Virus record (IMG/VR): IMGVR_UViG_3300019889_000015
Location: 1-62,516 of that record
Reading direction: 5' to 3' (one strand)
Length of the DNA stretch: 62,516 bases
Source of the DNA: a virus
Both the position numbers and the translations under genes were made by a program. Position 1 is the stretch's first letter; each line of letters starts with the position of its first letter. Of the stretch, positions 1 to 62,516 are shown in pieces. The notes beneath the pieces are model-generated. The model was not told the DNA's origin. It did not search any database and saw nothing but the letters and a program-made list of their open reading frames with translations.

Positions 1-153
1 TGTCGCTCGCATTTCCTACGGGTCTGGTCGGATTAGGGGCCTATATCCCTGCCGGGATAGTAGGAATACCTGCTGACCTGCACGTACACCATTTCAACCC
101 CTCCGGCAGGCCCCGCACGGGGCTGCGCTGGCGATCCCGCACGGGAGGTCACC
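1..153. other. Left-end leader with nested inverted repeats (possible packaging-site region)
   Basis: No gene is visible. An outer 7-bp inverted repeat (TTCCTAC at 13-19, GTAGGAA at 60-66) encloses a 6-bp stem (TATCCC 44-49, GGGATA 54-59). A second hairpin (GCCCCG/CGGGGC, 110-123) lies just before the small terminase gene. Palindromes beside terS at a genome end suit terminase recognition, but no overhang or cos cleavage site can be proved here. Confidence 0.4.
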
Positions 154-621
154 ATGGCAGGCTCCGGACCGGCGCCGAAGGACCCGAACAAGCGAGCGCG
201 GAAGAACTCCGACCCGACCCCACTGCGGCTCATCCAGGCCGAGGCTGTTCAGCAGCCTGAGCTGCCCACCTTCGACGTCCAGGTGTCCGAGGACGGCGAG
301 ATCCAGCACGCCGAGTTCAGGTGGCCGGAGCGCACCCTGGCCTGGTGGCGGATGTGGGGCAACTCCCCGCTCTCGGCCGACTTCACCGACAGCGACTGGG
401 ATTTCCTGCTCGACACGGCCATGCTCCACGCCAAGTTCTGGAACGGTGACATGAAGGTCGCCGCCGAGCTGCGGCTGCGCGTCGCCAAGTTCGGCGCCAC
501 CCCCGAGGACCGCGCCAGGTTGCGGATCGTGTTCGTCAGCGCCGACGAGGCCGAGGAGCGTCACAAGGCGCCAACCCGGCCGTCCGCGAGGGAGCGCCGC
601 CGCCCGGCTGCGGGGGCATAG
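154..621 (+). CDS. terS: Terminase small subunit
   Basis: 155 aa. Recognises the packaging site and hands DNA to the large terminase in the cytoplasm. The call rests on position (first gene, stop directly abutting the large terminase ATG), size and the actinophage-type sequence: a charged N-terminus (KDPNKRARKN), a Trp-rich centre (TLAWWRMWG) and a basic C-terminal tail. The ATG has a good ribosome site (GGGAGGT). No canonical helix-turn-helix stands out by eye. Family assignment is partly by context. Confidence 0.75.
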   Translation: MAGSGPAPKDPNKRARKNSDPTPLRLIQAEAVQQPELPTFDVQVSEDGEIQHAEFRWPERTLAWWRMWGNSPLSADFTDSDWDFLLDTAMLHAKFWNGDMKVAAELRLRVAKFGATPEDRARLRIVFVSADEAEERHKAPTRPSARERRRPAAGA

Positions 622-2322
622 ATGCCCTGGAAGCCCCAGTACGAGGGCGACTTCCCGAGCCTCGGGTACTACCTCATCGACTGGATGATCGAGAACCTCG
701 CGGCACCCGCCCGCTACGAGTACGAGCCGTTCGTCCCGTACAAAGAGCAGGAAGACTTCCTGATCAACTTCTACCGAATTGATCCCACAACGGGACGATT
801 CGTGCATGACCGTGGTCTACTCGGTCGCCCGCGTGGCTGGGGCAAGTCGCCGTTCCTGGGGGCTCTGGCCATCGCCGAGGGCCTGGCCGACGTTCTGTTC
901 GACGGCTGGGACGCCAGCGGCCAGCCGGTCGGCCGACCGTGGCGACTGACGTTCACCCCGCTGATCCACATCGCGGCTGTGTCCGAGGAGCAGACCAAGA
1001 ACACCTGGCAGCCCCTCCAGGAGATGATCCGCGAAGGCCCGGTGATCGATAATTACCCCGGCCTCGAACCGATGGACACCTTCATCAACCTCCCCGGCCG
1101 GGGGTCGAAGATCGTCCAGGTCACGTCGTCGGCTCGCACCATCAAGGGCGCGCCGACCAATTTCGCGGTGCTCGACCAGACCGAGGAGTGGGTGCCGTCC
1201 AACGGTGGGCCGGACCTGTCGCAGAACATCCGCACGAACTGCTCGAAGAACGGCGGGCGGACCGTCGAGAGCCCGAACGCCTACATCCCCGGCGAGCTGT
1301 CCGTCGCCGAGAAGTCGGCCGAGACGCAGCAGCTCATCCTTGAAGGCCGAGCGAGGAACGAAGACCTCCTCTACGACCACCGCGAGGCGCCCGCCAATAC
1401 CGACATGAGCGATCGCGAGTCGCTCATCATCGGTCTGCGGCACTCGTACGGGGATTCGTCCGGTCACCCGGACGGCTGCGTGATCCACACTCCACCGTGC
1501 CCGCCCGGACACGTCGACCTGGAAGCCCAGATCTCCCGAATCTGGGACCCGGCCATGGACACCCAGAAGTCCCGGTCGGACTACCTGAACCAGATCACCC
1601 ACGCGAGCGACTCCTGGGTGTCGAAGATCGAATGGGATGCCCGCCACAAGGACATCGCACTCGATGTCCTCGGTAACCCGATCACGGTCGATCCGATCAT
1701 GCCCGGCGACGTCATCACGATGGGCTTCGACGGCTCCCGTGGCCGCGAGCGTGGCAAGGCCGACGCCACCGCGCTGATCGGCGTACGGGTCCATGACGGG
1801 CACTGGTTCGAGATCGGCGTCTGGGAGCAGCCCAAGCTCGCCAAGAACTGGTCACCACCGGTCAGTCTCATCGAAGCCACCGTCGACGAGGCGTTCCGGA
1901 CGTACAAGGTCGTCGGATTTTTCGCCGACCCATCCGGCTGGACCGGTCAGGTTGCGACCTGGGAGGCCCGGTACGGCAAGCGGCTTCGAGTGAAGGCGTC
2001 CCAGGAGCGACCGATCGCCGCCTGGCCCCGTGGCAGGGACGTACGGATGGTCGAGTGGGTGAAGCGCGCCCACGACGCGATCGTCAACGGCGAAATGACG
2101 CACTCCGGCCAGCCGTCTTTGTCCGAGCACGTGCTGAACGCGCGCAAGCGAGCAGTGCCGCAGGGATACCTGCTCTACAAGGCGTACCCGGATTCGCCGC
2201 AGAAGATCGACGCCGCCTACGCGGGAGTGCTGGCGTGGAAAGCACGTCTTGACGCAGTGACCAAGGGCATCGGACGTGCCCGCGAGCCGAAGAAGCCCAA
2301 GGTGCTGGTCATGGCCGACTAA
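622..2322 (+). CDS. terL: Terminase large subunit (ATPase and nuclease)
   Basis: 566 aa. Motor that pumps DNA into the prohead and cuts concatemers. Visible motifs: a Walker A variant GRPRGWGKS near residues 68-76, a Walker B-like VLDQTEEW near 183-190, and a C-terminal RNase H-type nuclease start GFDGSRG near 367-373 with the expected catalytic Asp. The ATG follows the terS stop with no gap, so the two are translationally coupled. Length is normal for actinophage TerL. Confidence 0.93.
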   Translation: MPWKPQYEGDFPSLGYYLIDWMIENLAAPARYEYEPFVPYKEQEDFLINFYRIDPTTGRFVHDRGLLGRPRGWGKSPFLGALAIAEGLADVLFDGWDASGQPVGRPWRLTFTPLIHIAAVSEEQTKNTWQPLQEMIREGPVIDNYPGLEPMDTFINLPGRGSKIVQVTSSARTIKGAPTNFAVLDQTEEWVPSNGGPDLSQNIRTNCSKNGGRTVESPNAYIPGELSVAEKSAETQQLILEGRARNEDLLYDHREAPANTDMSDRESLIIGLRHSYGDSSGHPDGCVIHTPPCPPGHVDLEAQISRIWDPAMDTQKSRSDYLNQITHASDSWVSKIEWDARHKDIALDVLGNPITVDPIMPGDVITMGFDGSRGRERGKADATALIGVRVHDGHWFEIGVWEQPKLAKNWSPPVSLIEATVDEAFRTYKVVGFFADPSGWTGQVATWEARYGKRLRVKASQERPIAAWPRGRDVRMVEWVKRAHDAIVNGEMTHSGQPSLSEHVLNARKRAVPQGYLLYKAYPDSPQKIDAAYAGVLAWKARLDAVTKGIGRAREPKKPKVLVMAD

Positions 2323-2338
2323 GTGGAGGAGGTACGTA

Positions 2339-3814
2339 GTGGCTATCGCTCCCGCGCTCCTCACGCTCAGTGATCTTTCCGACGAGGAGCGGGCCACGCT
2401 CTCCCGGCTGGAGAACCGTCTCCACCAGAAGAAGATCCGCAACGAGCTGCGCTCGAACTATTACGACGGCAAGCACCGCCTGCACAAGCTGGGCATCTCG
2501 ATCCCGCCGCAGATGCAGGACATCGAGACCGTCATCGGCTGGCCCGCCAAGTCCGTCGACGTGCTGGAGCAGCGACTGAACTTCGAGGGCTTCGTACTGC
2601 CCAACCAGTCGGGCCTGCTCGACGACCTGGCGCTCATCGACGCCGAGAACGACATGACCCTGGAGCGGTCCCAGGCCCACGTCTCGGCCCTCACCCACGG
2701 CACCGCCTTCGCCTTCGTCAGCAACGGCGACGTCAACGCGGGCGATCCCACGGTCGTGGTCTCGATCCGCTCGGCCCGCGAGGCGTCGGCGATCTACAAC
2801 CGCCGCACCCGTCGTCTTGACGCCGCCCTGGAGATCGTTCAGGGCCAGCGCGCCAGTGACCGGACCAAGATCCTGTACCTGCCGATCGTCACCATCACCA
2901 TTCGCCGGGACGACAACGGCCGGATCATCATCGAGCGCAGCCCGAACCCGACCGGCCGCGTGGCCTGTGTGCCCATCCGGCACCGGCCGTTCATCGAGCG
3001 TGAGTTCGGCATGTCCCGGATTACCCGGCCGGTCATGTCGCTCACCGACGTCGCCGTCCGCACGATCCTGCGCACCGAGGTCTCGGCCGAGTTCTACAGC
3101 AGCCCCCAGCGGTATCTGCTGGGCGCTGACGAGACCGCCTTCACTGACAAGGACGGCAACGTCAAGACCGGCTGGGAAGCCATCCTCGGCCGCGTGTGGG
3201 CGATCCCGCACGCCGAGCGTGACGACATCACCGACGAGATGCCGCCGCCCATGCAGGTCGGCCAGTTCCCAGCCGCCTCGATGCAGCCGCACACCGACCA
3301 CCTGCGGTCCACGGCGACGATGTTCGCCGGAGAGACCGCGATCCCGGTCAGCTACCTCGGCATCATCCACGACAACCCGGCGTCAGCCGACGCCATCAAC
3401 GCCACCGAGTCGGAGCTGAACAAGGTCGCCGAACGCGACCACCTGAGCTTCGGCGCCGCGTGGATCAACGTGGGCAAGCTCTCGATCATGATGCGGGACA
3501 AGACCGACGTCCTCCCGCCCGAGCTGGTCCGGCTGCGGGACCGCTGGGCGAACCCGGCGACCCCGACCCGTCAGGCTGCTGCTCAATCGGTCATGTCGCT
3601 GGTCTCGACCGGCGTTCTGCTGGCCGACTCGGAGATCACGTGGGAGCAGCTCGGCTACGACCAGTCGACCATCGACCGGCTGAAGCTTGAGCGGCGCATT
3701 CGTGCCGCCGACATCGCCCGTCAGCAGCTCGTGGAGGCCGCTACGGCGGCGAATCCCCGAGCGGCCGAGCTGACCGCCAGGCCACAACCCGTACCGCCTG
3801 AGAACGCCGCCTGA
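2339..3814 (+). CDS. Portal protein
   Basis: 491 aa from a GTG preceded by GGAGGAGG at 2326-2333; a longer reading upstream overlaps terL and lacks a ribosome site. SPP1 gp6-like portal that forms the dodecameric ring at the head vertex, the DNA entry and exit channel. Support: position between TerL and MuF, length, and a C-terminal region typical of the family (INATESELNKVAERDHLSFG). The stop overlaps the MuF ATG (TGATG). Confidence 0.88.
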   Translation: MAIAPALLTLSDLSDEERATLSRLENRLHQKKIRNELRSNYYDGKHRLHKLGISIPPQMQDIETVIGWPAKSVDVLEQRLNFEGFVLPNQSGLLDDLALIDAENDMTLERSQAHVSALTHGTAFAFVSNGDVNAGDPTVVVSIRSAREASAIYNRRTRRLDAALEIVQGQRASDRTKILYLPIVTITIRRDDNGRIIIERSPNPTGRVACVPIRHRPFIEREFGMSRITRPVMSLTDVAVRTILRTEVSAEFYSSPQRYLLGADETAFTDKDGNVKTGWEAILGRVWAIPHAERDDITDEMPPPMQVGQFPAASMQPHTDHLRSTATMFAGETAIPVSYLGIIHDNPASADAINATESELNKVAERDHLSFGAAWINVGKLSIMMRDKTDVLPPELVRLRDRWANPATPTRQAAAQSVMSLVSTGVLLADSEITWEQLGYDQSTIDRLKLERRIRAADIARQQLVEAATAANPRAAELTARPQPVPPENAA

Positions 3815-4533
3815 TGGCTCCCGTCGACGACATGACGACGGAGTTGGAGGCGCTCCGGCTGCTGGCCATCTCCGCTCTCCTGGCCGCGATGCAGGACAGC
3901 GACATGTCGACCCCTTCCGGAGCGTGGCGGACGCTGCGCGAGATATTCATCGACATCACCATCGTCTACGGCGAGCAGGCCGCGATGTCGGCGATCCGGT
4001 ACCTCGAACTGGACCGCTCGCTGGCGGGCGTCGACGCGCCGCCGATCTCGCTGATCAACACCGTCGAGCTGGAACAGATCGAGCGGTCACTGGGCTGGTC
4101 GCTACGACCACTCGACGAAGGTGACCTGCTGCTGGCCGAGCGTCGAATGGCCGGGGCACTCCAGCGCCTGATCGAGCAGCCGAACCGGGAAACGATCTTC
4201 GAGGCCACCGTCCAGGCAAACACTCGATACGCCCGAGTCCCGAGGCCGGGAGCTTGCGCGTTCTGCGTGATGCTCGCCTCCCGTGGCGGCGTCTACGACG
4301 AGCTGACCGTACTACTCACCACCGGCCGGTCGACCGGGACCAGCGGCCGGTCGGCCGGTCTGCATTACCACGACAACTGCCATTGCACGTCCCAGGAGAT
4401 CCGCGAAGGCGAGGAACTCCAACCGGCCAACCAGCGCGCCGAGAAGGCGTGGGAGGCGTTCTCCGAGAGCGTCCGTGGCGCGGTCACCCTGGGCGGCTTC
4501 GAGGCGTACCTGAAAGATCATCCGTTCGAGTAA
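3814..4533 (+). CDS. MuF-like minor head protein
   Basis: 239 aa. Head morphogenesis protein of the MuF/SPP1 gp7 group. The diagnostic part is the C-terminal cysteine/histidine motif: GACAFCVMLASRGGVY near 147-162 followed by HYHDNCHC near 185-192. It directly follows the portal, with which MuF proteins associate inside the head. Actinophage homologues are often annotated as capsid maturation protease, but I see no protease motif. Confidence 0.8.
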   Translation: MAPVDDMTTELEALRLLAISALLAAMQDSDMSTPSGAWRTLREIFIDITIVYGEQAAMSAIRYLELDRSLAGVDAPPISLINTVELEQIERSLGWSLRPLDEGDLLLAERRMAGALQRLIEQPNRETIFEATVQANTRYARVPRPGACAFCVMLASRGGVYDELTVLLTTGRSTGTSGRSAGLHYHDNCHCTSQEIREGEELQPANQRAEKAWEAFSESVRGAVTLGGFEAYLKDHPFE

Positions 4534-4578
4534 GCCGCGGTTCGCCGGCGACGCTCTGACCTGCGCTTATTCATTCTT

Positions 4579-4594
4579 CCCCGCGCACGCGGGG
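4579..4594 (+). terminator. GC-rich hairpin between MuF and scaffold genes
   Basis: Perfect 7-bp stem CCCCGCG/CGCGGGG with a 2-nt loop (physically a shorter stem and larger loop). There is no clear U-tract, so it may be an attenuator or mRNA-processing hairpin rather than a full terminator. It sits in the 112-nt gap before the scaffold gene. Confidence 0.4.
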
Positions 4595-4645
4595 TCAACC
4601 CCCATGGCCGCACGGCCACCTTCATCCCGCACGGGAGGAATCCGC

Positions 4646-5326
4646 ATGTCCACACTTCCCACTCACCCTCGGACCGGCCGTCGAGCAGTCGGCTGGCGCA
4701 AGCCTCGCCAAGGCGAGATCGGTGCAAAGCCGATCTGGCCCATCGCCGGAGGTTCCGGCGAGGGCGACCCGCCGCCAGCCCCAGCACCGACACCGCCACC
4801 AGTACCGCCGACGCCACCGACTCCTCCCGAGCCGGATGACAAGACGGACTGGAAGTCCGAGGCGCGCAAGTGGGAACAGCGAGCGAAGGACAACAAGGGC
4901 GCAGCCGACGAAGCCGTCGAGCTGAAGGCTCGTCTCGACAAGTTGTCCCCGCTGGAGAAGCTCGCCGAGGCCCTCGCACCGAACGGTGCCAAGGACCCCT
5001 CCGACCTGGAGAAGCTCACCGAGCGGATCTCCAAGCACGAGGACGAGCTGGCCTCGGAGCGCCTCGCGCGCTACCGAGCCGAGGTTGCCAACGAGAAGGG
5101 CCTGCCGTCCCCGCTGGCTGCACGGCTGACCGGGACGACGCGCGAAGAACTCGCGGCCGACGCGGACGAACTACTGAAGCTCCTGCCATCCACGCCCGAA
5201 AAGGGCCAGCGACCCGGCTATGTCGGTGCCTCCGGTACCGGCGAGCACGCCCCCGCAAAGGGGTCTGTCGCTGCTGGTCGAGAGCTGTTCAAAGCAGCGC
5301 GCCCGAAGGCGCCCGCTCAAATCTGA
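4646..5326 (+). CDS. Capsid scaffolding protein
   Basis: 226 aa. Start chosen at 4646 because GGGAGG lies at 4632-4637 and residues upstream would be a GC-rich shadow. A low-complexity Pro-rich stretch (about residues 40-62) is followed by a highly charged helical, coiled-coil region (about 65-160), as in scaffolds that guide capsid assembly and then leave. Position between MuF and the decoration/capsid genes supports the role. Confidence 0.78.
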   Translation: MSTLPTHPRTGRRAVGWRKPRQGEIGAKPIWPIAGGSGEGDPPPAPAPTPPPVPPTPPTPPEPDDKTDWKSEARKWEQRAKDNKGAADEAVELKARLDKLSPLEKLAEALAPNGAKDPSDLEKLTERISKHEDELASERLARYRAEVANEKGLPSPLAARLTGTTREELAADADELLKLLPSTPEKGQRPGYVGASGTGEHAPAKGSVAAGRELFKAARPKAPAQI

Positions 5327-5343
5327 TCTGAAAGGACCGAACC

Positions 5344-5736
5344 GTGCCTCGTCGTAGGACTGAGAGCTTCGGGGCGGGAGACCAGCGATGGCTGGGATCG
5401 GCGCACGGCATCTGGAACGCCCAGACCGTGACGCTGGACATCTCCGGCTTCACCGAAGGCACGCATTACCCCGATGGAGTCATTCTCTCGGGCACGCCGC
5501 TGGCTCGTATCGCCAGCGGCCTCGCCGTCCCGTACGTCTCGGGCGGCGCTTCAGGAACAGGCGTCCTCTGGGGCTTCCTGTTCACCGACCAGACCGTGAA
5601 CGGCACTGACGACTTCGCCGCCCCGATGCTGGACCACGGTCGCATCAAGACCGAGTTCCTGCCGGTCGGCTTCGTCATCCCGACTGCGGCCAACAACCGG
5701 ACCACCTGTGTGTTCCTGGCGGGGGCTGGTAGCTGA
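5344..5736 (+). CDS. Head decoration protein
   Basis: 130 aa, GTG start with GAAAGGA upstream. Resembles the lambda gpD-type capsid-stabilising proteins: a small beta-rich chain with a segment of the type GVILSGTPLARIASG and a late FAAPMLDHGRIKTEFLP. It lies immediately before the major capsid gene, overlapping it by one base. Binds the outside of the expanded capsid. Confidence 0.75.
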   Translation: MPRRRTESFGAGDQRWLGSAHGIWNAQTVTLDISGFTEGTHYPDGVILSGTPLARIASGLAVPYVSGGASGTGVLWGFLFTDQTVNGTDDFAAPMLDHGRIKTEFLPVGFVIPTAANNRTTCVFLAGAGS

Positions 5737-6770
5737 TGGCTCTCTGGACTGAGGCCGTTGATCCGGCCACTCTCACCGGCTACGCGCGTGAGTCGCTCGC
5801 CGCGTACGAGGCCCGTCAGGGCCGCCTGTCCCTGGTACTGCCGAACCGCGAGGTCGCTGACATCGTGGTCCGGTTTGTCGCCGGGCAGAACGGCGGACTC
5901 GTCGACATCGCCTACTGGCGTGCATTCGACGCCGAGCCCGAGATCGGCCAGCGCGACGTGTCGCAGCGCGTCACCATCGAGCTGCCTGCCGTGGGTCGCA
6001 ACGAGCCGATCACCGAGTACGAGCAGCTCCGTGGGCGTAGTGGCGAAGTCACTGCCGAGCTGGCGCTGACGACCATCCAGCGGGCCACTGACCGCACCGT
6101 GCGAGCGATCGCCGATGCGGTGGAGTATCTGCGGGGCATCGTCATCCACACCGGCAAGGCGACGATCGACCAGTACAACTTCAAGTCCGACGACGACTTC
6201 GGTCGAGACGTGGACCACTCGATCACCGCCCCTGTGCTGTGGTCGAACACCGCTGCTGACCGGCTGACCCAGCTCTCCACCTGGTCGCAGGTCGTCACGG
6301 ATGCGACCGGCTCCGAGCCGGGCGCCATCCTCATGTCGACCCGCGCCTTCCGGGCGCTGGCCAACGGCGACCAGTTCCGGACGATCCTCCAGGGCGGCGC
6401 CACCCGGCCCGCCGTGGCCCAGGACGTCCGGGATCTCGTCATCGGCAACGGACTGCCCCCGATCACGCTGTACGACCGCCGCGTGCGGGTCAACGGCGTG
6501 CTCACCAAGGTGCTGCCGGACGACTCGGTGTACCTGCTTCCCGCGATGACGGAAGACTCCGACGGCACCGATCTCGGTGCCACCTTCTGGGGTCGCACGC
6601 TGTCGTCCACGGTGCCCGGATACGGCATCGAGGCGAGCGAGCAGCCCGGCGTCGTGGTCGGTGTGTACCAGCACGACAAGCCCCCGCACGGGCTGGAGGT
6701 CATCGGCGACGCGATCGCGCTGCCGGTGCTCGCCAACCCCGACCTGAGCTTCGTCGCAAAGGTGCTGTGA
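5736..6770 (+). CDS. Major capsid protein
   Basis: 344 aa, HK97-fold shell subunit. The N-terminal pattern LVLPNREVADIVVRF and YWRAFDAEPEIGQR resembles the gpE-type (lambda-like) capsid family. No long scaffold-like delta domain is fused, in keeping with a separate scaffold gene. It ends the scaffold-decoration-capsid trio. Probably the most abundant head protein. Confidence 0.88.
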   Translation: MALWTEAVDPATLTGYARESLAAYEARQGRLSLVLPNREVADIVVRFVAGQNGGLVDIAYWRAFDAEPEIGQRDVSQRVTIELPAVGRNEPITEYEQLRGRSGEVTAELALTTIQRATDRTVRAIADAVEYLRGIVIHTGKATIDQYNFKSDDDFGRDVDHSITAPVLWSNTAADRLTQLSTWSQVVTDATGSEPGAILMSTRAFRALANGDQFRTILQGGATRPAVAQDVRDLVIGNGLPPITLYDRRVRVNGVLTKVLPDDSVYLLPAMTEDSDGTDLGATFWGRTLSSTVPGYGIEASEQPGVVVGVYQHDKPPHGLEVIGDAIALPVLANPDLSFVAKVL

Positions 6771-6771
6771 C

Positions 6772-7086
6772 ATGAGCCGCCGCCTCACTGGCCGGTACGT
6801 CCTCCGTAACCCGAACACCTTCCTTGTGGAGTCGTTCGGGCCGGACGACGAGGTACCGGACTGGGCGGCGGACCTCATCACGGACGAGTCGGCCTGGGCT
6901 TCCGAGGACTCCTCGGAGGCCGGGGCCGACCGGCCGGAGACGTCGCCGCCACCGAAGTACGGCAAGGGCTCAACCGCCGAGGCGTGGTTCGACTACGCCA
7001 CCGCCAACGGCATCGAGGTCTCGCAGGAGATGACCCGCAAGGACGTCATCGACGCACTCGACGAGGCCGGTATCCCGACTGAGTGA
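6772..7086 (+). CDS. Small protein after major capsid, unknown
   Basis: 104 aa, acidic. The N-terminal part (TGRYVLRNPNTFLVESFG) looks beta-rich. After a Ser/Pro linker (about 45-62) the C-terminal 40 residues (STAEAWFDYATANGIEVS) look like a small helical LEM/SAP-like or Rho-N-like domain. This slot in actinophages usually holds head or connector accessory proteins. No firm function. Confidence 0.6.
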   Translation: MSRRLTGRYVLRNPNTFLVESFGPDDEVPDWAADLITDESAWASEDSSEAGADRPETSPPPKYGKGSTAEAWFDYATANGIEVSQEMTRKDVIDALDEAGIPTE

Positions 7087-7100
7087 CCGGAGGTACCGCC

Positions 7101-7514
7101 ATGGCCTGCACTTCCATCGAGGCGGTCCGGTCCCGTTGGCTGGGCAGCGGGGCGATCCCCGACGACGGCGTTATCGCCACGCTCATCGACGACGCCGAGG
7201 ACACGATTCTCGCCGCCGTCCCCGACCTTCAAGACCGACTGGACGACGGTCGAATCCCCCAGGCTCGACTGGACAAGATCGTCGCCCGAATGGTCATCCG
7301 GCACGTACGCAACCCCGAGGGCTACCGGCAGATCCAGGAGACCACCGGCCCGTTCACCCGAGGCTTCACCCACTCCGGTGACGAGCCCGGCGCGGTCTTC
7401 CTCTCCAGCGCCGAGCGGCGAGAACTGCTCGGCTACCGGAGCGGCCGGGCCTTCCAGATCGAGACCATGCCCGATGTCCCGGCGCGGTCCTATGACGCGG
7501 AACGGTACTGCTGA
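7101..7514 (+). CDS. Head-tail connector (adaptor, Gp19-like)
   Basis: 137 aa from the ATG at 7101, which has GGAGGT 7 nt upstream; the ATG at 7083 lacks one. Helical N-terminus with VRSRWLGSGAIPDDGVIATL and a C-terminus ending near FQIETMPD, typical of the adaptor that docks on the portal. Its stop overlaps the next connector gene. Confidence 0.72.
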   Translation: MACTSIEAVRSRWLGSGAIPDDGVIATLIDDAEDTILAAVPDLQDRLDDGRIPQARLDKIVARMVIRHVRNPEGYRQIQETTGPFTRGFTHSGDEPGAVFLSSAERRELLGYRSGRAFQIETMPDVPARSYDAERYC

Positions 7515-7864
7515 TGGTGTACCCGCCCGTCATGGGACCCGTCCGGGTCCTCCGGGTTCCCGGCCGCGACATGCACGGCGACCCGCAACCGGCCGTCGAG
7601 CACGAGCAGCCCGGCTGCGCATGGGCACCACGCTCGGCGATCGAGGACAGCGACCTCCAGAACACGGCCATCACCGGCTACTGGCTGTTCGCGCCGTACG
7701 ACGCGGACCTCCGGTTCACCGACCAGGTGATCATCCCGGAGATCGTCGACGCCGAGGGCGTCCCGGTCGTGTGGCAGATCGAAGGCGAGCCCGGCCGATG
7801 GAAGTCGCCGTGGACGCAGGAGGAGGTCGGGACGCAGATGGCGCTCCGACGCGCCACCGGATAA
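7514..7864 (+). CDS. Head-tail connector (head-closure/stopper)
   Basis: 116 aa, beta-rich, with the ATG overlapping the adaptor stop (TGATG). Its place as second connector, its size and the hydrophobic beta pattern fit a stopper that seals the head after packaging. Assignment is mainly by synteny. Confidence 0.6.
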   Translation: MVYPPVMGPVRVLRVPGRDMHGDPQPAVEHEQPGCAWAPRSAIEDSDLQNTAITGYWLFAPYDADLRFTDQVIIPEIVDAEGVPVVWQIEGEPGRWKSPWTQEEVGTQMALRRATG

Positions 7865-7884
7865 CCCCCCCCAGGAGGTCCGTC

Positions 7885-8100
7885 ATGCACGCTCGTCGCT
7901 TCCAGCTCAACCGCCGGGTCGATCACACCGGCCTCTCCGGTACCGGCACCGTCGCTGACGGCATCGAGTGGCCGGACGGAACCGTTGTTCTGCGCTGGCG
8001 CGGCGACCGCAGCTCCACCGTCTACTGGTCCTCGATCGAGGACGTGGAGGCCATCCACGGTCACGACGGCGACACGGCTGTCGAGTGGGTCGACCAGTGA
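7885..8100 (+). CDS. Small conserved actinophage connector-region protein
   Basis: 71 aa, ATG with GGAGGTC upstream. Contains RRVDHTGLSGTGTVADGIEW and WPDGTVVLRWRGDRSSTVYW, a short SH3-like family I recall from tail-connector regions of actinophages. Function unknown. Ends in a GTGA overlap with the next gene. Confidence 0.68.
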   Translation: MHARRFQLNRRVDHTGLSGTGTVADGIEWPDGTVVLRWRGDRSSTVYWSSIEDVEAIHGHDGDTAVEWVDQ

Positions 8101-8417
8101 GGTACCAGGAGAACCACTCCGAGATCGGGCGGATGCTCATCGGCCCCGAGATGCACGCGCTCGTGGACCATTTCGCCGCTGCCGGGAAGCTCTACGCCCA
8201 GTCGATCTCCCCACACGGCGAGACCGGCGACTACCGCCGGTCGTTCCGCGTCGAGCGTGGGCTGAACCTCAACGTCACGCTCCGGCCCGGCAAGCGCGCC
8301 GTGGCCCGCCTGCACAACGACTCCGACCACGCGCTGTCGGTCGAGTACGTCATCGAGCGCGACGGCCAGCGCATCCTCACCCGGACCATGGGCTTCATCG
8401 AAGGTTGGCACCCCTGA
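8097..8417 (+). CDS. Tail completion protein (HK97 gp10-like)
   Basis: 106 aa from a GTG at 8097 overlapping the previous stop. Contains EIGRMLIGPEMHALV and a late beta-strand region, like the neck/tail-completion proteins coded between stopper and tail terminator. The reading extends upstream in frame, but that part is a shadow of the previous gene. Confidence 0.65.
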   Translation: MRYQENHSEIGRMLIGPEMHALVDHFAAAGKLYAQSISPHGETGDYRRSFRVERGLNLNVTLRPGKRAVARLHNDSDHALSVEYVIERDGQRILTRTMGFIEGWHP

Positions 8418-8803
8418 TGGCTGATCTGCCCCCGTGGCCTGACCCTCACGATCTGCTGGCCGAGCTGCTCGCCGACCTCACCGTGACCGACGTGGTTGGT
8501 CCGCTCCTATATGCCGAGTTCCAGGACGACATGCCGCTGATCCGAGTCCGCAAGGTGGGCGGGACCAACGACAAGATCACCGACTTCCCCCGGATGGCCG
8601 TCGACGTCTACACGGCCACCTACGCGGAGTCCTACGAACTGGCCGAAGCCATCAGGCAACGGCTGATGTCCTACCCGCACATCACCGCGAGTGCCGGTCG
8701 GCTCGACCGCTGTGAGGTCGAGACAAGTCCGTACGAGGTCCCGTGGCCGGACCCGTCGACGAGATATCTCACGGCCACGTACCGGATCAGCACCCGTCGC
8801 TGA
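8417..8803 (+). CDS. Tail terminator protein (gpU-like)
   Basis: 128 aa, ATG overlapping the previous stop. The LIRVRKVGG and MAVDVYTATYAESYELAEAI segments match the tail-terminator type that caps the tail tube and joins it to the head. The next gene is the major tail protein, the usual order. Confidence 0.7.
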   Translation: MADLPPWPDPHDLLAELLADLTVTDVVGPLLYAEFQDDMPLIRVRKVGGTNDKITDFPRMAVDVYTATYAESYELAEAIRQRLMSYPHITASAGRLDRCEVETSPYEVPWPDPSTRYLTATYRISTRR

Positions 8804-8827
8804 CGCCACCCCCCTTCCACAACAAGG

Positions 8828-8842
8828 CCCCGCGTCGCGGGG
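8828..8842 (+). terminator. Hairpin before the major tail protein
   Basis: CCCCGCG/CGCGGGG stem followed by TTT, in the 72-nt gap ahead of the major tail gene. The same stem is used at 4579-4594. It could trim or attenuate read-through transcription. Confidence 0.42.
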
Positions 8843-8875
8843 TTTCACAACCCCGCACAGAAGGGAAGCGTCGTC

Positions 8876-9529
8876 ATGCCTCTGTTCGACGACATCAACG
8901 TTCGCAACAACGACCTCGTGCGCAAGGGCATGGCGGGTGCGGTTTTTGTCGCCGACCTTGCCACTCCTGCGCTCACCGCCATCACCGACACCACTGGCGC
9001 GCTCGTCGTCGTCCCGGCCGGGTGGTCGCCGTTCGGCTGGATCTCCGAAGATGGCGTGGCCTGGCCGCGCGAGACCGAGGTCTCCGAGATCTACGGCTGG
9101 GGCGGCGCCGAGCCGATCCGGTCCGACATTCGGCGAGCCACCAAGCGGATGACCGTCACCGCGTTGGAGACCAGCCGGACAGTGCTGGAGGAGTTCCTTG
9201 GCCAGGATCTTTCGGCCGTCATCACCGCCAGCGGCGGTGAGGGTAGCTTCGACGAGGCGCCCCTGCCGATCTTCCCGTACCGACGCGTGCTGGTCATCGC
9301 GCGAGACACGGCGGCTGGCGGCGAATACTACCGAGGCCAGATGTTCCTCCGGGCCAAGGTGACGGAAACCGCCGAGCAGACCTGGCAGGACTCCGACACG
9401 CCGGTCACCTACCAGATCACGTACACCGCTTTCCAGGATGCCGACGAGGGCACCGCCGTCAGGCACTTCTTCGGTGGCCCCGGCCGCGTGCCCGAGGACG
9501 AGGGCTTCCCGGCCGACCCCGGCTCCTGA
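8876..9529 (+). CDS. Major tail protein
   Basis: 217 aa, ATG with AGAAGGGAAG upstream. Forms the stacked rings of the tail tube. Supported by position after the terminator protein and before the chaperones, length, and the pattern GWISEDGVAWPRETEVSEI with KRMTVTALETSRTVLEEF seen in actinophage tube proteins. Flanked on both sides by hairpins, which may allow separate high expression. Confidence 0.85.
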   Translation: MPLFDDINVRNNDLVRKGMAGAVFVADLATPALTAITDTTGALVVVPAGWSPFGWISEDGVAWPRETEVSEIYGWGGAEPIRSDIRRATKRMTVTALETSRTVLEEFLGQDLSAVITASGGEGSFDEAPLPIFPYRRVLVIARDTAAGGEYYRGQMFLRAKVTETAEQTWQDSDTPVTYQITYTAFQDADEGTAVRHFFGGPGRVPEDEGFPADPGS

Positions 9530-9535
9530 CAGACG

Positions 9536-9580
9536 GCGCGGAGCGAGGCGCCGCTGGGGGGTGGTCGCCTCGCTCCGTGC
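9536..9580 (+). terminator. Strong hairpin after major tail protein
   Basis: 15-bp stem with one G-U pair; the perfect core is CGGAGCGAGGCG at 9539-9550 with CGCCTCGCTCCG at 9566-9577, loop 15 nt. No U-tract follows. It probably terminates part of the transcripts or protects the 3' end of the abundant tail mRNA. Confidence 0.65.
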
Positions 9581-9660
9581 TCCAGCCGAAGAATCTCCCG
9601 TCCGATGGAGATTTTGCCGTCAAGGCACCCCCCAAAACTCCCAGAACATAGGAGATTCTC

Positions 9661-9915
9661 ATGCGCGAGCGCACGTTCATGCGGGGCGACAAGACCGTCT
9701 CGACCCGAGTCCCCGCTGCGGCCACGGATCTGATCGCGCGGGGATACCGCGAGATCGAAGTGCCGACACGGCGACCCCGGCCGCTACTCAGCGAGCCCAT
9801 CGAGCCGCCCGTTGAGGCATCCGCAGAGCCCACCCGAACACGTCGGCCACGGCCGAGTAGGACCGCCGACGTGGCCAGTGCGCCCGTCGTGGAGAACGCA
9901 CCCCCCTCTGAGTAG
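9661..9915 (+). CDS. Small basic Pro/Arg-rich protein, unknown
   Basis: 84 aa, ATG with AGGAGA upstream. The N-terminal half (TRVPAAATDLIARGYREIEV) looks folded. The C-terminal half is a disordered Pro/Arg/Ala tail. Lies between tube protein and tail chaperone, a slot often used by structural accessory genes. Confidence 0.55.
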   Translation: MRERTFMRGDKTVSTRVPAAATDLIARGYREIEVPTRRPRPLLSEPIEPPVEASAEPTRTRRPRPSRTADVASAPVVENAPPSE

Positions 9916-9927
9916 GAAGGCACCCCC

Positions 9928-10284
9928 ATGCCAGCACCACGTCAGCCCCAGGATCGCCGCACGAAGCGGCCCGTCAAGAACCGTTCGGTCGCCATCGATC
10001 TGGACGCCCTGGAGCGCGACGGCGAAATCAAGCCGCCGTTCGAGTTCAGCCACGGCGGCGAGACTTTCATCCTCGCCGACCCCGCCGACCTCGACCTGAA
10101 GGACATCATCGAGATCGGCGACAACCCGTTCGGCAACCCGGCATTGCTCAGCCGACTGATGGCTGACCAGTACGAGGACGTCATCAAGGCCGGGCGGATG
10201 CCGCAGTGGAAGATCGTTCCGCTGATCGACGCCTGGATGAAGCACTACAACATGGAGACGGTTGCAAAACCCGACGCCTCGTAG
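9928..10284 (+). CDS. Tail assembly chaperone, short form
   Basis: 118 aa. Equivalent of lambda gpG: coats the tape measure during tail assembly. The place before the tape measure gene and the overlapping downstream reading frame are diagnostic. Contains the family-like ILADPADLDLKDIIEIGD segment. It ends at TAG, 10 nt after the predicted slip site. Confidence 0.82.
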   Translation: MPAPRQPQDRRTKRPVKNRSVAIDLDALERDGEIKPPFEFSHGGETFILADPADLDLKDIIEIGDNPFGNPALLSRLMADQYEDVIKAGRMPQWKIVPLIDAWMKHYNMETVAKPDAS

Positions 10285-10778
10285 CGCTCCTGGAACGGTA
10301 CTGGGACGCGATCGAGGCTGACCTTGCGCTCGGGCCTGGGGGTCACGGAGGCGGTCGCTGGGACCTCGCCGAGCTGGTACGCACACGACGGTTCCGGTTC
10401 CTGCTCAACCTGATCGAGCACCTGCCACGCACGTCGTTCTTCGTCGATGCGATGGCCCAGGACGACGATCTGGTCGAGGAGACGCGGACCGTACCGGTGG
10501 GCGCCTACCGCCCTCGGGTGACCGAGTTCGGCACCACCGAGGAACTGCTGGCCGGTATCCACGACCTCATCGGCCACCTGAACACGAACTTCATCGTCGC
10601 CAACGGGGCGAAATCCCGGCCGCACCCGCCGAAGCCGTTTCCGCGCCCGGAGACGGCCCGTGACCGCGCCCGTAAGCGGTGGGCGGCGACAGATGTCCTC
10701 GACATCGTGTCCGCCGTCACTCCGCATGCCGCTGAGCGAGTCCGAAGATCACTGGGCATTGCGCCCGACGACGAGTAA
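9928..10778 (+). CDS. Tail assembly chaperone, -1 frameshift product
   Basis: Long form (gpGT equivalent), about 283 aa, made by moving from the frame of the short chaperone to the frame that stays open to 10778. The downstream part has no convincing start of its own and contains ALLERYWDAIEADLAL and RRFRFLLNLIEHLPRTS, typical of the second half of actinophage chaperones. The junction would read VAK then TRRLV. Confidence 0.75.
10266..10272 (+). promoter_or_regulatory. Predicted -1 frameshift site AAAACCC
   Basis: The zero-frame codons here are GCA AAA CCC. The Lys tRNA on AAA can re-pair one base back on AAA, giving AAA ACC in the new frame. It is not the canonical X XXY YYZ heptamer, because the A-site tRNA re-pairs poorly, so efficiency may be low or A-site-empty slippage may be used. 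Confidence 0.6.
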
Positions 10779-10792
10779 CTGGGGGTGACGCC

Positions 10793-13700
10793 GTGGCCTA
10801 CCGCATCGGCCAGGCGTTCATCGACGTCACCCCCAGCCTCCGAGACTTCAACAACACCGTCCGCAAGGAGCTGGCCAAGGAGCTGCGGCAGGTCGACGTG
10901 CCGCTCACCCCTCGCCTGGACGGCTCGCAGGTCGAGAAGGACTCGGCCAAGATCGGCGACCGTGCCGCCGGACAGTTCGCCAACAGCTTCAAGCGTCGCC
11001 TCGATCGCGCCATCGCCGCGCTGCCCGAGATCGACGTCAACGTCACCCCGACCGTCAACGAGACCCAGATCAACGCGCTGCGTCAGCGGCTGCTTGCCCT
11101 GCGCGATGTGGAGATCGGCGTCGACATCGACGCCGGGGCAGCCCTCATCGAGATCGAGGCAATCCGGCGTGAGCTGGACCGGATCTCCAGCAGCAAGTCC
11201 GCCACGGTGGATGTGCGTGCCAATACCGCCGCCGCCAGGGCGCAGCTCCAGCTCATCGAGGAGCAGGTCAACAGCCTCGACGGGCGACAGGCCAACGTCA
11301 CCGTCGACGTCAACGACCGGGGTGCGGTCAGTTCGGCCCGGTTCCTGTCCACGCAGTTCAACGGGCTGATTCTGCTCGGTGGCCTGATCGGACCCGCTCT
11401 CGTGCCTGGCCTCGGTGCTGCTGCCGTCGCCGCAGGTGGGTTGGCCTCCGCTCTGGCGGGCGCATCGGTCGGAATAGGCGGGCTCATCGCCGCCGTGGTG
11501 CCCTCCATCAGCGCCGTCACCGAGGCTGTGAAGGCCCAGGAGGCTGCCGACAAGTCCGCCGCCACCACGGCCACCCAGAGCGGCATCCAGCGCGTCACAG
11601 CGGCGTACGCCGCCCAGCAAGCCGCCGAGCGGGTCGCCGACGCGCAGCGCAACGTCGGCCGGGTCGCCGAGGAGAACGCTCGCCGGATCGAGCAGGCCGA
11701 GCGCCGCGTTGCCGACGCCGGGCAGGCTGTTGCCCGCGCCCAGGCCGACCAGATCCGTGCTCAAGTTGATCTTGACCGAGCCCGCCAAGATGCCCTCCGG
11801 ACGTTGGAGGACATGCGCGAGCGGCTGTCCGACATCCGCCGAGACGAGCAGAGCGCCGAGATCTCGCTGATCGAGGCCCAGCAGCGCCTCGCCGACGCCA
11901 ATGGCGAGGATGGCAGCAACGCCATCGAAGCGGCCCAGATCAGCCTGGCCGACGCTCGCGCCGCCCTGTCTGCGGTCAACGCCGATGGCACCGCCAGCGA
12001 GCTGGACCGGCGCCGCGCCCTGCTGGCCGTCGCCGAGGCAGAGCAGCGGCTGGAGCAGGCTCAGCGCCGCGCCACCGAGCTGGCCCTGGAGCGGCGCAAG
12101 GCTGCCCTCCAGGTCGAGCAGGCCGAGGACCGGCTGTCCGACACCAAGCGGGACCAGCAGCGCGCCACCGAAGACCTGAACGAGGCCGAGCGCGCCGGTA
12201 TCGACGGCATGGACGCCGTTGTCAGCGCCCAGCAGGCGCTGGAGTCGTCCACCCTCGCCGTCACCCGCGCCGTACAGTCGAGCCAGGACGCCGAAGCCGA
12301 ACTGGCTCAGACCCGCCAGGACGCCGCTATCGCGAGCGCGGACGCCGCCAGGGCCGTCACCGACGCCATGCGGGCACAAGCTCAGCAGGCCCAGGTCGCG
12401 GCCATGCAAACCGCTGCCGGGACGGCGGCGATGCAGAACCTCGCCTACGCCATGGACCAGCTCACCCCGATGCAGCGCGAGCTGATGGAGGGCTGGTATG
12501 ACCTCCGGGACGCCTTCATCGCCTGGTCGCGCGCGCTGGAGCCCGTCACCATCCCCGTACTGCTCGCCGGGATGCAGCTCCTGAAGCAGTTGCTGCCCGC
12601 GCTGACCCCCATCGTCGAGGCCGTCGCAGGTGCCTTCTCCGGCCTGCTCGATTCGGCCGGGGCGGCGCTGGAAAGCCCCTTCTGGCAGGAGTTCTTCGAC
12701 TTCCTGGCGTCGTCGGCTGGACCGAATGCCACCGCGTTCGGCCAGGCACTGGGCAACATCGCCACCGGCTTCGCCGGTCTCCTGATGGCTTTCGGCCCGG
12801 TGTCCGGCGACATCATGAACGGCCTGGTCGACCTCACCGAAGCTTTCGCGAACTGGGGCAAGTCGCTCGACACGAACCAGGGCTTCCAGAATTTCCTCGA
12901 CTACGTGCAGGAGAACTGGCCCAAGGTCCGCGCCATGCTCGGCGCGTTCGTCGGCGCCATCGAGAACATCATCCGTGCCATGGCCCCGCTCGGTGGCCCC
13001 GTCCTCACCGTGCTGACGGCGATCTTCGACGTCATCGGCAACATGGACCCCAGCCTGCTCGCGGCGATCACCGCTGGCATCCTCGGCATCGCCGCCGCCA
13101 CCAAGATCTGGTCCATCGCTCAGGCCGCGATCAACATCGGCCTGAAGGGCAACGTCCTCGTCATCGTCATCACCTTGCTCGCAGGGCTGATCACGTGGCT
13201 GGTGCGGACCTGGCAGACCTCGGAGCGATTCCGCAACGTCGTGTTCGGCGTCCTCGACGCGGTGAAGAACGCTTTCTGGACCTCCCTCAACTTCATCAAG
13301 GACATCGGATCTTCGGTGTTCAACTGGTTCAAGAACAACTGGCCGCTCCTGCTCGCGATCCTGACCGGCCCGATCGGTCTCGCCGTCCTGGCCATCGTCA
13401 AGAACTGGGACACGATCAGGCAGAAGGCCAGCGATGTGAAGGACGCCATCGCCGGATTCTTCTCGAACCTCGGTGAAGTCATCGCCAGCGCCTTCGATGC
13501 TGGGCTGGATGCGCTGAAGACGGGCATCAACTGGCTGATCGGCCTGGTCAACAAGTGGCTGATCGGCGGGCTCAACGTCATCGTCGACGTGATCCCCGGC
13601 ATCCCGAACATCGAAGACATCCCGCTGATCCCGATGCACTCCGGCGGCATCGTCCCCGGCACCGGAGAGACGCCCCGGATGCTGCTCGGTGGCGAGGCCG

Positions 13701-14692
13701 TCCTGAACCCCGACGCCACCCAGCGACTCGGTGAGGACACGATCAACCGGCTCAACTCTGGCGAAGGCATCGGCGGACCGTTCGACGGCTGGAGCTGGGA
13801 CACGATCAAGACCGGTCTCGGCCTCGGCCTCAGCCATGGCCAGAACGCGGACCTGATCAACGACGCGAGCGAACTCCTCCAGAAGGGCGCGAGCTGGCTC
13901 GTCAGCAAGACCCTCGACCCGGCGCTGGAGAAGCTTCTCAATGTCATCCCAGAGAAGCCGTTCTTGCCCAATGGGATGGGTCGAGAGACCGTCCAGTGGG
14001 TCTACGACTCGCTGCTCGGCTGGGCCAAGGACAAGGACGAGACCCGGCCGACGATCGTCGATCTCGGCCTCAGTGGTGTCGGCAAGGAAGGCTTCGTCTT
14101 CCCACTGCTGCCGCTCACCTACCGAGTGGGCGAACCGCCGGGACCGCCGTGGGGCAGCGGCTACACCGGACACACCGGCCAGGACTTTCCGACCGGTGTC
14201 GGCTCGCCCGTCCTTTCATCCATGGCCGGAGTCGTCAACTTCACGAACCTCGGCAACCGCAGCTACGGCAAGTACGCCAGCGTGCAGGGCGCTAACGGCG
14301 TTCGGTCGATCTCGGCCCACCTGTCGGCCTTCGCTGGCAAGACGGGTCGCGTTGTGCTGCCGGGTGAGCTGATCGGCCTGTCCGGCTCGACCGGCAACTC
14401 CAGCGGTCCGCACCTTCACCAGGAGTACCGGGTCAACGGCTCGGTCGTCGACCCGCGTCGGTTCCTGACATACGACTCCGGCGGCTACCTGATGCCCGGC
14501 CTGACGCTGGCCTACAACGGCGGCGTCCGTCCGGAGCGGGTCTTGGACCCGGCCGAGACGCGGGCCTGGGAGTCCGGCGTCGCCGGAGGGACGGTCATCA
14601 ACACGTACGGCTCCCCACGGTCGCTCGTCAGCGAGATGGCCTTCATGTACGAGACCAGGCGGCAGGCCCGGCGGCCAGTAATGAGGGGGTAG
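10793..14692 (+). CDS. Tape measure protein with C-terminal M23 peptidase domain
   Basis: 1299 aa, GTG start after GGGGGTGA. Sets tail length (about 195 nm at 1.5 A per residue) and is ejected with the DNA. Hydrophobic segments lie near 193-245 and about 780-800, with a long Ala/Gln/Arg coiled coil between about 250 and 540. Residues about 1105-1225 form an M23-type endopeptidase: HTGQD near 1125, then HLS, then GPHLHQEY near 1205 (the H-x-H metal motif). The domain probably opens peptidoglycan during DNA entry. Confidence 0.9.
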   Translation: MAYRIGQAFIDVTPSLRDFNNTVRKELAKELRQVDVPLTPRLDGSQVEKDSAKIGDRAAGQFANSFKRRLDRAIAALPEIDVNVTPTVNETQINALRQRLLALRDVEIGVDIDAGAALIEIEAIRRELDRISSSKSATVDVRANTAAARAQLQLIEEQVNSLDGRQANVTVDVNDRGAVSSARFLSTQFNGLILLGGLIGPALVPGLGAAAVAAGGLASALAGASVGIGGLIAAVVPSISAVTEAVKAQEAADKSAATTATQSGIQRVTAAYAAQQAAERVADAQRNVGRVAEENARRIEQAERRVADAGQAVARAQADQIRAQVDLDRARQDALRTLEDMRERLSDIRRDEQSAEISLIEAQQRLADANGEDGSNAIEAAQISLADARAALSAVNADGTASELDRRRALLAVAEAEQRLEQAQRRATELALERRKAALQVEQAEDRLSDTKRDQQRATEDLNEAERAGIDGMDAVVSAQQALESSTLAVTRAVQSSQDAEAELAQTRQDAAIASADAARAVTDAMRAQAQQAQVAAMQTAAGTAAMQNLAYAMDQLTPMQRELMEGWYDLRDAFIAWSRALEPVTIPVLLAGMQLLKQLLPALTPIVEAVAGAFSGLLDSAGAALESPFWQEFFDFLASSAGPNATAFGQALGNIATGFAGLLMAFGPVSGDIMNGLVDLTEAFANWGKSLDTNQGFQNFLDYVQENWPKVRAMLGAFVGAIENIIRAMAPLGGPVLTVLTAIFDVIGNMDPSLLAAITAGILGIAAATKIWSIAQAAINIGLKGNVLVIVITLLAGLITWLVRTWQTSERFRNVVFGVLDAVKNAFWTSLNFIKDIGSSVFNWFKNNWPLLLAILTGPIGLAVLAIVKNWDTIRQKASDVKDAIAGFFSNLGEVIASAFDAGLDALKTGINWLIGLVNKWLIGGLNVIVDVIPGIPNIEDIPLIPMHSGGIVPGTGETPRMLLGGEAVLNPDATQRLGEDTINRLNSGEGIGGPFDGWSWDTIKTGLGLGLSHGQNADLINDASELLQKGASWLVSKTLDPALEKLLNVIPEKPFLPNGMGRETVQWVYDSLLGWAKDKDETRPTIVDLGLSGVGKEGFVFPLLPLTYRVGEPPGPPWGSGYTGHTGQDFPTGVGSPVLSSMAGVVNFTNLGNRSYGKYASVQGANGVRSISAHLSAFAGKTGRVVLPGELIGLSGSTGNSSGPHLHQEYRVNGSVVDPRRFLTYDSGGYLMPGLTLAYNGGVRPERVLDPAETRAWESGVAGGTVINTYGSPRSLVSEMAFMYETRRQARRPVMRG

Positions 14693-14695
14693 CTC

Positions 14696-15697
14696 GTGGC
14701 GATTCGCTCACTCCTCAATGGCGTCGTTCTCCAGCCGCCGCCGGTCATCGTCGAGCCCAGCCCGCTACCGGCGCCGCCGATGCCGGATTGGCCCTTCGTC
14801 CAGTGGACGCCTGCTGGTGGGTCGACGATCACCCTGTCGCGTCACATCGCCTCGGGCATCATGCTCGGCGGTGTCGACGACGACGCCCGGACCGTCATCG
14901 GGCTCGACATGCCTCCGCAGGAGGAGTTTGACACTCAGCTCCCGGCCGGGGGCGAGTTGCTCAACGGTCGACGGTGGGCAGCCAGACAGATCGGGCTGCC
15001 CGTCGTCATCCATGCCGACACCCTCGACGAGCTGGAGGAGCATCGGCGTGAGCTGATGGGTAGCTTCAACCCGGTCAGGGGCGAAGGCGTGCTCACCGTG
15101 GCCTACCCCAATGGGCGGCGCCGCAGCCTCGACGCGGCCTACTCGTCCGGGCTCGACGTCGCCGAGGTCGGTCGGGCCGGATACCCGTATCGGGACTCCT
15201 TCACGATCATCTTGAAGGCGCGGAATCCGTTTCCGTACGGCCCCGAGCTGTCGGTGCCGTTCGAGCCCCAGCAGAGCTACAGCTTCTACGCACCGCCCGG
15301 CGACCCGGTGGCCGTGTTCTACATCTCCTCGTCGACGACGACCGGCGACAGCACGGTCGAGATCGACGGCGAGGTCGAGGTCTACCCGGTCTGGACGATC
15401 ACCGGACCGGTGGCCACGGCCACGCTGCGCAACCGGGACACCGGCCGGACGCTTCAGCTCACCCCCAACCTGGTCGCTGGGCAGACGCTGACCGTCCGCA
15501 CCGATCCGGCCACGGTGGCGAGCCAGAAGTTCACTCGCGAGACCGGCGCCAACGTCTGGTCGACTGCGGCGGGCGACTGGCCCGTCATGTGGTCCCTGGT
15601 TCCCGGCTCGAACCGGGTCTCCGTGCTGTTCACCGGCACCGTGCCGATGCAGTCGTCCATCGTCATGACCTACCGGCCGAGCTACCTCAGCGCATGA
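14696..15697 (+). CDS. Distal tail protein (Dit-like)
   Basis: 333 aa, GTG start with GAGGGGG upstream, directly after the tape measure. The N-terminal part includes GRRWAARQIGLPVVI and LMGSFNPVRGEGVL, a pattern of Dit hub proteins that attach the baseplate to the tube. The C-terminal half is a beta-rich galectin-like region by inference. The stop overlaps the next ATG. Confidence 0.72.
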   Translation: MAIRSLLNGVVLQPPPVIVEPSPLPAPPMPDWPFVQWTPAGGSTITLSRHIASGIMLGGVDDDARTVIGLDMPPQEEFDTQLPAGGELLNGRRWAARQIGLPVVIHADTLDELEEHRRELMGSFNPVRGEGVLTVAYPNGRRRSLDAAYSSGLDVAEVGRAGYPYRDSFTIILKARNPFPYGPELSVPFEPQQSYSFYAPPGDPVAVFYISSSTTTGDSTVEIDGEVEVYPVWTITGPVATATLRNRDTGRTLQLTPNLVAGQTLTVRTDPATVASQKFTRETGANVWSTAAGDWPVMWSLVPGSNRVSVLFTGTVPMQSSIVMTYRPSYLSA

Positions 15698-16890
15698 TCG
15701 ACCACGGCATCCAGGTCTACATCCGGGACATCGACCGCAGCATCATCGGCTCGACTTCCACCTGGGCGTCCCTATCCGTGGTGGCGCGACGCAACGACGT
15801 CGGCCAATGGACCCTGGTCATCGCCAGCCCCGAAGACGCCGCACTGCTCACGCCGGTCATCAACTCCCAGGGGAAGATCACCCGCAACCGTGGAATCGTC
15901 CTGCGGCGCGAGAACGTCAACGGCATCCCGGCCACGTTCATGTCCGGCTGGCTGGCCCAGGAGCCGGAGATCGAGCACTCCGGCGGCGAGACCGTCTGGA
16001 CGTTCACCGGATTCGACGACACCCACCTGATGCGGCGCACGTTGTGCTGGCCGAAGCCGAGCGCGGCAGTGACTGCACAGACGGACACACACGACATCCG
16101 GTCCGGCCCGGCCAGCGACCGCATCCGGGGCTACTTCAACGCCAACACCGTCGTTCGTGTCGACTCCGCAGGCAACGGTGGCGCGGTGCTCGGCCTTGGC
16201 CCCAGTGCGATCACCCAGGCCCGCTTCAAGGGCCTGCTGGAGCTGTCCCAGGAGATCGCCGGTCGCGCCGTCAACTTCAAGGTTATGCAGCGCGACTCCG
16301 ACCGGGCGCTCTACCTCTACCAGTGGGCACCGGCCGACAAGCGGCTTGACGTCCAGTTCTCCCCGGCGCTCGGCACCGTGCAGTCCTGGAGCGCGACGTC
16401 GAAGGACTCGACCGGCAACACCGTCATCACCGGGGCCGGTGGGGAGATGGAGCTGCGGGTTTTCCGCCGCTACGCCGACGCCAACGACATCACCGCCTGG
16501 GGTGTCTACGAGGTCTTCAAGGATCGCCGCGATATCTCGCCGACCGACCCCAACCTCGAAGACGTCCTCGCCGTGGACGGCCTGGAGTTCCTCGAAGAGA
16601 ACGTCGCCCGATCCAGCTTCACCGCGAACATCAGCTCCGCACCCGATGCTCGGCCGTTCGTCCACTACGCGCCGGGCGACCTCGTGCGTCGCTACATCGA
16701 CCAGGACGCGAACGGCCAGCCAATCGGCCTGGTCGACGACCTGATCGAAACCGTCGAAGCGAGCTGGTCGGCCGAGGGCGAGACCGGCTCAATCCAGATC
16801 GGCGCCCCGATGGAAAACCTCGACGAACTGATGGCCCGTCAGCTTCGGCTGGCCATGCGACGAATCACAGACCTGGAGACGCGCCGATGA
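15694..16890 (+). CDS. Gp37-like minor tail/hub protein
   Basis: 398 aa from the ATG at 15694, which overlaps the Dit stop (ATGA). Resembles the siphovirus ReqiPepy6 Gp37-like family: DIDRSIIGSTSTWASLSVV near the start and WSAEGETGSIQIGAPMENL near the end. In this position it takes the place of the Tal/hub protein below the Dit ring. Confidence 0.7.
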   Translation: MIDHGIQVYIRDIDRSIIGSTSTWASLSVVARRNDVGQWTLVIASPEDAALLTPVINSQGKITRNRGIVLRRENVNGIPATFMSGWLAQEPEIEHSGGETVWTFTGFDDTHLMRRTLCWPKPSAAVTAQTDTHDIRSGPASDRIRGYFNANTVVRVDSAGNGGAVLGLGPSAITQARFKGLLELSQEIAGRAVNFKVMQRDSDRALYLYQWAPADKRLDVQFSPALGTVQSWSATSKDSTGNTVITGAGGEMELRVFRRYADANDITAWGVYEVFKDRRDISPTDPNLEDVLAVDGLEFLEENVARSSFTANISSAPDARPFVHYAPGDLVRRYIDQDANGQPIGLVDDLIETVEASWSAEGETGSIQIGAPMENLDELMARQLRLAMRRITDLETRR

Positions 16891-17936
16891 CCATCGTGAC
16901 CGCTGGCTTCCCCGGCTCCTACGACGACCTGAAGTGGTCCAAGTTCCAGGGCCTGATCGCCAACGACGCGGTAGACAGCATGGTAGTCAGCGCCACGACC
17001 GGCGACCGCAACGTCTCCATCGGCACCGGCACGGCCAACGTCGGCGGCATCTTCACCGAAGTCACCGTCGCCCAGACCTTCCAGTTCCCGTCCAACACGT
17101 CCGGCCTGTCCCGGATTGATCTGCTTGTGCTCGATGCGAACTGGACCACGAAGACCGTCGTTCCGGCGCGGGTGCCGGGCACCCCCAGCTCGAACCCGCA
17201 GGCGCCCTTCAGCGAGGTCATCAGGAATCACGGGACCCGATACCAGTTGCCGATCGCCCAGGTGATCATCGACCACAACCAGGGAGCCCTGGCCTCGGGC
17301 GACCTGACCCGCGTCGCCACGCCACCGCCGACCGACTTCTACTTCATCCCGTCACTCGCGACGGCACCGCATCCAGATCTCGACTCGCTGATGTGGTACT
17401 CGCCACTGCGGTCACTGCGCATCGGCATCAATGGCGCCTACCGGGAGATCGCCCACGCCAGGGGCAAGCACCTACTCCGCAAGAGCGTCACGGCGGGCGG
17501 CAGCGTGCCGAACGCAGTCATCGACTTCATGGGCACCATGGCGATCAACTTCTCCCGTGGCGACGGATGGGACGTCGGCTCGCAGCACTCGTCGCAGTTC
17601 CAGGTGCCGGAAACCGGCTACTACCGCGTCACTGCTCAGTACAACTGGAGCCGCGTCATCAGCGGCCAGCTCGGGTACGTCTACCTGCAACTTCGGGGGA
17701 ACACGACTGCGAACGTTCCCAATAGCGGGTCGCTGCTGCTGGAGTCGACGGAAGCTCTGGTCAACGGCTATCTGCACGGCTCCAACTTCCTCAACGACAT
17801 CCTCCAACTGAACAAGGGCACGCGGTATCACTTCGCGGTCTCGAACGGCACCACCGACACCATCAACGGCGCCGAGTCCTCGGGCCGGTCGTTCTTCTCG
17901 GTGGAGCAAGTCGACAGCATCCCGGCGGCACCCTGA
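16887..17936 (+). CDS. Minor tail protein with C1q/jelly-roll-like C-terminus
   Basis: 349 aa, ATG overlapping the previous stop. The N-terminal 190 residues are a tail-attachment region (FPGSYDDLKWSKFQGLIAND). The last 120 residues (FQVPETGYYRVTAQYNW, then FSVEQVD at the end) look like a C1q/TNF-type jelly roll, a common receptor-binding fold. Probably part of the adsorption apparatus. Confidence 0.68.
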   Translation: MTIVTAGFPGSYDDLKWSKFQGLIANDAVDSMVVSATTGDRNVSIGTGTANVGGIFTEVTVAQTFQFPSNTSGLSRIDLLVLDANWTTKTVVPARVPGTPSSNPQAPFSEVIRNHGTRYQLPIAQVIIDHNQGALASGDLTRVATPPPTDFYFIPSLATAPHPDLDSLMWYSPLRSLRIGINGAYREIAHARGKHLLRKSVTAGGSVPNAVIDFMGTMAINFSRGDGWDVGSQHSSQFQVPETGYYRVTAQYNWSRVISGQLGYVYLQLRGNTTANVPNSGSLLLESTEALVNGYLHGSNFLNDILQLNKGTRYHFAVSNGTTDTINGAESSGRSFFSVEQVDSIPAAP

Positions 17937-17947
17937 TGGCCCGGTAG
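17936..17947 (+). promoter_or_regulatory. Aborted duplicate of the endolysin start (ATG GCC CGG TAG)
   Basis: The 11 bases ATGGCCCGGTA occur twice in tandem. The first copy starts in the TGATG overlap of the tail gene but ends at once in TAG. The second, at 17948, is the endolysin start. Ribosomes arriving by coupling would make a 3-residue peptide and then reinitiate. Confidence 0.7.
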
Positions 17948-18967
17948 ATGGCCCGGTATCCCGGCGCCACCTGGCGCCCGGTGGCCCGCTACCAGCCGGG
18001 CCAGCGGAACTGCATCTTGATGGCCGCGTACCGGCGCTACGGCCTGCACACCGCCGTCTCGTCGGCGTCGTCGCTGTACAACTACTTCGCCGTCTCCGGA
18101 CGGGCGACCAGCCACTTCTACATCCCGGCCGATGGGTCGGTCGAGCAGTACATCGACACCAAGTTCCGCTCGACCGCCCACCTGAACGGCAATCACGACA
18201 CGATCACCGTCGAGACCCAGGACATCGGCGGGCCATTCCCGAAGTGGAACACGAACGGCTCCGACGTCCCGGCCTGGACGAAACAGCAGGTCGAGGCGCT
18301 GGCCAAGCTCGGCGCTTGGCTGCACAGAACACACGGCATCCGCCTCCAGTTGTGTCCCAACAGCAAGCCGGGCTCGCTCGGATTCGCGTACCACCGTCAG
18401 GGCATCGATCCGTGGCGCGTCAGCGGCGGCGAGTTCTGGTCGAAGGCTCGCGGCAAGGTCTGCCCCGGCGACCGCCGCGTGGCCCAAATCCCGCAGATCG
18501 TCAACCGCTCCCGACAACTCGTAACGGGCGTAGCAGGAGGGGACACGGACGTGGCACTGACCAAGGCCGACATCCCGATCATCCAAGAGGCTGTCCACGG
18601 GATGAAGCTCGGACGGTCCGACAACACTGGCGGACTCGCTCTTCAGCGCGTTATGACGCTGCCGCAGCGGGCCGACGTCGCAGGCGCCATTCTTGGCGCG
18701 AAGTACAAGGAGTACGTCGATGAGAAGGGCGACGGCACTCGTGACATGCGCACGGTGGCCGACATCCTCTTCTCCACTCACGCCAACGCCCTCCAGGTGA
18801 AAGCACAGCTCGCCGGACTTACCGAGGTACTCAAGACCCTCGCGACGGGCCAGGGACTCGATGCCGATGAGCTGGTGACCCGATTCGGCGCCAAGGTCGA
18901 TGAGGTCTTCCGCGAGTTCGTCGACGAAGCGCGCGTGGAGCTGGTCGTCGACGACACGCAGGGCTAA
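17948..18967 (+). CDS. Endolysin, N-acetylmuramoyl-L-alanine amidase (amidase_2 type)
   Basis: 339 aa. Cuts the amide bond between muramic acid and the stem peptide. The N-terminal catalytic domain (about 1-185) shows the zinc ligands of the PGRP/amidase_2 fold: His34 in GLHTAVSS, His149 in FAYHRQGIDPW and Cys172 in GKVCPGDRR. A short linker leads to a helical C-terminal region (about 200-339) of unknown type that may bind the wall. No signal peptide, so export depends on the holin. Part of the lysis cluster at 17.9-20.3 kb. Confidence 0.88.
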   Translation: MARYPGATWRPVARYQPGQRNCILMAAYRRYGLHTAVSSASSLYNYFAVSGRATSHFYIPADGSVEQYIDTKFRSTAHLNGNHDTITVETQDIGGPFPKWNTNGSDVPAWTKQQVEALAKLGAWLHRTHGIRLQLCPNSKPGSLGFAYHRQGIDPWRVSGGEFWSKARGKVCPGDRRVAQIPQIVNRSRQLVTGVAGGDTDVALTKADIPIIQEAVHGMKLGRSDNTGGLALQRVMTLPQRADVAGAILGAKYKEYVDEKGDGTRDMRTVADILFSTHANALQVKAQLAGLTEVLKTLATGQGLDADELVTRFGAKVDEVFREFVDEARVELVVDDTQG

Positions 18968-18971
18968 CCCG

Positions 18972-19286
18972 GTGCCCGATGAGCCGACGATCGGCGAACT
19001 GTCCCGGCGCCTCGATCGCTTCGAGGAGCGATACGGCGCCGAACGTCGATCCGCGGACGCTCGGCATCTCGATGCGCAGGTCTACGTGGCCGAACGAAAC
19101 CATCTCCAGGCACAGCTCATGGACAACGCCGCCGATCTCGCGTCGGCGGTCGAGCGACTGCAAAGGCAGGTCGATGATCTTAAGGGCCGCCTGACGTGGG
19201 CGTGGAGGGCGGCACTCACGGGGCTCGTGTTCCCCATCCTGGTGGCCATCATCGCCGCCGCTGTCATCGCGTATCGGAGCGCCTGA
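18972..19286 (+). CDS. Coiled-coil membrane protein (XhlA-like lysis accessory)
   Basis: 104 aa from GTG at 18972. A long charged coiled coil (about 8-75, [16 protein letters not shown]) is followed by one C-terminal membrane helix ([20 protein letters not shown]). This is the layout of XhlA/haemolysin-like proteins beside phage holins. Position between amidase and holin suggests a holin partner or antiholin. Confidence 0.65.
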
Positions 19287-19990
19287 TGATGTCTCGGATC
19301 TACCGGAACAAGGGCTCCATCGGCTACTGGCTGGCCGTCACGGCGCTCGCTATCGGGTTCGCGGTCGTGATGTTGATCATGGTCGATCTGGCTGGTCGGA
19401 TCAACGACTCGGAGAAGACGTCGGACGCCCGGCAGGAAGCGATCAACCTGCTGGCCGAAGATGTGCGCACGCTCCGACAGCAGGTCACGGACACCGGGGA
19501 GACGCCCGCCGTCCCGGAACCTGAGGAGCGGGTCGACGACCTACCGGACGTCCAGGTGCAGCCTGGACCGCCCGGCGAGCGCGGACCCGCCGGTCCGCCC
19601 GGACTCGTCGGGCTGCCCGGCCAACCGGGCGTCGACGGCGCTCCGGGTCCGATTGGGCCTTCCGGCGAGCCGGGTCTACCAGGCCCCGGTGGAGAGCCGG
19701 GAACCGATGGAGTCGACGGCGAGCCTGGTGCGCCGGGAACTGATGGCGTCGACGGAGAGCCAGGCCCGGCAGGTCCACAAGGCGAACCTGGTCCAGCAGG
19801 ACCGCAGGGCGAGCCCGGACCGCAGGGCGAGCCCGGACCGCAGGGCGAGCCCGGAACAGACGGCGATCCCGGTGTCGACGGTGAACCGCCCGCGTCGTGG
19901 ACCTTCACCTATCTGGCGTTCACCTACGTCTGCGAGCGGACCGAGCCGTTCGATCCAGCCAACCCCACCTACACGTGTTCGGTGGTCTGA
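19286..19990 (+). CDS. Membrane-anchored collagen-like protein
   Basis: 234 aa, TGATG-coupled to the previous gene. One N-terminal membrane helix (about 12-36), a short helical stretch, then about 40 Gly-X-Y triplets (about 92-208) and a C-terminal segment with two Cys. The DNA contains tandem 18-bp units from about 19808. Phage collagen-like proteins are usually fibres; an N-terminal anchor inside the lysis cluster suggests a membrane role, for example a spanin-like or holin-tethered rod. Function unknown. Confidence 0.75.
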
Positions 19991-20044
19991 CATGCCTATT
20001 CGCGCGCTCGTCGTCAAACCCGCACCGCCAAGGGAGACACCACC

Positions 20045-20257
20045 ATGCGCAAGTTCATCCGCGCCACCGCGATCCGAGCAATCAAGACGATCGCACAGAC
20101 CGCAATCGCGCTCATCGGCACCACGGCAGTCGTCCTACCCGACGTCGACTGGCAGGTCGTCGGCTCCGGTGCCGGACTCGCCGGAATCCTCTCCGTCCTG
20201 ACGTCGATCGTGGGCGGACTCCCCGAAGCTGAACGACCGGCCGTCACGCCCAACTGA
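20045..20257 (+). CDS. Holin (r1t-like)
   Basis: 70 aa. Small membrane protein with two hydrophobic stretches: TIAQTAIALIGTTAVVL and VVGSGAGLAGILSVLTSIVG. Matches the size and pattern of r1t-type holins. The final tail (GLPEAERPAVTPN) is hydrophilic. It makes membrane holes to release the amidase. Confidence 0.8.
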   Translation: MRKFIRATAIRAIKTIAQTAIALIGTTAVVLPDVDWQVVGSGAGLAGILSVLTSIVGGLPEAERPAVTPN

Positions 20258-20288
20258 CCAAACCGCACGACCATAGGGAGGGCGGCTG

Positions 20289-21140
20289 ATGGCCGACCGT
20301 AGGTATGCAGGCACGCCTGCTGACTTCGCAATGGCCCTCGGGGCCGTCACTGGGCTGGTCGACGAGGCCGGGGACCCGATCGTCGATCCGGAGCCGCCGG
20401 GCGACCCCCTGCTTGGGTGGCCGGTGGTTATCCCGACCCTGCCCCAGGTGTTCGACGTCTACGACATCGACTCCAACCCCCTGGCCGACCTGCTCGATCA
20501 CACCGGCACGCCAGCGACGACGATCTCGTCGTCGTCCGTCTGGGAGACCGCCGGGCAGATATTCACGTTCACGGTCAACGACGCGCCGGACGGCGACGTC
20601 TACATCGTCGGCCAAGGGGGCGTGCCGTTCACCGACCCGACGTTCCGGCTCACCCCGATGTCGGACGAGATCTTCGACCGGCTCGTCGAGCTGGAAGCGT
20701 TCCGGGCACTGTTCGACGAGACCATCTGGCCACCGACCGCTGGCTTCACCTGGATCTGGGACGACGTTGACCTGAAGTTCAAGCCCGCCGACCCCGGCGA
20801 TGCCGTGTCGCCCGTCTCGTCGGTCAATGGCCAAACCGGCGTCGTAGTGCTCACTGCGGCCGACGTGGGCGCCGCACTGGCTGCCCACTCCCACGCGGGC
20901 TCGGCGATCACGTCCGGCACGGTCGACGTCGCCCGGCTGCCGGTGGGCGACGGCTCCTCACAAGTCGCGGCCGGTAACCACACCCACGCCCTAGCCAGCA
21001 TCAGCGGCCTTCAGACCGCGCTGGACGCCAAGGTGAACGTCGCCGACGTCGCAAAAGTGTGGCCGGTCATCGACCACGACGACCCGACGCCGGTCGGCGC
21101 CGTCACCGGGGACATCATCGTGAGGCGACTGGCGCCGTGA
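20289..21140 (+). CDS. Minor tail/fibre protein
   Basis: 283 aa, ATG with AGGGAGG upstream. The N-terminal domain is beta-rich (VFDVYDIDSNPLADLLD). The C-terminal third has fibre-shaft signatures SVNGQTGVVVLTAADVGAAL and NHTHALASISGLQTALDAK, typical of trimeric tail fibre tips. Coupled to the next gene by GTGA. Confidence 0.72.
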   Translation: MADRRYAGTPADFAMALGAVTGLVDEAGDPIVDPEPPGDPLLGWPVVIPTLPQVFDVYDIDSNPLADLLDHTGTPATTISSSSVWETAGQIFTFTVNDAPDGDVYIVGQGGVPFTDPTFRLTPMSDEIFDRLVELEAFRALFDETIWPPTAGFTWIWDDVDLKFKPADPGDAVSPVSSVNGQTGVVVLTAADVGAALAAHSHAGSAITSGTVDVARLPVGDGSSQVAAGNHTHALASISGLQTALDAKVNVADVAKVWPVIDHDDPTPVGAVTGDIIVRRLAP

Positions 21141-22639
21141 CGATCACCCGCTTCGATGGCGTCGCGCTCCCCGCCGGGTGGACAGCCGTCGCGCCGACCG
21201 GCTCCACGGTCACCGTCGCCAACGGGTACTGCGAGCTGGCGATCGCCGCGTCGCAGGACATGGACTCGCTCTCCAGCAGCGTTACCGCGCCGGAGGGGCC
21301 ATACATCTGGACGGCGGTCAGCGGCAATTTCGACTACGCGGTGTCGCTCGCCGAGGAGTCCATCAACCTCACCAACCAGGGCCTCGATCTACTCGGGCTG
21401 AACTCGGGCACGATGCAAGCGGTTCGTGTCGCCTGCTACTGCGCTGATCAGTCCGGGTCGTTCCGTGGCGACCGGAACTTCTTCGCCTTCCATCGCTGGG
21501 GCACCACCAATGTGTCCGGCACGCGGGCCAACGTCACCACCACCGACACTCTGGGCACGGTCCTGTACGGCGGTCCCGGCTGGCTCCGGCTGGCCTACGA
21601 CCAGCCCACCACGACGTACACGTACAAGGCCTCGATGGACGGCCGGACCTGGTTCCAGATCGCCCAGTGGACATCGCTGGCACCTGTCAACAGGTTCGCC
21701 ATCCACGCCACCGCCACCCCATCCGGCGCCGATGGCCGAGTCCAGCGAATCGCGCTCGTCGTCGACATGACCGGTCGTGGCGACGATGCCACCGAAGCGG
21801 CTCCGCCGGTCGGCAGGTCGACCGTCGAGTCGACCGACTTCGCCGCAGGCACGCTCCCGGCGTGGCTGACGACGGAGGTCGCCAACGGCGGTGCCGTAAG
21901 CACCGACGTCACCGGAGTCACGATCTCGCTGGATCGAAGCCAGGTGGGCAGCAAGGCATGGCTGCTCGGCCCCGACACCCTCAGCCCCGACCACGGCATC
22001 TTGATCAAGTATCAGGTGGCCGAGAACGGTTACACGAACGCTTTCTGGGTGCCGACCATCCGAGCCGAGGCCACTACGGACATTGCGGGCGCCCGGACAC
22101 CGGACGACAAGTTCGGCGCCGGGACCTCGATGCTGTTCGAGCTGGCTGCCCGCGACGATGACGTGGCCGGGCAGATCATCCGGCTGCTGCGCCGGTCACC
22201 CATCGCCGAGACCGAGACGCAGACCGGCACCCGCGAGTTCGACGGCTACACGATGCTGATCGAGAACCTGGCCGGAGAGGTCACCACAGTCGGAAAGCCC
22301 GTCACCTGGATGCGCCTGGAAGCCATCGGCGACGTGGTGCGCGGGCGGCTCTGGTACGACGGCAGCCCCGAGCCGTCGTCGTGGCAGTACCAGGTGTCCG
22401 ACGACATGCGGCGGGGCACGCAGGCAGCCTTCACCATCGCCCACAACGACACCGTGACCGGCAGCGGCAGCGCCTCTATGAAGTTGTCCTACATCGAGAT
22501 CTACGAACTCGCCGAGGTCACCGATTCCGAGCCGGTCAACGTCTTCGCCCTCGACGAGGTAGCGGTCGAGGAGCCGGTCGACATGCTCGTCCTCGTCGAC
22601 GGCATCGAGCGTCCGCTGAACGTCTCCGTGGCCACCTGA
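21137..22639 (+). CDS. Minor tail protein with two lectin-like (ConA/LamG-type) domains
   Basis: 500 aa from GTG at 21137. Two repeats of a concanavalin-like sandwich are suggested: residues about 1-215 (YTYKASMDGRTWFQIAQW) and about 225-450. This fold binds sugars, so a role in recognising wall polysaccharide is likely. Family assignment is by pattern only. Confidence 0.65.
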   Translation: MTITRFDGVALPAGWTAVAPTGSTVTVANGYCELAIAASQDMDSLSSSVTAPEGPYIWTAVSGNFDYAVSLAEESINLTNQGLDLLGLNSGTMQAVRVACYCADQSGSFRGDRNFFAFHRWGTTNVSGTRANVTTTDTLGTVLYGGPGWLRLAYDQPTTTYTYKASMDGRTWFQIAQWTSLAPVNRFAIHATATPSGADGRVQRIALVVDMTGRGDDATEAAPPVGRSTVESTDFAAGTLPAWLTTEVANGGAVSTDVTGVTISLDRSQVGSKAWLLGPDTLSPDHGILIKYQVAENGYTNAFWVPTIRAEATTDIAGARTPDDKFGAGTSMLFELAARDDDVAGQIIRLLRRSPIAETETQTGTREFDGYTMLIENLAGEVTTVGKPVTWMRLEAIGDVVRGRLWYDGSPEPSSWQYQVSDDMRRGTQAAFTIAHNDTVTGSGSASMKLSYIEIYELAEVTDSEPVNVFALDEVAVEEPVDMLVLVDGIERPLNVSVAT

Positions 22640-22705
22640 GCCTCCTCCTTCTCCGCCCCACCGGCTGGTGGGCGGTGTTCCGCGCGCTCACCGTAAGGAG
22701 CCAGC

Positions 22706-23035
22706 ATGGCCTTCCTCGAAGACGTCATCGACAAGATCACTCCCGACATCGTGTCCATCGGGCTGGCCGATGGACCGACCGCAGGCGACGAGATCACTGG
22801 CGGCAGCTACGCCGCGCTGGCCCCGACCTACGGCGCCGCCGCAGCCGGTGAAGCTGACATCACCGCGACGCTGGAGTTCAGCGGCCCGGCCAATGGTGGA
22901 CCGGTCACTCACCTCATCTGGCGCAAGGCGTCGGGCGTGTGGGTGATCCGGCCCGCCACAGCTCCGGTGAGCTTCAACAGCGACGGTCGCCTGGACCTGA
23001 CGTCCGCGCCCGTCACGGCGGCGTTCCCGGCCTGA
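22706..23035 (+). CDS. Small tail-fibre-region protein
   Basis: 109 aa, ATG with AAGGAG upstream. Beta-rich, starting MAFLEDVIDKITPDIVSIGL and ending LTSAPVTAAFPA. I recall similar short proteins beside fibre genes in actinophages. Likely structural; exact role unknown. Confidence 0.58.
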   Translation: MAFLEDVIDKITPDIVSIGLADGPTAGDEITGGSYAALAPTYGAAAAGEADITATLEFSGPANGGPVTHLIWRKASGVWVIRPATAPVSFNSDGRLDLTSAPVTAAFPA

Positions 23036-23037
23036 CC

Positions 23038-24189
23038 GTGGCACTGGAGACGTATAACGGGCGAACCGGGGCTGGGCTCGGCCCTGACCAAGCCTGGACG
23101 ACGGCCCAGGCCGGATACGTCACCGGCAGCAACACGGCTGGAATCAACACTGCCAGCGTCGAGGCCGTCGAGCGGATGGAGGTCGATCTCGGTTCGGACG
23201 ACATGTCCGTCGAGATCGTCTTCGCCGATACTCCGTCGGCTGGTTACGGCGACGTTGGTATCTGCATGCGCCAGGCGGCGTCGTCCGTGGTCTCCCCGGC
23301 TCGGTACTGCGTCAAGCGCGGCTCGACCGGCGGGTTCCTCACCGGCTTCTACCAGATCCGGCGATACAACGGTGGCGGCATCAGCGATTTCGTCTACCTC
23401 GTCAACACCACCGCACTAGTGTTCAGCGGCGCGACCGAGGTCTTCCGGGTCGAGGTCGAGGGATCGACCATCAGGGTTTACCAGAACAGCTCGCTGATCA
23501 ACACCATCGTCGACAGCGCTCCTGCGGCGATCACCACTGGTCACTACGCCGGGATCGACGGCTTCCGCTCCAACCTGAACGCGAGCACCACCGTCCGCGT
23601 CGACACGTTCGAGGCCGAACTGATCGGTGGTGGCCCGGCACCGGTCGACGAGATCACCGGCTCGCTGGCCCTGGAGATCGACCTGTCGGGCGCCCTCGAT
23701 GCCCCCACGGCCATCGTGCCGGGCCTGGTCGGAGCGCTGGGGCTTCTCGTAGACCTCGGCGGCATCCTGGACGCCCCGATCGCCTCCGTGCCCTCCGTGA
23801 CGGCAAATCTGCCTCTGAACGTCGACCTCGGAGGCAGTCTCGACCCGCCGACCGCTTCAGTGCCGTCACTGACGGGCGATCTCGCCTTCGAGGTCGACCT
23901 GACCGGCGACGTGTCCGGCCCCGGCGTGACCGTGCCCTCAGTGGCTGGCGCCCTGTCGCTGACGTTGACTCTGGCGGGCGCCCTCGTCGCCCCCACGGCG
24001 ACGGTCGGCGAGCTGTCCGGCGCACTGGCCCTGATCGTCGACCTCGACGGCTTCCTGACCGACCTGGGCGTGATCAGCGCGCCCAACCGGTACATCGTCC
24101 AGCCGGAGACCCGCGCCCTGATCGTGCAACCGGAGAGCCGCGCCGTGAACGTCCCGCCCGAGAGTCATCGCCAGGAGGCCACGTCGTGA
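23038..24189 (+). CDS. Tail protein with six 24-residue tandem repeats
   Basis: 383 aa from GTG at 23038. Residues about 1-200 look like a ConA-like carbohydrate-binding domain. Residues 208-351 are six tandem 24-residue units, then short repeats of the type IVQPESRA close the protein. Probably a fibre or adhesin with an extended repeat stalk. Overlaps the next gene by GTGA. Confidence 0.65.
   Translation: MALETYNGRTGAGLGPDQAWTTAQAGYVTGSNTAGINTASVEAVERMEVDLGSDDMSVEIVFADTPSAGYGDVGICMRQAASSVVSPARYCVKRGSTGGFLTGFYQIRRYNGGGISDFVYLVNTTALVFSGATEVFRVEVEGSTIRVYQNSSLINTIVDSAPAAITTGHYAGIDGFRSNLNASTTVRVDTFEAELIGGGPAPVDEITGSLALEIDLSGALDAPTAIVPGLVGALGLLVDLGGILDAPIASVPSVTANLPLNVDLGGSLDPPTASVPSLTGDLAFEVDLTGDVSGPGVTVPSVAGALSLTLTLAGALVAPTATVGELSGALALIVDLDGFLTDLGVISAPNRYIVQPETRALIVQPESRAVNVPPESHRQEATS
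23659..24090 (+). repeat. Six in-frame 72-bp repeats coding 24-residue units
   Basis: Unit pattern: G-x-L-x-L-x-V-D-L-x-G-x-L-x-A-P-x-A-x-V-P-x-x-x. Boundaries fall exactly every 72 bp from the GGC at 23659 to the CGG at 24088. The protein repeat is clearer than the DNA repeat, so the array is old or under selection for protein shape. Confidence 0.8.
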
Positions 24190-24482
24190 GCACATACGTC
24201 CATGACAGCGATGCCGTCCTGCCGTACGAGTGGGACTGGTCCGAGTGGCTGGCCAACGAAGGCGCCGACACGCTCACGATGGTGGGCGTCACCGTCGTCG
24301 GCAGTCCGGCCGACATCCTCACCATCGGCGCACCGACTCAGCCGGAGCCCGGCGTTGTCCGGGCCATGATCGGCCCGGCGGTCGACGACGAGTGTCGCGA
24401 CGCTCAGATCACCTGCCACATCGAGACGGCCGGTGGTCGCAAGGACGACCGGACGATCGCGATCAAGATCCGTAACAGATGA
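24186..24482 (+). CDS. Small fibre-adaptor-like protein, end of late operon
   Basis: 98 aa, GTG overlapping the previous stop. Beta-rich Ig-like chain (YEWDWSEWLANEGADTLTMV, then AQITCHIETAGGRKDDRTIAI). The DWSEWL-type start recalls the phage fibre-tail adaptor (Gp77-like) family; this is a recollection, not a search result. Last gene before the late terminator. Confidence 0.6.
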   Translation: MSTYVHDSDAVLPYEWDWSEWLANEGADTLTMVGVTVVGSPADILTIGAPTQPEPGVVRAMIGPAVDDECRDAQITCHIETAGGRKDDRTIAIKIRNR

Positions 24483-24586
24483 GTGTTTCCGTTCGTGTTG
24501 CAGTGTCCGATAACCGGCACCTACATTCGGAATAGTTCGCCCCCGGACTCCAGCCAGCCCGCCCTAGGGGACGGACACCAGGGAAG

Positions 24587-24644
24587 CCGGGCGAGCGTCA
24601 AACCCGACATGGCCCCCCGTGTGCAGGGAACGGCGCTCGCCCGG
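24587..24644 (+). ncRNA. Large hairpin in the post-late-operon gap, possible small RNA
   Basis: Perfect 11-bp stem CCGGGCGAGCG (24587-24597) with CGCTCGCCCGG (24634-24644), loop 36 nt. A possible rightward promoter (TTGCAG, 18 nt, TACATT at about 24499-24528) lies before it and a terminator follows at 24721-24765. The whole gap 24483-24845 holds no rightward gene. RNA status is a guess. Confidence 0.3.
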
Positions 24645-24720
24645 TCACACTCGTGTATGGTTCTGTCTCGACATCTCTTTGCGTCTTGGCTCGTCCTCGC
24701 GCTCGGTTGGGGGATGTCAG

Positions 24721-24765
24721 AACGGCCCTTCCCGGTATCATTCGATACCAACGGGAAGGGCCGTT
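24721..24765 (+). terminator. Late-operon terminator
   Basis: 14-bp stem AACGGCCCTTCCCG (24721-24734) with CGGGAAGGGCCGTT (24752-24765), topped by an inner GTATC/GATAC stem and followed by TTCT. A classic intrinsic terminator ending the virion and lysis genes, placed where the leftward accessory genes also end. Confidence 0.85.
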
Positions 24766-24845
24766 TTCTGCGTTTATGACCTAGATTGAATTGGCCCGGC
24801 CCCAATGACGTCGGGGTGCGCACGACGTCGCTGGGGCCGGGTGTC

Positions 24846-24950
24846 TCATCTTGCGATAGTCCCGAGTACGACCGTTGCCAACATCAGAGCGAATAGGGCG
24901 TAGGTGCTGAAGATCGCATCCCGTCGCTCACTGCGAGTCGGTCTGGGCAT
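24846..24950 (-). CDS. 34-residue single-pass membrane microprotein
   Basis: Short reading MPRPTRSERRDAIFS... ending at TGA, with GGAGG upstream of the ATG. A basic N-terminus followed by one membrane helix (TYALFALMLATVVLGTIA). It lies 15 nt after the stop of the DUF397-like gene, so it is the last gene of that leftward operon. Function unknown. Confidence 0.55.
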   Translation of the reverse strand: MPRPTRSERRDAIFSTYALFALMLATVVLGTIAR

Positions 24951-24965
24951 CGCTTGCCTCCAGGG

Positions 24966-25322
24966 CTAGACCGACAGGGACTCCATGCGTCGACGCTGAA
25001 TCACGTTGGGCAGTTTGAAGTCCCCATGGGTGCAGCCCCGGAGGAACATCGTCCACTCGTCGGCGTCATAACGAAGATCACCGATCCGGTACCCGTCCGC
25101 CTCCGGGAGGATGTCGTGTGCGGAGTTGCAGAACTGGCGGAACTCCCGCAGAGTGAACCGCTCGACCGGCGAGGCGTCACCGAGCTTGGAGTCAAGCAAC
25201 TCGACAACATCCTGGCGGCGCCGTAGCAGGCCCACGCGCTTGGGCACGTATCGCACGACCACACATTGTGGCTTGTCGGCTGCGCAGAACGACGAGATGG
25301 TCTTCCTGTTGGGCTGAAGCAC
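24966..25322 (-). CDS. DUF397-like protein
   Basis: 118 aa, GTG start with GAGGGGAA upstream. Residues about 10-70 follow the DUF397 pattern: S-S then QCVVVRYV, then ELLDSKLG, then VERFTLREFRQFC. A second tail-like copy, YDADEWTMFLRGCTHGDF, sits near 86-103. DUF397 proteins are actinobacterial and usually pair with XRE regulators (WhiJ-type systems). No XRE gene is adjacent here; the nearest is the phage repressor at 41.3 kb. Could act as a decoy partner of host regulators. Confidence 0.5.
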   Translation of the reverse strand: MLQPNRKTISSFCAADKPQCVVVRYVPKRVGLLRRRQDVVELLDSKLGDASPVERFTLREFRQFCNSAHDILPEADGYRIGDLRYDADEWTMFLRGCTHGDFKLPNVIQRRRMESLSV

Positions 25323-25363
25323 TGTTCCATTCCCCTCTAGTTAGTGCCTGGATGGGTAGCGGA

Positions 25364-25437
25364 GGCGGTGCTGTCGAGTCTCCGATCCCCCTGACGATTG
25401 CTCGCCAGATCGGGGACTCTGGGGTGGCAGCACCGCC
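25364..25437 (-). promoter_or_regulatory. Long two-part stem-loop upstream of the DUF397-like gene
   Basis: Outer stem GGCGGTGCTG (25364-25373) with CAGCACCGCC (25428-25437); inner stem AGTCTCCGATC (25377-25387) with GATCGGGGACT (25408-25418), 10 of 11 paired. Fills most of the 167-nt gap between two leftward genes. Could be a terminator, attenuator or structured leader. Confidence 0.5.
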
Positions 25438-25489
25438 GCCACGTACCGATGAACCTACAGCCGACCATGACACCTGTCTAGCAACTCGA

Positions 25490-25855
25490 TCATGTTTTGT
25501 GCGTGTTGGGGTATCCTCCCCCAGATCCTCCCGGCGGATGAAAGAGGAGCGACTGGCCTGGGAAGATGCAATCCACGTCGATATGCAGGATGCCCCGCTC
25601 GATCGGAATTCGTTCGCCATCCTCGTCGACGGCCAGGAACTTGTCCCGATGCGACGTCTCGACCAGCAGAAACGGCTGAACGGTGCCGTCCTCGAATCGA
25701 ACGGTCCCGCGCGTCGGCCGATCGGGTAGTCCTTGCTTGCGTGCTCGTCGGCGAACCCTGCGGGTAGAGAGCCACGGATGGATGATCTTCAGCCACCAGT
25801 AGGTGTAAACCATCCCGCTGAACATCCCCAGGACCCAGGAAAGATTGCTGCTCAT
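25490..25855 (-). CDS. Membrane protein, unknown
   Basis: 121 aa from the ATG at 25855, which overlaps the stop of the upstream gene. An N-terminal membrane helix (WVLGMFSGMVYTYWWLKIIH), then a very basic loop (STRRVRRRARKQG) and a beta-rich cytoplasmic domain (GTVRFEDGTVQPFLLVET). The positive residues after the helix suggest the C-terminal domain is inside. No recognised family. Confidence 0.65.
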   Translation of the reverse strand: MSSNLSWVLGMFSGMVYTYWWLKIIHPWLSTRRVRRRARKQGLPDRPTRGTVRFEDGTVQPFLLVETSHRDKFLAVDEDGERIPIERGILHIDVDCIFPGQSLLFHPPGGSGGGYPNTHKT

Positions 25856-26361
25856 GACGCCATGATCTCCTGCCGTTGCGACTTCTCGCGGGCGAATTCC
25901 TTGGGGTGGCGCTTCGCCTTGTGCATGCCGAGCGCCTGTGGCCCCAGCGGTTGGTCGGGGCAGTACGGACACTGCGACCGTTCCGTTGATCTCGTGGCGC
26001 GCGAGGACGCGTGATAGGTCTGCCCGGCAGGAGAGTCCCAGAAATCCGGGTGGACGTCCCGAATGTGGCCCCGGTTCGTCGACACCTGCTTGTACTTGTT
26101 GGGGCACACTGGGCAGTCCAGCATGTTCGGCTTGCCGCCCGTCGAGGTCGGCGCCGCGATGAGCATCGACGACTTGACCCCCGCCTTCCTCAACGCAGCC
26201 ATGAACGGCTCGTACCACCCCGAGTCGCACTGCTTGCAGAGGTCCGTGACGATCTCGATACCACCGATCGTGTCGGTCCTGATCTCGGTGCCCTCGACCT
26301 CCTCGTCGAACTCGACCAGATGCCGTCCGCAGAGGATCTCGAACTTGACGCGGCGCACCAT
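25852..26361 (-). CDS. Two-finger C2H2-like zinc protein with Lsr2-like N-terminus
   Basis: 169 aa, ATG at 26361. The N-terminal 60 residues (TIGGIEIVTDLCKQCDSGW) loosely follow the dimerisation half of Lsr2-type proteins. Two zinc-finger patterns follow: CPVC-x13-H-x4-H (CPVCPNKYKQ onward) and CPYC-x10-H-x4-H (CPYCPDQPLG onward). Likely a DNA-binding regulator or silencer. The Lsr2 link is tentative. Confidence 0.55.
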   Translation of the reverse strand: MVRRVKFEILCGRHLVEFDEEVEGTEIRTDTIGGIEIVTDLCKQCDSGWYEPFMAALRKAGVKSSMLIAAPTSTGGKPNMLDCPVCPNKYKQVSTNRGHIRDVHPDFWDSPAGQTYHASSRATRSTERSQCPYCPDQPLGPQALGMHKAKRHPKEFAREKSQRQEIMAS

Positions 26362-26777
26362 CACGGCTCCTTGTGGGTCTTGGCGTACTTGCGATCTGCG
26401 GCCTCGATCTGCTTCTCGGTCAGCCCGAACTCCTCGCGGAGCTTCCTGCCGAACAGCACGCCCTTGCCGCGACCACTGATCCGCCCATGACCTACGAGCA
26501 GGTAGTCCGGTGCCTCCGAGTAGTCCAACTCTGTGCGCTCGACCTCGAACGTGGAGCGGTTGTGTTCGCGGTAGCGGATGACGCCACAGGCGCACTGCTT
26601 GCGCACAACGATTGCGCGAAGCTCGGGGTTGTATCCACCCGTGAGCGGCTTGTCATAGCGGTGTCGATCGACGCGGCATTCCAGTTGCTGCTCGTCGATC
26701 TTCTTGGCGAAATCCTCGACGACGCTTAGCGGCGCGACGTACGGGTCGATTGGCTCGGGTTGGGTCTGAACCTTCAC
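26361..26777 (-). CDS. Zinc-ribbon actinophage protein, unknown
   Basis: 138 aa, GTG at 26777 with GAGAGGAG upstream. Contains LECRVDRHRYDK then VVRKQCACGVIRYREH, giving spaced Cys pairs, and a C-terminal basic helix. I recall a common actinophage family of this shape. Overlaps both neighbours by four bases. Function unknown. Confidence 0.65.
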   Translation of the reverse strand: MKVQTQPEPIDPYVAPLSVVEDFAKKIDEQQLECRVDRHRYDKPLTGGYNPELRAIVVRKQCACGVIRYREHNRSTFEVERTELDYSEAPDYLLVGHGRISGRGKGVLFGRKLREEFGLTEKQIEAADRKYAKTHKEP

Positions 26778-27076
26778 GCTGTCGTACTCCTCTCGATAAG
26801 GACTAATCCGTGTTCTGCGAGCTGGTTGATGACCATCTGCATGCTGCCAGGTGGCCAGTCGAAATCTCTGTCTAGCTCCTTCATGGTCGCCTCGTCGAGG
26901 CTCCTCGCCGAGAGCATGTCCACAATGTGTGGCGTCGCCGCCCTGATGAGAACGTCCGCCTGCCACGAGACCATCTGTCGGTACCCTGCGGCGGTCGCGT
27001 CTTCCAGCGCGTCGCACGCTTTCTGGAACGCGATCCGCTCCGCATCAGATGTCATGGTCACGCTCGCGGTGCTCAT
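26774..27076 (-). CDS. Hypothetical helical protein
   Basis: 100 aa, mainly helical and acidic (FQKACDALEDATAAGYRQMV). The C-terminal part (PPGSMQMVINQLAEHGLVLIER) looks like a winged-helix or DprA-C-like DNA-binding end. ATG at 27076 inside the 3' end of the previous gene. No family recognised. Confidence 0.6.
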   Translation of the reverse strand: MSTASVTMTSDAERIAFQKACDALEDATAAGYRQMVSWQADVLIRAATPHIVDMLSARSLDEATMKELDRDFDWPPGSMQMVINQLAEHGLVLIERSTTA

Positions 27077-27188
27077 CCCACAGCCTCGTCACATCTTCGG
27101 CTGCTTCCGTGTTTCCCGATGCGTCTGCGTCATCACGGTGGGATTGGAAGTCCTCGCACTCATCGCAGTAGATCTCTTCGTACGCCAT
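27045..27188 (-). CDS. 47-residue acidic Cys-containing protein, first gene of the leftward operon
   Basis: Reads MAYEEIYCDECEDFQSHRD onward, ending HRERDHDI. The ATG is preceded by GGGGTGGGG. Two Cys (YCDEC) and several His could bind one metal. It overlaps the next gene by 32 nt. Short, but start signal and coupling support it. Confidence 0.5.
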   Translation of the reverse strand: MAYEEIYCDECEDFQSHRDDADASGNTEAAEDVTRLWDEHRERDHDI

Positions 27189-27719
27189 TCGATATCCCCA
27201 CCCCAAGGACTAATTGTCGGTTCTGTTCTTTTTGTCCATTCGTGCCCTGACACGCAATATCTGGGTGTGCTGAGCGCGAACTATTCGGCGCCACCACGTG
27301 ACTCTACGTCGGGTCGCGTGACGGCCTCTGCGAAGTTGTTGGCGACTCACCGAAACTCCCTGTTATTGTTCGCCCACGGGCTGGTCAACCCTCCGGGGAG
27401 GGTCCTGGCCCCAGACAGCCCTCCGGCTTCCGCCCTGCACGGCCGGAGGGCTGTCGTTCGTCCCGAACGATAACGGAGCGCGACACGCCGTGTACGCAAA
27501 GTTGCGCACTCCGTGATACGCAACCTTCGGCAATCCGCAAACGTGGAGCTACATGTGTCGCCTAGCGTCCGAGCGTGAATGATCGACATCGTTTTCATGT
27601 CCCGTGGCCATGGTGGTTCTGCTGCGGCTTCAGATCGCTATGGTGCATCCTCGACGTGATGACCTGCTGCAAGATCGGTGCGATCTGTCACGCCCACGAC
27701 CGAGCGATCACGAGGCCCT
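27189..27719. promoter_or_regulatory. Divergent control region without genes
   Basis: 531 nt between a leftward and a rightward operon. Contains a terminator-like hairpin (27414-27455) and several CGCAA/TTGCG words at 27490-27545. A weak leftward promoter candidate (TTGACC, 17 nt, TAACAG) lies at about 27385-27357. No rightward promoter could be picked with confidence. Confidence 0.45.
27414..27455. terminator. 14-bp hairpin in the divergent control region
   Basis: GACAGCCCTCCGGC (27414-27427) pairs perfectly with GCCGGAGGGCTGTC (27442-27455), loop 14 nt. A weak T-run follows. Could insulate the two operons or be a regulator target. Confidence 0.6.
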
Positions 27720-27911
27720 ATGAGTGACGAGAAGATTCACTACACCCGGATAGAGGTCGGCGCCGGGAACGATGGCCCGGACGGCCATACAAACGTCGAA
27801 GTTCGTATCGAGATCACGTGGCGCAATGGAATGACGGCGGGTCAGGTCATGCAAGGTGTCGAAATCGCCCGCCACGAGGTCAAGAAGCGCGTGGCCGAGG
27901 AGCTGCTGTGA
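27720..27911 (+). CDS. Hypothetical protein, first gene of rightward accessory operon
   Basis: 63 aa from the ATG at 27720; an in-frame ATG at 27678 has no better site. Beta-alpha layout: IEVGAGNDGPDGHTNVEVRI then a helix ending KKRVAEELL. No family recognised. Its end overlaps a possible GTG of the next gene. Confidence 0.6.
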   Translation: MSDEKIHYTRIEVGAGNDGPDGHTNVEVRIEITWRNGMTAGQVMQGVEIARHEVKKRVAEELL

Positions 27912-27952
27912 CTCTGACTGGACCCTACGATCTGACCCCTGGGAGGGCGACG

Positions 27953-28303
27953 ATGACGGATAAGAGCGACTGGTCCGACGATCCCGACGCGAAGAAGTGG
28001 CTCGACCACGCACAGAAGACGTTGCCGCCGATGATGCGCGACTCGGCGATCTGTATGTCCCTAACGCCAGCCAATGGAGTGCCGGACGCCAAGTACGCCG
28101 TCGAGCTGGGCATGATGATCATGATGGACAAGCCGATCATCGTGCTCGTTCAGCCCGGCACCAAGGTGCCCGAGAAGCTCATGCGCGTCGCCGATGGTGT
28201 CGTCGAGGTTGACCTTGCCAAGAAGCCCGAGGAGAGCCAGCAACGCATTAACGCGGCGATCGACGACATCATGAGGCGGCTCGGGCTCCACGAGGAGCTG
28301 TGA
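27953..28303 (+). CDS. Deoxyribosyltransferase/TIR-like Rossmann protein
   Basis: 116 aa. ATG at 27953 chosen for GGGAGGG just upstream; a GTG at 27908 coupled to the previous stop is possible. Contains DSAICMSLTPANG, then DAKYAVELGMMIMMDKPIIV and ADGVVEVDL, the layout of nucleoside 2-deoxyribosyltransferase-like folds in which an acidic residue before ELG is catalytic. I recall relatives in many actinophages. Enzyme activity unproven. Confidence 0.5.
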   Translation: MTDKSDWSDDPDAKKWLDHAQKTLPPMMRDSAICMSLTPANGVPDAKYAVELGMMIMMDKPIIVLVQPGTKVPEKLMRVADGVVEVDLAKKPEESQQRINAAIDDIMRRLGLHEEL

Positions 28304-28371
28304 GTAAGAACCTGATCAAGGCCGGGCTCGTGATCGGCTTCCTGGTCTACCTGGTCGCGAGGCCGCGATGA
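28300..28371 (+). CDS. 23-residue membrane microprotein
   Basis: GTG start overlapping the previous stop (GTGA) and a TGA overlapping the next ATG (ATGA). Reads MSKNLIKAGLVIGFLVYLVA plus PR-type end: one membrane helix with basic flanks. Four-base overlaps on both sides are strong evidence that it is translated. Confidence 0.6.
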   Translation: MSKNLIKAGLVIGFLVYLVARPR

Positions 28372-28595
28372 ACCCGATCAATCACGGCACGAACGCCGGG
28401 TATCACCAGCATCGGCGGTACGGGGTGCCAACGTGCGCCGAGTGCAAGGCCGCCAGCAACGAGTACGACAAGCTCTATGGGCGGGCGAGTTCACGTGCGT
28501 TACGGCGGCTGCGGGACCTCCACCCCGACGAGTACAAGCGCGCGTTCTTCGAGGAGTTGACCATCGCGCGCGAGGAACTGGGGAGGCAGCTTTGA
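28368..28595 (+). CDS. Small HGTxxGYxxH-type zinc protein
   Basis: 75 aa. Contains NHGTNAGYHQHRRYG then PTCAECKAA, a motif family common in actinophage small proteins (His/Cys cluster probably holding zinc). The C-terminal half is a charged helix. Coupled on both sides. Function unknown. Confidence 0.65.
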   Translation: MNPINHGTNAGYHQHRRYGVPTCAECKAASNEYDKLYGRASSRALRRLRDLHPDEYKRAFFEELTIAREELGRQL

Positions 28596-28819
28596 CCGTC
28601 CGGCTGATCTACGAGATCGGGGTCGACCCCGGTGACAATGCCGAGATGGCCGAGGCGCTCAAGGTGATCAAGGCGGCCTCGAATCTCACCCCCGAGAAGC
28701 ACGAGCTGTTCGCTAAGTTGCTACTCATGGCAGCTCGCGAGGAGTGGCGAGAAGCTGACCGAATGCGGCATCTCTGGGCTGTCCGACAAAGACAAGAAGC
28801 GAGGAAGAAGGGCAAGTGA
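28592..28819 (+). CDS. Hypothetical helical protein (TTG start)
   Basis: 75 aa, TTG overlapping the previous stop with GGGAGG upstream. A short beta start (VRLIYEIGV) then helices, ending in basic QRQEARKKGK. No family recognised. Confidence 0.55.
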   Translation: MTVRLIYEIGVDPGDNAEMAEALKVIKAASNLTPEKHELFAKLLLMAAREEWREADRMRHLWAVRQRQEARKKGK

Positions 28820-29058
28820 CCGATACAGCACGCGTCATCATCGAGGTTCTGGCCGGGCTGAAACCTGGCAAGCCGGAAGATGAGTTCACCCAGCGAATCG
28901 TGATCACGTCCGCCGAGTGGGAGGCTGCCAGCCACAACAAGGATGGCCAGAGGCAATTACTAGCAGCGCGCAACACCCAGGCGAGCCTGTACGCCTCTGG
29001 CCTGATGATGCGGCCGGACCGGCTCAACTGGGTGAAGCTCGAATGGATCCGGCTATGA
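28816..29058 (+). CDS. Hypothetical protein, paralogue of the gene at 55.2-55.5 kb
   Basis: 80 aa, GTG coupled to the previous stop. ARVIIEVLAGLKP, GQRQLLAARNTQASLYA and RPDRLNWVKLEWIRL align well with ARLIIEVVAG, DQRQLLMQ and QPDRFNWVRVDWIWP of the leftward gene 55170-55508. A conserved beta-alpha-beta fold is likely. Function unknown. Confidence 0.62.
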   Translation: MTDTARVIIEVLAGLKPGKPEDEFTQRIVITSAEWEAASHNKDGQRQLLAARNTQASLYASGLMMRPDRLNWVKLEWIRL

Positions 29059-29321
29059 CCACGGCCTGGATACCGAAGTGGACACTGCCGCCAGCCGACC
29101 ACCTGCGCGAGTTCGTGGAGCGGTGGGCGGTTCACCCCACGGAGGCGATGGCGTGCGCATCGCTGGCCAAGATCCCCGCCGAGCGGTGGCAGGAACTGCT
29201 CGACGGCACCGGCAAGCCGATGACCCTCCTGGAGGCGTCCGACGTCGGGATGATGCTGGGACCGAACATCGCCTTCTGGCAGAACCTCGTCAAGCAGTAC
29301 AACGACCGGGACGCGGGATGA
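29055..29321 (+). CDS. HigA-like XRE helix-turn-helix protein
   Basis: 88 aa. The layout follows HigA-type antitoxins: ADHLREFVERWAVHPTEAMA, then LAKIPAERWQELLDGTGKPM, then ASDVGMMLGPNIAFWQNLVK, where the final G-x-x-x-x-FW-x-NL is characteristic. No HigB-like toxin is adjacent, so it may be a stand-alone regulator or block a host toxin. Confidence 0.6.
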   Translation: MTTAWIPKWTLPPADHLREFVERWAVHPTEAMACASLAKIPAERWQELLDGTGKPMTLLEASDVGMMLGPNIAFWQNLVKQYNDRDAG

Positions 29322-29513
29322 GCTTGATCATTTGCGACGCGGACTACCCAAGTGTGGAGAACGGCCGCTACCACATCGGCTACATCGAACTGACCAACGG
29401 CTACCGGCACGCCTTCTACGACGAGCGGGTGCGCCATGTCCGCTACTCGCGGAAGCCGGACCACCCCGCCGACCCGCGCTGCCCCGAGTGCAACCGGGAC
29501 GCGGGATGAGCTT
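29305..29513 (+). repeat. 21-bp direct repeat at two consecutive gene junctions
   Basis: Identical 21-mers at 29305-29325 and 29493-29513 cover the end of one gene (codons for RDAG), the TGA/ATG overlap and the first codons of the next (MS). They look like the scar of a gene insertion or duplication by recombination. Confidence 0.75.
29318..29509 (+). CDS. Hypothetical protein with C-terminal Cys pair
   Basis: 63 aa. Beta-rich (YHIGYIELTNGYRHAFYDER), ending CPECNRDAG. Its start and end both sit in copies of a 21-bp repeat (29305-29325 and 29493-29513). No family recognised. Confidence 0.58.
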   Translation: MSLIICDADYPSVENGRYHIGYIELTNGYRHAFYDERVRHVRYSRKPDHPADPRCPECNRDAG

Positions 29514-29733
29514 CACCTGCCCGGAGTGTGGCCGGTCGAGCCACCATCCCAAGGACGAGGAGTTCGGCTACTGCGGGGCCTGCCACGACTTCACCGGCCG
29601 ACTCATCGAGGAGGTCAACTTGCCGGACGACGCCTTCTGCAAGGAGTGCGGACAGCCGTGGGTCGTCCACACGATCATGATCACCAACGACCGGGCGTGC
29701 CCGGATCTGAGTTGGGCCGGGCCGGAACGATGA
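29506..29733 (+). CDS. Small zinc-ribbon protein
   Basis: 75 aa. Three Cys pairs: CPECGRSS, YCGACHDF and CKECGQPW, enough for one zinc ribbon and part of another. Typical of phage regulators that touch nucleic acid or RNA polymerase. Coupled on both sides. Confidence 0.62.
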   Translation: MSFTCPECGRSSHHPKDEEFGYCGACHDFTGRLIEEVNLPDDAFCKECGQPWVVHTIMITNDRACPDLSWAGPER

Positions 29734-29951
29734 AGGAGTTCGAGCCGCTGCACGGTCGCCCAATGGCCATCAAGCGCGGCCTGGATGAGGTCTGGGGCGT
29801 CGTCGAGGCGATCGAATGGAACGAAGACCAGCTCATCGTCAAGCTGGGGCCGAGTACCGGCGAGATGGGCCTGTCCATCACCATCACCCTGACCCCGGAC
29901 GAGATCGAGCTGCTGCGCCGGGCGCTGGCCGACATCAGTGGAGGATCGTGA
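29730..29951 (+). CDS. Hypothetical protein
   Basis: 73 aa. SH3-like beta start (RPMAIKRGLDEVWGVVEAIE) and a C-terminal helix (TPDEIELLRRALADISGGS). No family recognised; included on operon context, coupling and clean codon pattern. Confidence 0.6.
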   Translation: MKEFEPLHGRPMAIKRGLDEVWGVVEAIEWNEDQLIVKLGPSTGEMGLSITITLTPDEIELLRRALADISGGS

Positions 29952-30118
29952 TGACGGCCATCTTCGAGAATGTCGACAGCAGGATCAAGGTGCATATCCC
30001 GTTCGAGTGCCCCCGATGTGCCGAGTCGGTGCGGTACGGGCAGACCTGCGCGGAAGACTTCAGCGTGACGCTTGCCCCATGTGGGCACAAATTCTTCGCG
30101 CCACCGTTCAAGCTGTAG
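29951..30118 (+). CDS. 55-residue zinc-binding protein
   Basis: ATG at 29951 with GAGGATC upstream. CPRCAESVRYGQTC then LAPCGHKF gives four Cys in ribbon spacing. Function unknown. Confidence 0.58.
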   Translation: MTAIFENVDSRIKVHIPFECPRCAESVRYGQTCAEDFSVTLAPCGHKFFAPPFKL

Positions 30119-30128
30119 CGGGGAGAAT

Positions 30129-30389
30129 ATGACCGACGAAGTGCAGTTCGATGGCTGGGTGTGGAGCAACCTCGGCGAGCGCGGCAACCTGCTGGCGGGT
30201 GAGGGCTGGCGGTACGTCAGGGACAAGGGACCTCGGCATCTGTTTGATAACCGGCCGGGGAGGTCGTGGTGCATGTCGCGCTGCGGGATCGAACTGCCCG
30301 ACGAGGAGTGGCGCGGCACCGGGAGCCAGGAAGAATACGAGCGCCTGGCGAGCAGACCGAAGTGCCTCCGCTGCATGAGATCGCTCTGA
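30129..30389 (+). CDS. Small Cys-containing protein, last gene of rightward operon
   Basis: 86 aa, ATG with GGGGAGAA upstream. A Trp-rich start (FDGWVWSNLG), then SWCMSRCGIEL and PKCLRCMRSL, four Cys for a zinc site. Followed by the bidirectional terminator at 30483. Confidence 0.6.
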   Translation: MTDEVQFDGWVWSNLGERGNLLAGEGWRYVRDKGPRHLFDNRPGRSWCMSRCGIELPDEEWRGTGSQEEYERLASRPKCLRCMRSL

Positions 30390-30403
30390 ACTGCGACTAT
30401 AGG

Positions 30404-30451
30404 TAGGTCATATCTCGCGTGCGGGCAAGTCCATGCTCCAGATATAACCTA
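30404..30451. repeat. 12-bp near-perfect inverted repeat
   Basis: TAGGTCATATCT (30404-30415) pairs with AGATATAACCTA (30440-30451), 11 of 12, loop 24 nt. An AT-rich island in the 160-nt gap between convergent operons. Possible operator or RNA hairpin ahead of the terminator. Confidence 0.5.
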
Positions 30452-30482
30452 CATAACGATGCAGGTCAAAGACTTGGGCAGC

Positions 30483-30521
30483 AAAACGGCCCTCCCGAAC
30501 CAACTGCGGGAGGGCCGTTTT
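30483..30521. terminator. Bidirectional terminator between convergent operons
   Basis: Perfect 15-bp stem AAAACGGCCCTCCCG (30483-30497) with CGGGAGGGCCGTTTT (30507-30521), loop 9 nt. A/T runs on both sides allow use in both directions. The GC core resembles that of the late terminator at 24721. Confidence 0.88.
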
Positions 30522-30549
30522 CGCGTCCCTTGGGGGCGGTTGGAGCTTA

Positions 30550-31329
30550 TCAGCGGAGCACGACAACGCCCATCGTGTGGACGTCGGCGTACTCGGCTAC
30601 GCGCTCGTGGGAGCGGATCTCCAGCCACGCGCGCTTCATCTCATCGGACCAGTTGATGTCGTCGAACACGAGCATCGCGCCTGGCTTGCACACGTCGACC
30701 AGCGCGCCGAAGTACGCCATGGTCGGACCGAAGTAGTGGTTGCCGTCCACGAACGCGAAATCCGGTGCCGGATCGCCGAGCGCGTCCTTGAAGGTGTCGG
30801 CGAAGTCGCCGACGTGGATGTCCACCTTGCTCTGGTCGGCCCCAGACAGGTCCAGCACCATTCGGGCCGCGCCGACCAGGATCGGCGACAGCTCTAGGGA
30901 CGTCAGGAGCGAGTGCATCGGCAAGCCGTGAGCCTGGTAGGCCGTCGACACTCCGCAGCAGGTGCCCATCTCCAGCGGGGCCGTGGGCTCCTGGTGGAGC
31001 GTCAGCGCGTACAGCAGCCGGGCCTCGTCCGGCCCCTTGGAGGCCCGCTCGGCCATCCGGCCGACCGTGATGTCGGCGGGCTTGTACGGCGCCCCAAGCG
31101 GGCAGGTGTTGGCGATCACCTGGTGGCGGGCGACCTCGATCCGGGCGAAGGTGGTCAGCTCGTCGTCGGACCACTCCTCGTCGGCTGCCTGACGCAGCGC
31201 CCGACTCAGCGGCGTCTCGGTGCCGAGCCGGTTGGACTCGTCCCGGAGCGCGACCCGATAGCGGGTGCTGGAGTCGCCGATGGTGGTTTTGAGATTGAAG
31301 CGGTCGAACAGTCGGTGGAGCAGGTTCAT
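30550..31329 (-). CDS. Class I SAM-dependent O-methyltransferase
   Basis: 259 aa. The Rossmann core is in the second half: motif I EMGTCCGVSTAY near 120, then HVGDFADTF, then DFAFVDGNHYFGPTMAYFG and GAMLVFDDINWSDEMKRAW, a pattern of the O-methyltransferase 24 (macrocin-OMT-like) group. The N-terminal 90 residues are helical. Substrate unknown: cell-wall sugar, DNA base and small molecule are all possible. Last gene of a leftward operon. Confidence 0.78.
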   Translation of the reverse strand: MNLLHRLFDRFNLKTTIGDSSTRYRVALRDESNRLGTETPLSRALRQAADEEWSDDELTTFARIEVARHQVIANTCPLGAPYKPADITVGRMAERASKGPDEARLLYALTLHQEPTAPLEMGTCCGVSTAYQAHGLPMHSLLTSLELSPILVGAARMVLDLSGADQSKVDIHVGDFADTFKDALGDPAPDFAFVDGNHYFGPTMAYFGALVDVCKPGAMLVFDDINWSDEMKRAWLEIRSHERVAEYADVHTMGVVVLR

Positions 31330-31360
31330 GTCGTCCTCTTTTTCGGTTGGGTGTTCGGTA

Positions 31361-31972
31361 CTACCAGTCGAGCCAGGCGACGTCCTGAGAGCCGTGGTCG
31401 TGGACCATCACGACCGAGCCCTCGATGACGTCCTCGGGCACGTAAAGCGCGACCATCATGGTGCCGCTGATGACCCCGCCGGGGGCCACGATGCCGGTGT
31501 CGATGTGGTTGCCGGGCCGGATGGCGATGTTCTCCCCGACCTCCACACCATTGCCGCCCATCAGGCCCAGGCTGATGCCATCGGCGAACGACAGGATCTT
31601 GTCCGGTACCTCGCCGATGCGGACGGCCTCGACCTCGGCGATCACGTTCACGAAGCCGGGCTCCGGCACGCCCAGCTCGGCCGTCTCCGGGTCGGGCGGT
31701 TCGGTCGATGCGACGACGCTCTTGACGGTCACTTCCCACGCCGAGAGCGTCAGCACGGTGTCGGTGGGTATTGGCTTGTCCCACGACCCAAAAATTCCTA
31801 CGGGAACCTCAGCCGAGACAGCGGTCGGTTCATCTGGTTCGCTCTGCACTGTTTCCGTCTCTGGTTCTGATTCGCTTTCGTCCGCCGAGCAGGCGGTGGC
31901 GAACAGTAAAAAGGCCAGAATGACGATCCCCCCGTATTTCTTCATTGGGTGAGAATATCCGAAATAGGTCAT
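31361..31972 (-). CDS. Secreted lipoprotein
   Basis: 203 aa. Signal sequence with lipobox: ILAFLLFATAC, Cys at residue 28. Then a Glu/Ser/Thr-rich linker and a beta-rich, Ig-like (DUF4352-like by impression) domain. Start at 31972 is coupled to the upstream stop (TAATG) and has GAGGAG; an in-frame ATG at 31945 is possible. A phage lipoprotein on the outer membrane face could block superinfection. Confidence 0.7.
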   Translation of the reverse strand: MTYFGYSHPMKKYGGIVILAFLLFATACSADESESEPETETVQSEPDEPTAVSAEVPVGIFGSWDKPIPTDTVLTLSAWEVTVKSVVASTEPPDPETAELGVPEPGFVNVIAEVEAVRIGEVPDKILSFADGISLGLMGGNGVEVGENIAIRPGNHIDTGIVAPGGVISGTMMVALYVPEDVIEGSVVMVHDHGSQDVAWLDW

Positions 31973-32166
31973 TACGTCTCCTCGTCGTCCTCGGCCGCAG
32001 GAAAGGGCACCGTCTTCGGGTCGATCCGGACGTAGATTCCCGAGTTCGTATGCTTGCCGCAGTGACAGCAGATCTCGTTGGCGCCGACCTCGCGCAGCCG
32101 GTAGGCCGTATGATCAGGGTTGCGCTCATCCCAGCAGACACGACACACGGGCTGGGTCCAGTTCAT
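31972..32166 (-). CDS. Small zinc-ribbon protein
   Basis: 64 aa. CRVCWDERN then ICCHCGKH supply a four-Cys site. The C-terminus is acidic. ATGA overlap with the upstream gene and TAATG with the lipoprotein. I recall similar small CxxC...CxxCG proteins in actinophages. Confidence 0.62.
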   Translation of the reverse strand: MNWTQPVCRVCWDERNPDHTAYRLREVGANEICCHCGKHTNSGIYVRIDPKTVPFPAAEDDEET

Positions 32167-32612
32167 GGCATCTCCCACACTGTTCGGCGACCGTCGTGGA
32201 TCACCGCGAGCGGGCCAGCCACCTTGAGGTACGTGGACGGCACCACGTGGCCTTGCAACATCATCACTTCCAGCGACTTGCCGTCCTCGGTCACGCGGAC
32301 CAGGGCGCCCCCGCCCGTGGTCAGCACAGTGCCAGGCGAGCACGCCGCCAGCTCGGCCTCCGTCGAGATGACCTTCGAGTCGGCGAGTACCTCGGCGAGC
32401 TGTTCTGGCTCGATCTCGGCCAGTTCGCGGATACGCTTCGCCGCCCACTGGAGCGCGTCAGCCCACGTGATCAGGCTCAGGCCGTACAGGCTGCCGCCAT
32501 GGAGGGCCTCCCGGCTGCGCTTGGTGCGCCGGGCCTGCCGGTCGAAGTACCTCGCGATGCTGACCAGCCGCTGATCGGCGTCTGGTGGCTCGTCGACGGT
32601 TGTCGCGCTCAT
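32163..32612 (-). CDS. Hypothetical protein
   Basis: 149 aa, ATG with AAGGAG upstream. The helical N-terminus (QRLVSIARYFDRQARRTKRS) is basic. The C-terminal half is beta-rich (GGGALVRVTEDGKSLEVMML). No family recognised; coupled to its neighbour. Confidence 0.6.
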   Translation of the reverse strand: MSATTVDEPPDADQRLVSIARYFDRQARRTKRSREALHGGSLYGLSLITWADALQWAAKRIRELAEIEPEQLAEVLADSKVISTEAELAACSPGTVLTTGGGALVRVTEDGKSLEVMMLQGHVVPSTYLKVAGPLAVIHDGRRTVWEMP

Positions 32613-32617
32613 GGCCG

Positions 32618-33016
32618 TTACTCCTTCTCGATCTGACGTGCCCATACCTCGGCCGGGAAGTCGAAGCAGTCGCAGAGATCGGACTGCTTGCACTCGACGA
32701 TCGTGTCACCGGAGTGTGGGCAGTGTCCCGCCAGCACGCGCGTTGCGTAGTGGTGCAGCCACTTCATCGTGTCCGTGCGCGTCGGATCAGCGGTGTGATC
32801 CGCCAGCCACGTGAACAGCGCCAGTTCCACGTCGCGGTGCCGCTTCGCGAGCTTGCCGACGAACCACTCCGAGCGGAGGATGTCGAACGCGAGCTGCATA
32901 TCGCCGTTGCCGGATTCGTCGGGCGCTGGTCCGACGCCGCCGCCCATCTCGAACCAGGACTGCCGGATCACCTTGTCCAACGCGAGCTGATCCTGGTCTG
33001 GCGTCTCGGCGGTCAT
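32618..33016 (-). CDS. Hypothetical protein
   Basis: 132 aa, ATG with GGAGGAGGG upstream. Helical (DMQLAFDILRSEWFVGKLAK), with clustered Cys/His near the end (HCPHSGD, CKQSDLCDCFD) that may bind metal. Function unknown. Confidence 0.6.
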   Translation of the reverse strand: MTAETPDQDQLALDKVIRQSWFEMGGGVGPAPDESGNGDMQLAFDILRSEWFVGKLAKRHRDVELALFTWLADHTADPTRTDTMKWLHHYATRVLAGHCPHSGDTIVECKQSDLCDCFDFPAEVWARQIEKE

Positions 33017-33342
33017 CCCTCCTCCTTCTGCTTGATCGGCTCGTACTCCGACACCCGGCGTCGACACAGGCGCGCGGCCGACGCTGGCAGCACGCTGCGG
33101 GGACCGGCGTAGCTGTGTAGCCACTCGACGGCCTCCTCGCGGGTGACGCCCTTGGCGACGTATCGGTCGAACGGACCGTCGATGTACGTCTTGACCTGGA
33201 CGGCCCACTCCTTGTCCTCGATCTCGGTAAGCCAGTTGATCACAGCGTCGGTGACGTCATTGATCATGTCGGTCACTGCCCGGTGTTCGTTCGCCAGGAT
33301 CGAGCCGTAGATGACTGCTTGAAGATCTGCGCGCTCGGTCAC
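33013..33342 (-). CDS. Hypothetical protein
   Basis: 109 aa from the GTG at 33342, which overlaps the upstream stop (GTGA) and has GGAGGA; a longer in-frame start at 33372 is less likely. Helical throughout (TDMINDVTDAVINWLTEIED). No family recognised. Confidence 0.6.
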   Translation of the reverse strand: MTERADLQAVIYGSILANEHRAVTDMINDVTDAVINWLTEIEDKEWAVQVKTYIDGPFDRYVAKGVTREEAVEWLHSYAGPRSVLPASAARLCRRRVSEYEPIKQKEEG

Positions 33343-33644
33343 GAGTCGTCCTCCACTCGTTGCAACTGCCATGTCAGCTTCTCCACCCGGCCCGCCCTCC
33401 AGCGAACGACGAATTCATCGCGGAACGACAGCAGGCCCGCGACGATGAGCCAGGTGACGATCGAGATGATCAGTGCCCTGTTCGCCGCCGGGTACAGAAG
33501 GTAGGTGGTCAGCGAGCCCCACATCGCACCGAGGACAAACAGCGTGATGGTGGTGCGCCAACGACGGCGCTTGTCGAGCATCCGGTCGATCGCCTGCATG
33601 AGCAATACGATCTCGCGCTCGATCGCGGCCTCGATCGATTCCAT
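33339..33644 (-). CDS. Two-pass membrane protein
   Basis: 101 aa from the ATG at 33644 with GAGGAG upstream. A helical start, then two membrane helices (TTITLFVLGAMWGSLTTYLL and ALIISIVTWLIVAGLL) and a charged tail. Function unknown. Confidence 0.65.
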   Translation of the reverse strand: MESIEAAIEREIVLLMQAIDRMLDKRRRWRTTITLFVLGAMWGSLTTYLLYPAANRALIISIVTWLIVAGLLSFRDEFVVRWRAGRVEKLTWQLQRVEDDS

Positions 33645-33646
33645 GA

Positions 33647-33928
33647 TCACTCCTCGACCTCGATGATCACGGTGCTCTCCTTGCTCATCTCTCCACGGCA
33701 CTCAATCCCGCAGGTGGTGCAGATGATGTAGGGCCACTCGTAGGCGCTCACCTTCATCGTGTTGCCGGACAGGCTGAACTGGCCGAGTGGGACCGCCTCC
33801 AGGCGCCACTGGATGGTCAGCGTGAGCGACGAGCACCGTGGGCAGGGGAACTGGGCCACGTACGCCACCAGATTCTCCCTGGTGCCGTCTGTGGGCTCAG
33901 CGAAGCCCTCCTCAGCATGGTCGGTCAT
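33647..33928 (-). CDS. Zinc-ribbon protein
   Basis: 93 aa. PCPRCSSLTL near 29 and ICTTCGIECRG near 70 form a ribbon of about 40 residues spacing. Surrounding strands suggest a beta-sheet ribbon domain. Coupled to both neighbours. Confidence 0.62.
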   Translation of the reverse strand: MTDHAEEGFAEPTDGTRENLVAYVAQFPCPRCSSLTLTIQWRLEAVPLGQFSLSGNTMKVSAYEWPYIICTTCGIECRGEMSKESTVIIEVEE

Positions 33929-34170
33929 CCGACTGCGTTCGCCGCTTCAACGGCCAGCAGGGCCTTGATCGCCAGGCGCTCCTTGCCGTCGCCGTAGCGG
34001 TGCTCCACGGTGTCGATCAACGGGCCGACCGTGTTACGGGGCGTGATCTCCCGGATCTCGTAGTGGTTGTTGTCATCAACCCCCACTAAGCCATTCACGT
34101 TCGTGACCCGCTTGATCTCGTAGTCGGCCAGCGTGCTCGCCGTGTCGGCGATCGTCACGCGCAACGCCAT
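33925..34170 (-). CDS. Hypothetical protein with HRYGDG motif
   Basis: 81 aa, beta-rich then a helix. Shares DT(V/-)EHRYGDG-type wording with the next upstream gene (TDHRYGDG), hinting at a distant duplication. No family recognised. Confidence 0.58.
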   Translation of the reverse strand: MALRVTIADTASTLADYEIKRVTNVNGLVGVDDNNHYEIREITPRNTVGPLIDTVEHRYGDGKERLAIKALLAVEAANAVG

Positions 34171-34171
34171 C

Positions 34172-34576
34172 TCATTCCTTCTTGTCGTCCGGGGGCTGCT
34201 GTCCCATCGCTTTCAGCTCCTCATCATCGAACAGCGCCACCGCCTGGCGCAGCGTCTCGACGATCAGCTCGTGCTCGCGACGGGCCTCATCCTCGGTGGA
34301 GTGCCGCGTGGTGAACTCCTCGAACTCGGGGTGATCGGCGATCACCTTGTTGATGAGTGCGATGTACCTGTCCCGAGGCGGCTCGAAGACCATCGTCTCG
34401 AAGATCAACGGCGGGCCGTCGCCGTAGCGGTGGTCGGTGCCAAGCCAGGCAGTCGATACCTCGTATGGCCCGACCTTGGTGAACACGACGCGCCGGTAAT
34501 CAAGATCCTCGTAGAGCCTGCCCAGCTCCACCAAGCTGATCGGGTCGCCTTCGCGGTTGTAGTGACGGATCGTCAT
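34172..34576 (-). CDS. Hypothetical protein with HRYGDG motif
   Basis: 134 aa from the ATG at 34576, inside the upstream gene's stop. Beta-rich N-terminus (YRRVVFTKVGPYEVSTAWLG, then HRYGDG), helical charged C-terminus. Function unknown. Confidence 0.6.
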   Translation of the reverse strand: MTIRHYNREGDPISLVELGRLYEDLDYRRVVFTKVGPYEVSTAWLGTDHRYGDGPPLIFETMVFEPPRDRYIALINKVIADHPEFEEFTTRHSTEDEARREHELIVETLRQAVALFDDEELKAMGQQPPDDKKE

Positions 34577-34920
34577 CGGACCAGCCTCTCCTCGTCCTGC
34601 TCGTATTTCACCGCACGAAGCTCGGCGATCCGCTTGGCGTGCCGTTCTCGCTCGGCCCGCAGTTCGAGCTTGTGCGGGGCGCACAGGGCCAGCGCGCCCC
34701 GCCCTGGCCGTTCGCCGTCCAGCCACTCGGCGCCGTACGATCCGCAGCGGTTGCAGCGGACGTTCCAGCCCCAGAGCCCGCCCTTCTTGGCCTGCTCCAT
34801 CGTCACCGGCCCGGCCAGGAATCCCTCCCGACACCAGCCGCAGACGCATTTCTTGTCGGCGCCCGCATTGTGGGCGGAAACCCCATGGCCGCACCGGAAG
34901 CAGTGCTTACCCAAAAGCAT
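34573..34920 (-). CDS. Zinc-binding protein, first gene of leftward operon
   Basis: 115 aa. Cys clusters CFRCGHG, CVCGWC and CNRCGSYG, then a basic helix (LELRAERERHAKRIAELR). Two zinc sites are likely, with a possible nucleic-acid-binding helix. Upstream lies a 273-nt gap with a hairpin and the terminator of the LPDTG gene. Confidence 0.62.
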   Translation of the reverse strand: MLLGKHCFRCGHGVSAHNAGADKKCVCGWCREGFLAGPVTMEQAKKGGLWGWNVRCNRCGSYGAEWLDGERPGRGALALCAPHKLELRAERERHAKRIAELRAVKYEQDEERLVR

Positions 34921-34945
34921 CGAATAACCCCCTGAAACGTAAGCA

Positions 34946-34989
34946 GGCGCCGCGCGAGAGTAAGAGGAGGATCACCCCCGCGCGGCGCC
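34946..34989 (-). promoter_or_regulatory. 11-bp hairpin in the leader of the leftward operon
   Basis: GGCGCCGCGCG (34946-34956) pairs with CGCGCGGCGCC (34979-34989), loop 22 nt that carries GAGGAGG-like bases. Lies just ahead of the first gene (start 34920). No confident promoter was found in 34990-35110. Confidence 0.45.
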
Positions 34990-35110
34990 CGTGATGTGTT
35001 CGCCGATATCCGATTTGGACGCCGAGCCCGCCAAGGCTTCGAGCGCCGCGATCAGCGCAACATCGGTGATGCTAGTGGCTCGAATTTGGGCTTGTCCGGA
35101 GAATCATAGA

Positions 35111-35166
35111 AAAAAGCACCCCTCCCGCCGGAGACAGGAGTATCCAGGCGCGGAGGGGTGCTTTTT
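35111..35166 (-). terminator. Terminator after the LPDTG-protein gene
   Basis: 15-bp stem AAAAAGCACCCCTCC (35111-35125) with GGAGGGGTGCTTTTT (35152-35166), with an inner CGCC/GGCG stem. T-run in the leftward sense directly behind the gene that ends at 35194. Isolates this gene from the next operon. Confidence 0.88.
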
Positions 35167-35193
35167 CTTACATCGTCAGCGAGAGATGACCTC

Positions 35194-36126
35194 TTAGTTC
35201 AGCACTCGCCGACGAAGCACCGCTGCCGCGCCACCGGCCATGAGCAGACCAAGGCCGATGATGATGCCCATGCTGCTCGATCCGCCAGTGTCCGGCAGGT
35301 CGTCGCCGTCCTCGGTCCCGTCGTCGTCACCGTCCGGCGGCGTCGTCGGGTCCGGAGTCGGCTCCGTGGTCGGCTCCGGCTCCGGATCTAGCGTGGGGTC
35401 CGGGTCCGGCGTGGGGTCCGGGTCCGGGTCCGGCGTCGGGTCCGGGTCCGGGGCGCAGTCCTCCTCGCTGGGCGAGGGGTTGACCGTCAATGGCCACGTG
35501 GCCTTCGGGTGCTGATTCAGCCACGCCTGGACGGCGTAGTCACCGGCTTCGATGTCGTGATCTCCGGCCTCGATCGACTGACCTTCGACATCATCCTGGA
35601 GCTTGTTCGTGTAGGACCACTTGTCCGACTCCGGGATGGTCAGGGTAGCGATCGGGTCTTCGCAGGTGGGCTGCGTCACCGTGGGCGCACTGGGGGAACA
35701 GTCGCTGTCCGGGACATCGATCGTCCACCACTGCTCGGGGTCGTACAGGTCGGATTCGGCGCCACGTGCCCAGCGGTAGCTGATGGTGTGTTCGCCGGAG
35801 TCCTCGGGCAGGGGGATGGTGACGACCTGCTCGTGGACCTCCTCGCGACCATCCACGGTCACGGTGTGCCAGAGGTCACCGAACTCGTCTGTCGACAGCG
35901 GGGCTTCGTCGTCGATCTTGTAGTCGCCGACAAAGAGCCACGGTGTCGGGTTCTCGAACTTCAGGACGGCGGTCCCACACTTCTCGAACGTCTTGATGTT
36001 CAGTTCTTCCTTCGGCGGGTGATCGCCGCCCGTGAGGGGCGTGACCTCCACGATCGCGGTGGCCGGTGCCAGGCCCGTCAGCATCAGGGCTGGTGCGGCA
36101 ACCAGCGCGAGAAGAATCTTGCGCAC
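35194..36126 (-). CDS. LPXTG (LPDTG) cell-wall-anchored surface protein
   Basis: 310 aa from GTG at 36126, with GAAAGGA upstream; an in-frame ATG lies at 36150. N-terminal signal peptide (KILLALVAAPALMLTGLAPA), two Cys-containing beta-rich ectodomains, a Pro-Asp/Glu repeat stalk (about 222-270), the sorting motif LPDTG at about 277-281, a membrane helix and an RRR tail. This is the full layout for sortase attachment to the host wall. A single-gene unit with its own terminator beside the integrase, so probably expressed in lysogens (inference). Confidence 0.87.
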   Translation of the reverse strand: MRKILLALVAAPALMLTGLAPATAIVEVTPLTGGDHPPKEELNIKTFEKCGTAVLKFENPTPWLFVGDYKIDDEAPLSTDEFGDLWHTVTVDGREEVHEQVVTIPLPEDSGEHTISYRWARGAESDLYDPEQWWTIDVPDSDCSPSAPTVTQPTCEDPIATLTIPESDKWSYTNKLQDDVEGQSIEAGDHDIEAGDYAVQAWLNQHPKATWPLTVNPSPSEEDCAPDPDPTPDPDPDPTPDPDPTLDPEPEPTTEPTPDPTTPPDGDDDGTEDGDDLPDTGGSSSMGIIIGLGLLMAGGAAAVLRRRVLN

Positions 36127-36329
36127 GGTTGGTCCTTTCAACAGGGTCAATTAACACGAACAAAACGAGCAACGGCGTGGACATTACCTCATCGAATGTC
36201 GTCGTGGGGCACGAACTGGAACTTTTTAGGTAGGTTACAGTTTACCAACGAGGTTGCGGCCCATACCCTACCTACGCTACGGTCCAGGGAATCCCCAACC
36301 GGGACGACAACCGAGAGGACGCGAACGCC
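36127..36329. promoter_or_regulatory. Divergent control region between LPDTG gene and integrase unit
   Basis: 203 nt. Carries an AT-rich patch at 36215-36250 and the inverted repeat TAGGTAGG (36227-36234)/CCTACCTA (36267-36274). A possible rightward promoter is TTGCGG, 18 nt, TACGGT at about 36254-36283, so the repeat would overlap it. No attP core could be recognised. Confidence 0.4.
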
Positions 36330-36509
36330 ATGATCGCCATCCCCCTGACCCGTGGCCGAGTGGCCCACCGAGGCAGATATCGCGCCAGCGACAGACGCTC
36401 CGACGACCGCATCCTCACGCCCGGCGAGGGCCTTCTGCTCTGCCTCGTCGTCATGATCGCCCTGTACTTTGCCGTTTGGGCTGGCTGGAAGGCGGTGTTC
36501 GGTGGCTAA
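36330..36509 (+). CDS. 59-residue membrane protein overlapping the integrase start
   Basis: A basic N-terminus (TRGRVAHRGRYRASDRRSDD) then one membrane helix (GLLLCLVVMIALYFAVWAGW). Its stop lies 8 nt inside the integrase gene, so the two are coupled. Ribosome site weak (GAGAGGA, far). Function unknown. Confidence 0.5.
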   Translation: MIAIPLTRGRVAHRGRYRASDRRSDDRILTPGEGLLLCLVVMIALYFAVWAGWKAVFGG

Positions 36510-38169
36510 CCTGGCGACGTTACTCCCGGAGATCAAGTCGCTGGGCGACACTCCGCTGGAGCGGAGCATCCGCGACCACGCAATGGCGCGGGTCAAAACG
36601 GCACACGCGGTGGCCATAGGGCAGCCGCTGTTCATCTTCATCGAGACCACCTGGCCGACGAGGCCGGGAATGCCTCAGAACGCGATCATCCTCGGCCGGA
36701 TCTCCGACGCCGACGACGACGAGACGGCCGGTGTCGAGGACCAGATCGAGGACCAGCTCGATCAGTGCCGCCGCAACGGGTGGGGCGTCGGCGCCATCGC
36801 GATTGAGAACGACACGTCGGCCTACAAGACCAAGAAGTTCCACCTGCCGAACGGCCGGATCGAGTTGCGCACCGACCGACCGAAGTTCCGCGCGATCGTC
36901 GACCGGCTCTACAACCGCCAGAACGATGGCCTGATTGCCCACGACCTCGACCGCTCCGTCCGTGACATGCGCGACCTGATGGACCTGATCGACGTCGTAC
37001 AGATGTCGAGCCCCCGGATCAAGGTCAGCTCCGTCACCGGCTCCCTGCGGCTGGAGAACGACGCCGACATCGCCATGGCCCAGGTGCTGACGGCGATGAA
37101 CAACAAGTCGTCGAAGGACACCGCGCGCCGCGTCTCGCGGGCTGCTCGCCGTCGCGCTCAAGAGGGCAAGTTCCACGGTGGCAGCCGGAGGTTTGGGTTC
37201 GGCCTCCCCACGGGCGAGGTGGACGAGACCAAGGAGCCGATCATCGACCAGACCAAGCTCGTCCCCGAGGAGGCCCGAGAGATCAAGACCTGGGCCAAGG
37301 CCATCCTCTCGGGCGCCTCACTGGCGTCGGTCGTGCGCGACCTGAACGACAGGGGCGTAAGGCCCATACGCAGCGATAAGTGGACAAGCCGTACAGTAAA
37401 GGAAATTCTGCTCCGGCCGAGCATCGCGGGACTCCGGGACTACAGGGGTCAGGTTCTCGAAGGAGTGAAGGCCGAGTGGCCGGAGATTGTGACCAGAGAG
37501 ACGTGGGAGGCGCTCGTGGCAAAACTGGGTGACTCCAGACGCAACTCGTCACCGACCAATCAGCCGGTGTGGCTGGTGTCGTGCATCGCGATGTGCGGAC
37601 ACGTGAACTGCAAGGGCCAGCACCACAAGATGGTCGTCAGCGGGTCCGTCAGTGCTCGGAACAACTACCGCTCGTATCGGTGCGCGTTCGGGAAGCACAA
37701 CAAGATCCGCGCCGACTCGTTGGAGAAGTTCGTCCGTGACCTGATCGTCGAGAGGATGGCCCGGCCCGACGCGGGTGCGCTAATCCGGCCGGTGGCAACC
37801 ATCGACGTCGAGGCTCTGGCCATGCAGGCGAACGAGCTGCGGGTGAAACTTCGCAAGATCCGCGACCTCTACGAGGAGGAGACGGACATGTCGATCGGCG
37901 AGTACCGCGAACGCCGGGACTCGATCAAGGGTCGGCTCGATGTCGTCGAACGGCACCTCGTCGATGCCTCGTCGATCGACCCGCTCTCGGTCCTCGTCGG
38001 CCAGGAGGACGTCGGCGCCCGCTGGGACGGCCTCGACATCGGACGGCGCCGGGCCATCGTCGAGCGGATGATGTCGATCACGATCCTGTCCAGCGAGAGG
38101 CGCGGCGGTCGCCAGCCGGACGGTACCTACTTCGACAAAAGCCGGGTCGTCATCCGGTGGCACGTCTAA
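36502..38169 (+). CDS. int: Large serine integrase
   Basis: 555 aa from GTG at 36502. Integrates the phage by attP x attB recombination. An unusual 58-residue N-terminal extension precedes the resolvase domain; catalytic Ser68 in ILGRISDADDDE. Conserved DRSVRDMRDL-type helix and a recombinase domain (FGFGLPTGEV). A zinc ribbon CIAMCGHVNCKG with the later YRCAFGKHN, and a coiled coil near 440-500, complete the large-serine layout. No excision factor is adjacent. Confidence 0.9.
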   Translation: MANLATLLPEIKSLGDTPLERSIRDHAMARVKTAHAVAIGQPLFIFIETTWPTRPGMPQNAIILGRISDADDDETAGVEDQIEDQLDQCRRNGWGVGAIAIENDTSAYKTKKFHLPNGRIELRTDRPKFRAIVDRLYNRQNDGLIAHDLDRSVRDMRDLMDLIDVVQMSSPRIKVSSVTGSLRLENDADIAMAQVLTAMNNKSSKDTARRVSRAARRRAQEGKFHGGSRRFGFGLPTGEVDETKEPIIDQTKLVPEEAREIKTWAKAILSGASLASVVRDLNDRGVRPIRSDKWTSRTVKEILLRPSIAGLRDYRGQVLEGVKAEWPEIVTRETWEALVAKLGDSRRNSSPTNQPVWLVSCIAMCGHVNCKGQHHKMVVSGSVSARNNYRSYRCAFGKHNKIRADSLEKFVRDLIVERMARPDAGALIRPVATIDVEALAMQANELRVKLRKIRDLYEEETDMSIGEYRERRDSIKGRLDVVERHLVDASSIDPLSVLVGQEDVGARWDGLDIGRRRAIVERMMSITILSSERRGGRQPDGTYFDKSRVVIRWHV

Positions 38170-38330
38170 GATCTTCCTGGGCTGTTAAACGAACCGCTCT
38201 CCGCGACATAGATCGGAGGGCCGTTCGGCCGTTCGGGTGGCCGGTCGAACTGACGGTCATGTAGCGTTCGTGGAGTCAGAGCCGATTCGCTTGGCGACGT
38301 TCTCTGTTCGGTTGGTTGGGCTGGGTCAAG

Positions 38331-38365
38331 AAGGCGCGTTTCCCCCGCGAGGGGGGACGCGCCTT
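38331..38365 (+). terminator. Hairpin downstream of integrase
   Basis: AAGGCGCGT (38331-38339) and ACGCGCCTT (38357-38365) enclose CCCCC/GGGGG with a GCGA loop. A run of CTTT follows. The preceding gap 38170-38330 shows no gene and no recognisable attP core. Confidence 0.6.
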
Positions 38366-38391
38366 CGACCTTTCGGAGCGATGGGGGGCCG

Positions 38392-38541
38392 ATGATCCGG
38401 CAATGGCTGTTTTTCCTGCTCGTGATCTTCAGCGGCTTCATACTCGCCGTCGCCACCGGCTACTGGTGGATCACATCGATCATGGTCTTTTCGCTCGGTA
38501 GACAGGTCGCCGACGTTTACTACGGGCGCCTCGATCACTGA
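38392..38541 (+). CDS. 49-residue two-pass membrane protein
   Basis: ATG at 38392 after GGGGGG. Hydrophobic stretches LFFLLVIFSGFILAVATG and WWITSIMVFSLG, then a charged end. It ends 4 nt before a convergent leftward gene. Start signal is only fair. Confidence 0.45.
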   Translation: MIRQWLFFLLVIFSGFILAVATGYWWITSIMVFSLGRQVADVYYGRLDH

Positions 38542-38545
38542 CCGT

Positions 38546-38728
38546 TCACCACCAGCCGAACCGTTGCCTGCCGGGGTAGTCCCAGTCGCTGGTTCCCGAG
38601 CAGTCACCGCTCGCCGTTGTCGGCACGCCCAGCGCGTCGCCGAGCTCGCCGCCCGCCTCGGACGCAGCTCGACCGGCCGTCCACTCCAGGGTGAACGACC
38701 GGCCGAGGATCTCGATCGAGAGCTTCAC
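38546..38728 (-). CDS. Small actinophage protein (SIEILG-type)
   Basis: 60 aa from GTG. Starts KLSIEILGRSFTLEWTAG, a beta-strand pattern I recall as the start of a frequent short actinophage family. Pro/Gly-rich end. Weak ribosome site. Function unknown. Confidence 0.5.
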   Translation of the reverse strand: MKLSIEILGRSFTLEWTAGRAASEAGGELGDALGVPTTASGDCSGTSDWDYPGRQRFGWW

Positions 38729-38749
38729 GACGACACGTTACGCCGAGCG

Positions 38750-38881
38750 TCAGCAGCACATGTCCGGCCCGAAGAAGAACGCGGTCGCCATGATCACCGC
38801 GTGGGGGCCGAGCGGCAGGGCGGCGGCGAACACGATGAGGTAGAGAAACCACGCCACCAGAACGCGCTCGATGATGGTCAC
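38750..38881 (-). CDS. 43-residue membrane microprotein
   Basis: GTG overlapping the previous stop (GTGA). Mostly one or two hydrophobic helices (RVLVAWFLYLIVFAAALPLG, then AVIMATAFFF), ending in CC. Coupling supports translation. Function unknown. Confidence 0.5.
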   Translation of the reverse strand: MTIIERVLVAWFLYLIVFAAALPLGPHAVIMATAFFFGPDMCC

Positions 38882-39150
38882 GGCTCGACCTTATCGGGCA
38901 TGTCGATCGACTCGGAGGCGCCGGACAGGGGCTCGTCATCGACCCCGGCTCGGTTCTTTAGATAGTCGTATGCCGCCCAGTAGACGTCGGTCTCCGGCCC
39001 CTTGGCGATCTCAGCCATCCGCTCCTTGACGGCCTCCCAGTCGTTCTCCCCGATCTCGTCGTACATGCCCCACTCGACGTCCTCAGCAGCTCGCGCCAGA
39101 GCATTGCGGGCCACGGTGTCAATCGCCTCGTCGAGGCGGTTGTCAGCCAT
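38878..39150 (-). CDS. Hypothetical protein, paralogue of the gene at 54.9-55.2 kb
   Basis: 90 aa. Starts MADNRLDEAIDTVARNALAR; the gene at 54913-55170 starts MADNRLAEAIDIIAREHIF. Both then have a W-containing helix (NDWEAVKERMAEIA against SQWQAFVDRVLELT) and an aromatic helix (WAAYDYLKN against RAARRYLET). A family of two in this genome. Function unknown. Confidence 0.62.
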   Translation of the reverse strand: MADNRLDEAIDTVARNALARAAEDVEWGMYDEIGENDWEAVKERMAEIAKGPETDVYWAAYDYLKNRAGVDDEPLSGASESIDMPDKVEP

Positions 39151-39394
39151 CCTGCTTCCCTTCCAGGTAGTTGGTGACGTGCTCGCGCAGCCGGTCGGCG
39201 ATCACGTTGACGTCGCTATTCATGTCGGCCCGCGCTGGCTCGTACCGGATGACCAGCTCGTGGAGAGCGGCCTGGGGCAAGATGCCGCAGCCGACACACA
39301 CCGGCTGTGGTGGGTCGGTCAGGCAGATCGAGCCGTCGCGGACGATGCACGGCGTCATGGAGGACTTCTCGCGCGGGCACACGATGTCGGTCAC
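39143..39394 (-). CDS. Hypothetical Cys-containing protein
   Basis: 83 aa from GTG at 39394, overlapping the upstream stop. CPREKSSMTPC and PVCVGCGI hint at a zinc site; a helical C-terminal half follows. No family recognised. Confidence 0.58.
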   Translation of the reverse strand: MTDIVCPREKSSMTPCIVRDGSICLTDPPQPVCVGCGILPQAALHELVIRYEPARADMNSDVNVIADRLREHVTNYLEGKQDG

Positions 39395-39876
39395 TGCGTC
39401 AGCTCCTTCGGTATCGGTGCCGAGATCAGCCGGAGATCGGCGATGGCCGTGATGTCCCAGATGCACCCCGAGGCACAGTCCCAGCCGTAGTACCAGAAGA
39501 ACTCATCGTGAAGCCGGAGCTTCCACTGGTACGGCGTGATCAGGATGCCCTGGCACTTCTCGACGAGACGCGGCCAGTCGATGTAGCTGCTGTAGGGACG
39601 GCTGTTGGCCAGGCGATATGTCTGATTGAAGTCCCACAGCTCGTCGAGGGTGGTCAGCGTGAGGACGTTGCCATCGTCGGCCAGCACGACCTCGTACTGG
39701 TATTGGAGATTTTCGATGGAGAACTCCTCGCCCTCGCACCACGACTTCCAGCCGTGATCGTCCTCGTCGGAGATCCAGAACCCGAACGGCTTGTCGAGCC
39801 TGCGGCGACCCTCGGGCGGCTCGCCGATCGGTCGCAAGGTCGTGATCGGTCCAGGGCTGAAGTGCCTCAGCTTCAC
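39391..39876 (-). CDS. Hypothetical protein
   Basis: 161 aa from GTG at 39876. Aromatic-rich alternating strands (QYQYEVVLADDGNVLTLTT, then QWKLRLHDEFFWYYGW). No family recognised. Coupled to the metallophosphoesterase gene upstream, so the two may act together. Confidence 0.58.
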   Translation of the reverse strand: MKLRHFSPGPITTLRPIGEPPEGRRRLDKPFGFWISDEDDHGWKSWCEGEEFSIENLQYQYEVVLADDGNVLTLTTLDELWDFNQTYRLANSRPYSSYIDWPRLVEKCQGILITPYQWKLRLHDEFFWYYGWDCASGCIWDITAIADLRLISAPIPKELTQ

Positions 39877-40445
39877 GCAGCCAACTCCAATCCGTCGAGC
39901 CACTCCACGACGTGGTATTCGGGCACCGGGGCGAAGCGCCAGGCATCGACGCCGACGTGAAGCTGGTGACCGTCCTTCCGGTACGTCTTGTGGACGTGTC
40001 CGTGGATCAGGGGCAGGCCCTGATCGGGGAAACGGTACTGGGCGAAGCGCGGCTTGTCCGTGTGATCGGCCGAGTACGGGAAGTGCGACAGCAGGACGCG
40101 CCGCTTGTTGATCGTTCTCGTGGCGTGCGTCACGATCTCGTCGAAGCCCGCGTCGCGGTACTTCGGCATGGCCTTGATCCAATTGGCGTGCATGGGGTGG
40201 CACTGGTCATGGTTCCCGGCGACGAGGATCTTCCGGCCGTTGAGCAGGCTGACCCACCGAAGACCACTCAGCCCGCCGCCGGTCACGTCGCCGAGCACGT
40301 ACACGGTGTCGTCGTCCTTCACGACCCTGTTCCAGTTCTCGACGATCGTCGAGTTCATCATGAACACCGACTCGAACGGCCGCCCACAGAACGGGATGAT
40401 GTTGACGTGATCGAAGTGGAGGTCGGACGTGTAGAAGACGCTCAC
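39873..40445 (-). CDS. Calcineurin-like metallophosphoesterase
   Basis: 190 aa from GTG at 40445. All five metal motifs are visible: DLHFDH (8-13), GDVTGG (52-57), AGNHDQ (76-81), LLSHFPY and HGHVH. Small stand-alone phosphoesterase domain, of the type hydrolysing phosphodiesters or nucleotides. Substrate unknown. Part of the leftward operon downstream of the repressor. Confidence 0.85.
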   Translation of the reverse strand: MSVFYTSDLHFDHVNIIPFCGRPFESVFMMNSTIVENWNRVVKDDDTVYVLGDVTGGGLSGLRWVSLLNGRKILVAGNHDQCHPMHANWIKAMPKYRDAGFDEIVTHATRTINKRRVLLSHFPYSADHTDKPRFAQYRFPDQGLPLIHGHVHKTYRKDGHQLHVGVDAWRFAPVPEYHVVEWLDGLELAA

Positions 40446-40681
40446 GTATCCAGTTCCTGACCCAGGCGAGACAGCTCGTCGGCAACCTTCGCGGCGCGCC
40501 GGTAGCGGAGGTCGATCCACTCACGAGCCTCGCGCATCGTCTCGAAATGGTTGCGCCGTGGCTCGTCGCTGTCGATCTTCCAGGACCGCTTGTGCTGCCG
40601 GGTGATGACGAAGCCCCGGTACTCGTACTGGGTGTCGTTGATCGCCGACCAGGGATGCTCAGCCCTCCGCTGGTGAGTCAT
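40442..40681 (-). CDS. Hypothetical basic protein
   Basis: 79 aa. A short beta-sheet (YEYRGFVITRQHKRSWKI) followed by helices (REAREWIDLRYRRAAKVADE). This small alpha/beta layout resembles DNA-binding or integrase-arm-like folds, but it is not assigned. Overlaps the upstream gene by 23 nt. Confidence 0.58.
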   Translation of the reverse strand: MTHQRRAEHPWSAINDTQYEYRGFVITRQHKRSWKIDSDEPRRNHFETMREAREWIDLRYRRAAKVADELSRLGQELDT

Positions 40682-40892
40682 CCATCCTCCCGAGGTTGTA
40701 GTACCGCTGCACCGCCTTGTCGGCCTCGTCCTCGGCGTAATTCAAGGTGCGGTGGACTTCCCACTGCTTCGCCTCGGGTAGGACCGATACCCGGATCTGG
40801 ACCGTGACCAGCGACTGGCCGTCCTCGGTCGTTCGTCGCGTGATCACTTCCGCGACGACCTCACGGCCGAGCGGCGGTTCTTGTGGGCTCAC
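40659..40892 (-). CDS. Hypothetical protein
   Basis: 77 aa from GTG at 40892, overlapping the upstream stop (GTGA). Beta-rich (REVVAEVITRRTTEDGQSLV) with a helical end. No family recognised. Confidence 0.56.
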   Translation of the reverse strand: MSPQEPPLGREVVAEVITRRTTEDGQSLVTVQIRVSVLPEAKQWEVHRTLNYAEDEADKAVQRYYNLGRMDDSPAEG

Positions 40893-41221
40893 CCTAAATC
40901 CAGGAGATCGTCCATGTATTGATTTGCGGGAAGTCGGTCGTCCGGCGGTGGGTCGACCAATTCCGAGGCCCGGCGCTTGCGGGCATGTTTCCTTTCGCTT
41001 CGCATGCCCGCTTGGAACCCATATGCAAAAACAATCCCCATGGGCCAATCGCTCAAAAGGCGTCTAATTCCGGCGTATATGAGAATACCGATCGAAAGCG
41101 TCCACAATTGGACAGCATCTCGGATGAATTCGACGTCCCAATAGATCAACGCAAGTCCCAGCATGGCAATGCCGCCCAAAGCTGGCAAAGCGATCAAAAC
41201 CGGAAACAGCACACGACGCAT
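40889..41221 (-). CDS. Membrane protein, AT-richer than neighbours
   Basis: 110 aa from the ATG at 41221 (GAAGGGAT upstream); an in-frame ATG at 41263 gives 124 aa. Two membrane helices (VLFPVLIALPALGGIAMLGL and LWTLSIGILIYAGI) then a basic tail. Base composition is visibly lower in GC than surrounding genes, suggesting later acquisition. First gene after the repressor in the same direction. Confidence 0.6.
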   Translation of the reverse strand: MRRVLFPVLIALPALGGIAMLGLALIYWDVEFIRDAVQLWTLSIGILIYAGIRRLLSDWPMGIVFAYGFQAGMRSERKHARKRRASELVDPPPDDRLPANQYMDDLLDLG

Positions 41222-41333
41222 CGCTATCCCTTCATCCCGCCCCAAAACACCCGTCATGATCACCCCCCGGTTACTTCCTCGCGAAGGGATTCACGAGAAA
41301 GAAGCGATCTGACCGGCCTACTTTGTCGCGACT

Positions 41334-41834
41334 TTACCCTTGTCGCCGCTCTGCGGCGCGGATTCGGTCGAGGACGCGCTGAGCGTGTGGAATGCCGTTC
41401 GTCACGGCGTCCTCGAACACCTTCACGTGGACGTGTAGTGCCACCGCAGCGGCCCCCCACAGCGCCGGGAGGGCGTCTCCTTCGAGGAGTCGGTCCACCA
41501 GCTCGCGCTCGACGAACATGGCCTCGGCCAGGTCATCGGCATCCATTCCACGTATCGTCATCAGGCGTTTCGTGACCACACCCACCACCGGGAACAGCGG
41601 CCCTTCGCCGACCAGCTTCAGGGCCTGGCGCAGCATCGCATCCTGTGTGGTGCCCAGGGCTTCGCAGACTTGGGCGAACTTTCGAGTCGAACGCACATGT
41701 CCGTTCTCGATGTTGATGATCGTCGCTCGGTCGACGCCCGCACGTTGCGCGCAATCTTTCTGCGATAACCCGATCTTGTTTCGGCGCTGTCTAAGTAGCG
41801 CGGCCAGCGCCGATGTCAGTCCGTCGTCATCCAT
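41334..41834 (-). CDS. Immunity repressor candidate (XRE helix-turn-helix)
   Basis: 166 aa from ATG at 41834. XRE helix-turn-helix near residues 12-50: LRQRRNKIGLSQKDCAQRAG with DRATIINIENG. The C-terminal part is helical, without a LexA-type protease motif. It is divergent from a second small XRE gene 68 nt away, the typical cI/Cro layout. A palindrome abuts the start codon, implying autoregulation and perhaps a leaderless mRNA. Confidence 0.72.
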   Translation of the reverse strand: MDDDGLTSALAALLRQRRNKIGLSQKDCAQRAGVDRATIINIENGHVRSTRKFAQVCEALGTTQDAMLRQALKLVGEGPLFPVVGVVTKRLMTIRGMDADDLAEAMFVERELVDRLLEGDALPALWGAAAVALHVHVKVFEDAVTNGIPHAQRVLDRIRAAERRQG

Positions 41835-41853
41835 GTGTAGAACTGTACAACAC
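41835..41853. promoter_or_regulatory. 19-bp palindromic operator candidate
   Basis: Pattern GTGTxGxACxGTxCxACAC, exact in both halves apart from x. In the leftward sense TACAGT is a -10-like word 7 nt before the ATG, so a repressor bound here would cover its own promoter. Lies in the 68-nt gap between the two XRE genes. Confidence 0.6.
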
Positions 41854-41902
41854 GCAATCTTTCTGACCTGCGTAGACACGCGGACGCGATGCGCCTAACT
41901 TC

Positions 41903-42166
41903 ATGGCCATGACACGCCACGCAACATTGGCGCGTCGCATCCGAGCGGATGGCGAGAAGATTCAGCAGATCCGCCGAACCCGATTCACAGCCGAGGGACA
42001 ACCCTGGACTCAGGCGTTTCTTGCTGCCCGTGTCGGCATTGCGACGCGCACCCTCCAGTACATCGAGGCCGGTAAGCGTCAGACAAATCGGTCGACAATA
42101 GAGCGAATTGCCGCTGAATTGGCGTGCAGCGTCGACTCGATCACCAAAGGAAGTGACGAGGAATGA
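41903..42166 (+). CDS. Cro-like XRE regulator
   Basis: 87 aa (or 85 from the ATG at 41909). Helix-turn-helix in QAFLAARVGIATRTLQYIEA with a conserved IEAGKRQ. First gene of the rightward early operon. The codons MTRHA at 41909 match the start of the next gene (MTRHV at 42163) over 13 bases. Confidence 0.7.
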   Translation: MAMTRHATLARRIRADGEKIQQIRRTRFTAEGQPWTQAFLAARVGIATRTLQYIEAGKRQTNRSTIERIAAELACSVDSITKGSDEE

Positions 42167-42330
42167 CACGCCACGTCGCCATTGATGGGATTTGCGCCAC
42201 CGATCACGAGCCTTGGCCCTGTTACGACGAGTACGTCAAACGCATCGTCGACGAGGCCCCCCCGTTCAGCCCCGAGCAGCGTGCCGCGCTCGTCGTGCTG
42301 TTCCAGCCCTCTTACGCCGTCCCGGCGTAG
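42163..42330 (+). CDS. 55-residue protein after Cro
   Basis: ATG overlapping the Cro stop (ATGA). Reads MTRHVAIDGICATDHEPWPC onward and ends PSYAVPA. Two Cys and two His could bind metal. Function unknown. Confidence 0.52.
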   Translation: MTRHVAIDGICATDHEPWPCYDEYVKRIVDEAPPFSPEQRAALVVLFQPSYAVPA

Positions 42331-42357
42331 ACCCCCCACACCCCGAAGGACTGAACC

Positions 42358-42732
42358 ATGGGTAATTGGCCTGCCTGGAGCGCGATGCTCGGCCTTCTGC
42401 TGGGAGCCGCAGCCGGTGGACTGCTGGTCTGGCTCCGACAGAACGAGCACAGCGTCGCCAGCCTCGAAAAGGAGATGTACGACCTCGGCACGGTCATGCT
42501 GGACCTGGGCGAGACGATGACCGCCGCAGCAGCCTCGATCGAGGGCTCGATGCGCCACCCGGCCACCACCGTGAACTACACGGCGCCCGCGTCGCCGGAT
42601 CTGGTCGCGGACGTGTCCCGGTCCCTCAAGGATCACCACCGCGTGATCGTTTCATCGTTCGTGCCGCCGAAGCCGGACGACTCTCGGGACGAATCGGACG
42701 ACCTGCTCGACGTCGCGCGGGACGCGAAGTGA
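42358..42732 (+). CDS. Single-pass membrane protein
   Basis: 124 aa, ATG after GAAGGA. N-terminal membrane helix (AMLGLLLGAAAGGLLVWL) followed by a coiled coil and an acidic tail. Function unknown. GTGA overlap with the next gene. Confidence 0.62.
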   Translation: MGNWPAWSAMLGLLLGAAAGGLLVWLRQNEHSVASLEKEMYDLGTVMLDLGETMTAAAASIEGSMRHPATTVNYTAPASPDLVADVSRSLKDHHRVIVSSFVPPKPDDSRDESDDLLDVARDAK

Positions 42733-43013
42733 CCGCGACCATCGAGCGGTCGGACGTCGACCTGGACCTCGAAGCCTGGCTCGACCATGAGATCGAGATC
42801 GGCTGCGAGGTCTTGGAGCCGTACAGCGACAACGCCTGCGGGCGACCGTCGAACTGGCTGCTGATAGGTGATTGCGGCACGGCCGGACATACCAGCCAGG
42901 CATTCGCCTGCGACCCGTGCAAGGGGATTTTCACCCAGCACCACATGGTCTGCTCTCAATGCAACTGCTTCGCCGCCCCACGACTCGTCGAGCGCGTCCG
43001 GGAGGGCCGATGA
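42729..43013 (+). CDS. Cys-rich probable zinc protein
   Basis: 94 aa from GTG at 42729. The C-terminal half has ACDPCKGIF and VCSQCNCFA plus His pairs, enough for one or two zinc sites. Helical N-terminus. Sits directly before RuvC. Confidence 0.6.
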   Translation: MTATIERSDVDLDLEAWLDHEIEIGCEVLEPYSDNACGRPSNWLLIGDCGTAGHTSQAFACDPCKGIFTQHHMVCSQCNCFAAPRLVERVREGR

Positions 43014-43564
43014 TCGTCGCCGGGATCGACCCGTCGCTCACGTCGACCGGCATAGCCCTCATCAACACCGACACCGGCTCCGTGGAGCTGCACACGGTCA
43101 AGTCCAAGGGCTTGGCCACCGACCCGGTGATGACGCGCTGGGAGCGGCTGAAGAAGATCTCCATCGAGGTCCGCCGGATCATCTACGGCTCCGCGCTCGT
43201 CGTGATCGAGGGGCCGTCGATGGCGTCTCGCCACGGCAGCAAGCACGACCGCTCCGGGCTCTGGTGGATGATCGTCGCCCACGCACGGGCCATCGACGCC
43301 GCCGTGACCGAGGTCCCGCCCACCGTGCGCGCCAAGTACGCCACCGGGAAGGGCAACGCGAATAAGGACGACGTGCTGCTGGCCGTCGATCGCCGGTACG
43401 GCTCGCTGGTCAGGATCGGCGGCAACGACCAGGCCGACGCGCTCGTGTTCGCCGCAATGGGTGCCCGGTCGCTCGGCTACGGGATCGAGGACTCGCTGCC
43501 GAAGGTGAACATCGCCGCCATGCAGACGGTCGTCTGGCCGTGGGTCTACGAGGTTGAGCTGTGA
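43010..43564 (+). CDS. RuvC-like Holliday junction resolvase
   Basis: 184 aa. RNase H-fold with the four acidic residues in place: Asp7 (GIDPSLTSTG), Glu67 (VVIEGPS), Asp140 and Asp143 (NDQADALVFA). Resolves branched DNA from recombination before packaging. Start overlaps the upstream stop. Confidence 0.85.
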   Translation: MIVAGIDPSLTSTGIALINTDTGSVELHTVKSKGLATDPVMTRWERLKKISIEVRRIIYGSALVVIEGPSMASRHGSKHDRSGLWWMIVAHARAIDAAVTEVPPTVRAKYATGKGNANKDDVLLAVDRRYGSLVRIGGNDQADALVFAAMGARSLGYGIEDSLPKVNIAAMQTVVWPWVYEVEL

Positions 43565-43830
43565 CCGCCGCCTCGCCGCTGTCGGTGCTCGACGAGGCAG
43601 CCCAGATCATCAACGGCCAGCGGCAGCTCGACTACGGCACGCCAGCGGAGTCGTTCGGCCGCATCGCGAACCTGTGGTCGGACTACCTGGGCATCGAGGT
43701 CACCCCGCCCGACGTGGCCAACCTCATGATCTTGCTCAAGGTGTCGAGGGCCAAGCAGGGATTCCACCGCGACTCGTACGTCGACATCGCCGGGTACGCG
43801 GGCTGCGCCGAGCTGCTGGAGTCGTCATGA
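43561..43830 (+). CDS. DUF6378-like protein
   Basis: 89 aa from GTG. Contains DYGTPAESFGRIANLWSDYL, TPPDVANLMILLKVSRA and DSYVDIAGYAGC, which I recall as the DUF6378 phage family often found near DNA metabolism genes. Fully helical. Molecular role unknown. Confidence 0.72.
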   Translation: MTAASPLSVLDEAAQIINGQRQLDYGTPAESFGRIANLWSDYLGIEVTPPDVANLMILLKVSRAKQGFHRDSYVDIAGYAGCAELLESS

Positions 43831-44060
43831 GAGTCCTCCTGATCCTGCTGCCCGGCCTGGCGATCGCCGGGCTGGCCACCATTCTCGCCCGCGCCTGGAT
43901 CGCAGCCACCACGAACCGGCTCCGCAGGGAAAGCCAGCGCCTGCACATGTTGCTGGCCGAGGTCGACCAGCTCGCCTACGAACACCGCGACGTCTCGCCC
44001 GAGCTGTCGTACCTGATCACGGACACGATCCGCCTCCGACGCAAGGAGATCCCCCAGTGA
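43827..44060 (+). CDS. Single-pass membrane protein
   Basis: 77 aa. An N-terminal membrane helix (LLILLPGLAIAGLATILARA), then charged helices. Coupled to the SPFH lipoprotein gene downstream, so it may be a partner at the membrane. Confidence 0.6.
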   Translation: MRVLLILLPGLAIAGLATILARAWIAATTNRLRRESQRLHMLLAEVDQLAYEHRDVSPELSYLITDTIRLRRKEIPQ

Positions 44061-44938
44061 AGAAGATCATCGCCACCGCCCTCGTCGTGACGGCCGGTGC
44101 CGCCCTCGTCGGCTGCACGTCCGGCACCGCAGGCCCCGACCAGCGTGGCCTGCACTACGACGCCGGACCCATCGCCGGGGCCGCTGACTTCGAGGCGTGC
44201 TACGGCCCGTCGAGCCGCAGTATCGACGACTTCGCCGACAAGCACTTCGAGTACCCGTTCGGTCAGCGGACCTTCGACTTCTCCACCGCCGAGGAGGCCG
44301 ACTCCGGCGCGATCAGCGTGGTGTCGAAAGACAACGTGACGATGACCGTCTCCGGGGTGGCCACGTTCGCCCTCAACCCCACCTGCGACGTGCTCCAGGA
44401 GTTCCACGAGCGGATCGGGCTGAAGTACGGCGCCTGGGAGGAAGGCGGCTGGATCTCGTTCCTGAACGTCTACCTGAAGCAGCCGCTGGACAAGGCGATG
44501 GATGCCGTGTCGAAGGAGTACGGCTATCGGGATCTCTACTCCAACCCCGAGGTCAAAGAGGAGTGGGAGGCCAAGGTCGGCGCCCTGGTGGCCCGTGAGG
44601 TCGAGTCGCTGGCCGGTGCCCCCTACCTGTGCTCGGCGAGCTTCGTCGGCGCCGAGAGCCAGTCGTGTGGCGACCTGTCACTGACCATTCAGACGCCGCA
44701 GCCGCCGGAGAACATCGTCAACGCGCTCGCGTCCGAGCAGCAGGCCGTCGCCGAGAACGAGGCCCAGAAGCAGCGCAACGCCACCGTCGTGACCGAGCTG
44801 GAGTCCACGAGGCTCCTCGTCGACGTGCTCGGCCCCGAGGCGTACGTCCTCCTGAAGGCCATCGAGGACGGCCGGATCACCGTGTTCCCGGTGCCCGGTG
44901 GCTCGAACATCAACCTCGCCCCGCCAGCCGCCCAGTGA
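44057..44938 (+). CDS. SPFH/Band 7-family lipoprotein
   Basis: 293 aa from GTG. Lipoprotein signal ending GAALVGC (Cys20). The middle fits an SPFH domain: VTMTVSGVATFALNP, then FLNVYLKQPLDKAMDA and VAREVESLAG; then a coiled coil (ASEQQAVAENEAQKQRNATV) and a short beta end. SPFH proteins oligomerise at membranes. Lipid anchoring outside the cytoplasm is unusual for the family. Possible role in membrane protection or remodelling. Confidence 0.72.
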   Translation: MKKIIATALVVTAGAALVGCTSGTAGPDQRGLHYDAGPIAGAADFEACYGPSSRSIDDFADKHFEYPFGQRTFDFSTAEEADSGAISVVSKDNVTMTVSGVATFALNPTCDVLQEFHERIGLKYGAWEEGGWISFLNVYLKQPLDKAMDAVSKEYGYRDLYSNPEVKEEWEAKVGALVAREVESLAGAPYLCSASFVGAESQSCGDLSLTIQTPQPPENIVNALASEQQAVAENEAQKQRNATVVTELESTRLLVDVLGPEAYVLLKAIEDGRITVFPVPGGSNINLAPPAAQ

Positions 44939-44945
44939 GAGAGCC

Positions 44946-45071
44946 ATGAGGACATTCCGAGCTAGCTACTTCGGCCGATGCCTGGCCTGTGACGACACGA
45001 TCGAGCCGGGCGATGAGGTCGGCTATGCCGACGACGAGTTGATCCACGCCGACTGCGACGAGGACGACTGA
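44946..45071 (+). CDS. 41-residue zinc-binding protein
   Basis: MRTFRASYFGRCLACDDTIE onward, with CLAC and later H-x3-C, a mini zinc-ribbon I have seen in actinophages (RCxxCxxxIxxGDxV). Starts 8 nt after the SPFH stop; its stop overlaps the next ATG (TGATG). Confidence 0.58.
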   Translation: MRTFRASYFGRCLACDDTIEPGDEVGYADDELIHADCDEDD

Positions 45072-45382
45072 TGGTCAACGCCGACGACCCGGCAATGAAG
45101 CGGATCAGGAAGAAGTTTGAAGACCTCGAACAAGACGGACTATTCGAGATCGAACAAACGGCGAAGCAGTCCGGGGAATTGAACCGCAAAGCCGCCAAGC
45201 CAAAGACCATTCGTTCGGAGAAGTGCGACCTCTGCAATAAGGAAAAGGTCGGAGTCATTCGGGTTCTGGATGACGAACACCGACCGCACTTCATTCTGAA
45301 GGACCACGAAGTGAAGTTTGGCCGAGCGAATTATAGGAAGTGCAAGGGCTCAGGAGTGGAGGTCGGCGAACATGCCAACTGA
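45071..45382 (+). CDS. Hypothetical protein, AT-rich
   Basis: 103 aa. Lys/Glu-rich helical start (AMKRIRKKFEDLEQDG) and a CDLCNKE pair. Uses AAA, GAA and ATT codons much more than neighbours, a sign of recent transfer. No family recognised. Confidence 0.58.
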   Translation: MVNADDPAMKRIRKKFEDLEQDGLFEIEQTAKQSGELNRKAAKPKTIRSEKCDLCNKEKVGVIRVLDDEHRPHFILKDHEVKFGRANYRKCKGSGVEVGEHAN

Positions 45383-45578
45383 CCACGGTAACTGCGGCAG
45401 CGGCTACGTCTACAACAACCACGTGCCGGACATTCCGAAAATGCCCGCGTGCGAGGCGATGATGCCGGTGCCGCAGAAAGAGAAGAAATACGGATTCGAC
45501 TGGCCGGGCATCGGCCCGCCGCCCAGGGCCGAAAACAGGATCGCTTTCACCGAGCGTCTCCGGAAAGCAAATGGATAG
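45372..45578 (+). CDS. Hypothetical small protein
   Basis: 68 aa, Pro/Lys-rich, without clear secondary structure (VPDIPKMPACEAMMPVPQKE). Overlaps the previous gene by 11 nt and shares its AT-richer codon use. Weak candidate. Confidence 0.48.
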   Translation: MPTDHGNCGSGYVYNNHVPDIPKMPACEAMMPVPQKEKKYGFDWPGIGPPPRAENRIAFTERLRKANG

Positions 45579-45590
45579 GAGAAGCGCCTA

Positions 45591-45911
45591 ATGACCAATA
45601 GCAAAAAGCCCAGCGCGTTCGCCGATATCGGCATCACCGATGAGGCGTTCGTCGCGGCCGGGATGGAGTGGGCCAAGCGGATGGGCGACGAGGCCCTGGT
45701 GGAGTGGCAGGCGCACCACGGGCTCATACCCAGGGAGGTCCACGAGGTCGCTCTGTTCGGTGCGACCGGCGGCGCCACCTACGCCTTCCGCACCCTGTCG
45801 GCGATCGGCGCCCTCTGGTACCCGCCGTTCCTGCTCCACCTGGGCTTCGCGATCCCCGAGCAGTACATGCCCGCCGATCTGCGGGCGCCCGATGGCCCCC
45901 CGCAGGACTGA
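45591..45911 (+). CDS. Hypothetical helical protein
   Basis: 106 aa, ATG with AGGAGAAGCG upstream. Hydrophobic patches (TLSAIGALWYPPFLLHLGFA) could be a membrane-touching helix. No family recognised. Confidence 0.58.
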   Translation: MTNSKKPSAFADIGITDEAFVAAGMEWAKRMGDEALVEWQAHHGLIPREVHEVALFGATGGATYAFRTLSAIGALWYPPFLLHLGFAIPEQYMPADLRAPDGPPQD

Positions 45912-46131
45912 GCCCAAGCAGATCCTCGTCGACCACGTGAGCCGCCGCGACCGCTTCGTCTCGGCGTTCGTGGTCACCCCGGACGGAACCCAGCACCGGA
46001 TCGGCTACCTGGCCAGCGAGGGGTGGTTCTGCTGCGCCGAGGAATGCCCCGGCGGCAAGCGGTGCAAGCAGATCAAGACCATCCAGAAGATCGTCCCCCC
46101 GATGGAACCACCGAAAGGAGCGACCCCGTGA
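45892..46131 (+). CDS. Small protein with SWIM-like Cys cluster
   Basis: 79 aa from the ATG at 45892, overlapping the previous gene by 20 nt. The C-terminal half WFCCAEECPGGKRCKQIKT resembles a SWIM finger with the last His replaced by Gln. SWIM fingers bind nucleic acid. It lies before the exonuclease gene. Confidence 0.55.
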   Translation: MAPRRTEPKQILVDHVSRRDRFVSAFVVTPDGTQHRIGYLASEGWFCCAEECPGGKRCKQIKTIQKIVPPMEPPKGATP

Positions 46132-47222
46132 CGGAGCCGCCCACTCAGGGTGCGGTGATCCTGCCGTTCATCCAGCCCAAGGTCCACGTCCACCGGGACC
46201 GCTACAAGAAGCCGATCATCCAGACTGGCGAGTTGCGGGCGGACGGAAAACCCCGAGCGCACACCTGCACGTCGTGCGACAAGTCCGTCCCCGGCATCCC
46301 GTACCGGCGCGCCACTACGTACATCGACGTGCTGGAGGACCGCTACAAGCTGGAGAAGTGGAAGCAGCGCGGCGTAGCCGTGGGCCTGGCCAAGGTGCCC
46401 GCGCTGCTGACGGCGGTGTCGGCGGCGATCAACAACGACCGGGAGCTGGACCGGCTCTGTGACGAGGCCCTGGAGCGGGCCGGGACCAGCGACAAGGCCA
46501 CCCACGGCACGGCGGTTCACGCCCTGGCCGAGCAGCTCGACGCGGGCCAGCGCCCGCTCGTGCCGCCGCACGTGCAGCCGGACATCGACGCCTACGCGGC
46601 AGCCACCAAGGGCATGAACATGCTCGACATCGAGACCTTCGTCGTGGTCGACGACCTCCAGGTGGCCGGGACCTTCGACCGGTTGATCGAGTACGACGGC
46701 CAGCGCTACATCGGCGACCTGAAGACCGGCTCGATCGAGTACGGCCTACCCAAGATCACGATGCAGCTCGCGATGTACGCCAAGGGCAAGCGCTATGACC
46801 CGCTCACCGGCATACGGAACGATCTCGACGTCGACCAGGACTACGGCATCGTCATCCACCTGCCCGCCGGTCAGGCCCGGTGCGAGATCAAGTGGGTGGA
46901 CCTGAGCAAGGGCCGTAACGGTATCGAGCGGGCGCTGGCCGTCTGGGACTGGCGCAAGGCCGACGGCCGAGACTTCATCGTCGCCGCCCCCGCCTTCGAC
47001 CTGCTCGGGATGATCTCGCTCTGCGGCGACGTGGACAGCCTCACCCGGTTGTGGTCGGCCTACAGGCACCTGTGGAACGACGAGGCCCAGGCCGCAGCCG
47101 TCGCGCGTAAGGCCGAGATCATCGCGGCCGGTGGCGCGGGCACCAGCGTCAACACCGTCGTCCGGCTACTCGCCGAGGGCGCAGCTCGTGCCGAGGCCCA
47201 GTTGCCGGAGGCGTGGCGATGA
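46128..47222 (+). CDS. Cas4/RecB-like PD-(D/E)XK exonuclease
   Basis: 364 aa from GTG at 46128 with GAAAGGAG upstream. RecB-family nuclease motifs: THGTAVHALAEQ near 126-136 (His131), GTFDRLIEYDG near 181 (Asp184), IGDLKTG near 195-201 and MQLAMYA near 212-218. An N-terminal CTSC pair may bind a metal. Probably resects DNA ends for recombination, with the SSB-like protein nearby. Confidence 0.82.
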   Translation: MTEPPTQGAVILPFIQPKVHVHRDRYKKPIIQTGELRADGKPRAHTCTSCDKSVPGIPYRRATTYIDVLEDRYKLEKWKQRGVAVGLAKVPALLTAVSAAINNDRELDRLCDEALERAGTSDKATHGTAVHALAEQLDAGQRPLVPPHVQPDIDAYAAATKGMNMLDIETFVVVDDLQVAGTFDRLIEYDGQRYIGDLKTGSIEYGLPKITMQLAMYAKGKRYDPLTGIRNDLDVDQDYGIVIHLPAGQARCEIKWVDLSKGRNGIERALAVWDWRKADGRDFIVAAPAFDLLGMISLCGDVDSLTRLWSAYRHLWNDEAQAAAVARKAEIIAAGGAGTSVNTVVRLLAEGAARAEAQLPEAWR

Positions 47223-47377
47223 GGTTCTTCGGAGCTGCGAACGTCGACGAGCTGCTCGACGACGCCCGCCGGATCGTGATCCAGACCGATACGTGCACGT
47301 GCGCCGACGATCCACACCAGAACGCTCTGCACGACCTGGCCCACGACGTGGTGGACATGTTCGGCGGTACTCAATGA
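47219..47377 (+). CDS. 52-residue protein
   Basis: ATG overlapping the nuclease stop and TGA overlapping the next ATG. Helical with a CTCADDPHQNALHDLAHD segment that could hold zinc. Function unknown. Confidence 0.52.
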   Translation: MRFFGAANVDELLDDARRIVIQTDTCTCADDPHQNALHDLAHDVVDMFGGTQ

Positions 47378-47604
47378 CCGGCTGGCTGATCCTCGCGATC
47401 TACCTGGTCGGGGTCGTCGTCACCTATCGGAGGGCGGTGCGATTCACCGTCGCCAACATCGACCACAGCGACCAGGAGGAGGCCCTGATCGCGGTCGTGC
47501 TGGCGACCGTCGCCGCCCTCATCTGGCCGGTCATCGTGCCGATCTGGCTGCTGTGGCGCTTCGCCAGCCCCAAGAAGACCAAAAACCCACCCAAGGAGGA
47601 GTAA
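47374..47604 (+). CDS. Two-pass membrane protein
   Basis: 76 aa. Helices LILAIYLVGVVVTYRRAV and AVVLATVAALIWPVIVPIWL, then a basic tail SPKKTKNPPKEE. Resembles small phage membrane proteins of unknown use in early operons. Confidence 0.6.
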   Translation: MTGWLILAIYLVGVVVTYRRAVRFTVANIDHSDQEEALIAVVLATVAALIWPVIVPIWLLWRFASPKKTKNPPKEE

Positions 47605-47610
47605 CCCCCC

Positions 47611-47988
47611 ATGCCCTTCACCCGCAAGCAACAGACGCGGATCGACGCGCTGAGCAAGGCCAGGGACCACCTGGCCCGGTGCCACGAGGTCAGCGCCACC
47701 GAGCTGATCGGCGTCGCCACATGGATCTTGGACGGCGAGATCCGACCGGCCATCGACGGCGGCTGCCGACTCGGCCACGGCTGGATCGCGATGGGCGCCC
47801 TCGACGGCACCAAGGAGGACCCGCTGCCCAGCGAGTTCGTCGAGCAGGTGACCGGACGCCCGCTCGACGACTGGCAGCGCGAGCTGGTCGATCACAACCG
47901 CCTCGAACGCGAAGAACCGGCGTTCAGCCAACCCCCCGAAGTCGACCTCGATCCCGAGGCCGACGACACCCAGGAAGGAAACAACTGA
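47611..47988 (+). CDS. Hypothetical protein
   Basis: 125 aa, ATG with AAGGAGGAG upstream. Helical first half, acidic disordered end finishing DDTQEGNN. The last codons and the ribosome site for the next gene (CACCCAGGAAGGAA) reappear at the end of the following gene. Confidence 0.58.
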   Translation: MPFTRKQQTRIDALSKARDHLARCHEVSATELIGVATWILDGEIRPAIDGGCRLGHGWIAMGALDGTKEDPLPSEFVEQVTGRPLDDWQRELVDHNRLEREEPAFSQPPEVDLDPEADDTQEGNN

Positions 47989-48215
47989 TGGCCCCCATGG
48001 CCCCCAACGGCTACTACGAGCCCGCCGACGAGGCGCACGTCGTCGTGACGCCGCTATTCACCCCCGAGCAGACGGCGAGGCTGCGCGTCATCGACGGCGT
48101 GACCACGGCCCTGTCTCGGGTCCGGCCCCCGGACGGCGAGGGCTTCCACGCCCAGGACGTCATCGACCTCGCCGACTACGTGCTCGGCACCACCCAGGAA
48201 GGAAGCAACGCATGA
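47988..48215 (+). CDS. Hypothetical protein
   Basis: 75 aa. Helical (EQTARLRVIDGVTTALSRVR) ending GTTQEGSNA. Shares the C-terminal codons and embedded ribosome site with the previous gene, pointing to a local duplication of the junction. Confidence 0.58.
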   Translation: MAPMAPNGYYEPADEAHVVVTPLFTPEQTARLRVIDGVTTALSRVRPPDGEGFHAQDVIDLADYVLGTTQEGSNA

Positions 48216-48841
48216 CCGCACCCATGGAGTTCGACCAGCCACGCGCCGCCGGGATCGGAGGCGGCGAGAAGATCGACTGGCCCGCCCGGATCGGGCAGCT
48301 CGTGCTCATCGAGCCGAAGTCGATCCAGCGCGGGGTGCAGACCGCCCAGGGTGACGCCGACGCGGTACAGGCCGACGTCGCGTTCATCCTCGGGCCGAAC
48401 GGCCAGCCCTACGAGGAGTTCCCGGACGCGCTCATCTTCACGACCGTGGTCTTCGCCCAGACCGAGAACGTGATCGGCGGGGTGGTGCTCGGCGTCGTGC
48501 AGCAGTACGTCGCCAAGTCCGGCCGGACCACCGTGCAGATCGGCCCGCACGAGGACATGCACAAGGTCGCAGCTCGGGCCTACGTCGCGGACCGGAACAC
48601 CCGGCGGACAGCCGGTGCGTTCGGCCAGCCCGGCGGGCAGGCTCCCCAGCAACAAGGGTGGGGCGCACCGCCTCCGCAGCAGCAGGCCCCGGTTCAGCAG
48701 GCCCCCCAGCAGCAGGCCCCGGCCCAGCAGGCATGGGGAGCCCCGCCGCCCCAACAGCAGACGCCTCCTCCGGCCCAGCAGCCGCCCGCCCAGGGTGGAT
48801 GGGGTGGCCAGCCTCCGGCCCAGGAAACCCCGCCGTTCTGA
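48212..48841 (+). CDS. SSB-like single-stranded DNA-binding protein
   Basis: 209 aa. An N-terminal beta-barrel-sized domain (about 1-125: RIGQLVLIEPKSIQRGV, DAVQADVAFILG, DALIFTTVVFAQ) then a Gln/Pro/Gly-rich linker and a tail ending ETPPF, echoing the acidic DIPF tip of SSB proteins. Near the exonuclease and primase. An actinophage family often given this role; not classical SSB by sequence. Confidence 0.6.
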   Translation: MTAPMEFDQPRAAGIGGGEKIDWPARIGQLVLIEPKSIQRGVQTAQGDADAVQADVAFILGPNGQPYEEFPDALIFTTVVFAQTENVIGGVVLGVVQQYVAKSGRTTVQIGPHEDMHKVAARAYVADRNTRRTAGAFGQPGGQAPQQQGWGAPPPQQQAPVQQAPQQQAPAQQAWGAPPPQQQTPPPAQQPPAQGGWGGQPPAQETPPF

Positions 48842-49026
48842 TGAGGGTCTCGTTCAAGTACGTCGGCTTCGAGGACGAGATCGCCTTCGACGATGCCGTC
48901 ATCGAGATGCCGGGCGCTCCCCGTGTCGGCGAGCACGTCGTGCTGCACGACGTGTCCTACACGGTGAAGGTCGTCTATTGGGACCCGCACCACGCCGACC
49001 ACGACGTCATGGTCCGCCTGATCTAA
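48841..49026 (+). CDS. 61-residue hypothetical protein
   Basis: ATG overlapping the SSB-like stop (TGATG). Beta-rich (RVSFKYVGFEDEIAFDDAVI, then HDVMVRLI). No family recognised. Confidence 0.56.
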   Translation: MRVSFKYVGFEDEIAFDDAVIEMPGAPRVGEHVVLHDVSYTVKVVYWDPHHADHDVMVRLI

Positions 49027-49113
49027 CCCCCAGCCTCGCCCCGCAGGTGGGCAGCCCGTTCGAGCCGGGCCGAGGCACGCAACCAGCACAAGATCAAAGG
49101 AGGGGGTGCCGTC

Positions 49114-49308
49114 ATGGCATATGAACGCGAGCCACGACCGATCGATCAGAGGCTCACCACTCCGTTCGCACAGTGTGGCGACTGTCTGTGGAGCCACGCC
49201 AGGGAGGAGCCGAACATCCGGGTGGCGGTCAAGAGACACGTCGCCGACACCGGCCACGTGGTCGACGTCATCCGGGAGACGATCATGGTGTGGGGGCTGG
49301 GCGAGTGA
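49114..49308 (+). CDS. Small Cys/His protein
   Basis: 64 aa, ATG with AAAGGAGGGGG upstream, the strongest ribosome site in this operon. CGDCLWSHA then KRHVADTGHVVDV matches a short zinc-finger family common in actinophages (CxxCxW...H..TGH). Coupled to the nuclease gene. Confidence 0.62.
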   Translation: MAYEREPRPIDQRLTTPFAQCGDCLWSHAREEPNIRVAVKRHVADTGHVVDVIRETIMVWGLGE

Positions 49309-49919
49309 AAGCGATCGAGACGGTCTACGCGGGGTGTCGATTCCGCAGCCGCCTGGAGGCCCGGTGGGCGGTGTTCTTCGACACGCTCGGCATGGAATGG
49401 CAGTACGAGCCGCAGGGGTTCGAGCTGGAGAACGGCACGCGGTACCTGCCGGACTTCTGGCTACCGGAGTGCAACACCTGGTTCGAGGTCAAGGGAGTCC
49501 CGCCGACCGATCGGGAGCAGGCGACCTTGATCCAGTTCGCTCGCGAGCTACCAGGACCAGGCATGCCCGAAGCCTGGTCAACCGACGGTCTACGGGCTTC
49601 CGAGTACCTCAAGGTCGCCGTGGGCGACATCCCGGAGCATCCGGCGTCGCTGACGTATGTGCCCAGGTCGCTCTGGACCCCCGGCTACATCTGGCGCGTC
49701 CTCGTAGAGGGTTCCTGGGTCAACATCGCGCCACGGTGCTGGCAGTGCTGCCCCAGCGATCACCGGTACGTCGGGTGGGGCTGGTGCTGGCGGTGCGCCA
49801 TCGGCGACGAGGAAGACGGTATGCAGGGGGCTCATGCCGCCCCCCGGCCCAGCATCCTGGCCGCTCACGGCGCCGCCAGATCCGCTCGGTTCGAGCACGG
49901 AGAGCGGGGCGCGCGATGA
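49305..49919 (+). CDS. PD-(D/E)XK endonuclease-like protein
   Basis: 204 aa from GTG. RFRSRLEARWAVFFDTLG with Glu18, YLPDFWLP with Asp50 and WFEVKG with Glu61/Lys63 give a complete E...D...ExK site. A Cys cluster (CWQCCPS and CWRCAIG) follows. A common actinophage nuclease of unclear substrate, directly before the prim-pol gene. Confidence 0.75.
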   Translation: MKAIETVYAGCRFRSRLEARWAVFFDTLGMEWQYEPQGFELENGTRYLPDFWLPECNTWFEVKGVPPTDREQATLIQFARELPGPGMPEAWSTDGLRASEYLKVAVGDIPEHPASLTYVPRSLWTPGYIWRVLVEGSWVNIAPRCWQCCPSDHRYVGWGWCWRCAIGDEEDGMQGAHAAPRPSILAAHGAARSARFEHGERGAR

Positions 49920-50515
49920 GCAAGGGATTCCACTCCCTCGATGCCGTGTGCGTGGCGGCTTATGCACGCGGCGACATGACCGAAGGCGAACGCCTGGAGG
50001 CTGTGCTGGATCAGCTCGACGACATCCTCGCCGACGACGAAGGCGTCACTGCGGCCCGAGCGAACATCGCTGGCGTCTCGGCGTGGTACGCCAGTCGCGG
50101 GATGCCGGTGTTCCCGCTGTCGGCCAACAGCAAGGTGCCGATGAAGGGCACCCACGGGTTGCTTGACGCCACCGTCGACCCGGCGATTGCCCGGCGCATG
50201 ATCCCGGACGGCTACCGGGCCAACCTCGCGGTGGCGACCGGCCACACGCACGACGTGATCGACGTCGACGGGCCAGAGGGGCATCACAGCGTCATCCGGC
50301 AACTCAAGGCCGACCCCGACTTCCCGCGCGTCTTCGGCATCGGACTGACGCCACGGGGGATGCACTTCTGGGTCGCGCCCACCGGACGCGGCAACACCAC
50401 GGCCATGCTGCCGAGCGTGGACTACCGGGGCATGGGCGGCTACGTGGTCGTTCCCCCATCCGTCGTCGACGACTCGCCGTACCGGTGGCTGATGCCGCCC
50501 GGGACGACGGCCTGA
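49916..50515 (+). CDS. Prim-pol domain protein (primase/polymerase)
   Basis: 199 aa. AEP-superfamily prim-pol: GMPVFPLSANSKVPM, then the catalytic pair in DVIDVDGPEG (Asp116, Asp118), PRGMHFWV and the late VDYRGMGGYVVVPPS. Makes primers or extends DNA during replication. Coupled by TGATG to the helicase gene, the split form of the prim-pol/helicase fusion seen in other phages. Confidence 0.83.
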   Translation: MSKGFHSLDAVCVAAYARGDMTEGERLEAVLDQLDDILADDEGVTAARANIAGVSAWYASRGMPVFPLSANSKVPMKGTHGLLDATVDPAIARRMIPDGYRANLAVATGHTHDVIDVDGPEGHHSVIRQLKADPDFPRVFGIGLTPRGMHFWVAPTGRGNTTAMLPSVDYRGMGGYVVVPPSVVDDSPYRWLMPPGTTA

Positions 50516-52008
50516 TGGGGTTCTATGACCAGTGGGATGCCCGAAGTGGCGGCGAGGCCCGGTCCACGTCGCCACTGACCGACTCGTCGACCACTCCGTA
50601 TGGTGCGCGGGGGCTCGCCGACGAGCTGGCCCGGCTCCACCTGGCCCGGTCCGGGACACGTAACGACACCCTCAACGAGGTCGCGTTCGCGATCTTCCAG
50701 CTCGTGTACGCCGGGCATGTCGATCTTCGCGACGCCGAACAGGCGATCGGTACGGCCGGGCACGGGATCGGACTATCCGCGCAAGAGATCGCCAAGACAC
50801 TGGGCTCGGCTCGCGAGGGTGCCGCGCGCAAGCCCCGGACCAACGTCCCGGACCCATCCGAGACGGGCACACGGCCCCTGCTGCCGGACGTTCGCTGGGA
50901 TCCCGGCATGCCGGTGGTGCCGAAGCTCGTGGTGGGCGTCAGCGGACCACCAGAGCCGCTGGCGACTCCGGTCGTCGACGCCGATCTGGCCGAGGGACCC
51001 AGCCCCTATGACGCGCTCTACATCCCGCGCTCGGGGCTGGCCTCGCTGCCGCGTGGGGAACCCCTGATCGAGGACTGGATCGACCGGCACACCTACTTCG
51101 TGCTCGTCGGCCGGGACCAGACCTACAAGTCGTTCCTCGCGATCGACTGGCTGCTCTGCCTCGCGACCGGGCGCCCGTGGATGGGCAAAGACACGGTGCT
51201 GTCGCGGGTGCTGTACGTGATCGGCGAGGGCGCCTTCGGCCTCGACGACCGGGTGACGGCGTGGGAGCGGCGACGCAACGGCGGCAAGCAGGTCGACGAC
51301 GAGATGTTCACGACTCGGCGCGCTCCGGTCAATCTTTTCCGCCAAACGAGCGAGTTCTTCGACCTTTTGGAGCGAATCGAGCGCGAAAAGTACGAAGTCG
51401 TGGTCTTCGACACCCTCCAGCGCATGGCCCGTGGCGCGAACCAGGACAAGGCATCGGACGCCGCGATCGTCGTCGGGGCCGTGGATCTGGTCCGGGAGGC
51501 GTCCGGCGGCACGGTCGGGTTCGTCGCCCACTCGGGCAAGTCCGACGAGGATCTCCGGGGCTCGTCGGCGTACGAGGACGACGCCGACATCGTGGTCAGG
51601 ACCAAGCGCGACGAGGACGAAGAGGGCGTGCGCGTCACCCAGACAAAGCGCAAGGACGGCCCTGACGGAACCACGATGATCCTCTACCCCGAAAGGGTGG
51701 CCGGAACCGGCAGTTTGATCTTGTCACCGCACCAGGCGAAGCTGCCCGACAACCCCGACGCGCTCCGGAAGTGGGCCATCCCATTCATGAAAGAACTGGC
51801 TCGGATATCAGTGGGAGAGACCGGTCTCAATAGAAACGACCTGCTCACACGGACCGGTTGTTCGGGCAGAGGGACCGCTGACAACACCCTAGATGACCTG
51901 ATTTCTACTGGGTTTGTCCTGAAATTAGGGACCGTTTCGCGTCCGCGCTATGTGATCACCAATCTCGGACGGACCGTTTTGGAAGACGTGGGGGTGGAAA
52001 CGCGATGA
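50515..52008 (+). CDS. RecA-like replicative helicase/ATPase (RepA/AAA_25 type)
   Basis: 497 aa. Walker A variant GRDQTYKS (199-206), EG(AF)-type motif VIGEGAFGLDDR, Walker B VVVFDTLQ with Asp299, and a sensor-like VAHSGKSDEDLRGS. The C-terminal 70 residues look like a winged helix (GLNRNDLLTRTGCSGRGT). Unwinds DNA with the prim-pol partner. The 3' end of the gene carries origin-like repeats. Confidence 0.82.
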   Translation: MGFYDQWDARSGGEARSTSPLTDSSTTPYGARGLADELARLHLARSGTRNDTLNEVAFAIFQLVYAGHVDLRDAEQAIGTAGHGIGLSAQEIAKTLGSAREGAARKPRTNVPDPSETGTRPLLPDVRWDPGMPVVPKLVVGVSGPPEPLATPVVDADLAEGPSPYDALYIPRSGLASLPRGEPLIEDWIDRHTYFVLVGRDQTYKSFLAIDWLLCLATGRPWMGKDTVLSRVLYVIGEGAFGLDDRVTAWERRRNGGKQVDDEMFTTRRAPVNLFRQTSEFFDLLERIEREKYEVVVFDTLQRMARGANQDKASDAAIVVGAVDLVREASGGTVGFVAHSGKSDEDLRGSSAYEDDADIVVRTKRDEDEEGVRVTQTKRKDGPDGTTMILYPERVAGTGSLILSPHQAKLPDNPDALRKWAIPFMKELARISVGETGLNRNDLLTRTGCSGRGTADNTLDDLISTGFVLKLGTVSRPRYVITNLGRTVLEDVGVETR

Positions 52009-52113
52009 CCAGCAATTACATAGTGCATTCCTCGAAAAGGGACCGGTTGGGACCGGTGAGGGACCGGTTGGGACCGGTCGGACCCCCTTTAGGGAACCGA
52101 GGGGGGTCCGACC
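51817..52113. other. Candidate replication origin (iterons plus hairpin)
   Basis: Four GGGACCGGT copies begin at 52039, 52049, 52060 and 52070, spaced 10-11 bp. Looser GGACCG words lie at 51851, 51871, 51928 and 51971, with the palindrome GAGACCGGTCTC at 51817. A 12-bp hairpin follows: GGTCGGACCCCC (52076-52087) with GGGGGTCCGACC (52102-52113). The stretch is AT-richer than its surroundings. Lies directly behind the helicase gene; no gene in 52009-52159. Confidence 0.65.
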
Positions 52114-52159
52114 TACCGGGCTCCGTTCGGCTTGCATCAAACCGATTCGGAGGATTAGC

Positions 52160-52915
52160 GTGACGACCGATGAGCCCACGAAGCTCCTGTGCCAGTCGAC
52201 GAACTGCCGCCCCACCGACCGTGGTGGCCCGAGGGAAGTCGAACCGTCCCGGCCGCTCTGCCGGAACTGCGCCGACTGGTTCGGCCGGAACCTGACGCAG
52301 ATCGCCGAGATGCTGCCGGACCTCCGTGGCCGGTTGGGCGTCGAGGGCAAGGCGGGCGAGAAGCTCACCGGGACGAAGCTGCCGGGCATCGTGATCAACG
52401 AGGAAGTGTCCGACCTCCTGGCCGAGCTGACCGAGTGGGCGCGCTACCTGGCCAAGCAGGTTCGCCGGTACCACAAGCTCACCCAGCCGCCGCAGTCGTT
52501 CGACGTCGACACCCTCCTGGTGTGGCTGGCCAAATACCACGCCTGGCGCCTGGCCCACCACGACGACCGCGAGCTGGCCGTGTACGTGGTCGACTGCGCG
52601 GCCTGGTACCGGTCGGAGATCCAGCGGATGGCCTACCCGTCAGGCTCCCGGCGCTTCGACATCCCCGGCGGTGTGTGCCGCGTGATGGTGGTCCCCGACG
52701 ACGCGATCGACGGACATCCCGGCTACCCGTGCGTTGGTCAGCTCTACGCCATCGTCCGTGACGGGGCGTCGTTGCTGCCTTCGGAGATCGTCTGCGACAG
52801 GAACGCCGACCACCGGATACCCTCTGGTCAGTGGGTTCAGTACGCGCGACAACTGGAAAAGGCGGGTCATGCCAGCGGTAGCGATTCTGGAGCGGGAGTT
52901 CCTGACGGCGGCTGA
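52160..52915 (+). CDS. Hypothetical replication-region protein
   Basis: 251 aa from GTG with CGGAGGA upstream. An N-terminal CQSTNC...CRNC set may bind zinc. The middle is helical (EWARYLAKQVRRYHKLTQPP). The C-terminal part has GGVCRVMVVPDD and YPCVGQLYAIV. I recall a similar protein beside actinophage replisome genes. Function unknown. Confidence 0.62.
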   Translation: MTTDEPTKLLCQSTNCRPTDRGGPREVEPSRPLCRNCADWFGRNLTQIAEMLPDLRGRLGVEGKAGEKLTGTKLPGIVINEEVSDLLAELTEWARYLAKQVRRYHKLTQPPQSFDVDTLLVWLAKYHAWRLAHHDDRELAVYVVDCAAWYRSEIQRMAYPSGSRRFDIPGGVCRVMVVPDDAIDGHPGYPCVGQLYAIVRDGASLLPSEIVCDRNADHRIPSGQWVQYARQLEKAGHASGSDSGAGVPDGG

Positions 52916-53042
52916 AATTGCGGACATAACGGGATGGACTCTCCCGTATATCTACAATTTGGCCTCGGCCGAGGGATGGTCGAGGACCAGATCCCGTCCG
53001 GTTCGATACAATCCCCGGTGTGTTGTTCGGAGTTGTGCTTGA
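52869..53042 (+). CDS. Small helix-turn-helix protein
   Basis: 57 aa, ATG with GGCGGG upstream, overlapping the previous gene by 47 nt. EREFLTAAEIADITGWTLPY then IYNLASAEGWSRTR is a winged/MerR-AlpA-like helix-turn-helix. Proteins of this size can be excision factors or early regulators. No partner is proved. Confidence 0.58.
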   Translation: MPAVAILEREFLTAAEIADITGWTLPYIYNLASAEGWSRTRSRPVRYNPRCVVRSCA

Positions 53043-53068
53043 CAGCTTTGACCAGGCCATGTGATATT
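53039..53068 (+). promoter_or_regulatory. Near-consensus promoter before the glycosyltransferase gene
   Basis: TTGACA at 53039-53044, 18-nt spacer, GATATT at 53063-53068. The best sigma-70-like promoter I found in the window. It starts inside the last codons of the helix-turn-helix gene and would give a leader of about 145 nt. The gap 53043-53219 has no other gene. Confidence 0.6.
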
Positions 53069-53219
53069 AGCTCTGATGGTGGGGGGATTACACCCAGTCA
53101 CCGTCTCCGAAGCCTCCGGCGCTCGTGATTTCATCCCCGTGATCATGAGTTCTTCGGGGGCTTCGCCATGTCCGGGATTCCCTCACTCTCCGCGTCCCCC
53201 CGACCCTCCTGGAGCCCCT

Positions 53220-54137
53220 GTGCGCGTGCTGAACATTCCCGGCGGGGCCGACACGGGCGGCAACGGGTGGCGGACCAAGGATGCGTTCGACAGGTACCTC
53301 CCCGAGTGGACGTACAACCTGTGCGTCTCCAGCCCCAAGTACATGCTCTACCCGGTCGACCGGCCGTGGAGCGAGGCCCGGCAGCTCTGGGAAGCCGCCG
53401 ACGTCGTTCACGTCCGCAACAACTACGAGATCGAGCGGGTCCTGGGCGTGCAGCCCCGGCCCACCGTGATCCAGCACCACGGCACCCACTTCCGCACCGA
53501 GCACAACCAGCTCCGGCGGATAGCGGCGGCCCGTCGCTCGATCCAGATCGCCTCGACGCTTGACCTTTGGCTGATCGCCCCCGACGAGACCGAGTGGCTT
53601 CCGTCCCCGTACGACCTCGACTGGCTCCACGGCTTCCGCCTGCCGGACGAGGTACGCCCCGACGACGGCGTGTTCCGCATCGCCCACGCGCCCACCGATC
53701 GGCGAGTGAAGTCGACCGAACGGTTGATCGCCGCCGTCGAACGGCTGAGGAACTACGTGCCCGTCGAGCTGGACCTGATCGAGAACGCCTCGTGGCAGGA
53801 CTGCCTGCGGCGCAAGGGCCGGGCCGACGTCTACTTCGATCAGGTGATCCTGGGCTACGGCAACAACGCGATCGAGTCCTGGGGTATGGGCGTCCCCGTC
53901 ATCGCCGGGGCCGCCGACGCCACACTCGACGAGATGACGCGCCGGTTCGGCTCGCTGCCGTTCTACCCGGCCGACCAGACCACGATCTTTGACGCACTGA
54001 TGGCCCTCGCCGATCCTGAGACGAGGGCCACCTGGGCGAAGCGGGGCGAGGAGCACGTGTGGGAATTCCACGACGAGGCCGCCGTGGTCCCCCAGCTCCA
54101 GGACATGTACCAGCGGGCGTACGACGCCGGGGCTTAG
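53220..54137 (+). CDS. Glycosyltransferase
   Basis: 305 aa from GTG at 53220 (TGGAG upstream); an in-frame ATG at 53061 gives a poor, Pro-rich extension. GT4/GT-B-like: RVLNIPGGADTGGNGWR at the N-terminus, HHGTHFR in the middle, and the C-terminal nucleotide-sugar site GYGNNAIESWGMGVPVIAGA. Could modify phage DNA or host wall polymers. Stands alone with its own promoter and is convergent with the leftward operon. Confidence 0.78.
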   Translation: MRVLNIPGGADTGGNGWRTKDAFDRYLPEWTYNLCVSSPKYMLYPVDRPWSEARQLWEAADVVHVRNNYEIERVLGVQPRPTVIQHHGTHFRTEHNQLRRIAAARRSIQIASTLDLWLIAPDETEWLPSPYDLDWLHGFRLPDEVRPDDGVFRIAHAPTDRRVKSTERLIAAVERLRNYVPVELDLIENASWQDCLRRKGRADVYFDQVILGYGNNAIESWGMGVPVIAGAADATLDEMTRRFGSLPFYPADQTTIFDALMALADPETRATWAKRGEEHVWEFHDEAAVVPQLQDMYQRAYDAGA

Positions 54138-54280
54138 CTGGCGGGCCGGTTGAAATCCTCGTGCCGCCCGGAGCCGTTGCAGATCCTCCCTCTGGGGCGC
54201 GTGGAGTGCTGGGCGAGGAACCCGTTGGGGTCCACGCGTACGCCCTCCCGGCCGCACTCGTGGCATGTCGTGATCTTCAT
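54134..54280 (-). CDS. 48-residue zinc-finger-like protein
   Basis: MKITTCHECGREGVRVDPNG onward, with CHEC and later RICNGSGRH. ATG overlaps the upstream stop (ATGA) and has GAGAGGCG. Its stop overlaps the convergent glycosyltransferase end by 4 nt. Confidence 0.58.
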   Translation of the reverse strand: MKITTCHECGREGVRVDPNGFLAQHSTRPRGRICNGSGRHEDFNRPAS

Positions 54281-54456
54281 GTCCGCCTCTCCCTCTCCAG
54301 CCGCAGCAGGATCTCCAGCGCGCCAGAGGCCTCGCGGATCAGCTTGGCCAGTTCCTCGGTTCCCAGCTCGATGTTGGCTATGCGGCCACCGGTGCCGACA
54401 TGTTGCGAGACGCGGCTACTCAGCTCGGCCCGAGTGACGCATTCCTTTTCCGGCAT
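54277..54456 (-). CDS. 59-residue helical protein
   Basis: MPEKECVTRAELSSRVSQHV onward, then EELAKLIREASGALEILLRL. Helical and charged, ATG with GGGGGG upstream. Function unknown. Coupled to the zinc-finger gene. Confidence 0.55.
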   Translation of the reverse strand: MPEKECVTRAELSSRVSQHVGTGGRIANIELGTEELAKLIREASGALEILLRLERERRT

Positions 54457-54465
54457 TTGCCCCCC

Positions 54466-54678
54466 CTAGAGTTTCCGGCCGGTACCCCGGCTTGCTCGAA
54501 GTCGATCTTCTAGATCGTCACACCCGGCGTCGTTGCCGACCGGGCCGTACTGATTGACGAGCAGGAACCACGGGCACCGATACCCGTCGTCCTGCCGCGT
54601 CCAGAGCTTGCGACCTCGCGCCCACAACTCGCCCTCCTGGTCCCGGACGACGGCGTACATGCGCTTCGGCTCGTCCAT
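54466..54678 (-). CDS. Hypothetical protein
   Basis: 70 aa from the ATG at 54678, 8 nt after GAGGA; an ATG at 54684 is too close to it. KRMYAVVRDQEGELWARGRK then DDGYRCPWFLLVNQ suggests a small beta domain. Preceded by a 9-codon reading (MIWFWLTLA) at 54690-54719 that overlaps the upstream stop. Confidence 0.58.
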   Translation of the reverse strand: MDEPKRMYAVVRDQEGELWARGRKLWTRQDDGYRCPWFLLVNQYGPVGNDAGCDDLEDRLRASRGTGRKL

Positions 54679-54716
54679 GATCATTCCTCTCTAGGCCAGT
54701 GTCAGCCAGAACCAGA

Positions 54717-54935
54717 TCATGCGGTGGTCTCCAGCTCGAACCGGCTCGCATGCCATGGCCCTGGCTCTGCTGCCCCGTCGAACTGGACAGTCACCCAGCG
54801 GTGGTTTTCAGAGTCCACGGTCACGGTGCCGATGGTCCCGACCGGGAACGGGAGGACCCGCGCCCTGGTCGGTAGCACGCTCGGCAACGTGTTGTTGATC
54901 AACCGCACGCGGTCACCCTTTTTGAACATTTTCAT
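54717..54935 (-). CDS. Small KOW/SH3-like protein
   Basis: 72 aa. KKGDRVRLINNT then VGTIGTVTVDSENHRWVTVQ is a typical small SH3-like barrel. ATG with GAGGGTGA upstream, overlapping the previous gene by 23 nt. Role unknown, possibly nucleic-acid or protein binding. Confidence 0.6.
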   Translation of the reverse strand: MKMFKKGDRVRLINNTLPSVLPTRARVLPFPVGTIGTVTVDSENHRWVTVQFDGAAEPGPWHASRFELETTA

Positions 54936-55170
54936 CGCCGGTCACCCTCTTTCGCGGCTCCTCGATCCTGTGGGTCTCCAGGTATCGGCGAGCGGCCCTG
55001 TAGTCCTCGTGACGGGGGGGATCGGTCAGCTCCAGCACACGGTCCACGAACGCTTGCCACTGCGACTGACTGAGGAATATGTAAGCCGTGGGGGACGGTT
55101 TACGCGCCCTCTTGAAGATGTGTTCGCGGGCGATGATGTCGATGGCCTCGGCGAGACGATTGTCGGCCAT
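54913..55170 (-). CDS. Hypothetical protein, MADNRL family
   Basis: 85 aa. Starts MADNRLAEAIDIIAREHIFK and is paralogous to the gene at 38878-39150. Basic, helical. Immediately downstream of the second paralogue family member (55170-55508). Confidence 0.62.
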   Translation of the reverse strand: MADNRLAEAIDIIAREHIFKRARKPSPTAYIFLSQSQWQAFVDRVLELTDPPRHEDYRAARRYLETHRIEEPRKRVTGDENVQKG

Positions 55171-55508
55171 CAGGGCCAGATCCAGTCGACTCGAACCCAG
55201 TTGAACCTGTCAGGTTGCAACATCCTCACCGTGGCATAGGCCATAGCGTCGGTGACCGTCTGCATCAGCAGTTGTCGTTGGTCATCGGCCTGTTGCCATG
55301 CCGACGACGTGATCGTGAATCGTCGGGTGTGTTCAGGCATCGGCCGGAGTGGGATCACCCCGGCCACGACCTCGATGATGAGGCGCGCACCGTCGGCTTG
55401 CGGGGGCTGGCTTGCGGCCTGCGTTTGCTGGATCGCATCGATCAATTCCTGGGGCATCGGCATCTCGTAGCTACCGGGCGGCAGGATGTTGCTGGGCTCG
55501 TTGGTCAT
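55170..55508 (-). CDS. Hypothetical protein, paralogue of 28816-29058
   Basis: 112 aa. The C-terminal 75 residues match the rightward gene at 28.8 kb (RLIIEVVAG; FTITSSAW; DQRQLL; PDRFNWVRVDWIWP). The N-terminal 38 residues are an extra Pro/Gln-rich segment. Coupled to both neighbours. Confidence 0.62.
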   Translation of the reverse strand: MTNEPSNILPPGSYEMPMPQELIDAIQQTQAASQPPQADGARLIIEVVAGVIPLRPMPEHTRRFTITSSAWQQADDQRQLLMQTVTDAMAYATVRMLQPDRFNWVRVDWIWP

Positions 55509-55816
55509 GAATTCTCCTCTGGCGCGGGGAACGCCGGGACGGGCTGCGCTAGGGCGGCGTCGGCAATCGCCTTGAGTAGGTTCTGCTCGTTGAACACCGC
55601 CGTGCGGACGGTCTTCCCGGTCTCCTTGTCCTTGATCCAGAGCTTTATCCCCAGGGGGATGATCCGTACCCAGGTCAGCTCATACTTGTCGCTCTCGCCC
55701 GAGGCGAGAACCTGCGTCAGGTTCATCGGCGAGTAGCCCTCGTGGATCTCTAGCGGCAGGCCCGGCAGGGTGACCGTGGTTGGTTCCGGGTGGGTGTGCG
55801 ACTCAGTGATCTTCAT
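55505..55816 (-). CDS. Hypothetical protein
   Basis: 103 aa. Beta-rich centre (YELTWVRIIPLGIKLWIKDK) with a helical end. Ribosome site GAGAGGA, in the conserved junction TAGAGAGGAA also used at 54.69 kb. No family recognised. Confidence 0.58.
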   Translation of the reverse strand: MKITESHTHPEPTTVTLPGLPLEIHEGYSPMNLTQVLASGESDKYELTWVRIIPLGIKLWIKDKETGKTVRTAVFNEQNLLKAIADAALAQPVPAFPAPEENS

Positions 55817-55828
55817 CGTTTTTCCTCT

Positions 55829-56068
55829 CTAGGCCAGTGCAGCGGACATCGACCAGAAACTGACGAACAAGATCACGACCGAACCCCCGGCCGGACCGTA
55901 GACCGGGATCTTGGCGTGCCACCCCTCGCGGCCCCAGACGGCCACTGGGATGACCAGACAGAGCCCCATGGCAGCCAGTCCCGCGAGGATGCCCACGGCG
56001 CTCCCACGGGGCGCCAGACGCGGCACGAAGGCCAGCACGAGCGCCGCGACGACCATCGCGCGGATCAC
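55829..56068 (-). CDS. Two- or three-pass membrane protein
   Basis: 79 aa from GTG at 56068, overlapping the upstream stop. Hydrophobic stretches MVVAALVLAFVPRLAP, AVGILAGLAAMGLCLVIPVA and GGSVVILFVSFWSMSAAL. Function unknown. Confidence 0.6.
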   Translation of the reverse strand: MIRAMVVAALVLAFVPRLAPRGSAVGILAGLAAMGLCLVIPVAVWGREGWHAKIPVYGPAGGSVVILFVSFWSMSAALA

Positions 56069-56484
56069 TGGCGCGTCTCCCGGTCGGCCTTGGCGCGACG
56101 GATGCGGGCCGAATACGCCTCGCGCGTCTGGTCGGCTATAGCCGTCAGGATCTTGTCGGTCATTTCCCCCAGGTGATCACGGTCGTCGTGGTCGACGGGG
56201 GTAGCGCCCTGCCCCAGCTCGCCTTCCCGGTGGGCGTGACGCTCCGGCACGGTCAGCGACGCCAACGGGCTGCCGTCCTCCCTGAGTCGGTTACGGGTCG
56301 TCGCGCGGAACGCGGGAACAGTGAACGTCCCCAGACTGTCCGACAGCTCGCGCGCCCTCTGCAAGATCATGTCCGGGATCATCCCGATCACGTCGTCTTC
56401 TACCTCGGCCGGGTCTAGCCCGTACTCATTGGCCCACGCTTTCAGGTCGACATCGACACGTAGTGTCAGGGTCAATCTGGCCAT
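56065..56484 (-). CDS. Hypothetical protein, first cassette-preceded gene
   Basis: 139 aa, ATG with GAGGAGAA from repeat copy A. LTLTLRVDVDLKAWANEYGL, then EDDVIGMIPDMILQRARELS, ending in a basic helix (RIRRAKADRETRQ). No family recognised. Confidence 0.6.
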   Translation of the reverse strand: MARLTLTLRVDVDLKAWANEYGLDPAEVEDDVIGMIPDMILQRARELSDSLGTFTVPAFRATTRNRLREDGSPLASLTVPERHAHREGELGQGATPVDHDDRDHLGEMTDKILTAIADQTREAYSARIRRAKADRETRQ

Positions 56485-56577
56485 GATCGTTCTCCTCGCT
56501 CGGTTGTGAGGTCGTCCGGTCGGACGTGGCACGCGACAGCTCCCCGGCGGCTGTCACGCACCATGCGCGACCGGTCA
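56485..56577 (-). repeat. Stop-to-start cassette, copy A
   Basis: About 93 nt from the stop of the upstream gene to the ATG at 56484. Read leftward: TGACCGG, GCGCGACAGC/GCTGTCGCG hairpin, GTCCG-AC-CGGAC hairpin, then CGAGCGAGGAGAACGATC before ATG. Confidence 0.88.
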
Positions 56578-56814
56578 GCGCCCGGACCCTACCGGGGTCA
56601 CCCGGATGATCTTGTCCCCCCGCGTCGTGATCTCGACGGGCACGCCGATGTTCTCGGAGTTGGTGATGCCGTAATTCACGGCCCCGTCCGCATCGGTCAG
56701 CATCGAACCGATGTCGCCCGCGAAGAACACCTGGTGTCGCGGGTTGCCGTTGTTGGTGTTCGCCCCGACGCGTTCCACGCTCGCGATGGTGGCGACGAAA
56801 GTGTGCTTGGTCAT
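56575..56814 (-). CDS. Small beta-rich protein
   Basis: 79 aa. TKHTFVATIASVERVG then RHQVFFAGDIGSMLTD and VPVEITTRGDKIIRVTPVG; an OB- or SH3-like barrel is likely. Preceded by only a partial repeat (CAGGAGCAAACGATC). Function unknown. Confidence 0.6.
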   Translation of the reverse strand: MTKHTFVATIASVERVGANTNNGNPRHQVFFAGDIGSMLTDADGAVNYGITNSENIGVPVEITTRGDKIIRVTPVGSGR

Positions 56815-57149
56815 GATCGTTTGCTCCTGTTCACTCTGATGTACTCCCACGTGCCGTCCCATGTACCGTCGTCCCACGACTCGCCGACTGGTCCCCAGCC
56901 GTGCTCGCGCAGCAGGCGTAGGACCAGCTCCCGGCCCGGCCCGGTGTCGAGGTTCGGGCACTGGTACTCGGGTTCCAGGTCGGTCTGGTCGTGCTCGTCG
57001 TCGAAATAGTTCGCGTCGAACACGTCGACCTGGGAGCCCTCATCATCGACGACATGGACCGGCACCGAGTAGCAGAATCGGCCGTTGACGTGTCCGACTG
57101 CCGCTTCACCGCCCGGCCCGTCAACGTTGTTCAGTTTCGCCGTGAACAT
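56811..57149 (-). CDS. Hypothetical acidic protein
   Basis: 112 aa, ATG with GGGGAGGGG upstream. VNGRFCYSVPVHVVDDEGSQ then a helical end with WDDGTWDGTWEYIRVN. No family recognised. Overlaps both neighbours. Confidence 0.58.
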   Translation of the reverse strand: MFTAKLNNVDGPGGEAAVGHVNGRFCYSVPVHVVDDEGSQVDVFDANYFDDEHDQTDLEPEYQCPNLDTGPGRELVLRLLREHGWGPVGESWDDGTWDGTWEYIRVNRSKRS

Positions 57150-57546
57150 GGCCCCTCCCCCCGGTCTTCTTGGTCTTCTTGGCAGGCTTGCGCGGTGTGC
57201 CCAGCCATGCGGATACCGTGCGCCAGTCGCGCCCGACAAGGCGCGCGGCAGCGAGCTTGGACGCTCCTTGGGCGATTTCCATGGTGACGATCTGCCGTAG
57301 TCCGGCCAGTGCCTCGGCTTCGGCCTGACGGGCTTGGGCGAGCTTGAGATTCAGCCGTGCGACCTCCCGGTCGCGCTCCCCGGCGAGATGCTTATACGCC
57401 GCTATGCGCGCGTCGGTGCGCTCCCCGTCCCGGTCGGCCGGGTACCGCTCGTTGATCTCGTCGAACAGGACGGCCAGCTCTCGCGCCCGCTCGTCGGGCA
57501 CGTCTTCGTCGAGCCACATACGGATCTCGTCGAGACTCGTCGCCAT
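57121..57546 (-). CDS. Helix-turn-helix protein with Lys-rich tail
   Basis: 141 aa. A long coiled coil (ERDREVARLNLKLAQARQAE) followed by a helix-turn-helix (GASKLAAARLVGRDWRTVSA) and a basic tail KPAKKTKKTGG. The best candidate in the right arm for a protein acting on the repeated cassettes. Ribosome site GGGGAGAAACGATC is a half-cassette. Confidence 0.6.
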   Translation of the reverse strand: MATSLDEIRMWLDEDVPDERARELAVLFDEINERYPADRDGERTDARIAAYKHLAGERDREVARLNLKLAQARQAEAEALAGLRQIVTMEIAQGASKLAAARLVGRDWRTVSAWLGTPRKPAKKTKKTGGRGHVHGETEQR

Positions 57547-57574
57547 GATCGTTTCTCCCCTTGCTATTGGTCGG

Positions 57575-58042
57575 TCAGTTGCTCGCGTCGGCCCGCGTAC
57601 GAACGATAGTGATCGTGCCGCCCCGCGCGAGATGCGTTCGATAGTTTTCGTGGTCGCGTCGGAACGAGACCGTCCCATCCTTGAGCGTGCGCACGCTGAC
57701 AACCGCGTGAGTGCCGCCCCAGATGTCGAACACAAGGTCCCCGGCGCGTAGCTCGGTCACGGGAACCTTGGTCGCGTCCGGCCGCACGTCGGCGATGTCG
57801 ACGATTGCCACGACCGGGGGTGCGTCATCCCCGGCGATACCGGCGATACGGTCGGCCGCGTGCTGGCAGGCGAGCAACTCGGCCGCTCCCCGGTCACCAG
57901 CGCCCCCTAGGCGCTCCCCGGCGAACCGGACCACCCACTCTTGCCCCGGCCTGAGTGCCGGGTCGTCAGCGGGCTCGTAGCGCCCCGCATACTCGATCTC
58001 GACGGAGTAACGGCTGTCGCGCGTCCCATCTCGGTGAAACAT
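57575..58042 (-). CDS. Hypothetical protein
   Basis: 155 aa. N-terminal beta domain (SRYSVEIEYAGRY), then a helix with AACQHAAD-like spacing (LLACQHAADRIAGIAG) and a Hint/SH3-like end (ELRAGDLVFDIWGGTHAVVS). No family recognised. Confidence 0.58.
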   Translation of the reverse strand: MFHRDGTRDSRYSVEIEYAGRYEPADDPALRPGQEWVVRFAGERLGGAGDRGAAELLACQHAADRIAGIAGDDAPPVVAIVDIADVRPDATKVPVTELRAGDLVFDIWGGTHAVVSVRTLKDGTVSFRRDHENYRTHLARGGTITIVRTRADASN

Positions 58043-58136
58043 GGTCGTTCTCCTCGCTCGGTTGTGAGGTTGCCCGGTCGGGCACGACACGCGACAGCTC
58101 CCCGGTAACTGTCGCGCATCGTGCGCGGTCGGGTCA
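58043..58136 (-). repeat. Stop-to-start cassette, copy B
   Basis: As copy A, but the second hairpin is GCCCG-AC-CGGGC, a compensated change on both arms. Ends GAGCGAGGAGAACGACC before the ATG at 58042. Confidence 0.88.
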
Positions 58137-58352
58137 GTGCTCGCGCTCGTACGGGTCGATGCCTAGCCGTACCCTGACGGTCTCGTCGAGCTTGCACGGT
58201 TCGATCGTCAGCGTCCCATCAGCCTTGAGCGCGAAGACGATCAGCCCGCTCCCGTTGGGCGACTCGAATCGGATCGTCCGCTCGTTTGGGTAGTCACGGC
58301 GCGTCAACGGCGGTTCGGTGTCCACCATGATCCGGCTACGCGTGTTGCACAT
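58134..58352 (-). CDS. Small beta-rich protein
   Basis: 72 aa. RTIRFESPNGSGLIVFALKA then GTLTIEPCKLDETVRVRLG. Simple beta-sheet pattern. No family recognised. Flanked by cassettes B and C. Confidence 0.58.
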   Translation of the reverse strand: MCNTRSRIMVDTEPPLTRRDYPNERTIRFESPNGSGLIVFALKADGTLTIEPCKLDETVRVRLGIDPYEREH

Positions 58353-58445
58353 GATCGTTCTCCTCGCTCGGTTGTGAGGTTGCCCGGTCGGGCACGACAC
58401 GCGGCAGCTCCCCGGTAGCTGTCGCGCATCGTGTGCGGTCGGTTA
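58353..58445 (-). repeat. Stop-to-start cassette, copy C
   Basis: Almost identical to B and D. Uses TAA rather than TGA at its upstream end. One base of the first stem differs (GGCAG for GACAG). Confidence 0.88.
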
Positions 58446-58610
58446 GAAACCCTCCGGTAATTCGTAGGGACGCCACACGCGGGCGATGTGCGCCCGGTAC
58501 CGGTCCGCCCCGTTGCCGACGTGACTCCCGCATCGACAGTTCCCCCATGGGCTCACGACGTGCGCCTTTACGACTTGTTGGAAATGTTCGGGCGATCCGT
58601 GCACGATCAT
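58443..58610 (-). CDS. 55-residue protein
   Basis: MIVHGSPEHFQQVVKAHVVS onward, with NCRCGSHVG and several His. May bind zinc. Flanked by cassettes C and D, so it is a single-gene unit. Confidence 0.55.
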   Translation of the reverse strand: MIVHGSPEHFQQVVKAHVVSPWGNCRCGSHVGNGADRYRAHIARVWRPYELPEGF

Positions 58611-58704
58611 GATCGTTCTCCTCGCTCGGTTGGTGAGGTTGCCCGGTCGGGCACGACACGCGACAGCTCCCCGGTAGCTGTCGCGCATCGTGCGCGGTCG
58701 GTCA
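58611..58704 (-). repeat. Stop-to-start cassette, copy D
   Basis: Differs from C mainly by one extra G in the stretch before the ribosome site (GTTGGTGAG against GTTGTGAG on the + strand). Both hairpins intact. Confidence 0.88.
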
Positions 58705-59301
58705 GCCGTCCGCTTTGGCCTTGTGGATCATGCGCAAGATCTTCTTGGCAAGGTCCGGCGACAGGTCCCGCGCGACGATCGTCACGGCGGTTCCTTGGTA
58801 GTTGGATTCGGCTTTCAGCTCGTAGCCCCAGCTAACCTCTGTGCCGTGACCACGCTCGCCGACGTGCGCCCCCGGTGCGAGCTTGCTCAACGACTCGCCC
58901 AGCTTGGCGCGCCCCACTTCCGCCTCGTCGCGCTTGCGTAGCGCGGCCTGTGCCCTTGCCAGTTCCGCTCGGTATTCGGGCAGTACGCGCGTCGCTATGG
59001 CCTTTGCTATGGCCTTAGCGCCCCGCTCGGTCGCCACGGTCGCCCTGACGTTCGCGAGGCCGGGGTAGACCTCGCTGTACGCGCCGAGGGGGTAGTTCCC
59101 GCTAGCCTCGATGCGTGACGCGTCGTCATAGCTATTGCGGCCGCTTGCGGCTAGGTGGATCCGCGCCCCGTCCGGTCCGGCCAGCATGCAGTCATGATCA
59201 TATTTCGATGCCTCGACTACCCACGACTGGCCATCGGCAGCCGTCAGCTCGCGTGCGACGTCGGGCGCGATAGCCCGTATCGTCTCGGTGCCCTTGTTCA
59301 T
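58702..59301 (-). CDS. Hypothetical protein
   Basis: 199 aa. N-terminal alpha/beta region (QSWVVEASKYDHDCMLAGPD), a long charged helix (RAELARAQAALRKRDEAEVG), and a C-terminal beta-helix unit (YELKAESNYQGTAVTIVARD). Similar proteins occur in actinophages and plasmids by my recollection. Function unknown. Confidence 0.58.
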   Translation of the reverse strand: MNKGTETIRAIAPDVARELTAADGQSWVVEASKYDHDCMLAGPDGARIHLAASGRNSYDDASRIEASGNYPLGAYSEVYPGLANVRATVATERGAKAIAKAIATRVLPEYRAELARAQAALRKRDEAEVGRAKLGESLSKLAPGAHVGERGHGTEVSWGYELKAESNYQGTAVTIVARDLSPDLAKKILRMIHKAKADG

Positions 59302-59401
59302 GATCGTTCTCCTCGCTCGGTTGTGAGGTCGTCCGGTCGGACGTGGCGCGCGGACAGTTACCCCGGTCGGGTCGCTGTCGCGCACCATGCGCGGTCGGTC
59401 A
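59302..59401 (-). repeat. Stop-to-start cassette, copy E
   Basis: Longer first loop (about 17 nt with CCCGACCGGGG) between GACAG and CTGTC; GTCCG-AC-CGGAC second hairpin. Confidence 0.88.
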
Positions 59402-59929
59402 GGGGCGCCTGTAACCGTCGGTACCGTCGAGCTTGTCGGCGAGACTTTCGATCTCGGCGCGCGCGTCGTCGGTCAGCGGCTCAACGAGCCACCGCGACCC
59501 CCACCGATACCCGGTCTCCGGGCACTGTGGCGTGTTGTCGAGCCGGTATCTGCTGCGCTTGTCCCACGACACGTTGTCGGGCACCGTGACGGCCGTTTGA
59601 TGCGCGCAACCCGCGCGCATGTCGTTGAGATGCCAGCGCTCCCACGCGCGACGTAGCGCCCCGATCTCGTCGAGCGTCCACCCCGGCGCCGGGGTCGTGA
59701 TCTCGTTGAGAATGTCGACGATCTGCCCGGCGCCGTCGCTGTCGCGACGACGCGACCTCTCGCGGAACGTGTGACCCATCATCGACACGCGCTCGTGTGC
59801 CCTGATGCCGTGGTGGTCGATTGTCTCGGCGGGCACGCTTTCGCTTTCCCACGCCTGCCATGCGATCGTGATCTCGACGTAGACACTCTCGCCATCGCCG
59901 GTCTTGCCGATGAATCCTTGCCGTTCCAT
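59399..59929 (-). CDS. Conserved actinophage/plasmid protein
   Basis: 176 aa. LRRAWERWHLNDMRAGCAHQ then CPETGYRWGSRWLVEPL is a conserved pair of motifs I recall from many actinobacterial phages and plasmids; the Cys/His set may bind metal. Role unknown. Flanked by cassettes E and F. Confidence 0.62.
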   Translation of the reverse strand: MERQGFIGKTGDGESVYVEITIAWQAWESESVPAETIDHHGIRAHERVSMMGHTFRERSRRRDSDGAGQIVDILNEITTPAPGWTLDEIGALRRAWERWHLNDMRAGCAHQTAVTVPDNVSWDKRSRYRLDNTPQCPETGYRWGSRWLVEPLTDDARAEIESLADKLDGTDGYRRP

Positions 59930-60031
59930 GGTCGTTCTCCTCGCTCGGTCGTTGCTCGGTCGTCCGGTCGGACGTGGCACGCGGACAGTTACCCGGTCGG
60001 GTCGCTGTCGCGCACCATGCGCGGTCGGTCA
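59930..60031 (-). repeat. Stop-to-start cassette, copy F
   Basis: Like E, with an altered stretch before the ribosome site (GACCGAGCAACGACCGAGCG) suggesting an internal duplication of CGACCGAGC. Confidence 0.88.
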
Positions 60032-60259
60032 GGCTTCCGGGTTAACGTGCACGTCGAATTCAGCCGTGTGGAAGCCGATCACGGCCAGCACGCGGAAGCC
60101 TTGATGTGTCACGAGCGAGTCAGCGTGCCCGGCATTCGCAGCCCCCTTGACCGTGATCACTTCCGATCGAACGCGCGTGAGCGTTACCTCGGGGTAACCG
60201 TGCACGGTCGTCTGTGCGAATGTCAGCGTCTCGCCGACGATAAAGTCAGGTCGAATCAT
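60029..60259 (-). CDS. Small beta-rich protein
   Basis: 76 aa. GETLTFAQTTVHGYPEVTLT then GFRVLAVIGFHTAEFDVHVN. All-beta pattern. No family recognised. Flanked by cassettes F and G. Confidence 0.58.
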   Translation of the reverse strand: MIRPDFIVGETLTFAQTTVHGYPEVTLTRVRSEVITVKGAANAGHADSLVTHQGFRVLAVIGFHTAEFDVHVNPEA

Positions 60260-60350
60260 GGTTGATCTCCTCGCTCGGTTGGGTCGTCCGGCCGGACGTG
60301 GCACGCGACAGGTTCCCCCGTCGCTGTCGCGCATCACGCTCGGTCGGTCA
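60260..60350 (-). repeat. Stop-to-start cassette, copy G
   Basis: First stem GCGACAG/CTGTCGC with loop CGACGGGGGAAC; second hairpin GTCCG-GC-CGGAC, with the loop rather than the stem changed. Confidence 0.85.
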
Positions 60351-60659
60351 GCCGTGAGAGACGCGTACGCCACCGCGCGGACCGAACTCGACAAGCCGGT
60401 CAGGGTAAGGGTCGGACGTCTCGCGAGGGTCGGACAGATACAGACTCATGCTCGCGCGATCGTCGACGCTCGGAGTCAGCGTTGTGTCGGTCCTGCCGTT
60501 CGCGTAGGTGAACGTCTGAGGCTGCCAGTAGCCAATGTTCGCGCGGTCCGCGAATGCCTCGCGCGCGGCAGCCATGCTCGGGAACGTCTCCAGGTGATCG
60601 TCAAGGTAGGACGGCCCGTAGCTACTGCCACCGTTCCAAAGTGCGAATAGCGTCATCAT
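60348..60659 (-). CDS. Conserved actinophage/plasmid protein
   Basis: 103 aa (or 102 from the second ATG). ALWNGGSSYGPSYLDDHLET then PSMAAAREAFADRANIGYWQ and a Pro/Asp-rich end. A family I recall from actinobacterial mobile elements. Role unknown. Confidence 0.6.
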   Translation of the reverse strand: MMTLFALWNGGSSYGPSYLDDHLETFPSMAAAREAFADRANIGYWQPQTFTYANGRTDTTLTPSVDDRASMSLYLSDPRETSDPYPDRLVEFGPRGGVRVSHG

Positions 60660-60708
60660 GATCGTTTCTCCTCGCTCGGTCGTGCTCGGTCGGTCGTCCG
60701 GTCGGTCA
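60660..60708 (-). repeat. Stop-to-start cassette, truncated copy H
   Basis: 49 nt. Keeps the stop-side TGACCGACCG and the ribosome-site end (CGAGCGAGGAGAAACGATC) but lacks the main hairpin, a natural deletion variant. Confidence 0.8.
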
Positions 60709-60882
60709 GGCTACGTCGAGAGTCGCGCTGGCCCCGCTGGTCTCGCGATCCTCAACGGCGTGCCGATAACCGCGCGCAAACGCGATCGAGTAGCCCGTTA
60801 GCTCCGCGTAAGTGAGCGTGCGAGACGTGCCTACGTCGTAGCCCGCTAGGTAGTCTTTGTCGCGCTGCTGTTGTCGCGTCAT
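60706..60882 (-). CDS. 58-residue protein
   Basis: MTRQQQRDKDYLAGYDVGTS onward, then YAELTGYSIAFARGYRHAVE. A helical repeat (YLAGYDVG against FARGYRHA). Flanked by cassettes H and I. Clean start with GAGGAGCAACGATC. Confidence 0.58.
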   Translation of the reverse strand: MTRQQQRDKDYLAGYDVGTSRTLTYAELTGYSIAFARGYRHAVEDRETSGASATLDVA

Positions 60883-60983
60883 GATCGTTGCTCCTCGCTC
60901 GGTCGTGCTCGGTTGGTTGTCCGGTCGGACATGGCACGCGACAGGTTCCCCCGTCGCTGTCGCGCACCACGCTCGGCCGGTCA
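60883..60983 (-). repeat. Stop-to-start cassette, copy I
   Basis: Full copy with GCGACAG/CTGTCGC stem and GTCCG/CGGAC second stem. Ribosome end CGAGCGAGGAGCAACGATC. It is the first cassette met by leftward transcription. Confidence 0.86.
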
Positions 60984-62012
60984 GTGCCGGTCAGCGTTGC
61001 CGGTCAGTTCGTCCGTGTCGATCCCCTCGCTGTCGGCCCAGTCGTTGAACCCGCAGCGGTAGGCCGTGGGGTCGATCTCGCGCAGCACGCGCGACGGCTG
61101 ATAGGTCAGCTCGCCGATAGTGACCGGCCCGTCGATCTCGTCGATCATGTCGTCATAACGCTCATAAACCTCATCCCACGACAGCGGCTCGTCGTCGTCG
61201 TCATCGTCGTCGGTCTCGGCGTCGTCGGTCTCGGCGACGCTGACCGAGTAGGAGAGGCCTAGGTCGTGGTCGCCGTCATATCCGGGCGTCGCGCCGTGAA
61301 CAGTGCCCGTACCGTCGGCCGCTAGGCCATGTTCGGCCAACCATTCGGACATCTCGCCCTGCCAATGCGCGGCCGTCCCCAGTACGGCGAGCGTTTCACG
61401 CGTGGCCGTGTATTCGCCGGACCAATTGCCGTCCACCCACTCTGGGGAGTTATCCTCGCCCCGTTCGCGCTCGTCCGCGAGGTATTCCCATGCCTCTTGC
61501 GCGCTGTCAAAAACGGCGGGCTCGTCGCCGCCCGTGGGCAGGTATCCGGGCACGTTGATCGTTGCGACGTAGCGCGTTGCGGGCTCGGTCGTCGGCGACT
61601 TGATCTCGTAGAGATCGACTGACCAGACGGGCCGCACGCCATACTCGGCCGACATCCACACGTTGTAGTTGACGACGTACGGGTGACCGTCGAGACCGAC
61701 AAACACACTGTCGCGGTCGGACACAGCCATGCCGTTGAAATCGGCCATGTCGTCGAACACGACGAGACCGTCATCGGCCACGTTGGACACGCTGATCTCA
61801 GTGGGCAGGTAGTCAGGCACACCGTGGAAGATCACAAACGTGTTGCCGTAGTAGTCAGTTTGGATCAGCGAACCGTCGCGTGCGACGTAATCCGGGCGGA
61901 TCACCAACGGCAGTCCGGGGATGCGGTCAGATGCGGCCGTTGGCCAGACCACATGGTGCCCGCCTTGCGCGTTGCTGGTGCTGGGGATGGTCGTCATGTT
62001 GTTGTCAGTCAT
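60981..62012 (-). CDS. Large acidic protein, first gene of the right-arm leftward operon
   Basis: 343 aa, ATG with GAGAGGCG upstream. Contains FDSAQEAWEYLADERERGED with WSGEYTATRETLAVL, a domain I recall from actinobacterial plasmid proteins; an Asp run (AETDDDDDDDEPLSW near 270); and a C-terminal RCGFNDWADSEGI. The N-terminal 150 residues are beta-rich. Function unknown; as first gene it should be made earliest. Confidence 0.62.
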   Translation of the reverse strand: MTDNNMTTIPSTSNAQGGHHVVWPTAASDRIPGLPLVIRPDYVARDGSLIQTDYYGNTFVIFHGVPDYLPTEISVSNVADDGLVVFDDMADFNGMAVSDRDSVFVGLDGHPYVVNYNVWMSAEYGVRPVWSVDLYEIKSPTTEPATRYVATINVPGYLPTGGDEPAVFDSAQEAWEYLADERERGEDNSPEWVDGNWSGEYTATRETLAVLGTAAHWQGEMSEWLAEHGLAADGTGTVHGATPGYDGDHDLGLSYSVSVAETDDAETDDDDDDDEPLSWDEVYERYDDMIDEIDGPVTIGELTYQPSRVLREIDPTAYRCGFNDWADSEGIDTDELTGNADRH

Positions 62013-62059
62013 GGTCGGCGCCTCTCGTGTGCTCGGTTGGTAGGTCGAACACTACGGCC

Positions 62060-62104
62060 GTTCTACGTACGGCACAACGTATGGCACAACGTACGGCATA
62101 TTGT
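62060..62104 (-). promoter_or_regulatory. Promoter/operator of right-arm leftward operon with 12-bp tandem repeats
   Basis: Tandem units ACGGCACAACGT (62069), ATGGCACAACGT (62081) and the diverged ACGGCATATTGT (62093). Read leftward they overlap a possible promoter TTGTGC, 18 nt, TAGAAC (62089 to 62060). Repeats across a promoter spacer suggest repressor binding. Confidence 0.55.
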
Positions 62105-62147
62105 TACAACATCGTTATACGCACCTATGGCACAAGGTGATCTTGAT

Positions 62148-62450
62148 ATGCCTAGTCAGCCATGGTCACAGGGCTATAAGGGCTTTCCTACTGCCATGCG
62201 TAGGCGCATATTGCGGGAGGAGAAGCATTGCCGGGTGTGTGGGGAGATAGCCACGGTGGCGGATCACATCGTGGGGCATGCCGATGGTGTGGCCATGGGT
62301 TGGACGTTGACCAGGATTCACAGCAGAGCCAATGGTCAGGCGTTGTGTGATGACTGCCACGATGCGAAGACAGAAGCGGAAAAGAAACGCGGTCGTGAAC
62401 GTAGATCGATCAAGCGTCGGCCAGAGTCGCATCCTGGCCTGATGGGTTGA
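62148..62450 (+). CDS. HNH endonuclease
   Basis: 100 aa from the ATG at 62148 (AAGGTGATC upstream); the ATG at 62127 lacks a site. HNH motif: CRVCGEIATVADHIVGHADG with the catalytic DH, then Asn in NGQALCDDCHDAKTEAE. Zinc-binding CxxC pairs frame it. HNH proteins beside terminases assist packaging cleavage (HK97 gp74 type); here the small terminase is next in the circular map. Confidence 0.85.
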   Translation: MPSQPWSQGYKGFPTAMRRRILREEKHCRVCGEIATVADHIVGHADGVAMGWTLTRIHSRANGQALCDDCHDAKTEAEKKRGRERRSIKRRPESHPGLMG

Positions 62451-62516
62451 GGATCATTCTCACCTGGTGGGTACCGGGGGTGGGTATACCCTCCCCGTCC
62501 CGCCAGGCGGCGGCGG
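62451..62516. other. Right-end sequence with GGGTATACCC palindrome
   Basis: No gene. A 10-bp palindrome at 62482-62491 within a G-run/C-run context, then a GGCGGCGG end. Together with the palindromes at bases 13-66 it would flank the joined ends. Possible packaging-site element. Confidence 0.4.

Follow-up and report, generated by a model that had tools for sequence, protein, structure and literature searches.

A probable iteron origin at the 3' end of a phage helicase gene, likely read by the helicase's own winged helix

Some 300 bp at the 3' end of a phage helicase gene very probably form a replication origin that is read by the helicase's own winged helix, which would make this protein a self-loading initiator-helicase. 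The stretch lies in a virus, IMG/VR record IMGVR_UViG_3300019889_000015; positions 1 to 62,516 of this record (the window) were analysed. The initial annotation had proposed an initiator-bound iteron origin at this place, and the sequence comparisons support this as the best reading. Three lines of evidence carry it: the layout recurs in relatives, the repeat word tracks the recognition helix, and a second repeat block inside the gene switches together with the word. On this evidence the array is most likely where the helicase binds. For the same reasons the likely initiator is the helicase winged helix and not the 251-residue protein encoded downstream; both had been named as candidates. The features of the region are as follows.

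49106..50515, plus strand: prim-pol gene upstream of the helicase (Pfam Prim-Pol, E 1.4e-26; domain at about 50081-50497; true start uncertain)
50485..52008, plus strand: RepA-type (RecA-fold, AAA_25) helicase, predicted to be hexameric and to end in a winged helix (Pfam AAA_25, E 1.1e-30; start codon uncertain)
51754..52005, plus strand: part coding for the winged helix (about residues 424-507 of the helicase, from AlphaFold models)
51817..51828, no strand assigned: palindrome GAGACCGGTCTC in the helicase gene
51851..51976, plus strand: four GGACCG words in the end of the helicase gene (starts 51851, 51872, 51929, 51971)
52005..52163, plus strand: 52-codon ORF overlapping the helicase stop codon, open through the whole iteron array
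52039..52078, plus strand: main array of four GGGACCGGT iterons (starts 52039, 52049, 52060, 52070; spacing 10/11/10 bp)
52076..52113, no strand assigned: perfect 12-bp hairpin (arms 52076-52087 and 52102-52113, carrying GGACC/GGTCC; 14-nt loop)
52160..52915, plus strand: 251-aa protein (phrog_1568, E 2.4e-6; weak similarity to a phage DNA-binding family)

The helicase has 507 residues, and its AlphaFold model has a mean pLDDT of 80. The best structural match of the model is RSF1010 RepA (1g8y; Z 24.2, 2.3 A over 218 residues). The winged helix has MarR-like structural matches that reach Z 12.7 (rmsd 3.1 A over 79 residues); in the model its recognition helix comprises residues 462-475, and R462 is the first of these. 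A Pfam scan found no primase domain in the helicase ORF. The helicase is proposed to be an origin-binding initiator-helicase.

All four GGGACCGGT copies lie 3' of the helicase stop codon, and the word is absent from the rest of the 62,516 bases. Their number and spacing are as initially annotated. The same holds for the perfect hairpin behind them, whose arms are fully complementary, and for the palindrome and at least four further GGACCG words in the coding end. The claim of a locally AT-richer stretch is also correct: GC is 0.552 at 51800-52009 and 0.679 in the rest of the helicase gene (50485-51800). The layout consists of the palindrome and spread in-gene words, then the downstream array, with a GC of 0.55 in between; the palindrome corresponds to the iteron block that relatives have within the gene. 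The four in-gene words fall within the last 200 bases of the gene, in a single reading frame, and the word at 51929 codes for the family-conserved Gly-Thr of the wing; some of them may therefore be coding coincidences, and each is uncertain. Four identical 9-mers occur within 60 bp in the window, whereas 60 Markov-shuffled versions of its full sequence never give more than two. Counting 6-mers gives a weaker contrast (7 per 500 bp, equal to the shuffle maximum of 7). The significance of the window array hence lies in its longer, evenly spaced units and not in the 6-mer count.

The window has just one denser 6-mer cluster, at 35.3 kb. It was considered as a second origin and rejected, as it is the coding repeat of an LPXTG protein. 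This CCGGAC cluster is made by the Asp-Pro (DPDP-type) repeats of a 318-residue LPXTG-type cell-wall-anchored protein carried by the phage (35194-36150, minus strand), which ends in LPDTG, a hydrophobic stretch and an RRR tail. A long hairpin, AAAAAAGCACCCCTCC...GGAGGGGTGCTTTTTC, is found at 35112-35169; it is flanked on both sides by A and T runs and is probably a two-way terminator. GC skew, which had been suggested as a check on an origin near 52 kb, is uninformative along the window, with no clear switch. An Rfam search gave no match.

The initial annotation placed the repeats beside a helicase/prim-pol pair. A prim-pol gene does lie just upstream in the window and is a candidate priming partner of the helicase. 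A general link did not emerge from the relatives: prim-pol was found in only 26 of their 116 fetched flanks, many of which are short, so these flanks do not establish prim-pol as an obligatory partner. In 21 of these 26 it is fused to the helicase. The 251-aa protein has distant relatives in Arthrobacter phages where this helicase is not beside them, and it is not needed for the origin model. None of the eight neighbouring proteins scanned has a RepC-like Pfam match.

The helicase protein has many distant relatives, though no phage record has DNA similar to the region, and the exact DNA is unique in public sets. A search of viral contigs for tandem GGGACCGGT returned 33 stretches, none of which encodes a relative of the helicase. 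The layout, by comparison of relatives, recurs. A relative was scored as positive if its 6-mer cluster in the interval from 150 bp before to 350 bp after the helicase stop codon was larger than in each of 100 shuffles and in every other 500-bp segment of that locus. By this measure, 41 of the 86 non-redundant relatives pass and 45 fail, and the window does no better than a tie with its shuffle maximum (7 and 7). Repeat words are specific to lineages and include GTCTCA, CCGTCC, GGGACA, CCGGAC, GTGAAC, CGGGCA and ATCACA; the hosts include Actinomycetota and an Oceanospirillaceae MAG. The nearest relative (L045; helicase 44% identical) has ACTCC at the same place, where 540 bp hold 8 copies while the rate elsewhere is 0.16 per 300 bp, and a GC hairpin follows the array. 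In another relative (L050, 4884-5074) the helicase reading frame continues through the iterons and the hairpin, so they are translated there.

Related phages with the helicase kept and the repeats missing had been named as a case that would refute the origin. Such phages exist in part, alongside the many relatives that carry arrays. The Omegavirus phages examined have the helicase and its winged helix, and no array was found near the gene; none was seen in distant phage relatives in general, and the right-hand 50 kb of Minerva (L242, Minerva 60000-109871) also lack one. Omegavirus helicases are 42-43% identical to a Mycobacterium prophage helicase. In these phages (L242, Minerva) an HNH endonuclease gene lies directly behind the helicase gene.

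Mycobacterium prophages provide the link between the repeat word and the protein. The sample, drawn from Mycobacterium genomes, comprises about 20 loci of prophage type whose helicases share 51-65% identity with those of L139/L172; the layout of these loci has two clear iteron blocks. Most close relatives with a complete ORF and flank have an array directly 3' of the stop codon. Spacing of the units peaks at 10-11 bp, and their orientation is set relative to the hairpin: 128 forward and 14 reverse to its left, 1 forward and 38 reverse to its right. The word varies even among close relatives. Lysine or arginine is the first recognition-helix residue in 13 of 13 helicases with GTCTCA versus 6 of 28 with other repeats (41 helicases; Fisher p 1.5e-6, uncorrected for relatedness), and GTCCAC loci have other residues at this position. 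A tree built with the winged-helix columns excluded requires at least 8 changes of repeat type. No phylogenetically independent pair is discordant in residue direction; only 4-5 pairs are on supported branches, and for that reason a sign test is not significant. The winged helices of these covarying relatives are only about 15-23% identical to that of the window.

The second block is located some 150-206 bases upstream of the stop codon, in the part coding for the first helix of the winged helix. It contains GTCTCA in 7 of 8 GTCTCA loci and in none of 10 GTCCAC loci; GTCCAC is found in 8 of the latter 10 and in none of the former 8. The background for these words in the gene body is 0.02-0.03 per 70 bp. 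The encoded protein varies with the word (LLSTFVHHF, LLSHFQSHF, LLSQFRLTF, RLIMSQHFSL); as read from these sequences, the protein alters so that the DNA word is kept.

Any DNA-binding role of the winged helix would give the same covariation, and its fold is MarR-like. The repeats could accordingly be an autoregulatory operator, on which the winged helix controls transcription of its own operon with no origin function. We consider this unlikely: the sites are at the 3' end of a gene rather than at a promoter, no sigma-70-like promoter was found in 51700-52300, the repeat blocks reach into coding sequence, and the DNA-binding domain is fused to a replicative helicase. The array might otherwise serve another protein, such as the 251-residue neighbour, as a partition, incompatibility or packaging site. 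Iterons spaced by one turn are also known at centromere-like sites, and the neighbour has its weak similarity to a DNA-binding family. However, relatives of the neighbour occur without this helicase, and the word tracks the recognition helix of the helicase; such a site is very unlikely. Least probable of all is that the repeats are coding, the 21-bp period reflecting DRLGPV-type repeats in the 52-codon ORF and the in-gene words reflecting codon bias. That ORF is open through the array and the in-gene words share one frame, but arrays of relatives have different words and spacings, and they are found 3' of the stop codon or, in L050, within an extended helicase ORF. In the prophages, moreover, the protein sequence changes while the DNA word stays.

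One further alternative concerns the hairpin and not the array, and is compatible with the origin reading: the hairpin may be a mere transcription terminator beside the iterons. This is quite possible, although we lean slightly against it. The hairpin is GC-rich and lies directly 3' of the gene. Its core, CCCCCTTTAGGG (52083-52094), is found in 40 viral stretches, of which 3 lie behind a helicase of this kind with the orientation kept and 1 more with it reversed. The core alone is therefore not origin-specific, and CCCYTTTAGGG was rejected as a stand-alone signature. Against a terminator, no T-run is present after the window hairpin, and a scan for intrinsic terminators, which allows loops of 3-8 only, calls none in 51700-52300. 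The arms of hairpins in relatives carry the iteron of their own locus, and inverted iterons follow. A GC stem with a loop of TTTA or similar is present, by a strict rule, in 22 of 110 loci where about 0.5 are expected. The hairpin may be a priming site, a melting aid or a terminator. Separate hairpins containing ACCCCCYTTTAGGGGGT are present in many viral contigs without this helicase (L202-L238), several of them as near-identical copies (for example L205, L211, L216, L233); they are perhaps terminators.

The origin reading suggests the following sequence of events. The C-terminal winged helix would bind GGACCG/GGGACCGGT iterons along one DNA face, some of them in the 3' end of the gene that encodes it and the others immediately past that gene. 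Binding would gather helicase subunits; melting would follow in AT-richer DNA that separates or adjoins the two groups of iterons, and the RecA-fold motor would assemble there as a ring and unwind outward. The hairpin may mark or aid first priming, perhaps by the neighbouring prim-pol, or it may end transcription. Sequence and structure comparison directly gives the array, its recurrent position, the winged-helix fold and, in relatives, the covariation of the word with the recognition-helix residue and the in-gene block. For this phage, we infer binding, ring loading at the adjacent AT-richer DNA, melting and origin activity from the homology of the layout and the covariation.

Parts of this arrangement are known from other replicons. 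The alpha protein of phage P4 has a winged helix at its C terminus. It differs in carrying a Toprim (bacterial-type) primase, whereas the window encodes a RepA-type motor and a separate AEP prim-pol; the likeness is that alpha is a helicase binding repeats at its ori (discussed in PMC4234260). In SaPI/PICI elements the ori is directly 3' of the gene for a self-loading helicase, and its iterons are read by the C-terminal domain (PMC6092414, PMC7581432). The window and many of its relatives share with them a short-iteron array immediately 3' of the initiator-helicase gene and may also share iteron sets adjoining an AT-rich stretch (PMC6092414, PMC7581432); the C-terminal domain that reads the origin there would correspond to a predicted winged helix here. 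SaPI/PICI Reps are D5/Primase_Cterm or DUF927 helicases, whereas the present helicase is of the AAA_25, RecA-fold RepA type. Other differences are the placement of some iterons within the part coding for the winged helix and the iteron-carrying palindromic hairpin at the end of the array. RSF1010 oriV has a RepA-type helicase, to which the fold predicted here corresponds, as well as iterons, hairpins and an AEP-type primase nearby (PMC4434180, PMC4234260). Its initiator, RepC, is a separate protein, and each strand has its own ssi hairpin, two in all (PMC4434180, PMC4234260); the window has a proposed initiator domain within the helicase and one hairpin with a putative role. A counterpart of ssi hairpins recognised by an AEP primase may exist in the window, which has both a hairpin and a prim-pol; among relatives prim-pol was found in only 26 of 116 fetched flanks, and the hairpin core is not specific to these loci. 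Sulfolobus plasmid pRN1 and phage BIP-1 also have a C-terminal winged helix on the replication protein and a stem-loop, the presumed origin, directly downstream of its gene; pRN1 differs in having a single prim-pol/SF3 protein and in its large stem-loop, which has no iterons (PMC4234260).

On balance, these loci probably represent a widespread and so far undescribed class of origin in phages and prophages. In this class a RepA-type helicase fused to a winged helix would load itself at iterons behind and inside the winged-helix coding sequence; the word would be set by a few recognition-helix residues, and an iteron-bearing hairpin would end the array. No description of this layout was found in the open-access literature searched. 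To our knowledge, few actinobacterial phages and prophages that carry prim-pol/RepA-type modules have a known replication start. If the proposal is true, the origin could be read from sequence and the initiator would be the helicase itself. The natural covariation of word and residue would be a ready-made specificity code, and the prophages would show cleanly how a gene can carry the binding sites of its own protein. Kazlauskas et al. suggested origin recognition for the winged helices of related primase-helicase proteins, some of which have RepA-type ATPases (PMC5862659); the DNA side found here makes that suggestion testable.

Follow-up and report, generated by a model that had tools for sequence, protein, structure and literature searches.

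A nine-copy stop-to-start cassette at the gene junctions of a phage operon is a candidate RNA punctuation signal

Introduction

Why would a phage place the same element, complete from stop codon to start codon, at one gene junction after another of a single operon? How phages set separate expression levels for long runs of small accessory genes that share a transcript is poorly understood, and what start-associated repeats do has been an open question since 2011. We analyzed a viral DNA stretch of 62,516 nucleotides (IMG/VR record IMGVR_UViG_3300019889_000015, hereafter the window), in which a leftward operon on the minus strand carries copies of one cassette at nine junctions (A to I; 56482-60983). 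As a test object, this one operon combines eight full copies, one copy that lacks the hairpin (H) and one vestigial junction.

Results

Each of the nine junctions spans the distance from the upstream stop codon to the downstream ATG exactly, and all nine lie on the minus strand at the positions given in the initial annotation. The stop codon is TGA, except in copy C, which uses TAA. The eight full copies measure 94-105 nt counting the start codon, and copy H is short. A blastn comparison of copy B with the window recovered the nine copies at E values of 5e-49 to 2e-4, and a de novo repeat scan of the window returned exactly this nine-member family and no second family with at least three copies. 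The start block GAGNGAGGAGAACGATCATG occurs 7 times with at most 3 mismatches against an expectation of 0.03, and the cassette ends with GAGGAGAACGATC-ATG or near variants in 9/9 copies. Every operon junction of at least 46 nt consists of exactly one cassette, and the remaining junctions overlap or are at most 32 nt long. The family is confirmed not to be a chance occurrence, and the cassette is shown to be the whole junction, in which the stop codon is followed by a long imperfect hairpin and then by a short leader, the Shine-Dalgarno sequence and the start codon.

The leftward operon begins with a 343-aa gene (60981..62012, minus strand, as are all features below), whose residues 147-257 match VieEnRose gp71 and whose C-terminal part matches phrog_9294. 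Element I (60880..60983) is a full copy with TGA, a 16-bp stem, a 12-nt loop, a GTCC/GGAC stem, the leader, GAGGAG and ATG, and it scores 92 bits with the covariance model. The short element H (60657..60708, 52 nt) contains the stop codon, CCGACCGGAC...GAGGAG and ATG. Elements G (60257..60350), F (59927..60031) and E (59299..59401) are full copies, and the latter two share a bulged C and a long loop with a CCCGACCGGG insert. The full elements D (58608..58704), C (58350..58445) and B (58040..58136) form a GCCC/GGGC subfamily. Eight single genes (58, 103, 76, 176, 199, 55, 72 and 155 aa; 57575..60882) lie between cassettes and are mutually unrelated, as originally claimed, given that an all-against-all blastp comparison of the operon revealed no real similarity. 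A vestigial junction, TGACCGACC...AGGGGAGAAACGATCATG (57544..57578), retains both cassette ends, lacks the hairpin and weakly matches the covariance model. Between this junction and the full element A (56482..56577), three genes overlap one another and have no cassettes (56575..57546); they encode an HTH-like protein of 141 aa and proteins of 112 and 79 aa. The promoter-distal stretch of the leftward gene run (54134..56484) is tightly packed and also devoid of cassettes.

The hairpin is considerably longer than the two 5-bp stems first drawn. Stem 1, originally described as GACAG/CTGTC, is an imperfect helix of 16-18 bp with a spacer or loop of 11-17 nt, and it can be extended into a rod with about 27 paired positions. 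Of the five GACAG/CTGTC pairs, one is lost in copy C (CTGCC). Stem 2 with 5 bp would require a sterically impossible 2-nt loop and is instead a 4-bp stem with a GACC tetraloop (GGCC in G); in the form first drawn, it competes with the stem-1 extension. The reported swap between GCCCG/CGGGC and GTCCG/CGGAC is real, although the latter variant is also present in G, as GTCCGGCCGGAC. With G-U pairs allowed, the longest uninterrupted helix comprises 18 bp in B and D, 16 bp in I, 14 bp in A and 9-11 bp in C, E, F and G. In the terminal loop, the subfamilies differ from one another, and the internal loop is paired in A and partly paired in G and I. The CCCGACCGGG loop insert of E and F is a repeat of the motif that forms stem 2 in B, C and D. 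Hairpin stability corresponds to z values of -1.8 to -4.9 (-4.1 in D and -4.9 in B), and seven of the eight full copies, with the exception of C, rank among roughly the top 3% of the phage's 70-nt windows by stability.

Does the inverted repeat operate as RNA or as DNA? Uninterrupted helices, with G-U pairs allowed, reach 9-18 bp on the mRNA strand versus 9-11 bp on the opposite strand. Over the 27 positions of the full rod, 26 G-U pairs stand against 21 A-C mismatches, so that both strands fold almost equally well, and this count weakens the G-U pairs as proof of the sense strand. Two-sided changes keep the pairing at stem-1 positions 11, 13 and 14 from the loop and at one stem-2 pair. The compensatory changes claimed as evidence in the initial annotation are real but weak as evidence. 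Most such changes lie toward the outer end of stem 1, where they had been missed. Three stem-1 pairs are changed on both sides, a number matched by 161 of 500 column shuffles, and 78 of 500 shuffles do as well in the number of paired stem-1 cells; the two-sided changes of stem 1 are not above column shuffles. The two-sided change of stem 2 exceeds column shuffles (18/500) on one pair and is probably a single event. Because stem 1 does not rise above shuffles and stem 2 contributes one pair, probably by one event, the covariation is supportive but not decisive.

A palindromic DNA site would also display two-sided changes. The long inverted repeat could be an operator, bound by a protein of the phage or of its host, with the start block merely travelling along, and the nearly equal folding of either strand fits such a site. 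An operator role has been proposed for the ESAS of cluster K, and the succession of a ~17-bp inverted repeat, a variable spacer and a start-associated block mirrors the ESAS+SAS layout (PMC3203893). We nevertheless consider a DNA-level element unlikely: B and D require the G-U pairs of the mRNA strand to form their 18-bp helices, the loop length varies from 11 to 17 nt, the stop-to-start span is exact in 9/9 copies and, unlike ESAS, no copy contains -35/-10 hexamers or TANNNT (PMC11373665).

How did the cassette multiply within the operon? Neighboring copies are more alike (B/C/D, 94-97%; E/F, 95%; G/I, 91%; Mantel P 0.04), and copy H equals, except for 3 bases, an I-like copy from which the hairpin was deleted between flanking CCGACCG direct repeats. 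Local duplication or recombination is the probable means by which the cassette spread. These features, together with the unrelated single orphan genes between the copies, would also suit a recombination module or a neutral duplicated junction, in which homologous recombination moves units of element and gene and the hairpin has no regulatory role. The recombination module suggested in the initial annotation is not supported as the function of the cassette, and recombination is a possible route of its spread. It leaves the kept long hairpin and the two-sided changes unexplained, relatives with reshuffled cassettes were not found in our searches, and we regard it as a fairly unlikely account of the whole. 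Integron attC arrays likewise set apart unrelated single genes in a row by imperfect palindromes, which are of similar size. Unlike attC sites, the cassette has ends that are not R/L-box-like, and it carries a ribosome site. An integron attC array was dropped as a candidate, given that no tyrosine recombinase (PF00589) was found in the record and that its integrase is a serine-type enzyme.

Searches for relatives covered several collections. None of 50,697 phage records yielded a relative, and blastn against phages gave just 28-nt chance matches. In IMG/VR, exact stem patterns yielded 11 matches, all due to chance when inspected, and three exact start-end patterns yielded 0. Across 84,980 bacterial and archaeal genomes, an exact pattern gave 21 single hits, which were attributed to chance or to runs of low-complexity ACCG, and no relative. 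Loci related by two operon proteins amounted to one weak locus for one protein and none for the other. Among terminase-related IMG/VR records, neither blastn of copy B (22 records) nor the covariance model (33 records) identified a convincing element (best E 0.004, single). The matching elements in related phages that the initial annotation had looked to were found in none of these searches. Rfam gave no match in the window at the gathering score and no ribozyme over 56-61.5 kb at E values up to 1, although this search does detect hammerheads in the Streptomyces phages VieEnRose (8) and Celia (7). When 13 other phage genomes or fragments were scanned de novo for repeats, none had the cassette sequence. 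The same scan exposed hammerhead and tRNA-like arrays instead. Judged by sequence, the cassette is new in all collections searched, and its layout is of an already known kind.

Discussion

The nearest described relatives of the cassette are the cluster K SAS/ESAS and the clustered prophage hammerheads. Like SAS/ESAS, the cassette occurs in many right-arm copies at wide junctions upstream of the starts of different genes, and its 16-18-bp repeat with a spacer of 11-17 nt resembles their ~17-bp imperfect inverted repeat, which is followed by a variable spacer and a conserved AGGAG-holding block. The earlier comparison with SAS/ESAS is therefore apt in layout, but it does not extend further. ESAS of Adephagia holds SigA-like -35/-10 promoter hexamers (PMC11373665), and ESAS departures do not support RNA pairing (PMC3203893), whereas the cassette lacks SigA hexamers and its inverted-repeat changes largely keep pairing. 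Moreover, the 13-bp GGGATAGGAGCCC located next to the start codon in cluster K SAS is absent from the cassettes, and the cassette repeat makes up the complete junction, stop and start codons included. We do not assign the cassette to SAS/ESAS, given that it shares the inverted-repeat layout and has neither the SAS sequence nor promoter hexamers. Cluster DJ Gordonia phages also have start-site repeats, which are intergenic blocks (~50 bp) upstream of ATG starts, but these contain a TATAAT promoter hexamer and are described without a long hairpin (PMC9671010, PMC9753669).

Structured RNAs occupy the same kind of slot in other phages. The right-arm operons of the Streptomyces phages VieEnRose and Celia contain 8 and 7 type II hammerhead ribozymes (Rfam RF02276), respectively, and those of VieEnRose sit between TGA and the ribosome site, as the cassette hairpin does. 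Clustered prophage hammerheads have been proposed to trim phage transcripts to single-gene length, and their cleavage was demonstrated in vitro and, with one set, also in E. coli (PMC3088659). In all these arrays, as here, a structured RNA lies at successive operon junctions beside single, non-constant genes. Unlike hammerheads, the cassette lacks the core (CUGAUGA, GAAAC) and forms a simple long hairpin rather than a three-stem junction. A new self-cleaving class in the slot held by hammerheads in Celiavirus would agree with the slot, the layout and the missing Rfam match, yet it is highly improbable, given that invariant unpaired core nucleotides are lacking, that the loops differ or become paired and that H has no hairpin at all. 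The Lika right-arm operon has 7 tRNA-like minihelices in the stop-to-start slot; a T-arm GTTCRANNC with an acceptor stem is absent from the minus strand of the window, and a tRNA-like identity was rejected. Tentatively, actinophage right-arm accessory operons may possess a standard stop-to-start slot for interchangeable RNA-processing devices (Celiavirus hammerheads, the Lika tRNA-like minihelix and the undescribed double-stranded rod of this phage), through which unrelated phages may have converged on splitting an operon into single-gene messages. The cassette, considered alongside the hammerheads and the tRNA-like minihelix that fill this slot in other phages, opens per-gene RNA processing to direct tests.

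What might the rod do in such a slot? We propose, with evenly balanced confidence, that the cassettes are an RNA punctuation signal that cuts or protects the polycistronic mRNA gene by gene. On this view, a temperate actinophage has paralogous intergenic cassettes in a leftward accessory operon that would be transcribed as a single message, and each hairpin would present a double-stranded signal that is cut by an RNase III-like nuclease of the host or that blocks 3' exonucleases. The long transcript would be converted into single-gene messages, each stable and initiated on its own and all with the same ribosome site. The support is mainly comparative and comes from the hammerheads or minihelices in like slots elsewhere; by this comparison with actinophage right-arm operons, an RNA element or processing site is the best supported of the ideas first put forward. 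Junction H, which dispenses with the hairpin, is a point against RNA punctuation.

The strong, GC-rich hairpin that immediately follows each stop codon might alternatively act as an attenuator or partial terminator that ends some transcripts and produces a falling expression gradient. However, no U-run follows any hairpin, promoter-like and terminator-like sites are absent from the elements (TANNNT occurs in no copy on either strand), and eight serial terminators, unless each were very weak, would shut off the distal genes. We consider attenuation improbable.

RNA punctuation by cleavage has a proven counterpart in phage T7, whose early genes are separated by RNase III processing sites. Both are irregular intergenic hairpins in polycistronic phage mRNA, but the T7 sites are not repeated cassettes that carry a stop and a start, and cleavage is only supposed here. 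The cassette forms a long rod, with mismatches in most copies, and the uninterrupted helices of C, E, F and G are short for a classical RNase III site. An RNase III was not found among the phage's proteins with the PF14622 profile, and a phage-borne enzyme was dropped from consideration; a host enzyme would therefore be needed. A hairpin that sequesters the Shine-Dalgarno sequence by pairing CCUC with GAGG was set aside as a common function, as it is predicted only in A-E.

Results

Nine gene junctions (A-I, 56482-60983) are copies of a single cassette. They lie in a leftward gene run between 62012 and about 54134, all on the minus strand, and each spans precisely the interval that begins with the preceding gene's stop codon and ends with the start codon of the following gene, as the initial annotation had described. 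Every gap of at least 46 nt in the run is occupied by one cassette alone, and elsewhere in the run neighboring genes overlap or lie no more than 32 nt apart. A chance origin of the cassette family is excluded. The genes between the cassettes, which had been considered unrelated, indeed exhibit no mutual similarity when the operon genes are compared with each other, and most lack a PHROGs or Pfam match.

The cassette contains an inverted repeat (stem 1) of 16-18 bp, rather than the 5 bp first assigned to it, with a loop of 11-17 nt. In most copies, stem 1 can be extended past mismatches into a rod of ~27 paired positions that includes the stop codon. The second hairpin (stem 2) consists of 4 bp and a tetraloop. 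Stem 2 and the outer part of the rod use the same bases and are therefore mutually exclusive. Folding favors the rod in six copies and the originally proposed two-hairpin form in E (59299-59401) and F (59927-60031). Both strands of the cassettes fold well. Uninterrupted helices, with G-U pairs allowed, reach 18, 18, 16 and 14 bp in D, B, I and A on the mRNA strand but do not exceed 11 bp on the opposite strand, and these lengths favor pairing on the mRNA strand. The cassettes contain neither promoter hexamers nor U-runs after the hairpins. The loops of E and F carry an insert, CCCGACCGGG, that repeats the stem-2 motif of B, C and D and looks like a fragment of one hairpin duplicated into a second one.

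Compensatory base changes had also been claimed. At positions 11, 13 and 14 of stem 1, counted from the loop, and at one pair of stem 2, both sides change and pairing is kept. Nearly all of these two-sided changes set B, C and D apart from the other copies. When the 3′ letters were permuted among copies in 500 shuffles, stem 1 did not stand out for pairs changed on both sides (161/500) or for cells paired (78/500), but it does stand out against slid partners (94.6% paired versus 58.9% for the best slide). Stem 2 exceeded the shuffles (18/500), a result resting on its single varying pair. Because the set, drawn from one genome, comprises seven distinct rows with one main subfamily split, the two-sided changes may represent one or two events. 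Across the whole rod, G-U pairs are about as frequent as A-C mismatches (26 and 21). The covariation is not strong and falls short of significance.

Adjacent copies are more similar (B/C/D, 94-97%; E/F, 95%; G/I, 91%; Mantel P 0.04), and H, a short copy without the hairpin, is identical at all but three bases to an I-like copy from which the stretch between the two CCGACCG repeats has been deleted. Neighbor similarity and the deletion-like makeup of H indicate that the cassette spread locally and that the hairpin was lost at least once, with the stop codon and ribosome site retained.

The window, a 62,516-base virus contig of the IMG/VR type, encodes a terminase, a portal protein, a tape measure protein, a large serine integrase, a RuvC-like resolvase and a primase/helicase-like protein. 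The nearest terminases, from Gordonia and Mycobacterium phages (~64% identity), indicate a temperate actinophage. One IMG/VR sample contains a 17,854-base contig (IMGVR 3300021976_000098) that is 100% identical to positions 1-17854. Another contig of that sample encodes a 73% identical terminase, and a related phage is therefore present there too. Elsewhere in the window, a ~21-bp hairpin at 9527-9616 (plus strand) directly follows the stop codon of gene 8876-9529 and precedes a terminator-like hairpin (AATCTCC...GGAGATTTTG). It was rejected as a cassette copy, with a weak covariance-model match (E 9e-4).

Discussion

Cassette relatives were absent from phage records (blastn), IMG/VR (four exact patterns) and 84,980 bacterial and archaeal genomes (one pattern), and the cassette has no Rfam match. 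Neither blastn of 22 related IMG/VR records nor a covariance model run on 33 recovered the matching elements envisaged in related phages. Exact-pattern scans miss diverged relatives, and the absence therefore applies to close relatives only.

The same slot is occupied by other elements in Streptomyces phages. The first operon gene finds its best phage match in gp71 of VieEnRose. In this phage, too, a de novo repeat scan revealed repeats, located at wide junctions within a leftward operon of the right arm. These repeats run from TGA to the ribosome site and start and contain GGCGAAAC-stem-GUC-stem-CUGAUGAGCC. Rfam identifies, above the gathering score, eight type II hammerhead ribozymes in VieEnRose (40118-47714, minus strand) and seven in its relative Celia (5298-13022, minus strand). 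In both phages, the leftward operon of the right arm has a single hammerhead per wide junction, placed between the stop codon and the ribosome site. We found no paper naming hammerhead arrays for either phage. Work from 2011 described hammerhead clusters in prophages, positioned on either side of single genes, and proposed that they cut transcripts down to the length of an operon or of one gene; cleavage was demonstrated in vitro and, with one of the sets, in E. coli (PMC3088659). Lika, a Streptomyces phage of the same subfamily, has no hammerheads in that slot. A T-arm resembling that of tRNAs, for example GGGTTCGAGTCCC, recurs in 7 of its 10 wide junctions (8777-14046, minus strand), mostly with a short acceptor-like stem. 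ARAGORN detects no tRNA in these elements and their best Rfam match is mascRNA (E 1.8); judged from their sequence, they may act as a tRNA-like processing signal.

We propose that the leftward run would be transcribed as one RNA and that a double-strand nuclease, for example the RNase III of the host, would cleave the rod, or that the rod would protect 3′ ends. Each gene would thereby obtain its own message, all with the same ribosome site. We give such an RNA processing or stabilizing role an even chance. The cassette itself is no hammerhead, and its likeness to the hammerhead arrays lies in layout and presumed working.

The nearest described layout is that of the start-associated repeats (SAS/ESAS) of cluster K mycobacteriophages, the comparison drawn in the initial annotation. 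However, the SAS sequence is absent from the cassettes, as are the promoter hexamers. The authors who described ESAS stated that its departures lend no support to pairing in RNA (PMC3203893), whereas pairing in the cassettes is largely kept. Cluster DJ repeats contain TATAAT (PMC9671010) and likewise differ from the hexamer-free cassettes. Because of these differences, the cassette is a variant of an already known kind, namely phage-operon elements that recur at gene junctions or are associated with gene starts.

Another right-arm repeat family emerged from a de novo scan of Mycobacterium phage JacoRen57 (46024-48205), with five copies of AT-rich 46-65-bp repeats. In the window, the operon leader at 62013-62170, an AT-richer stretch with repeated TTGTGCC(A/G)TACG motifs, may serve as a promoter and operator region separating the leftward operon from a rightward HNH-like gene.
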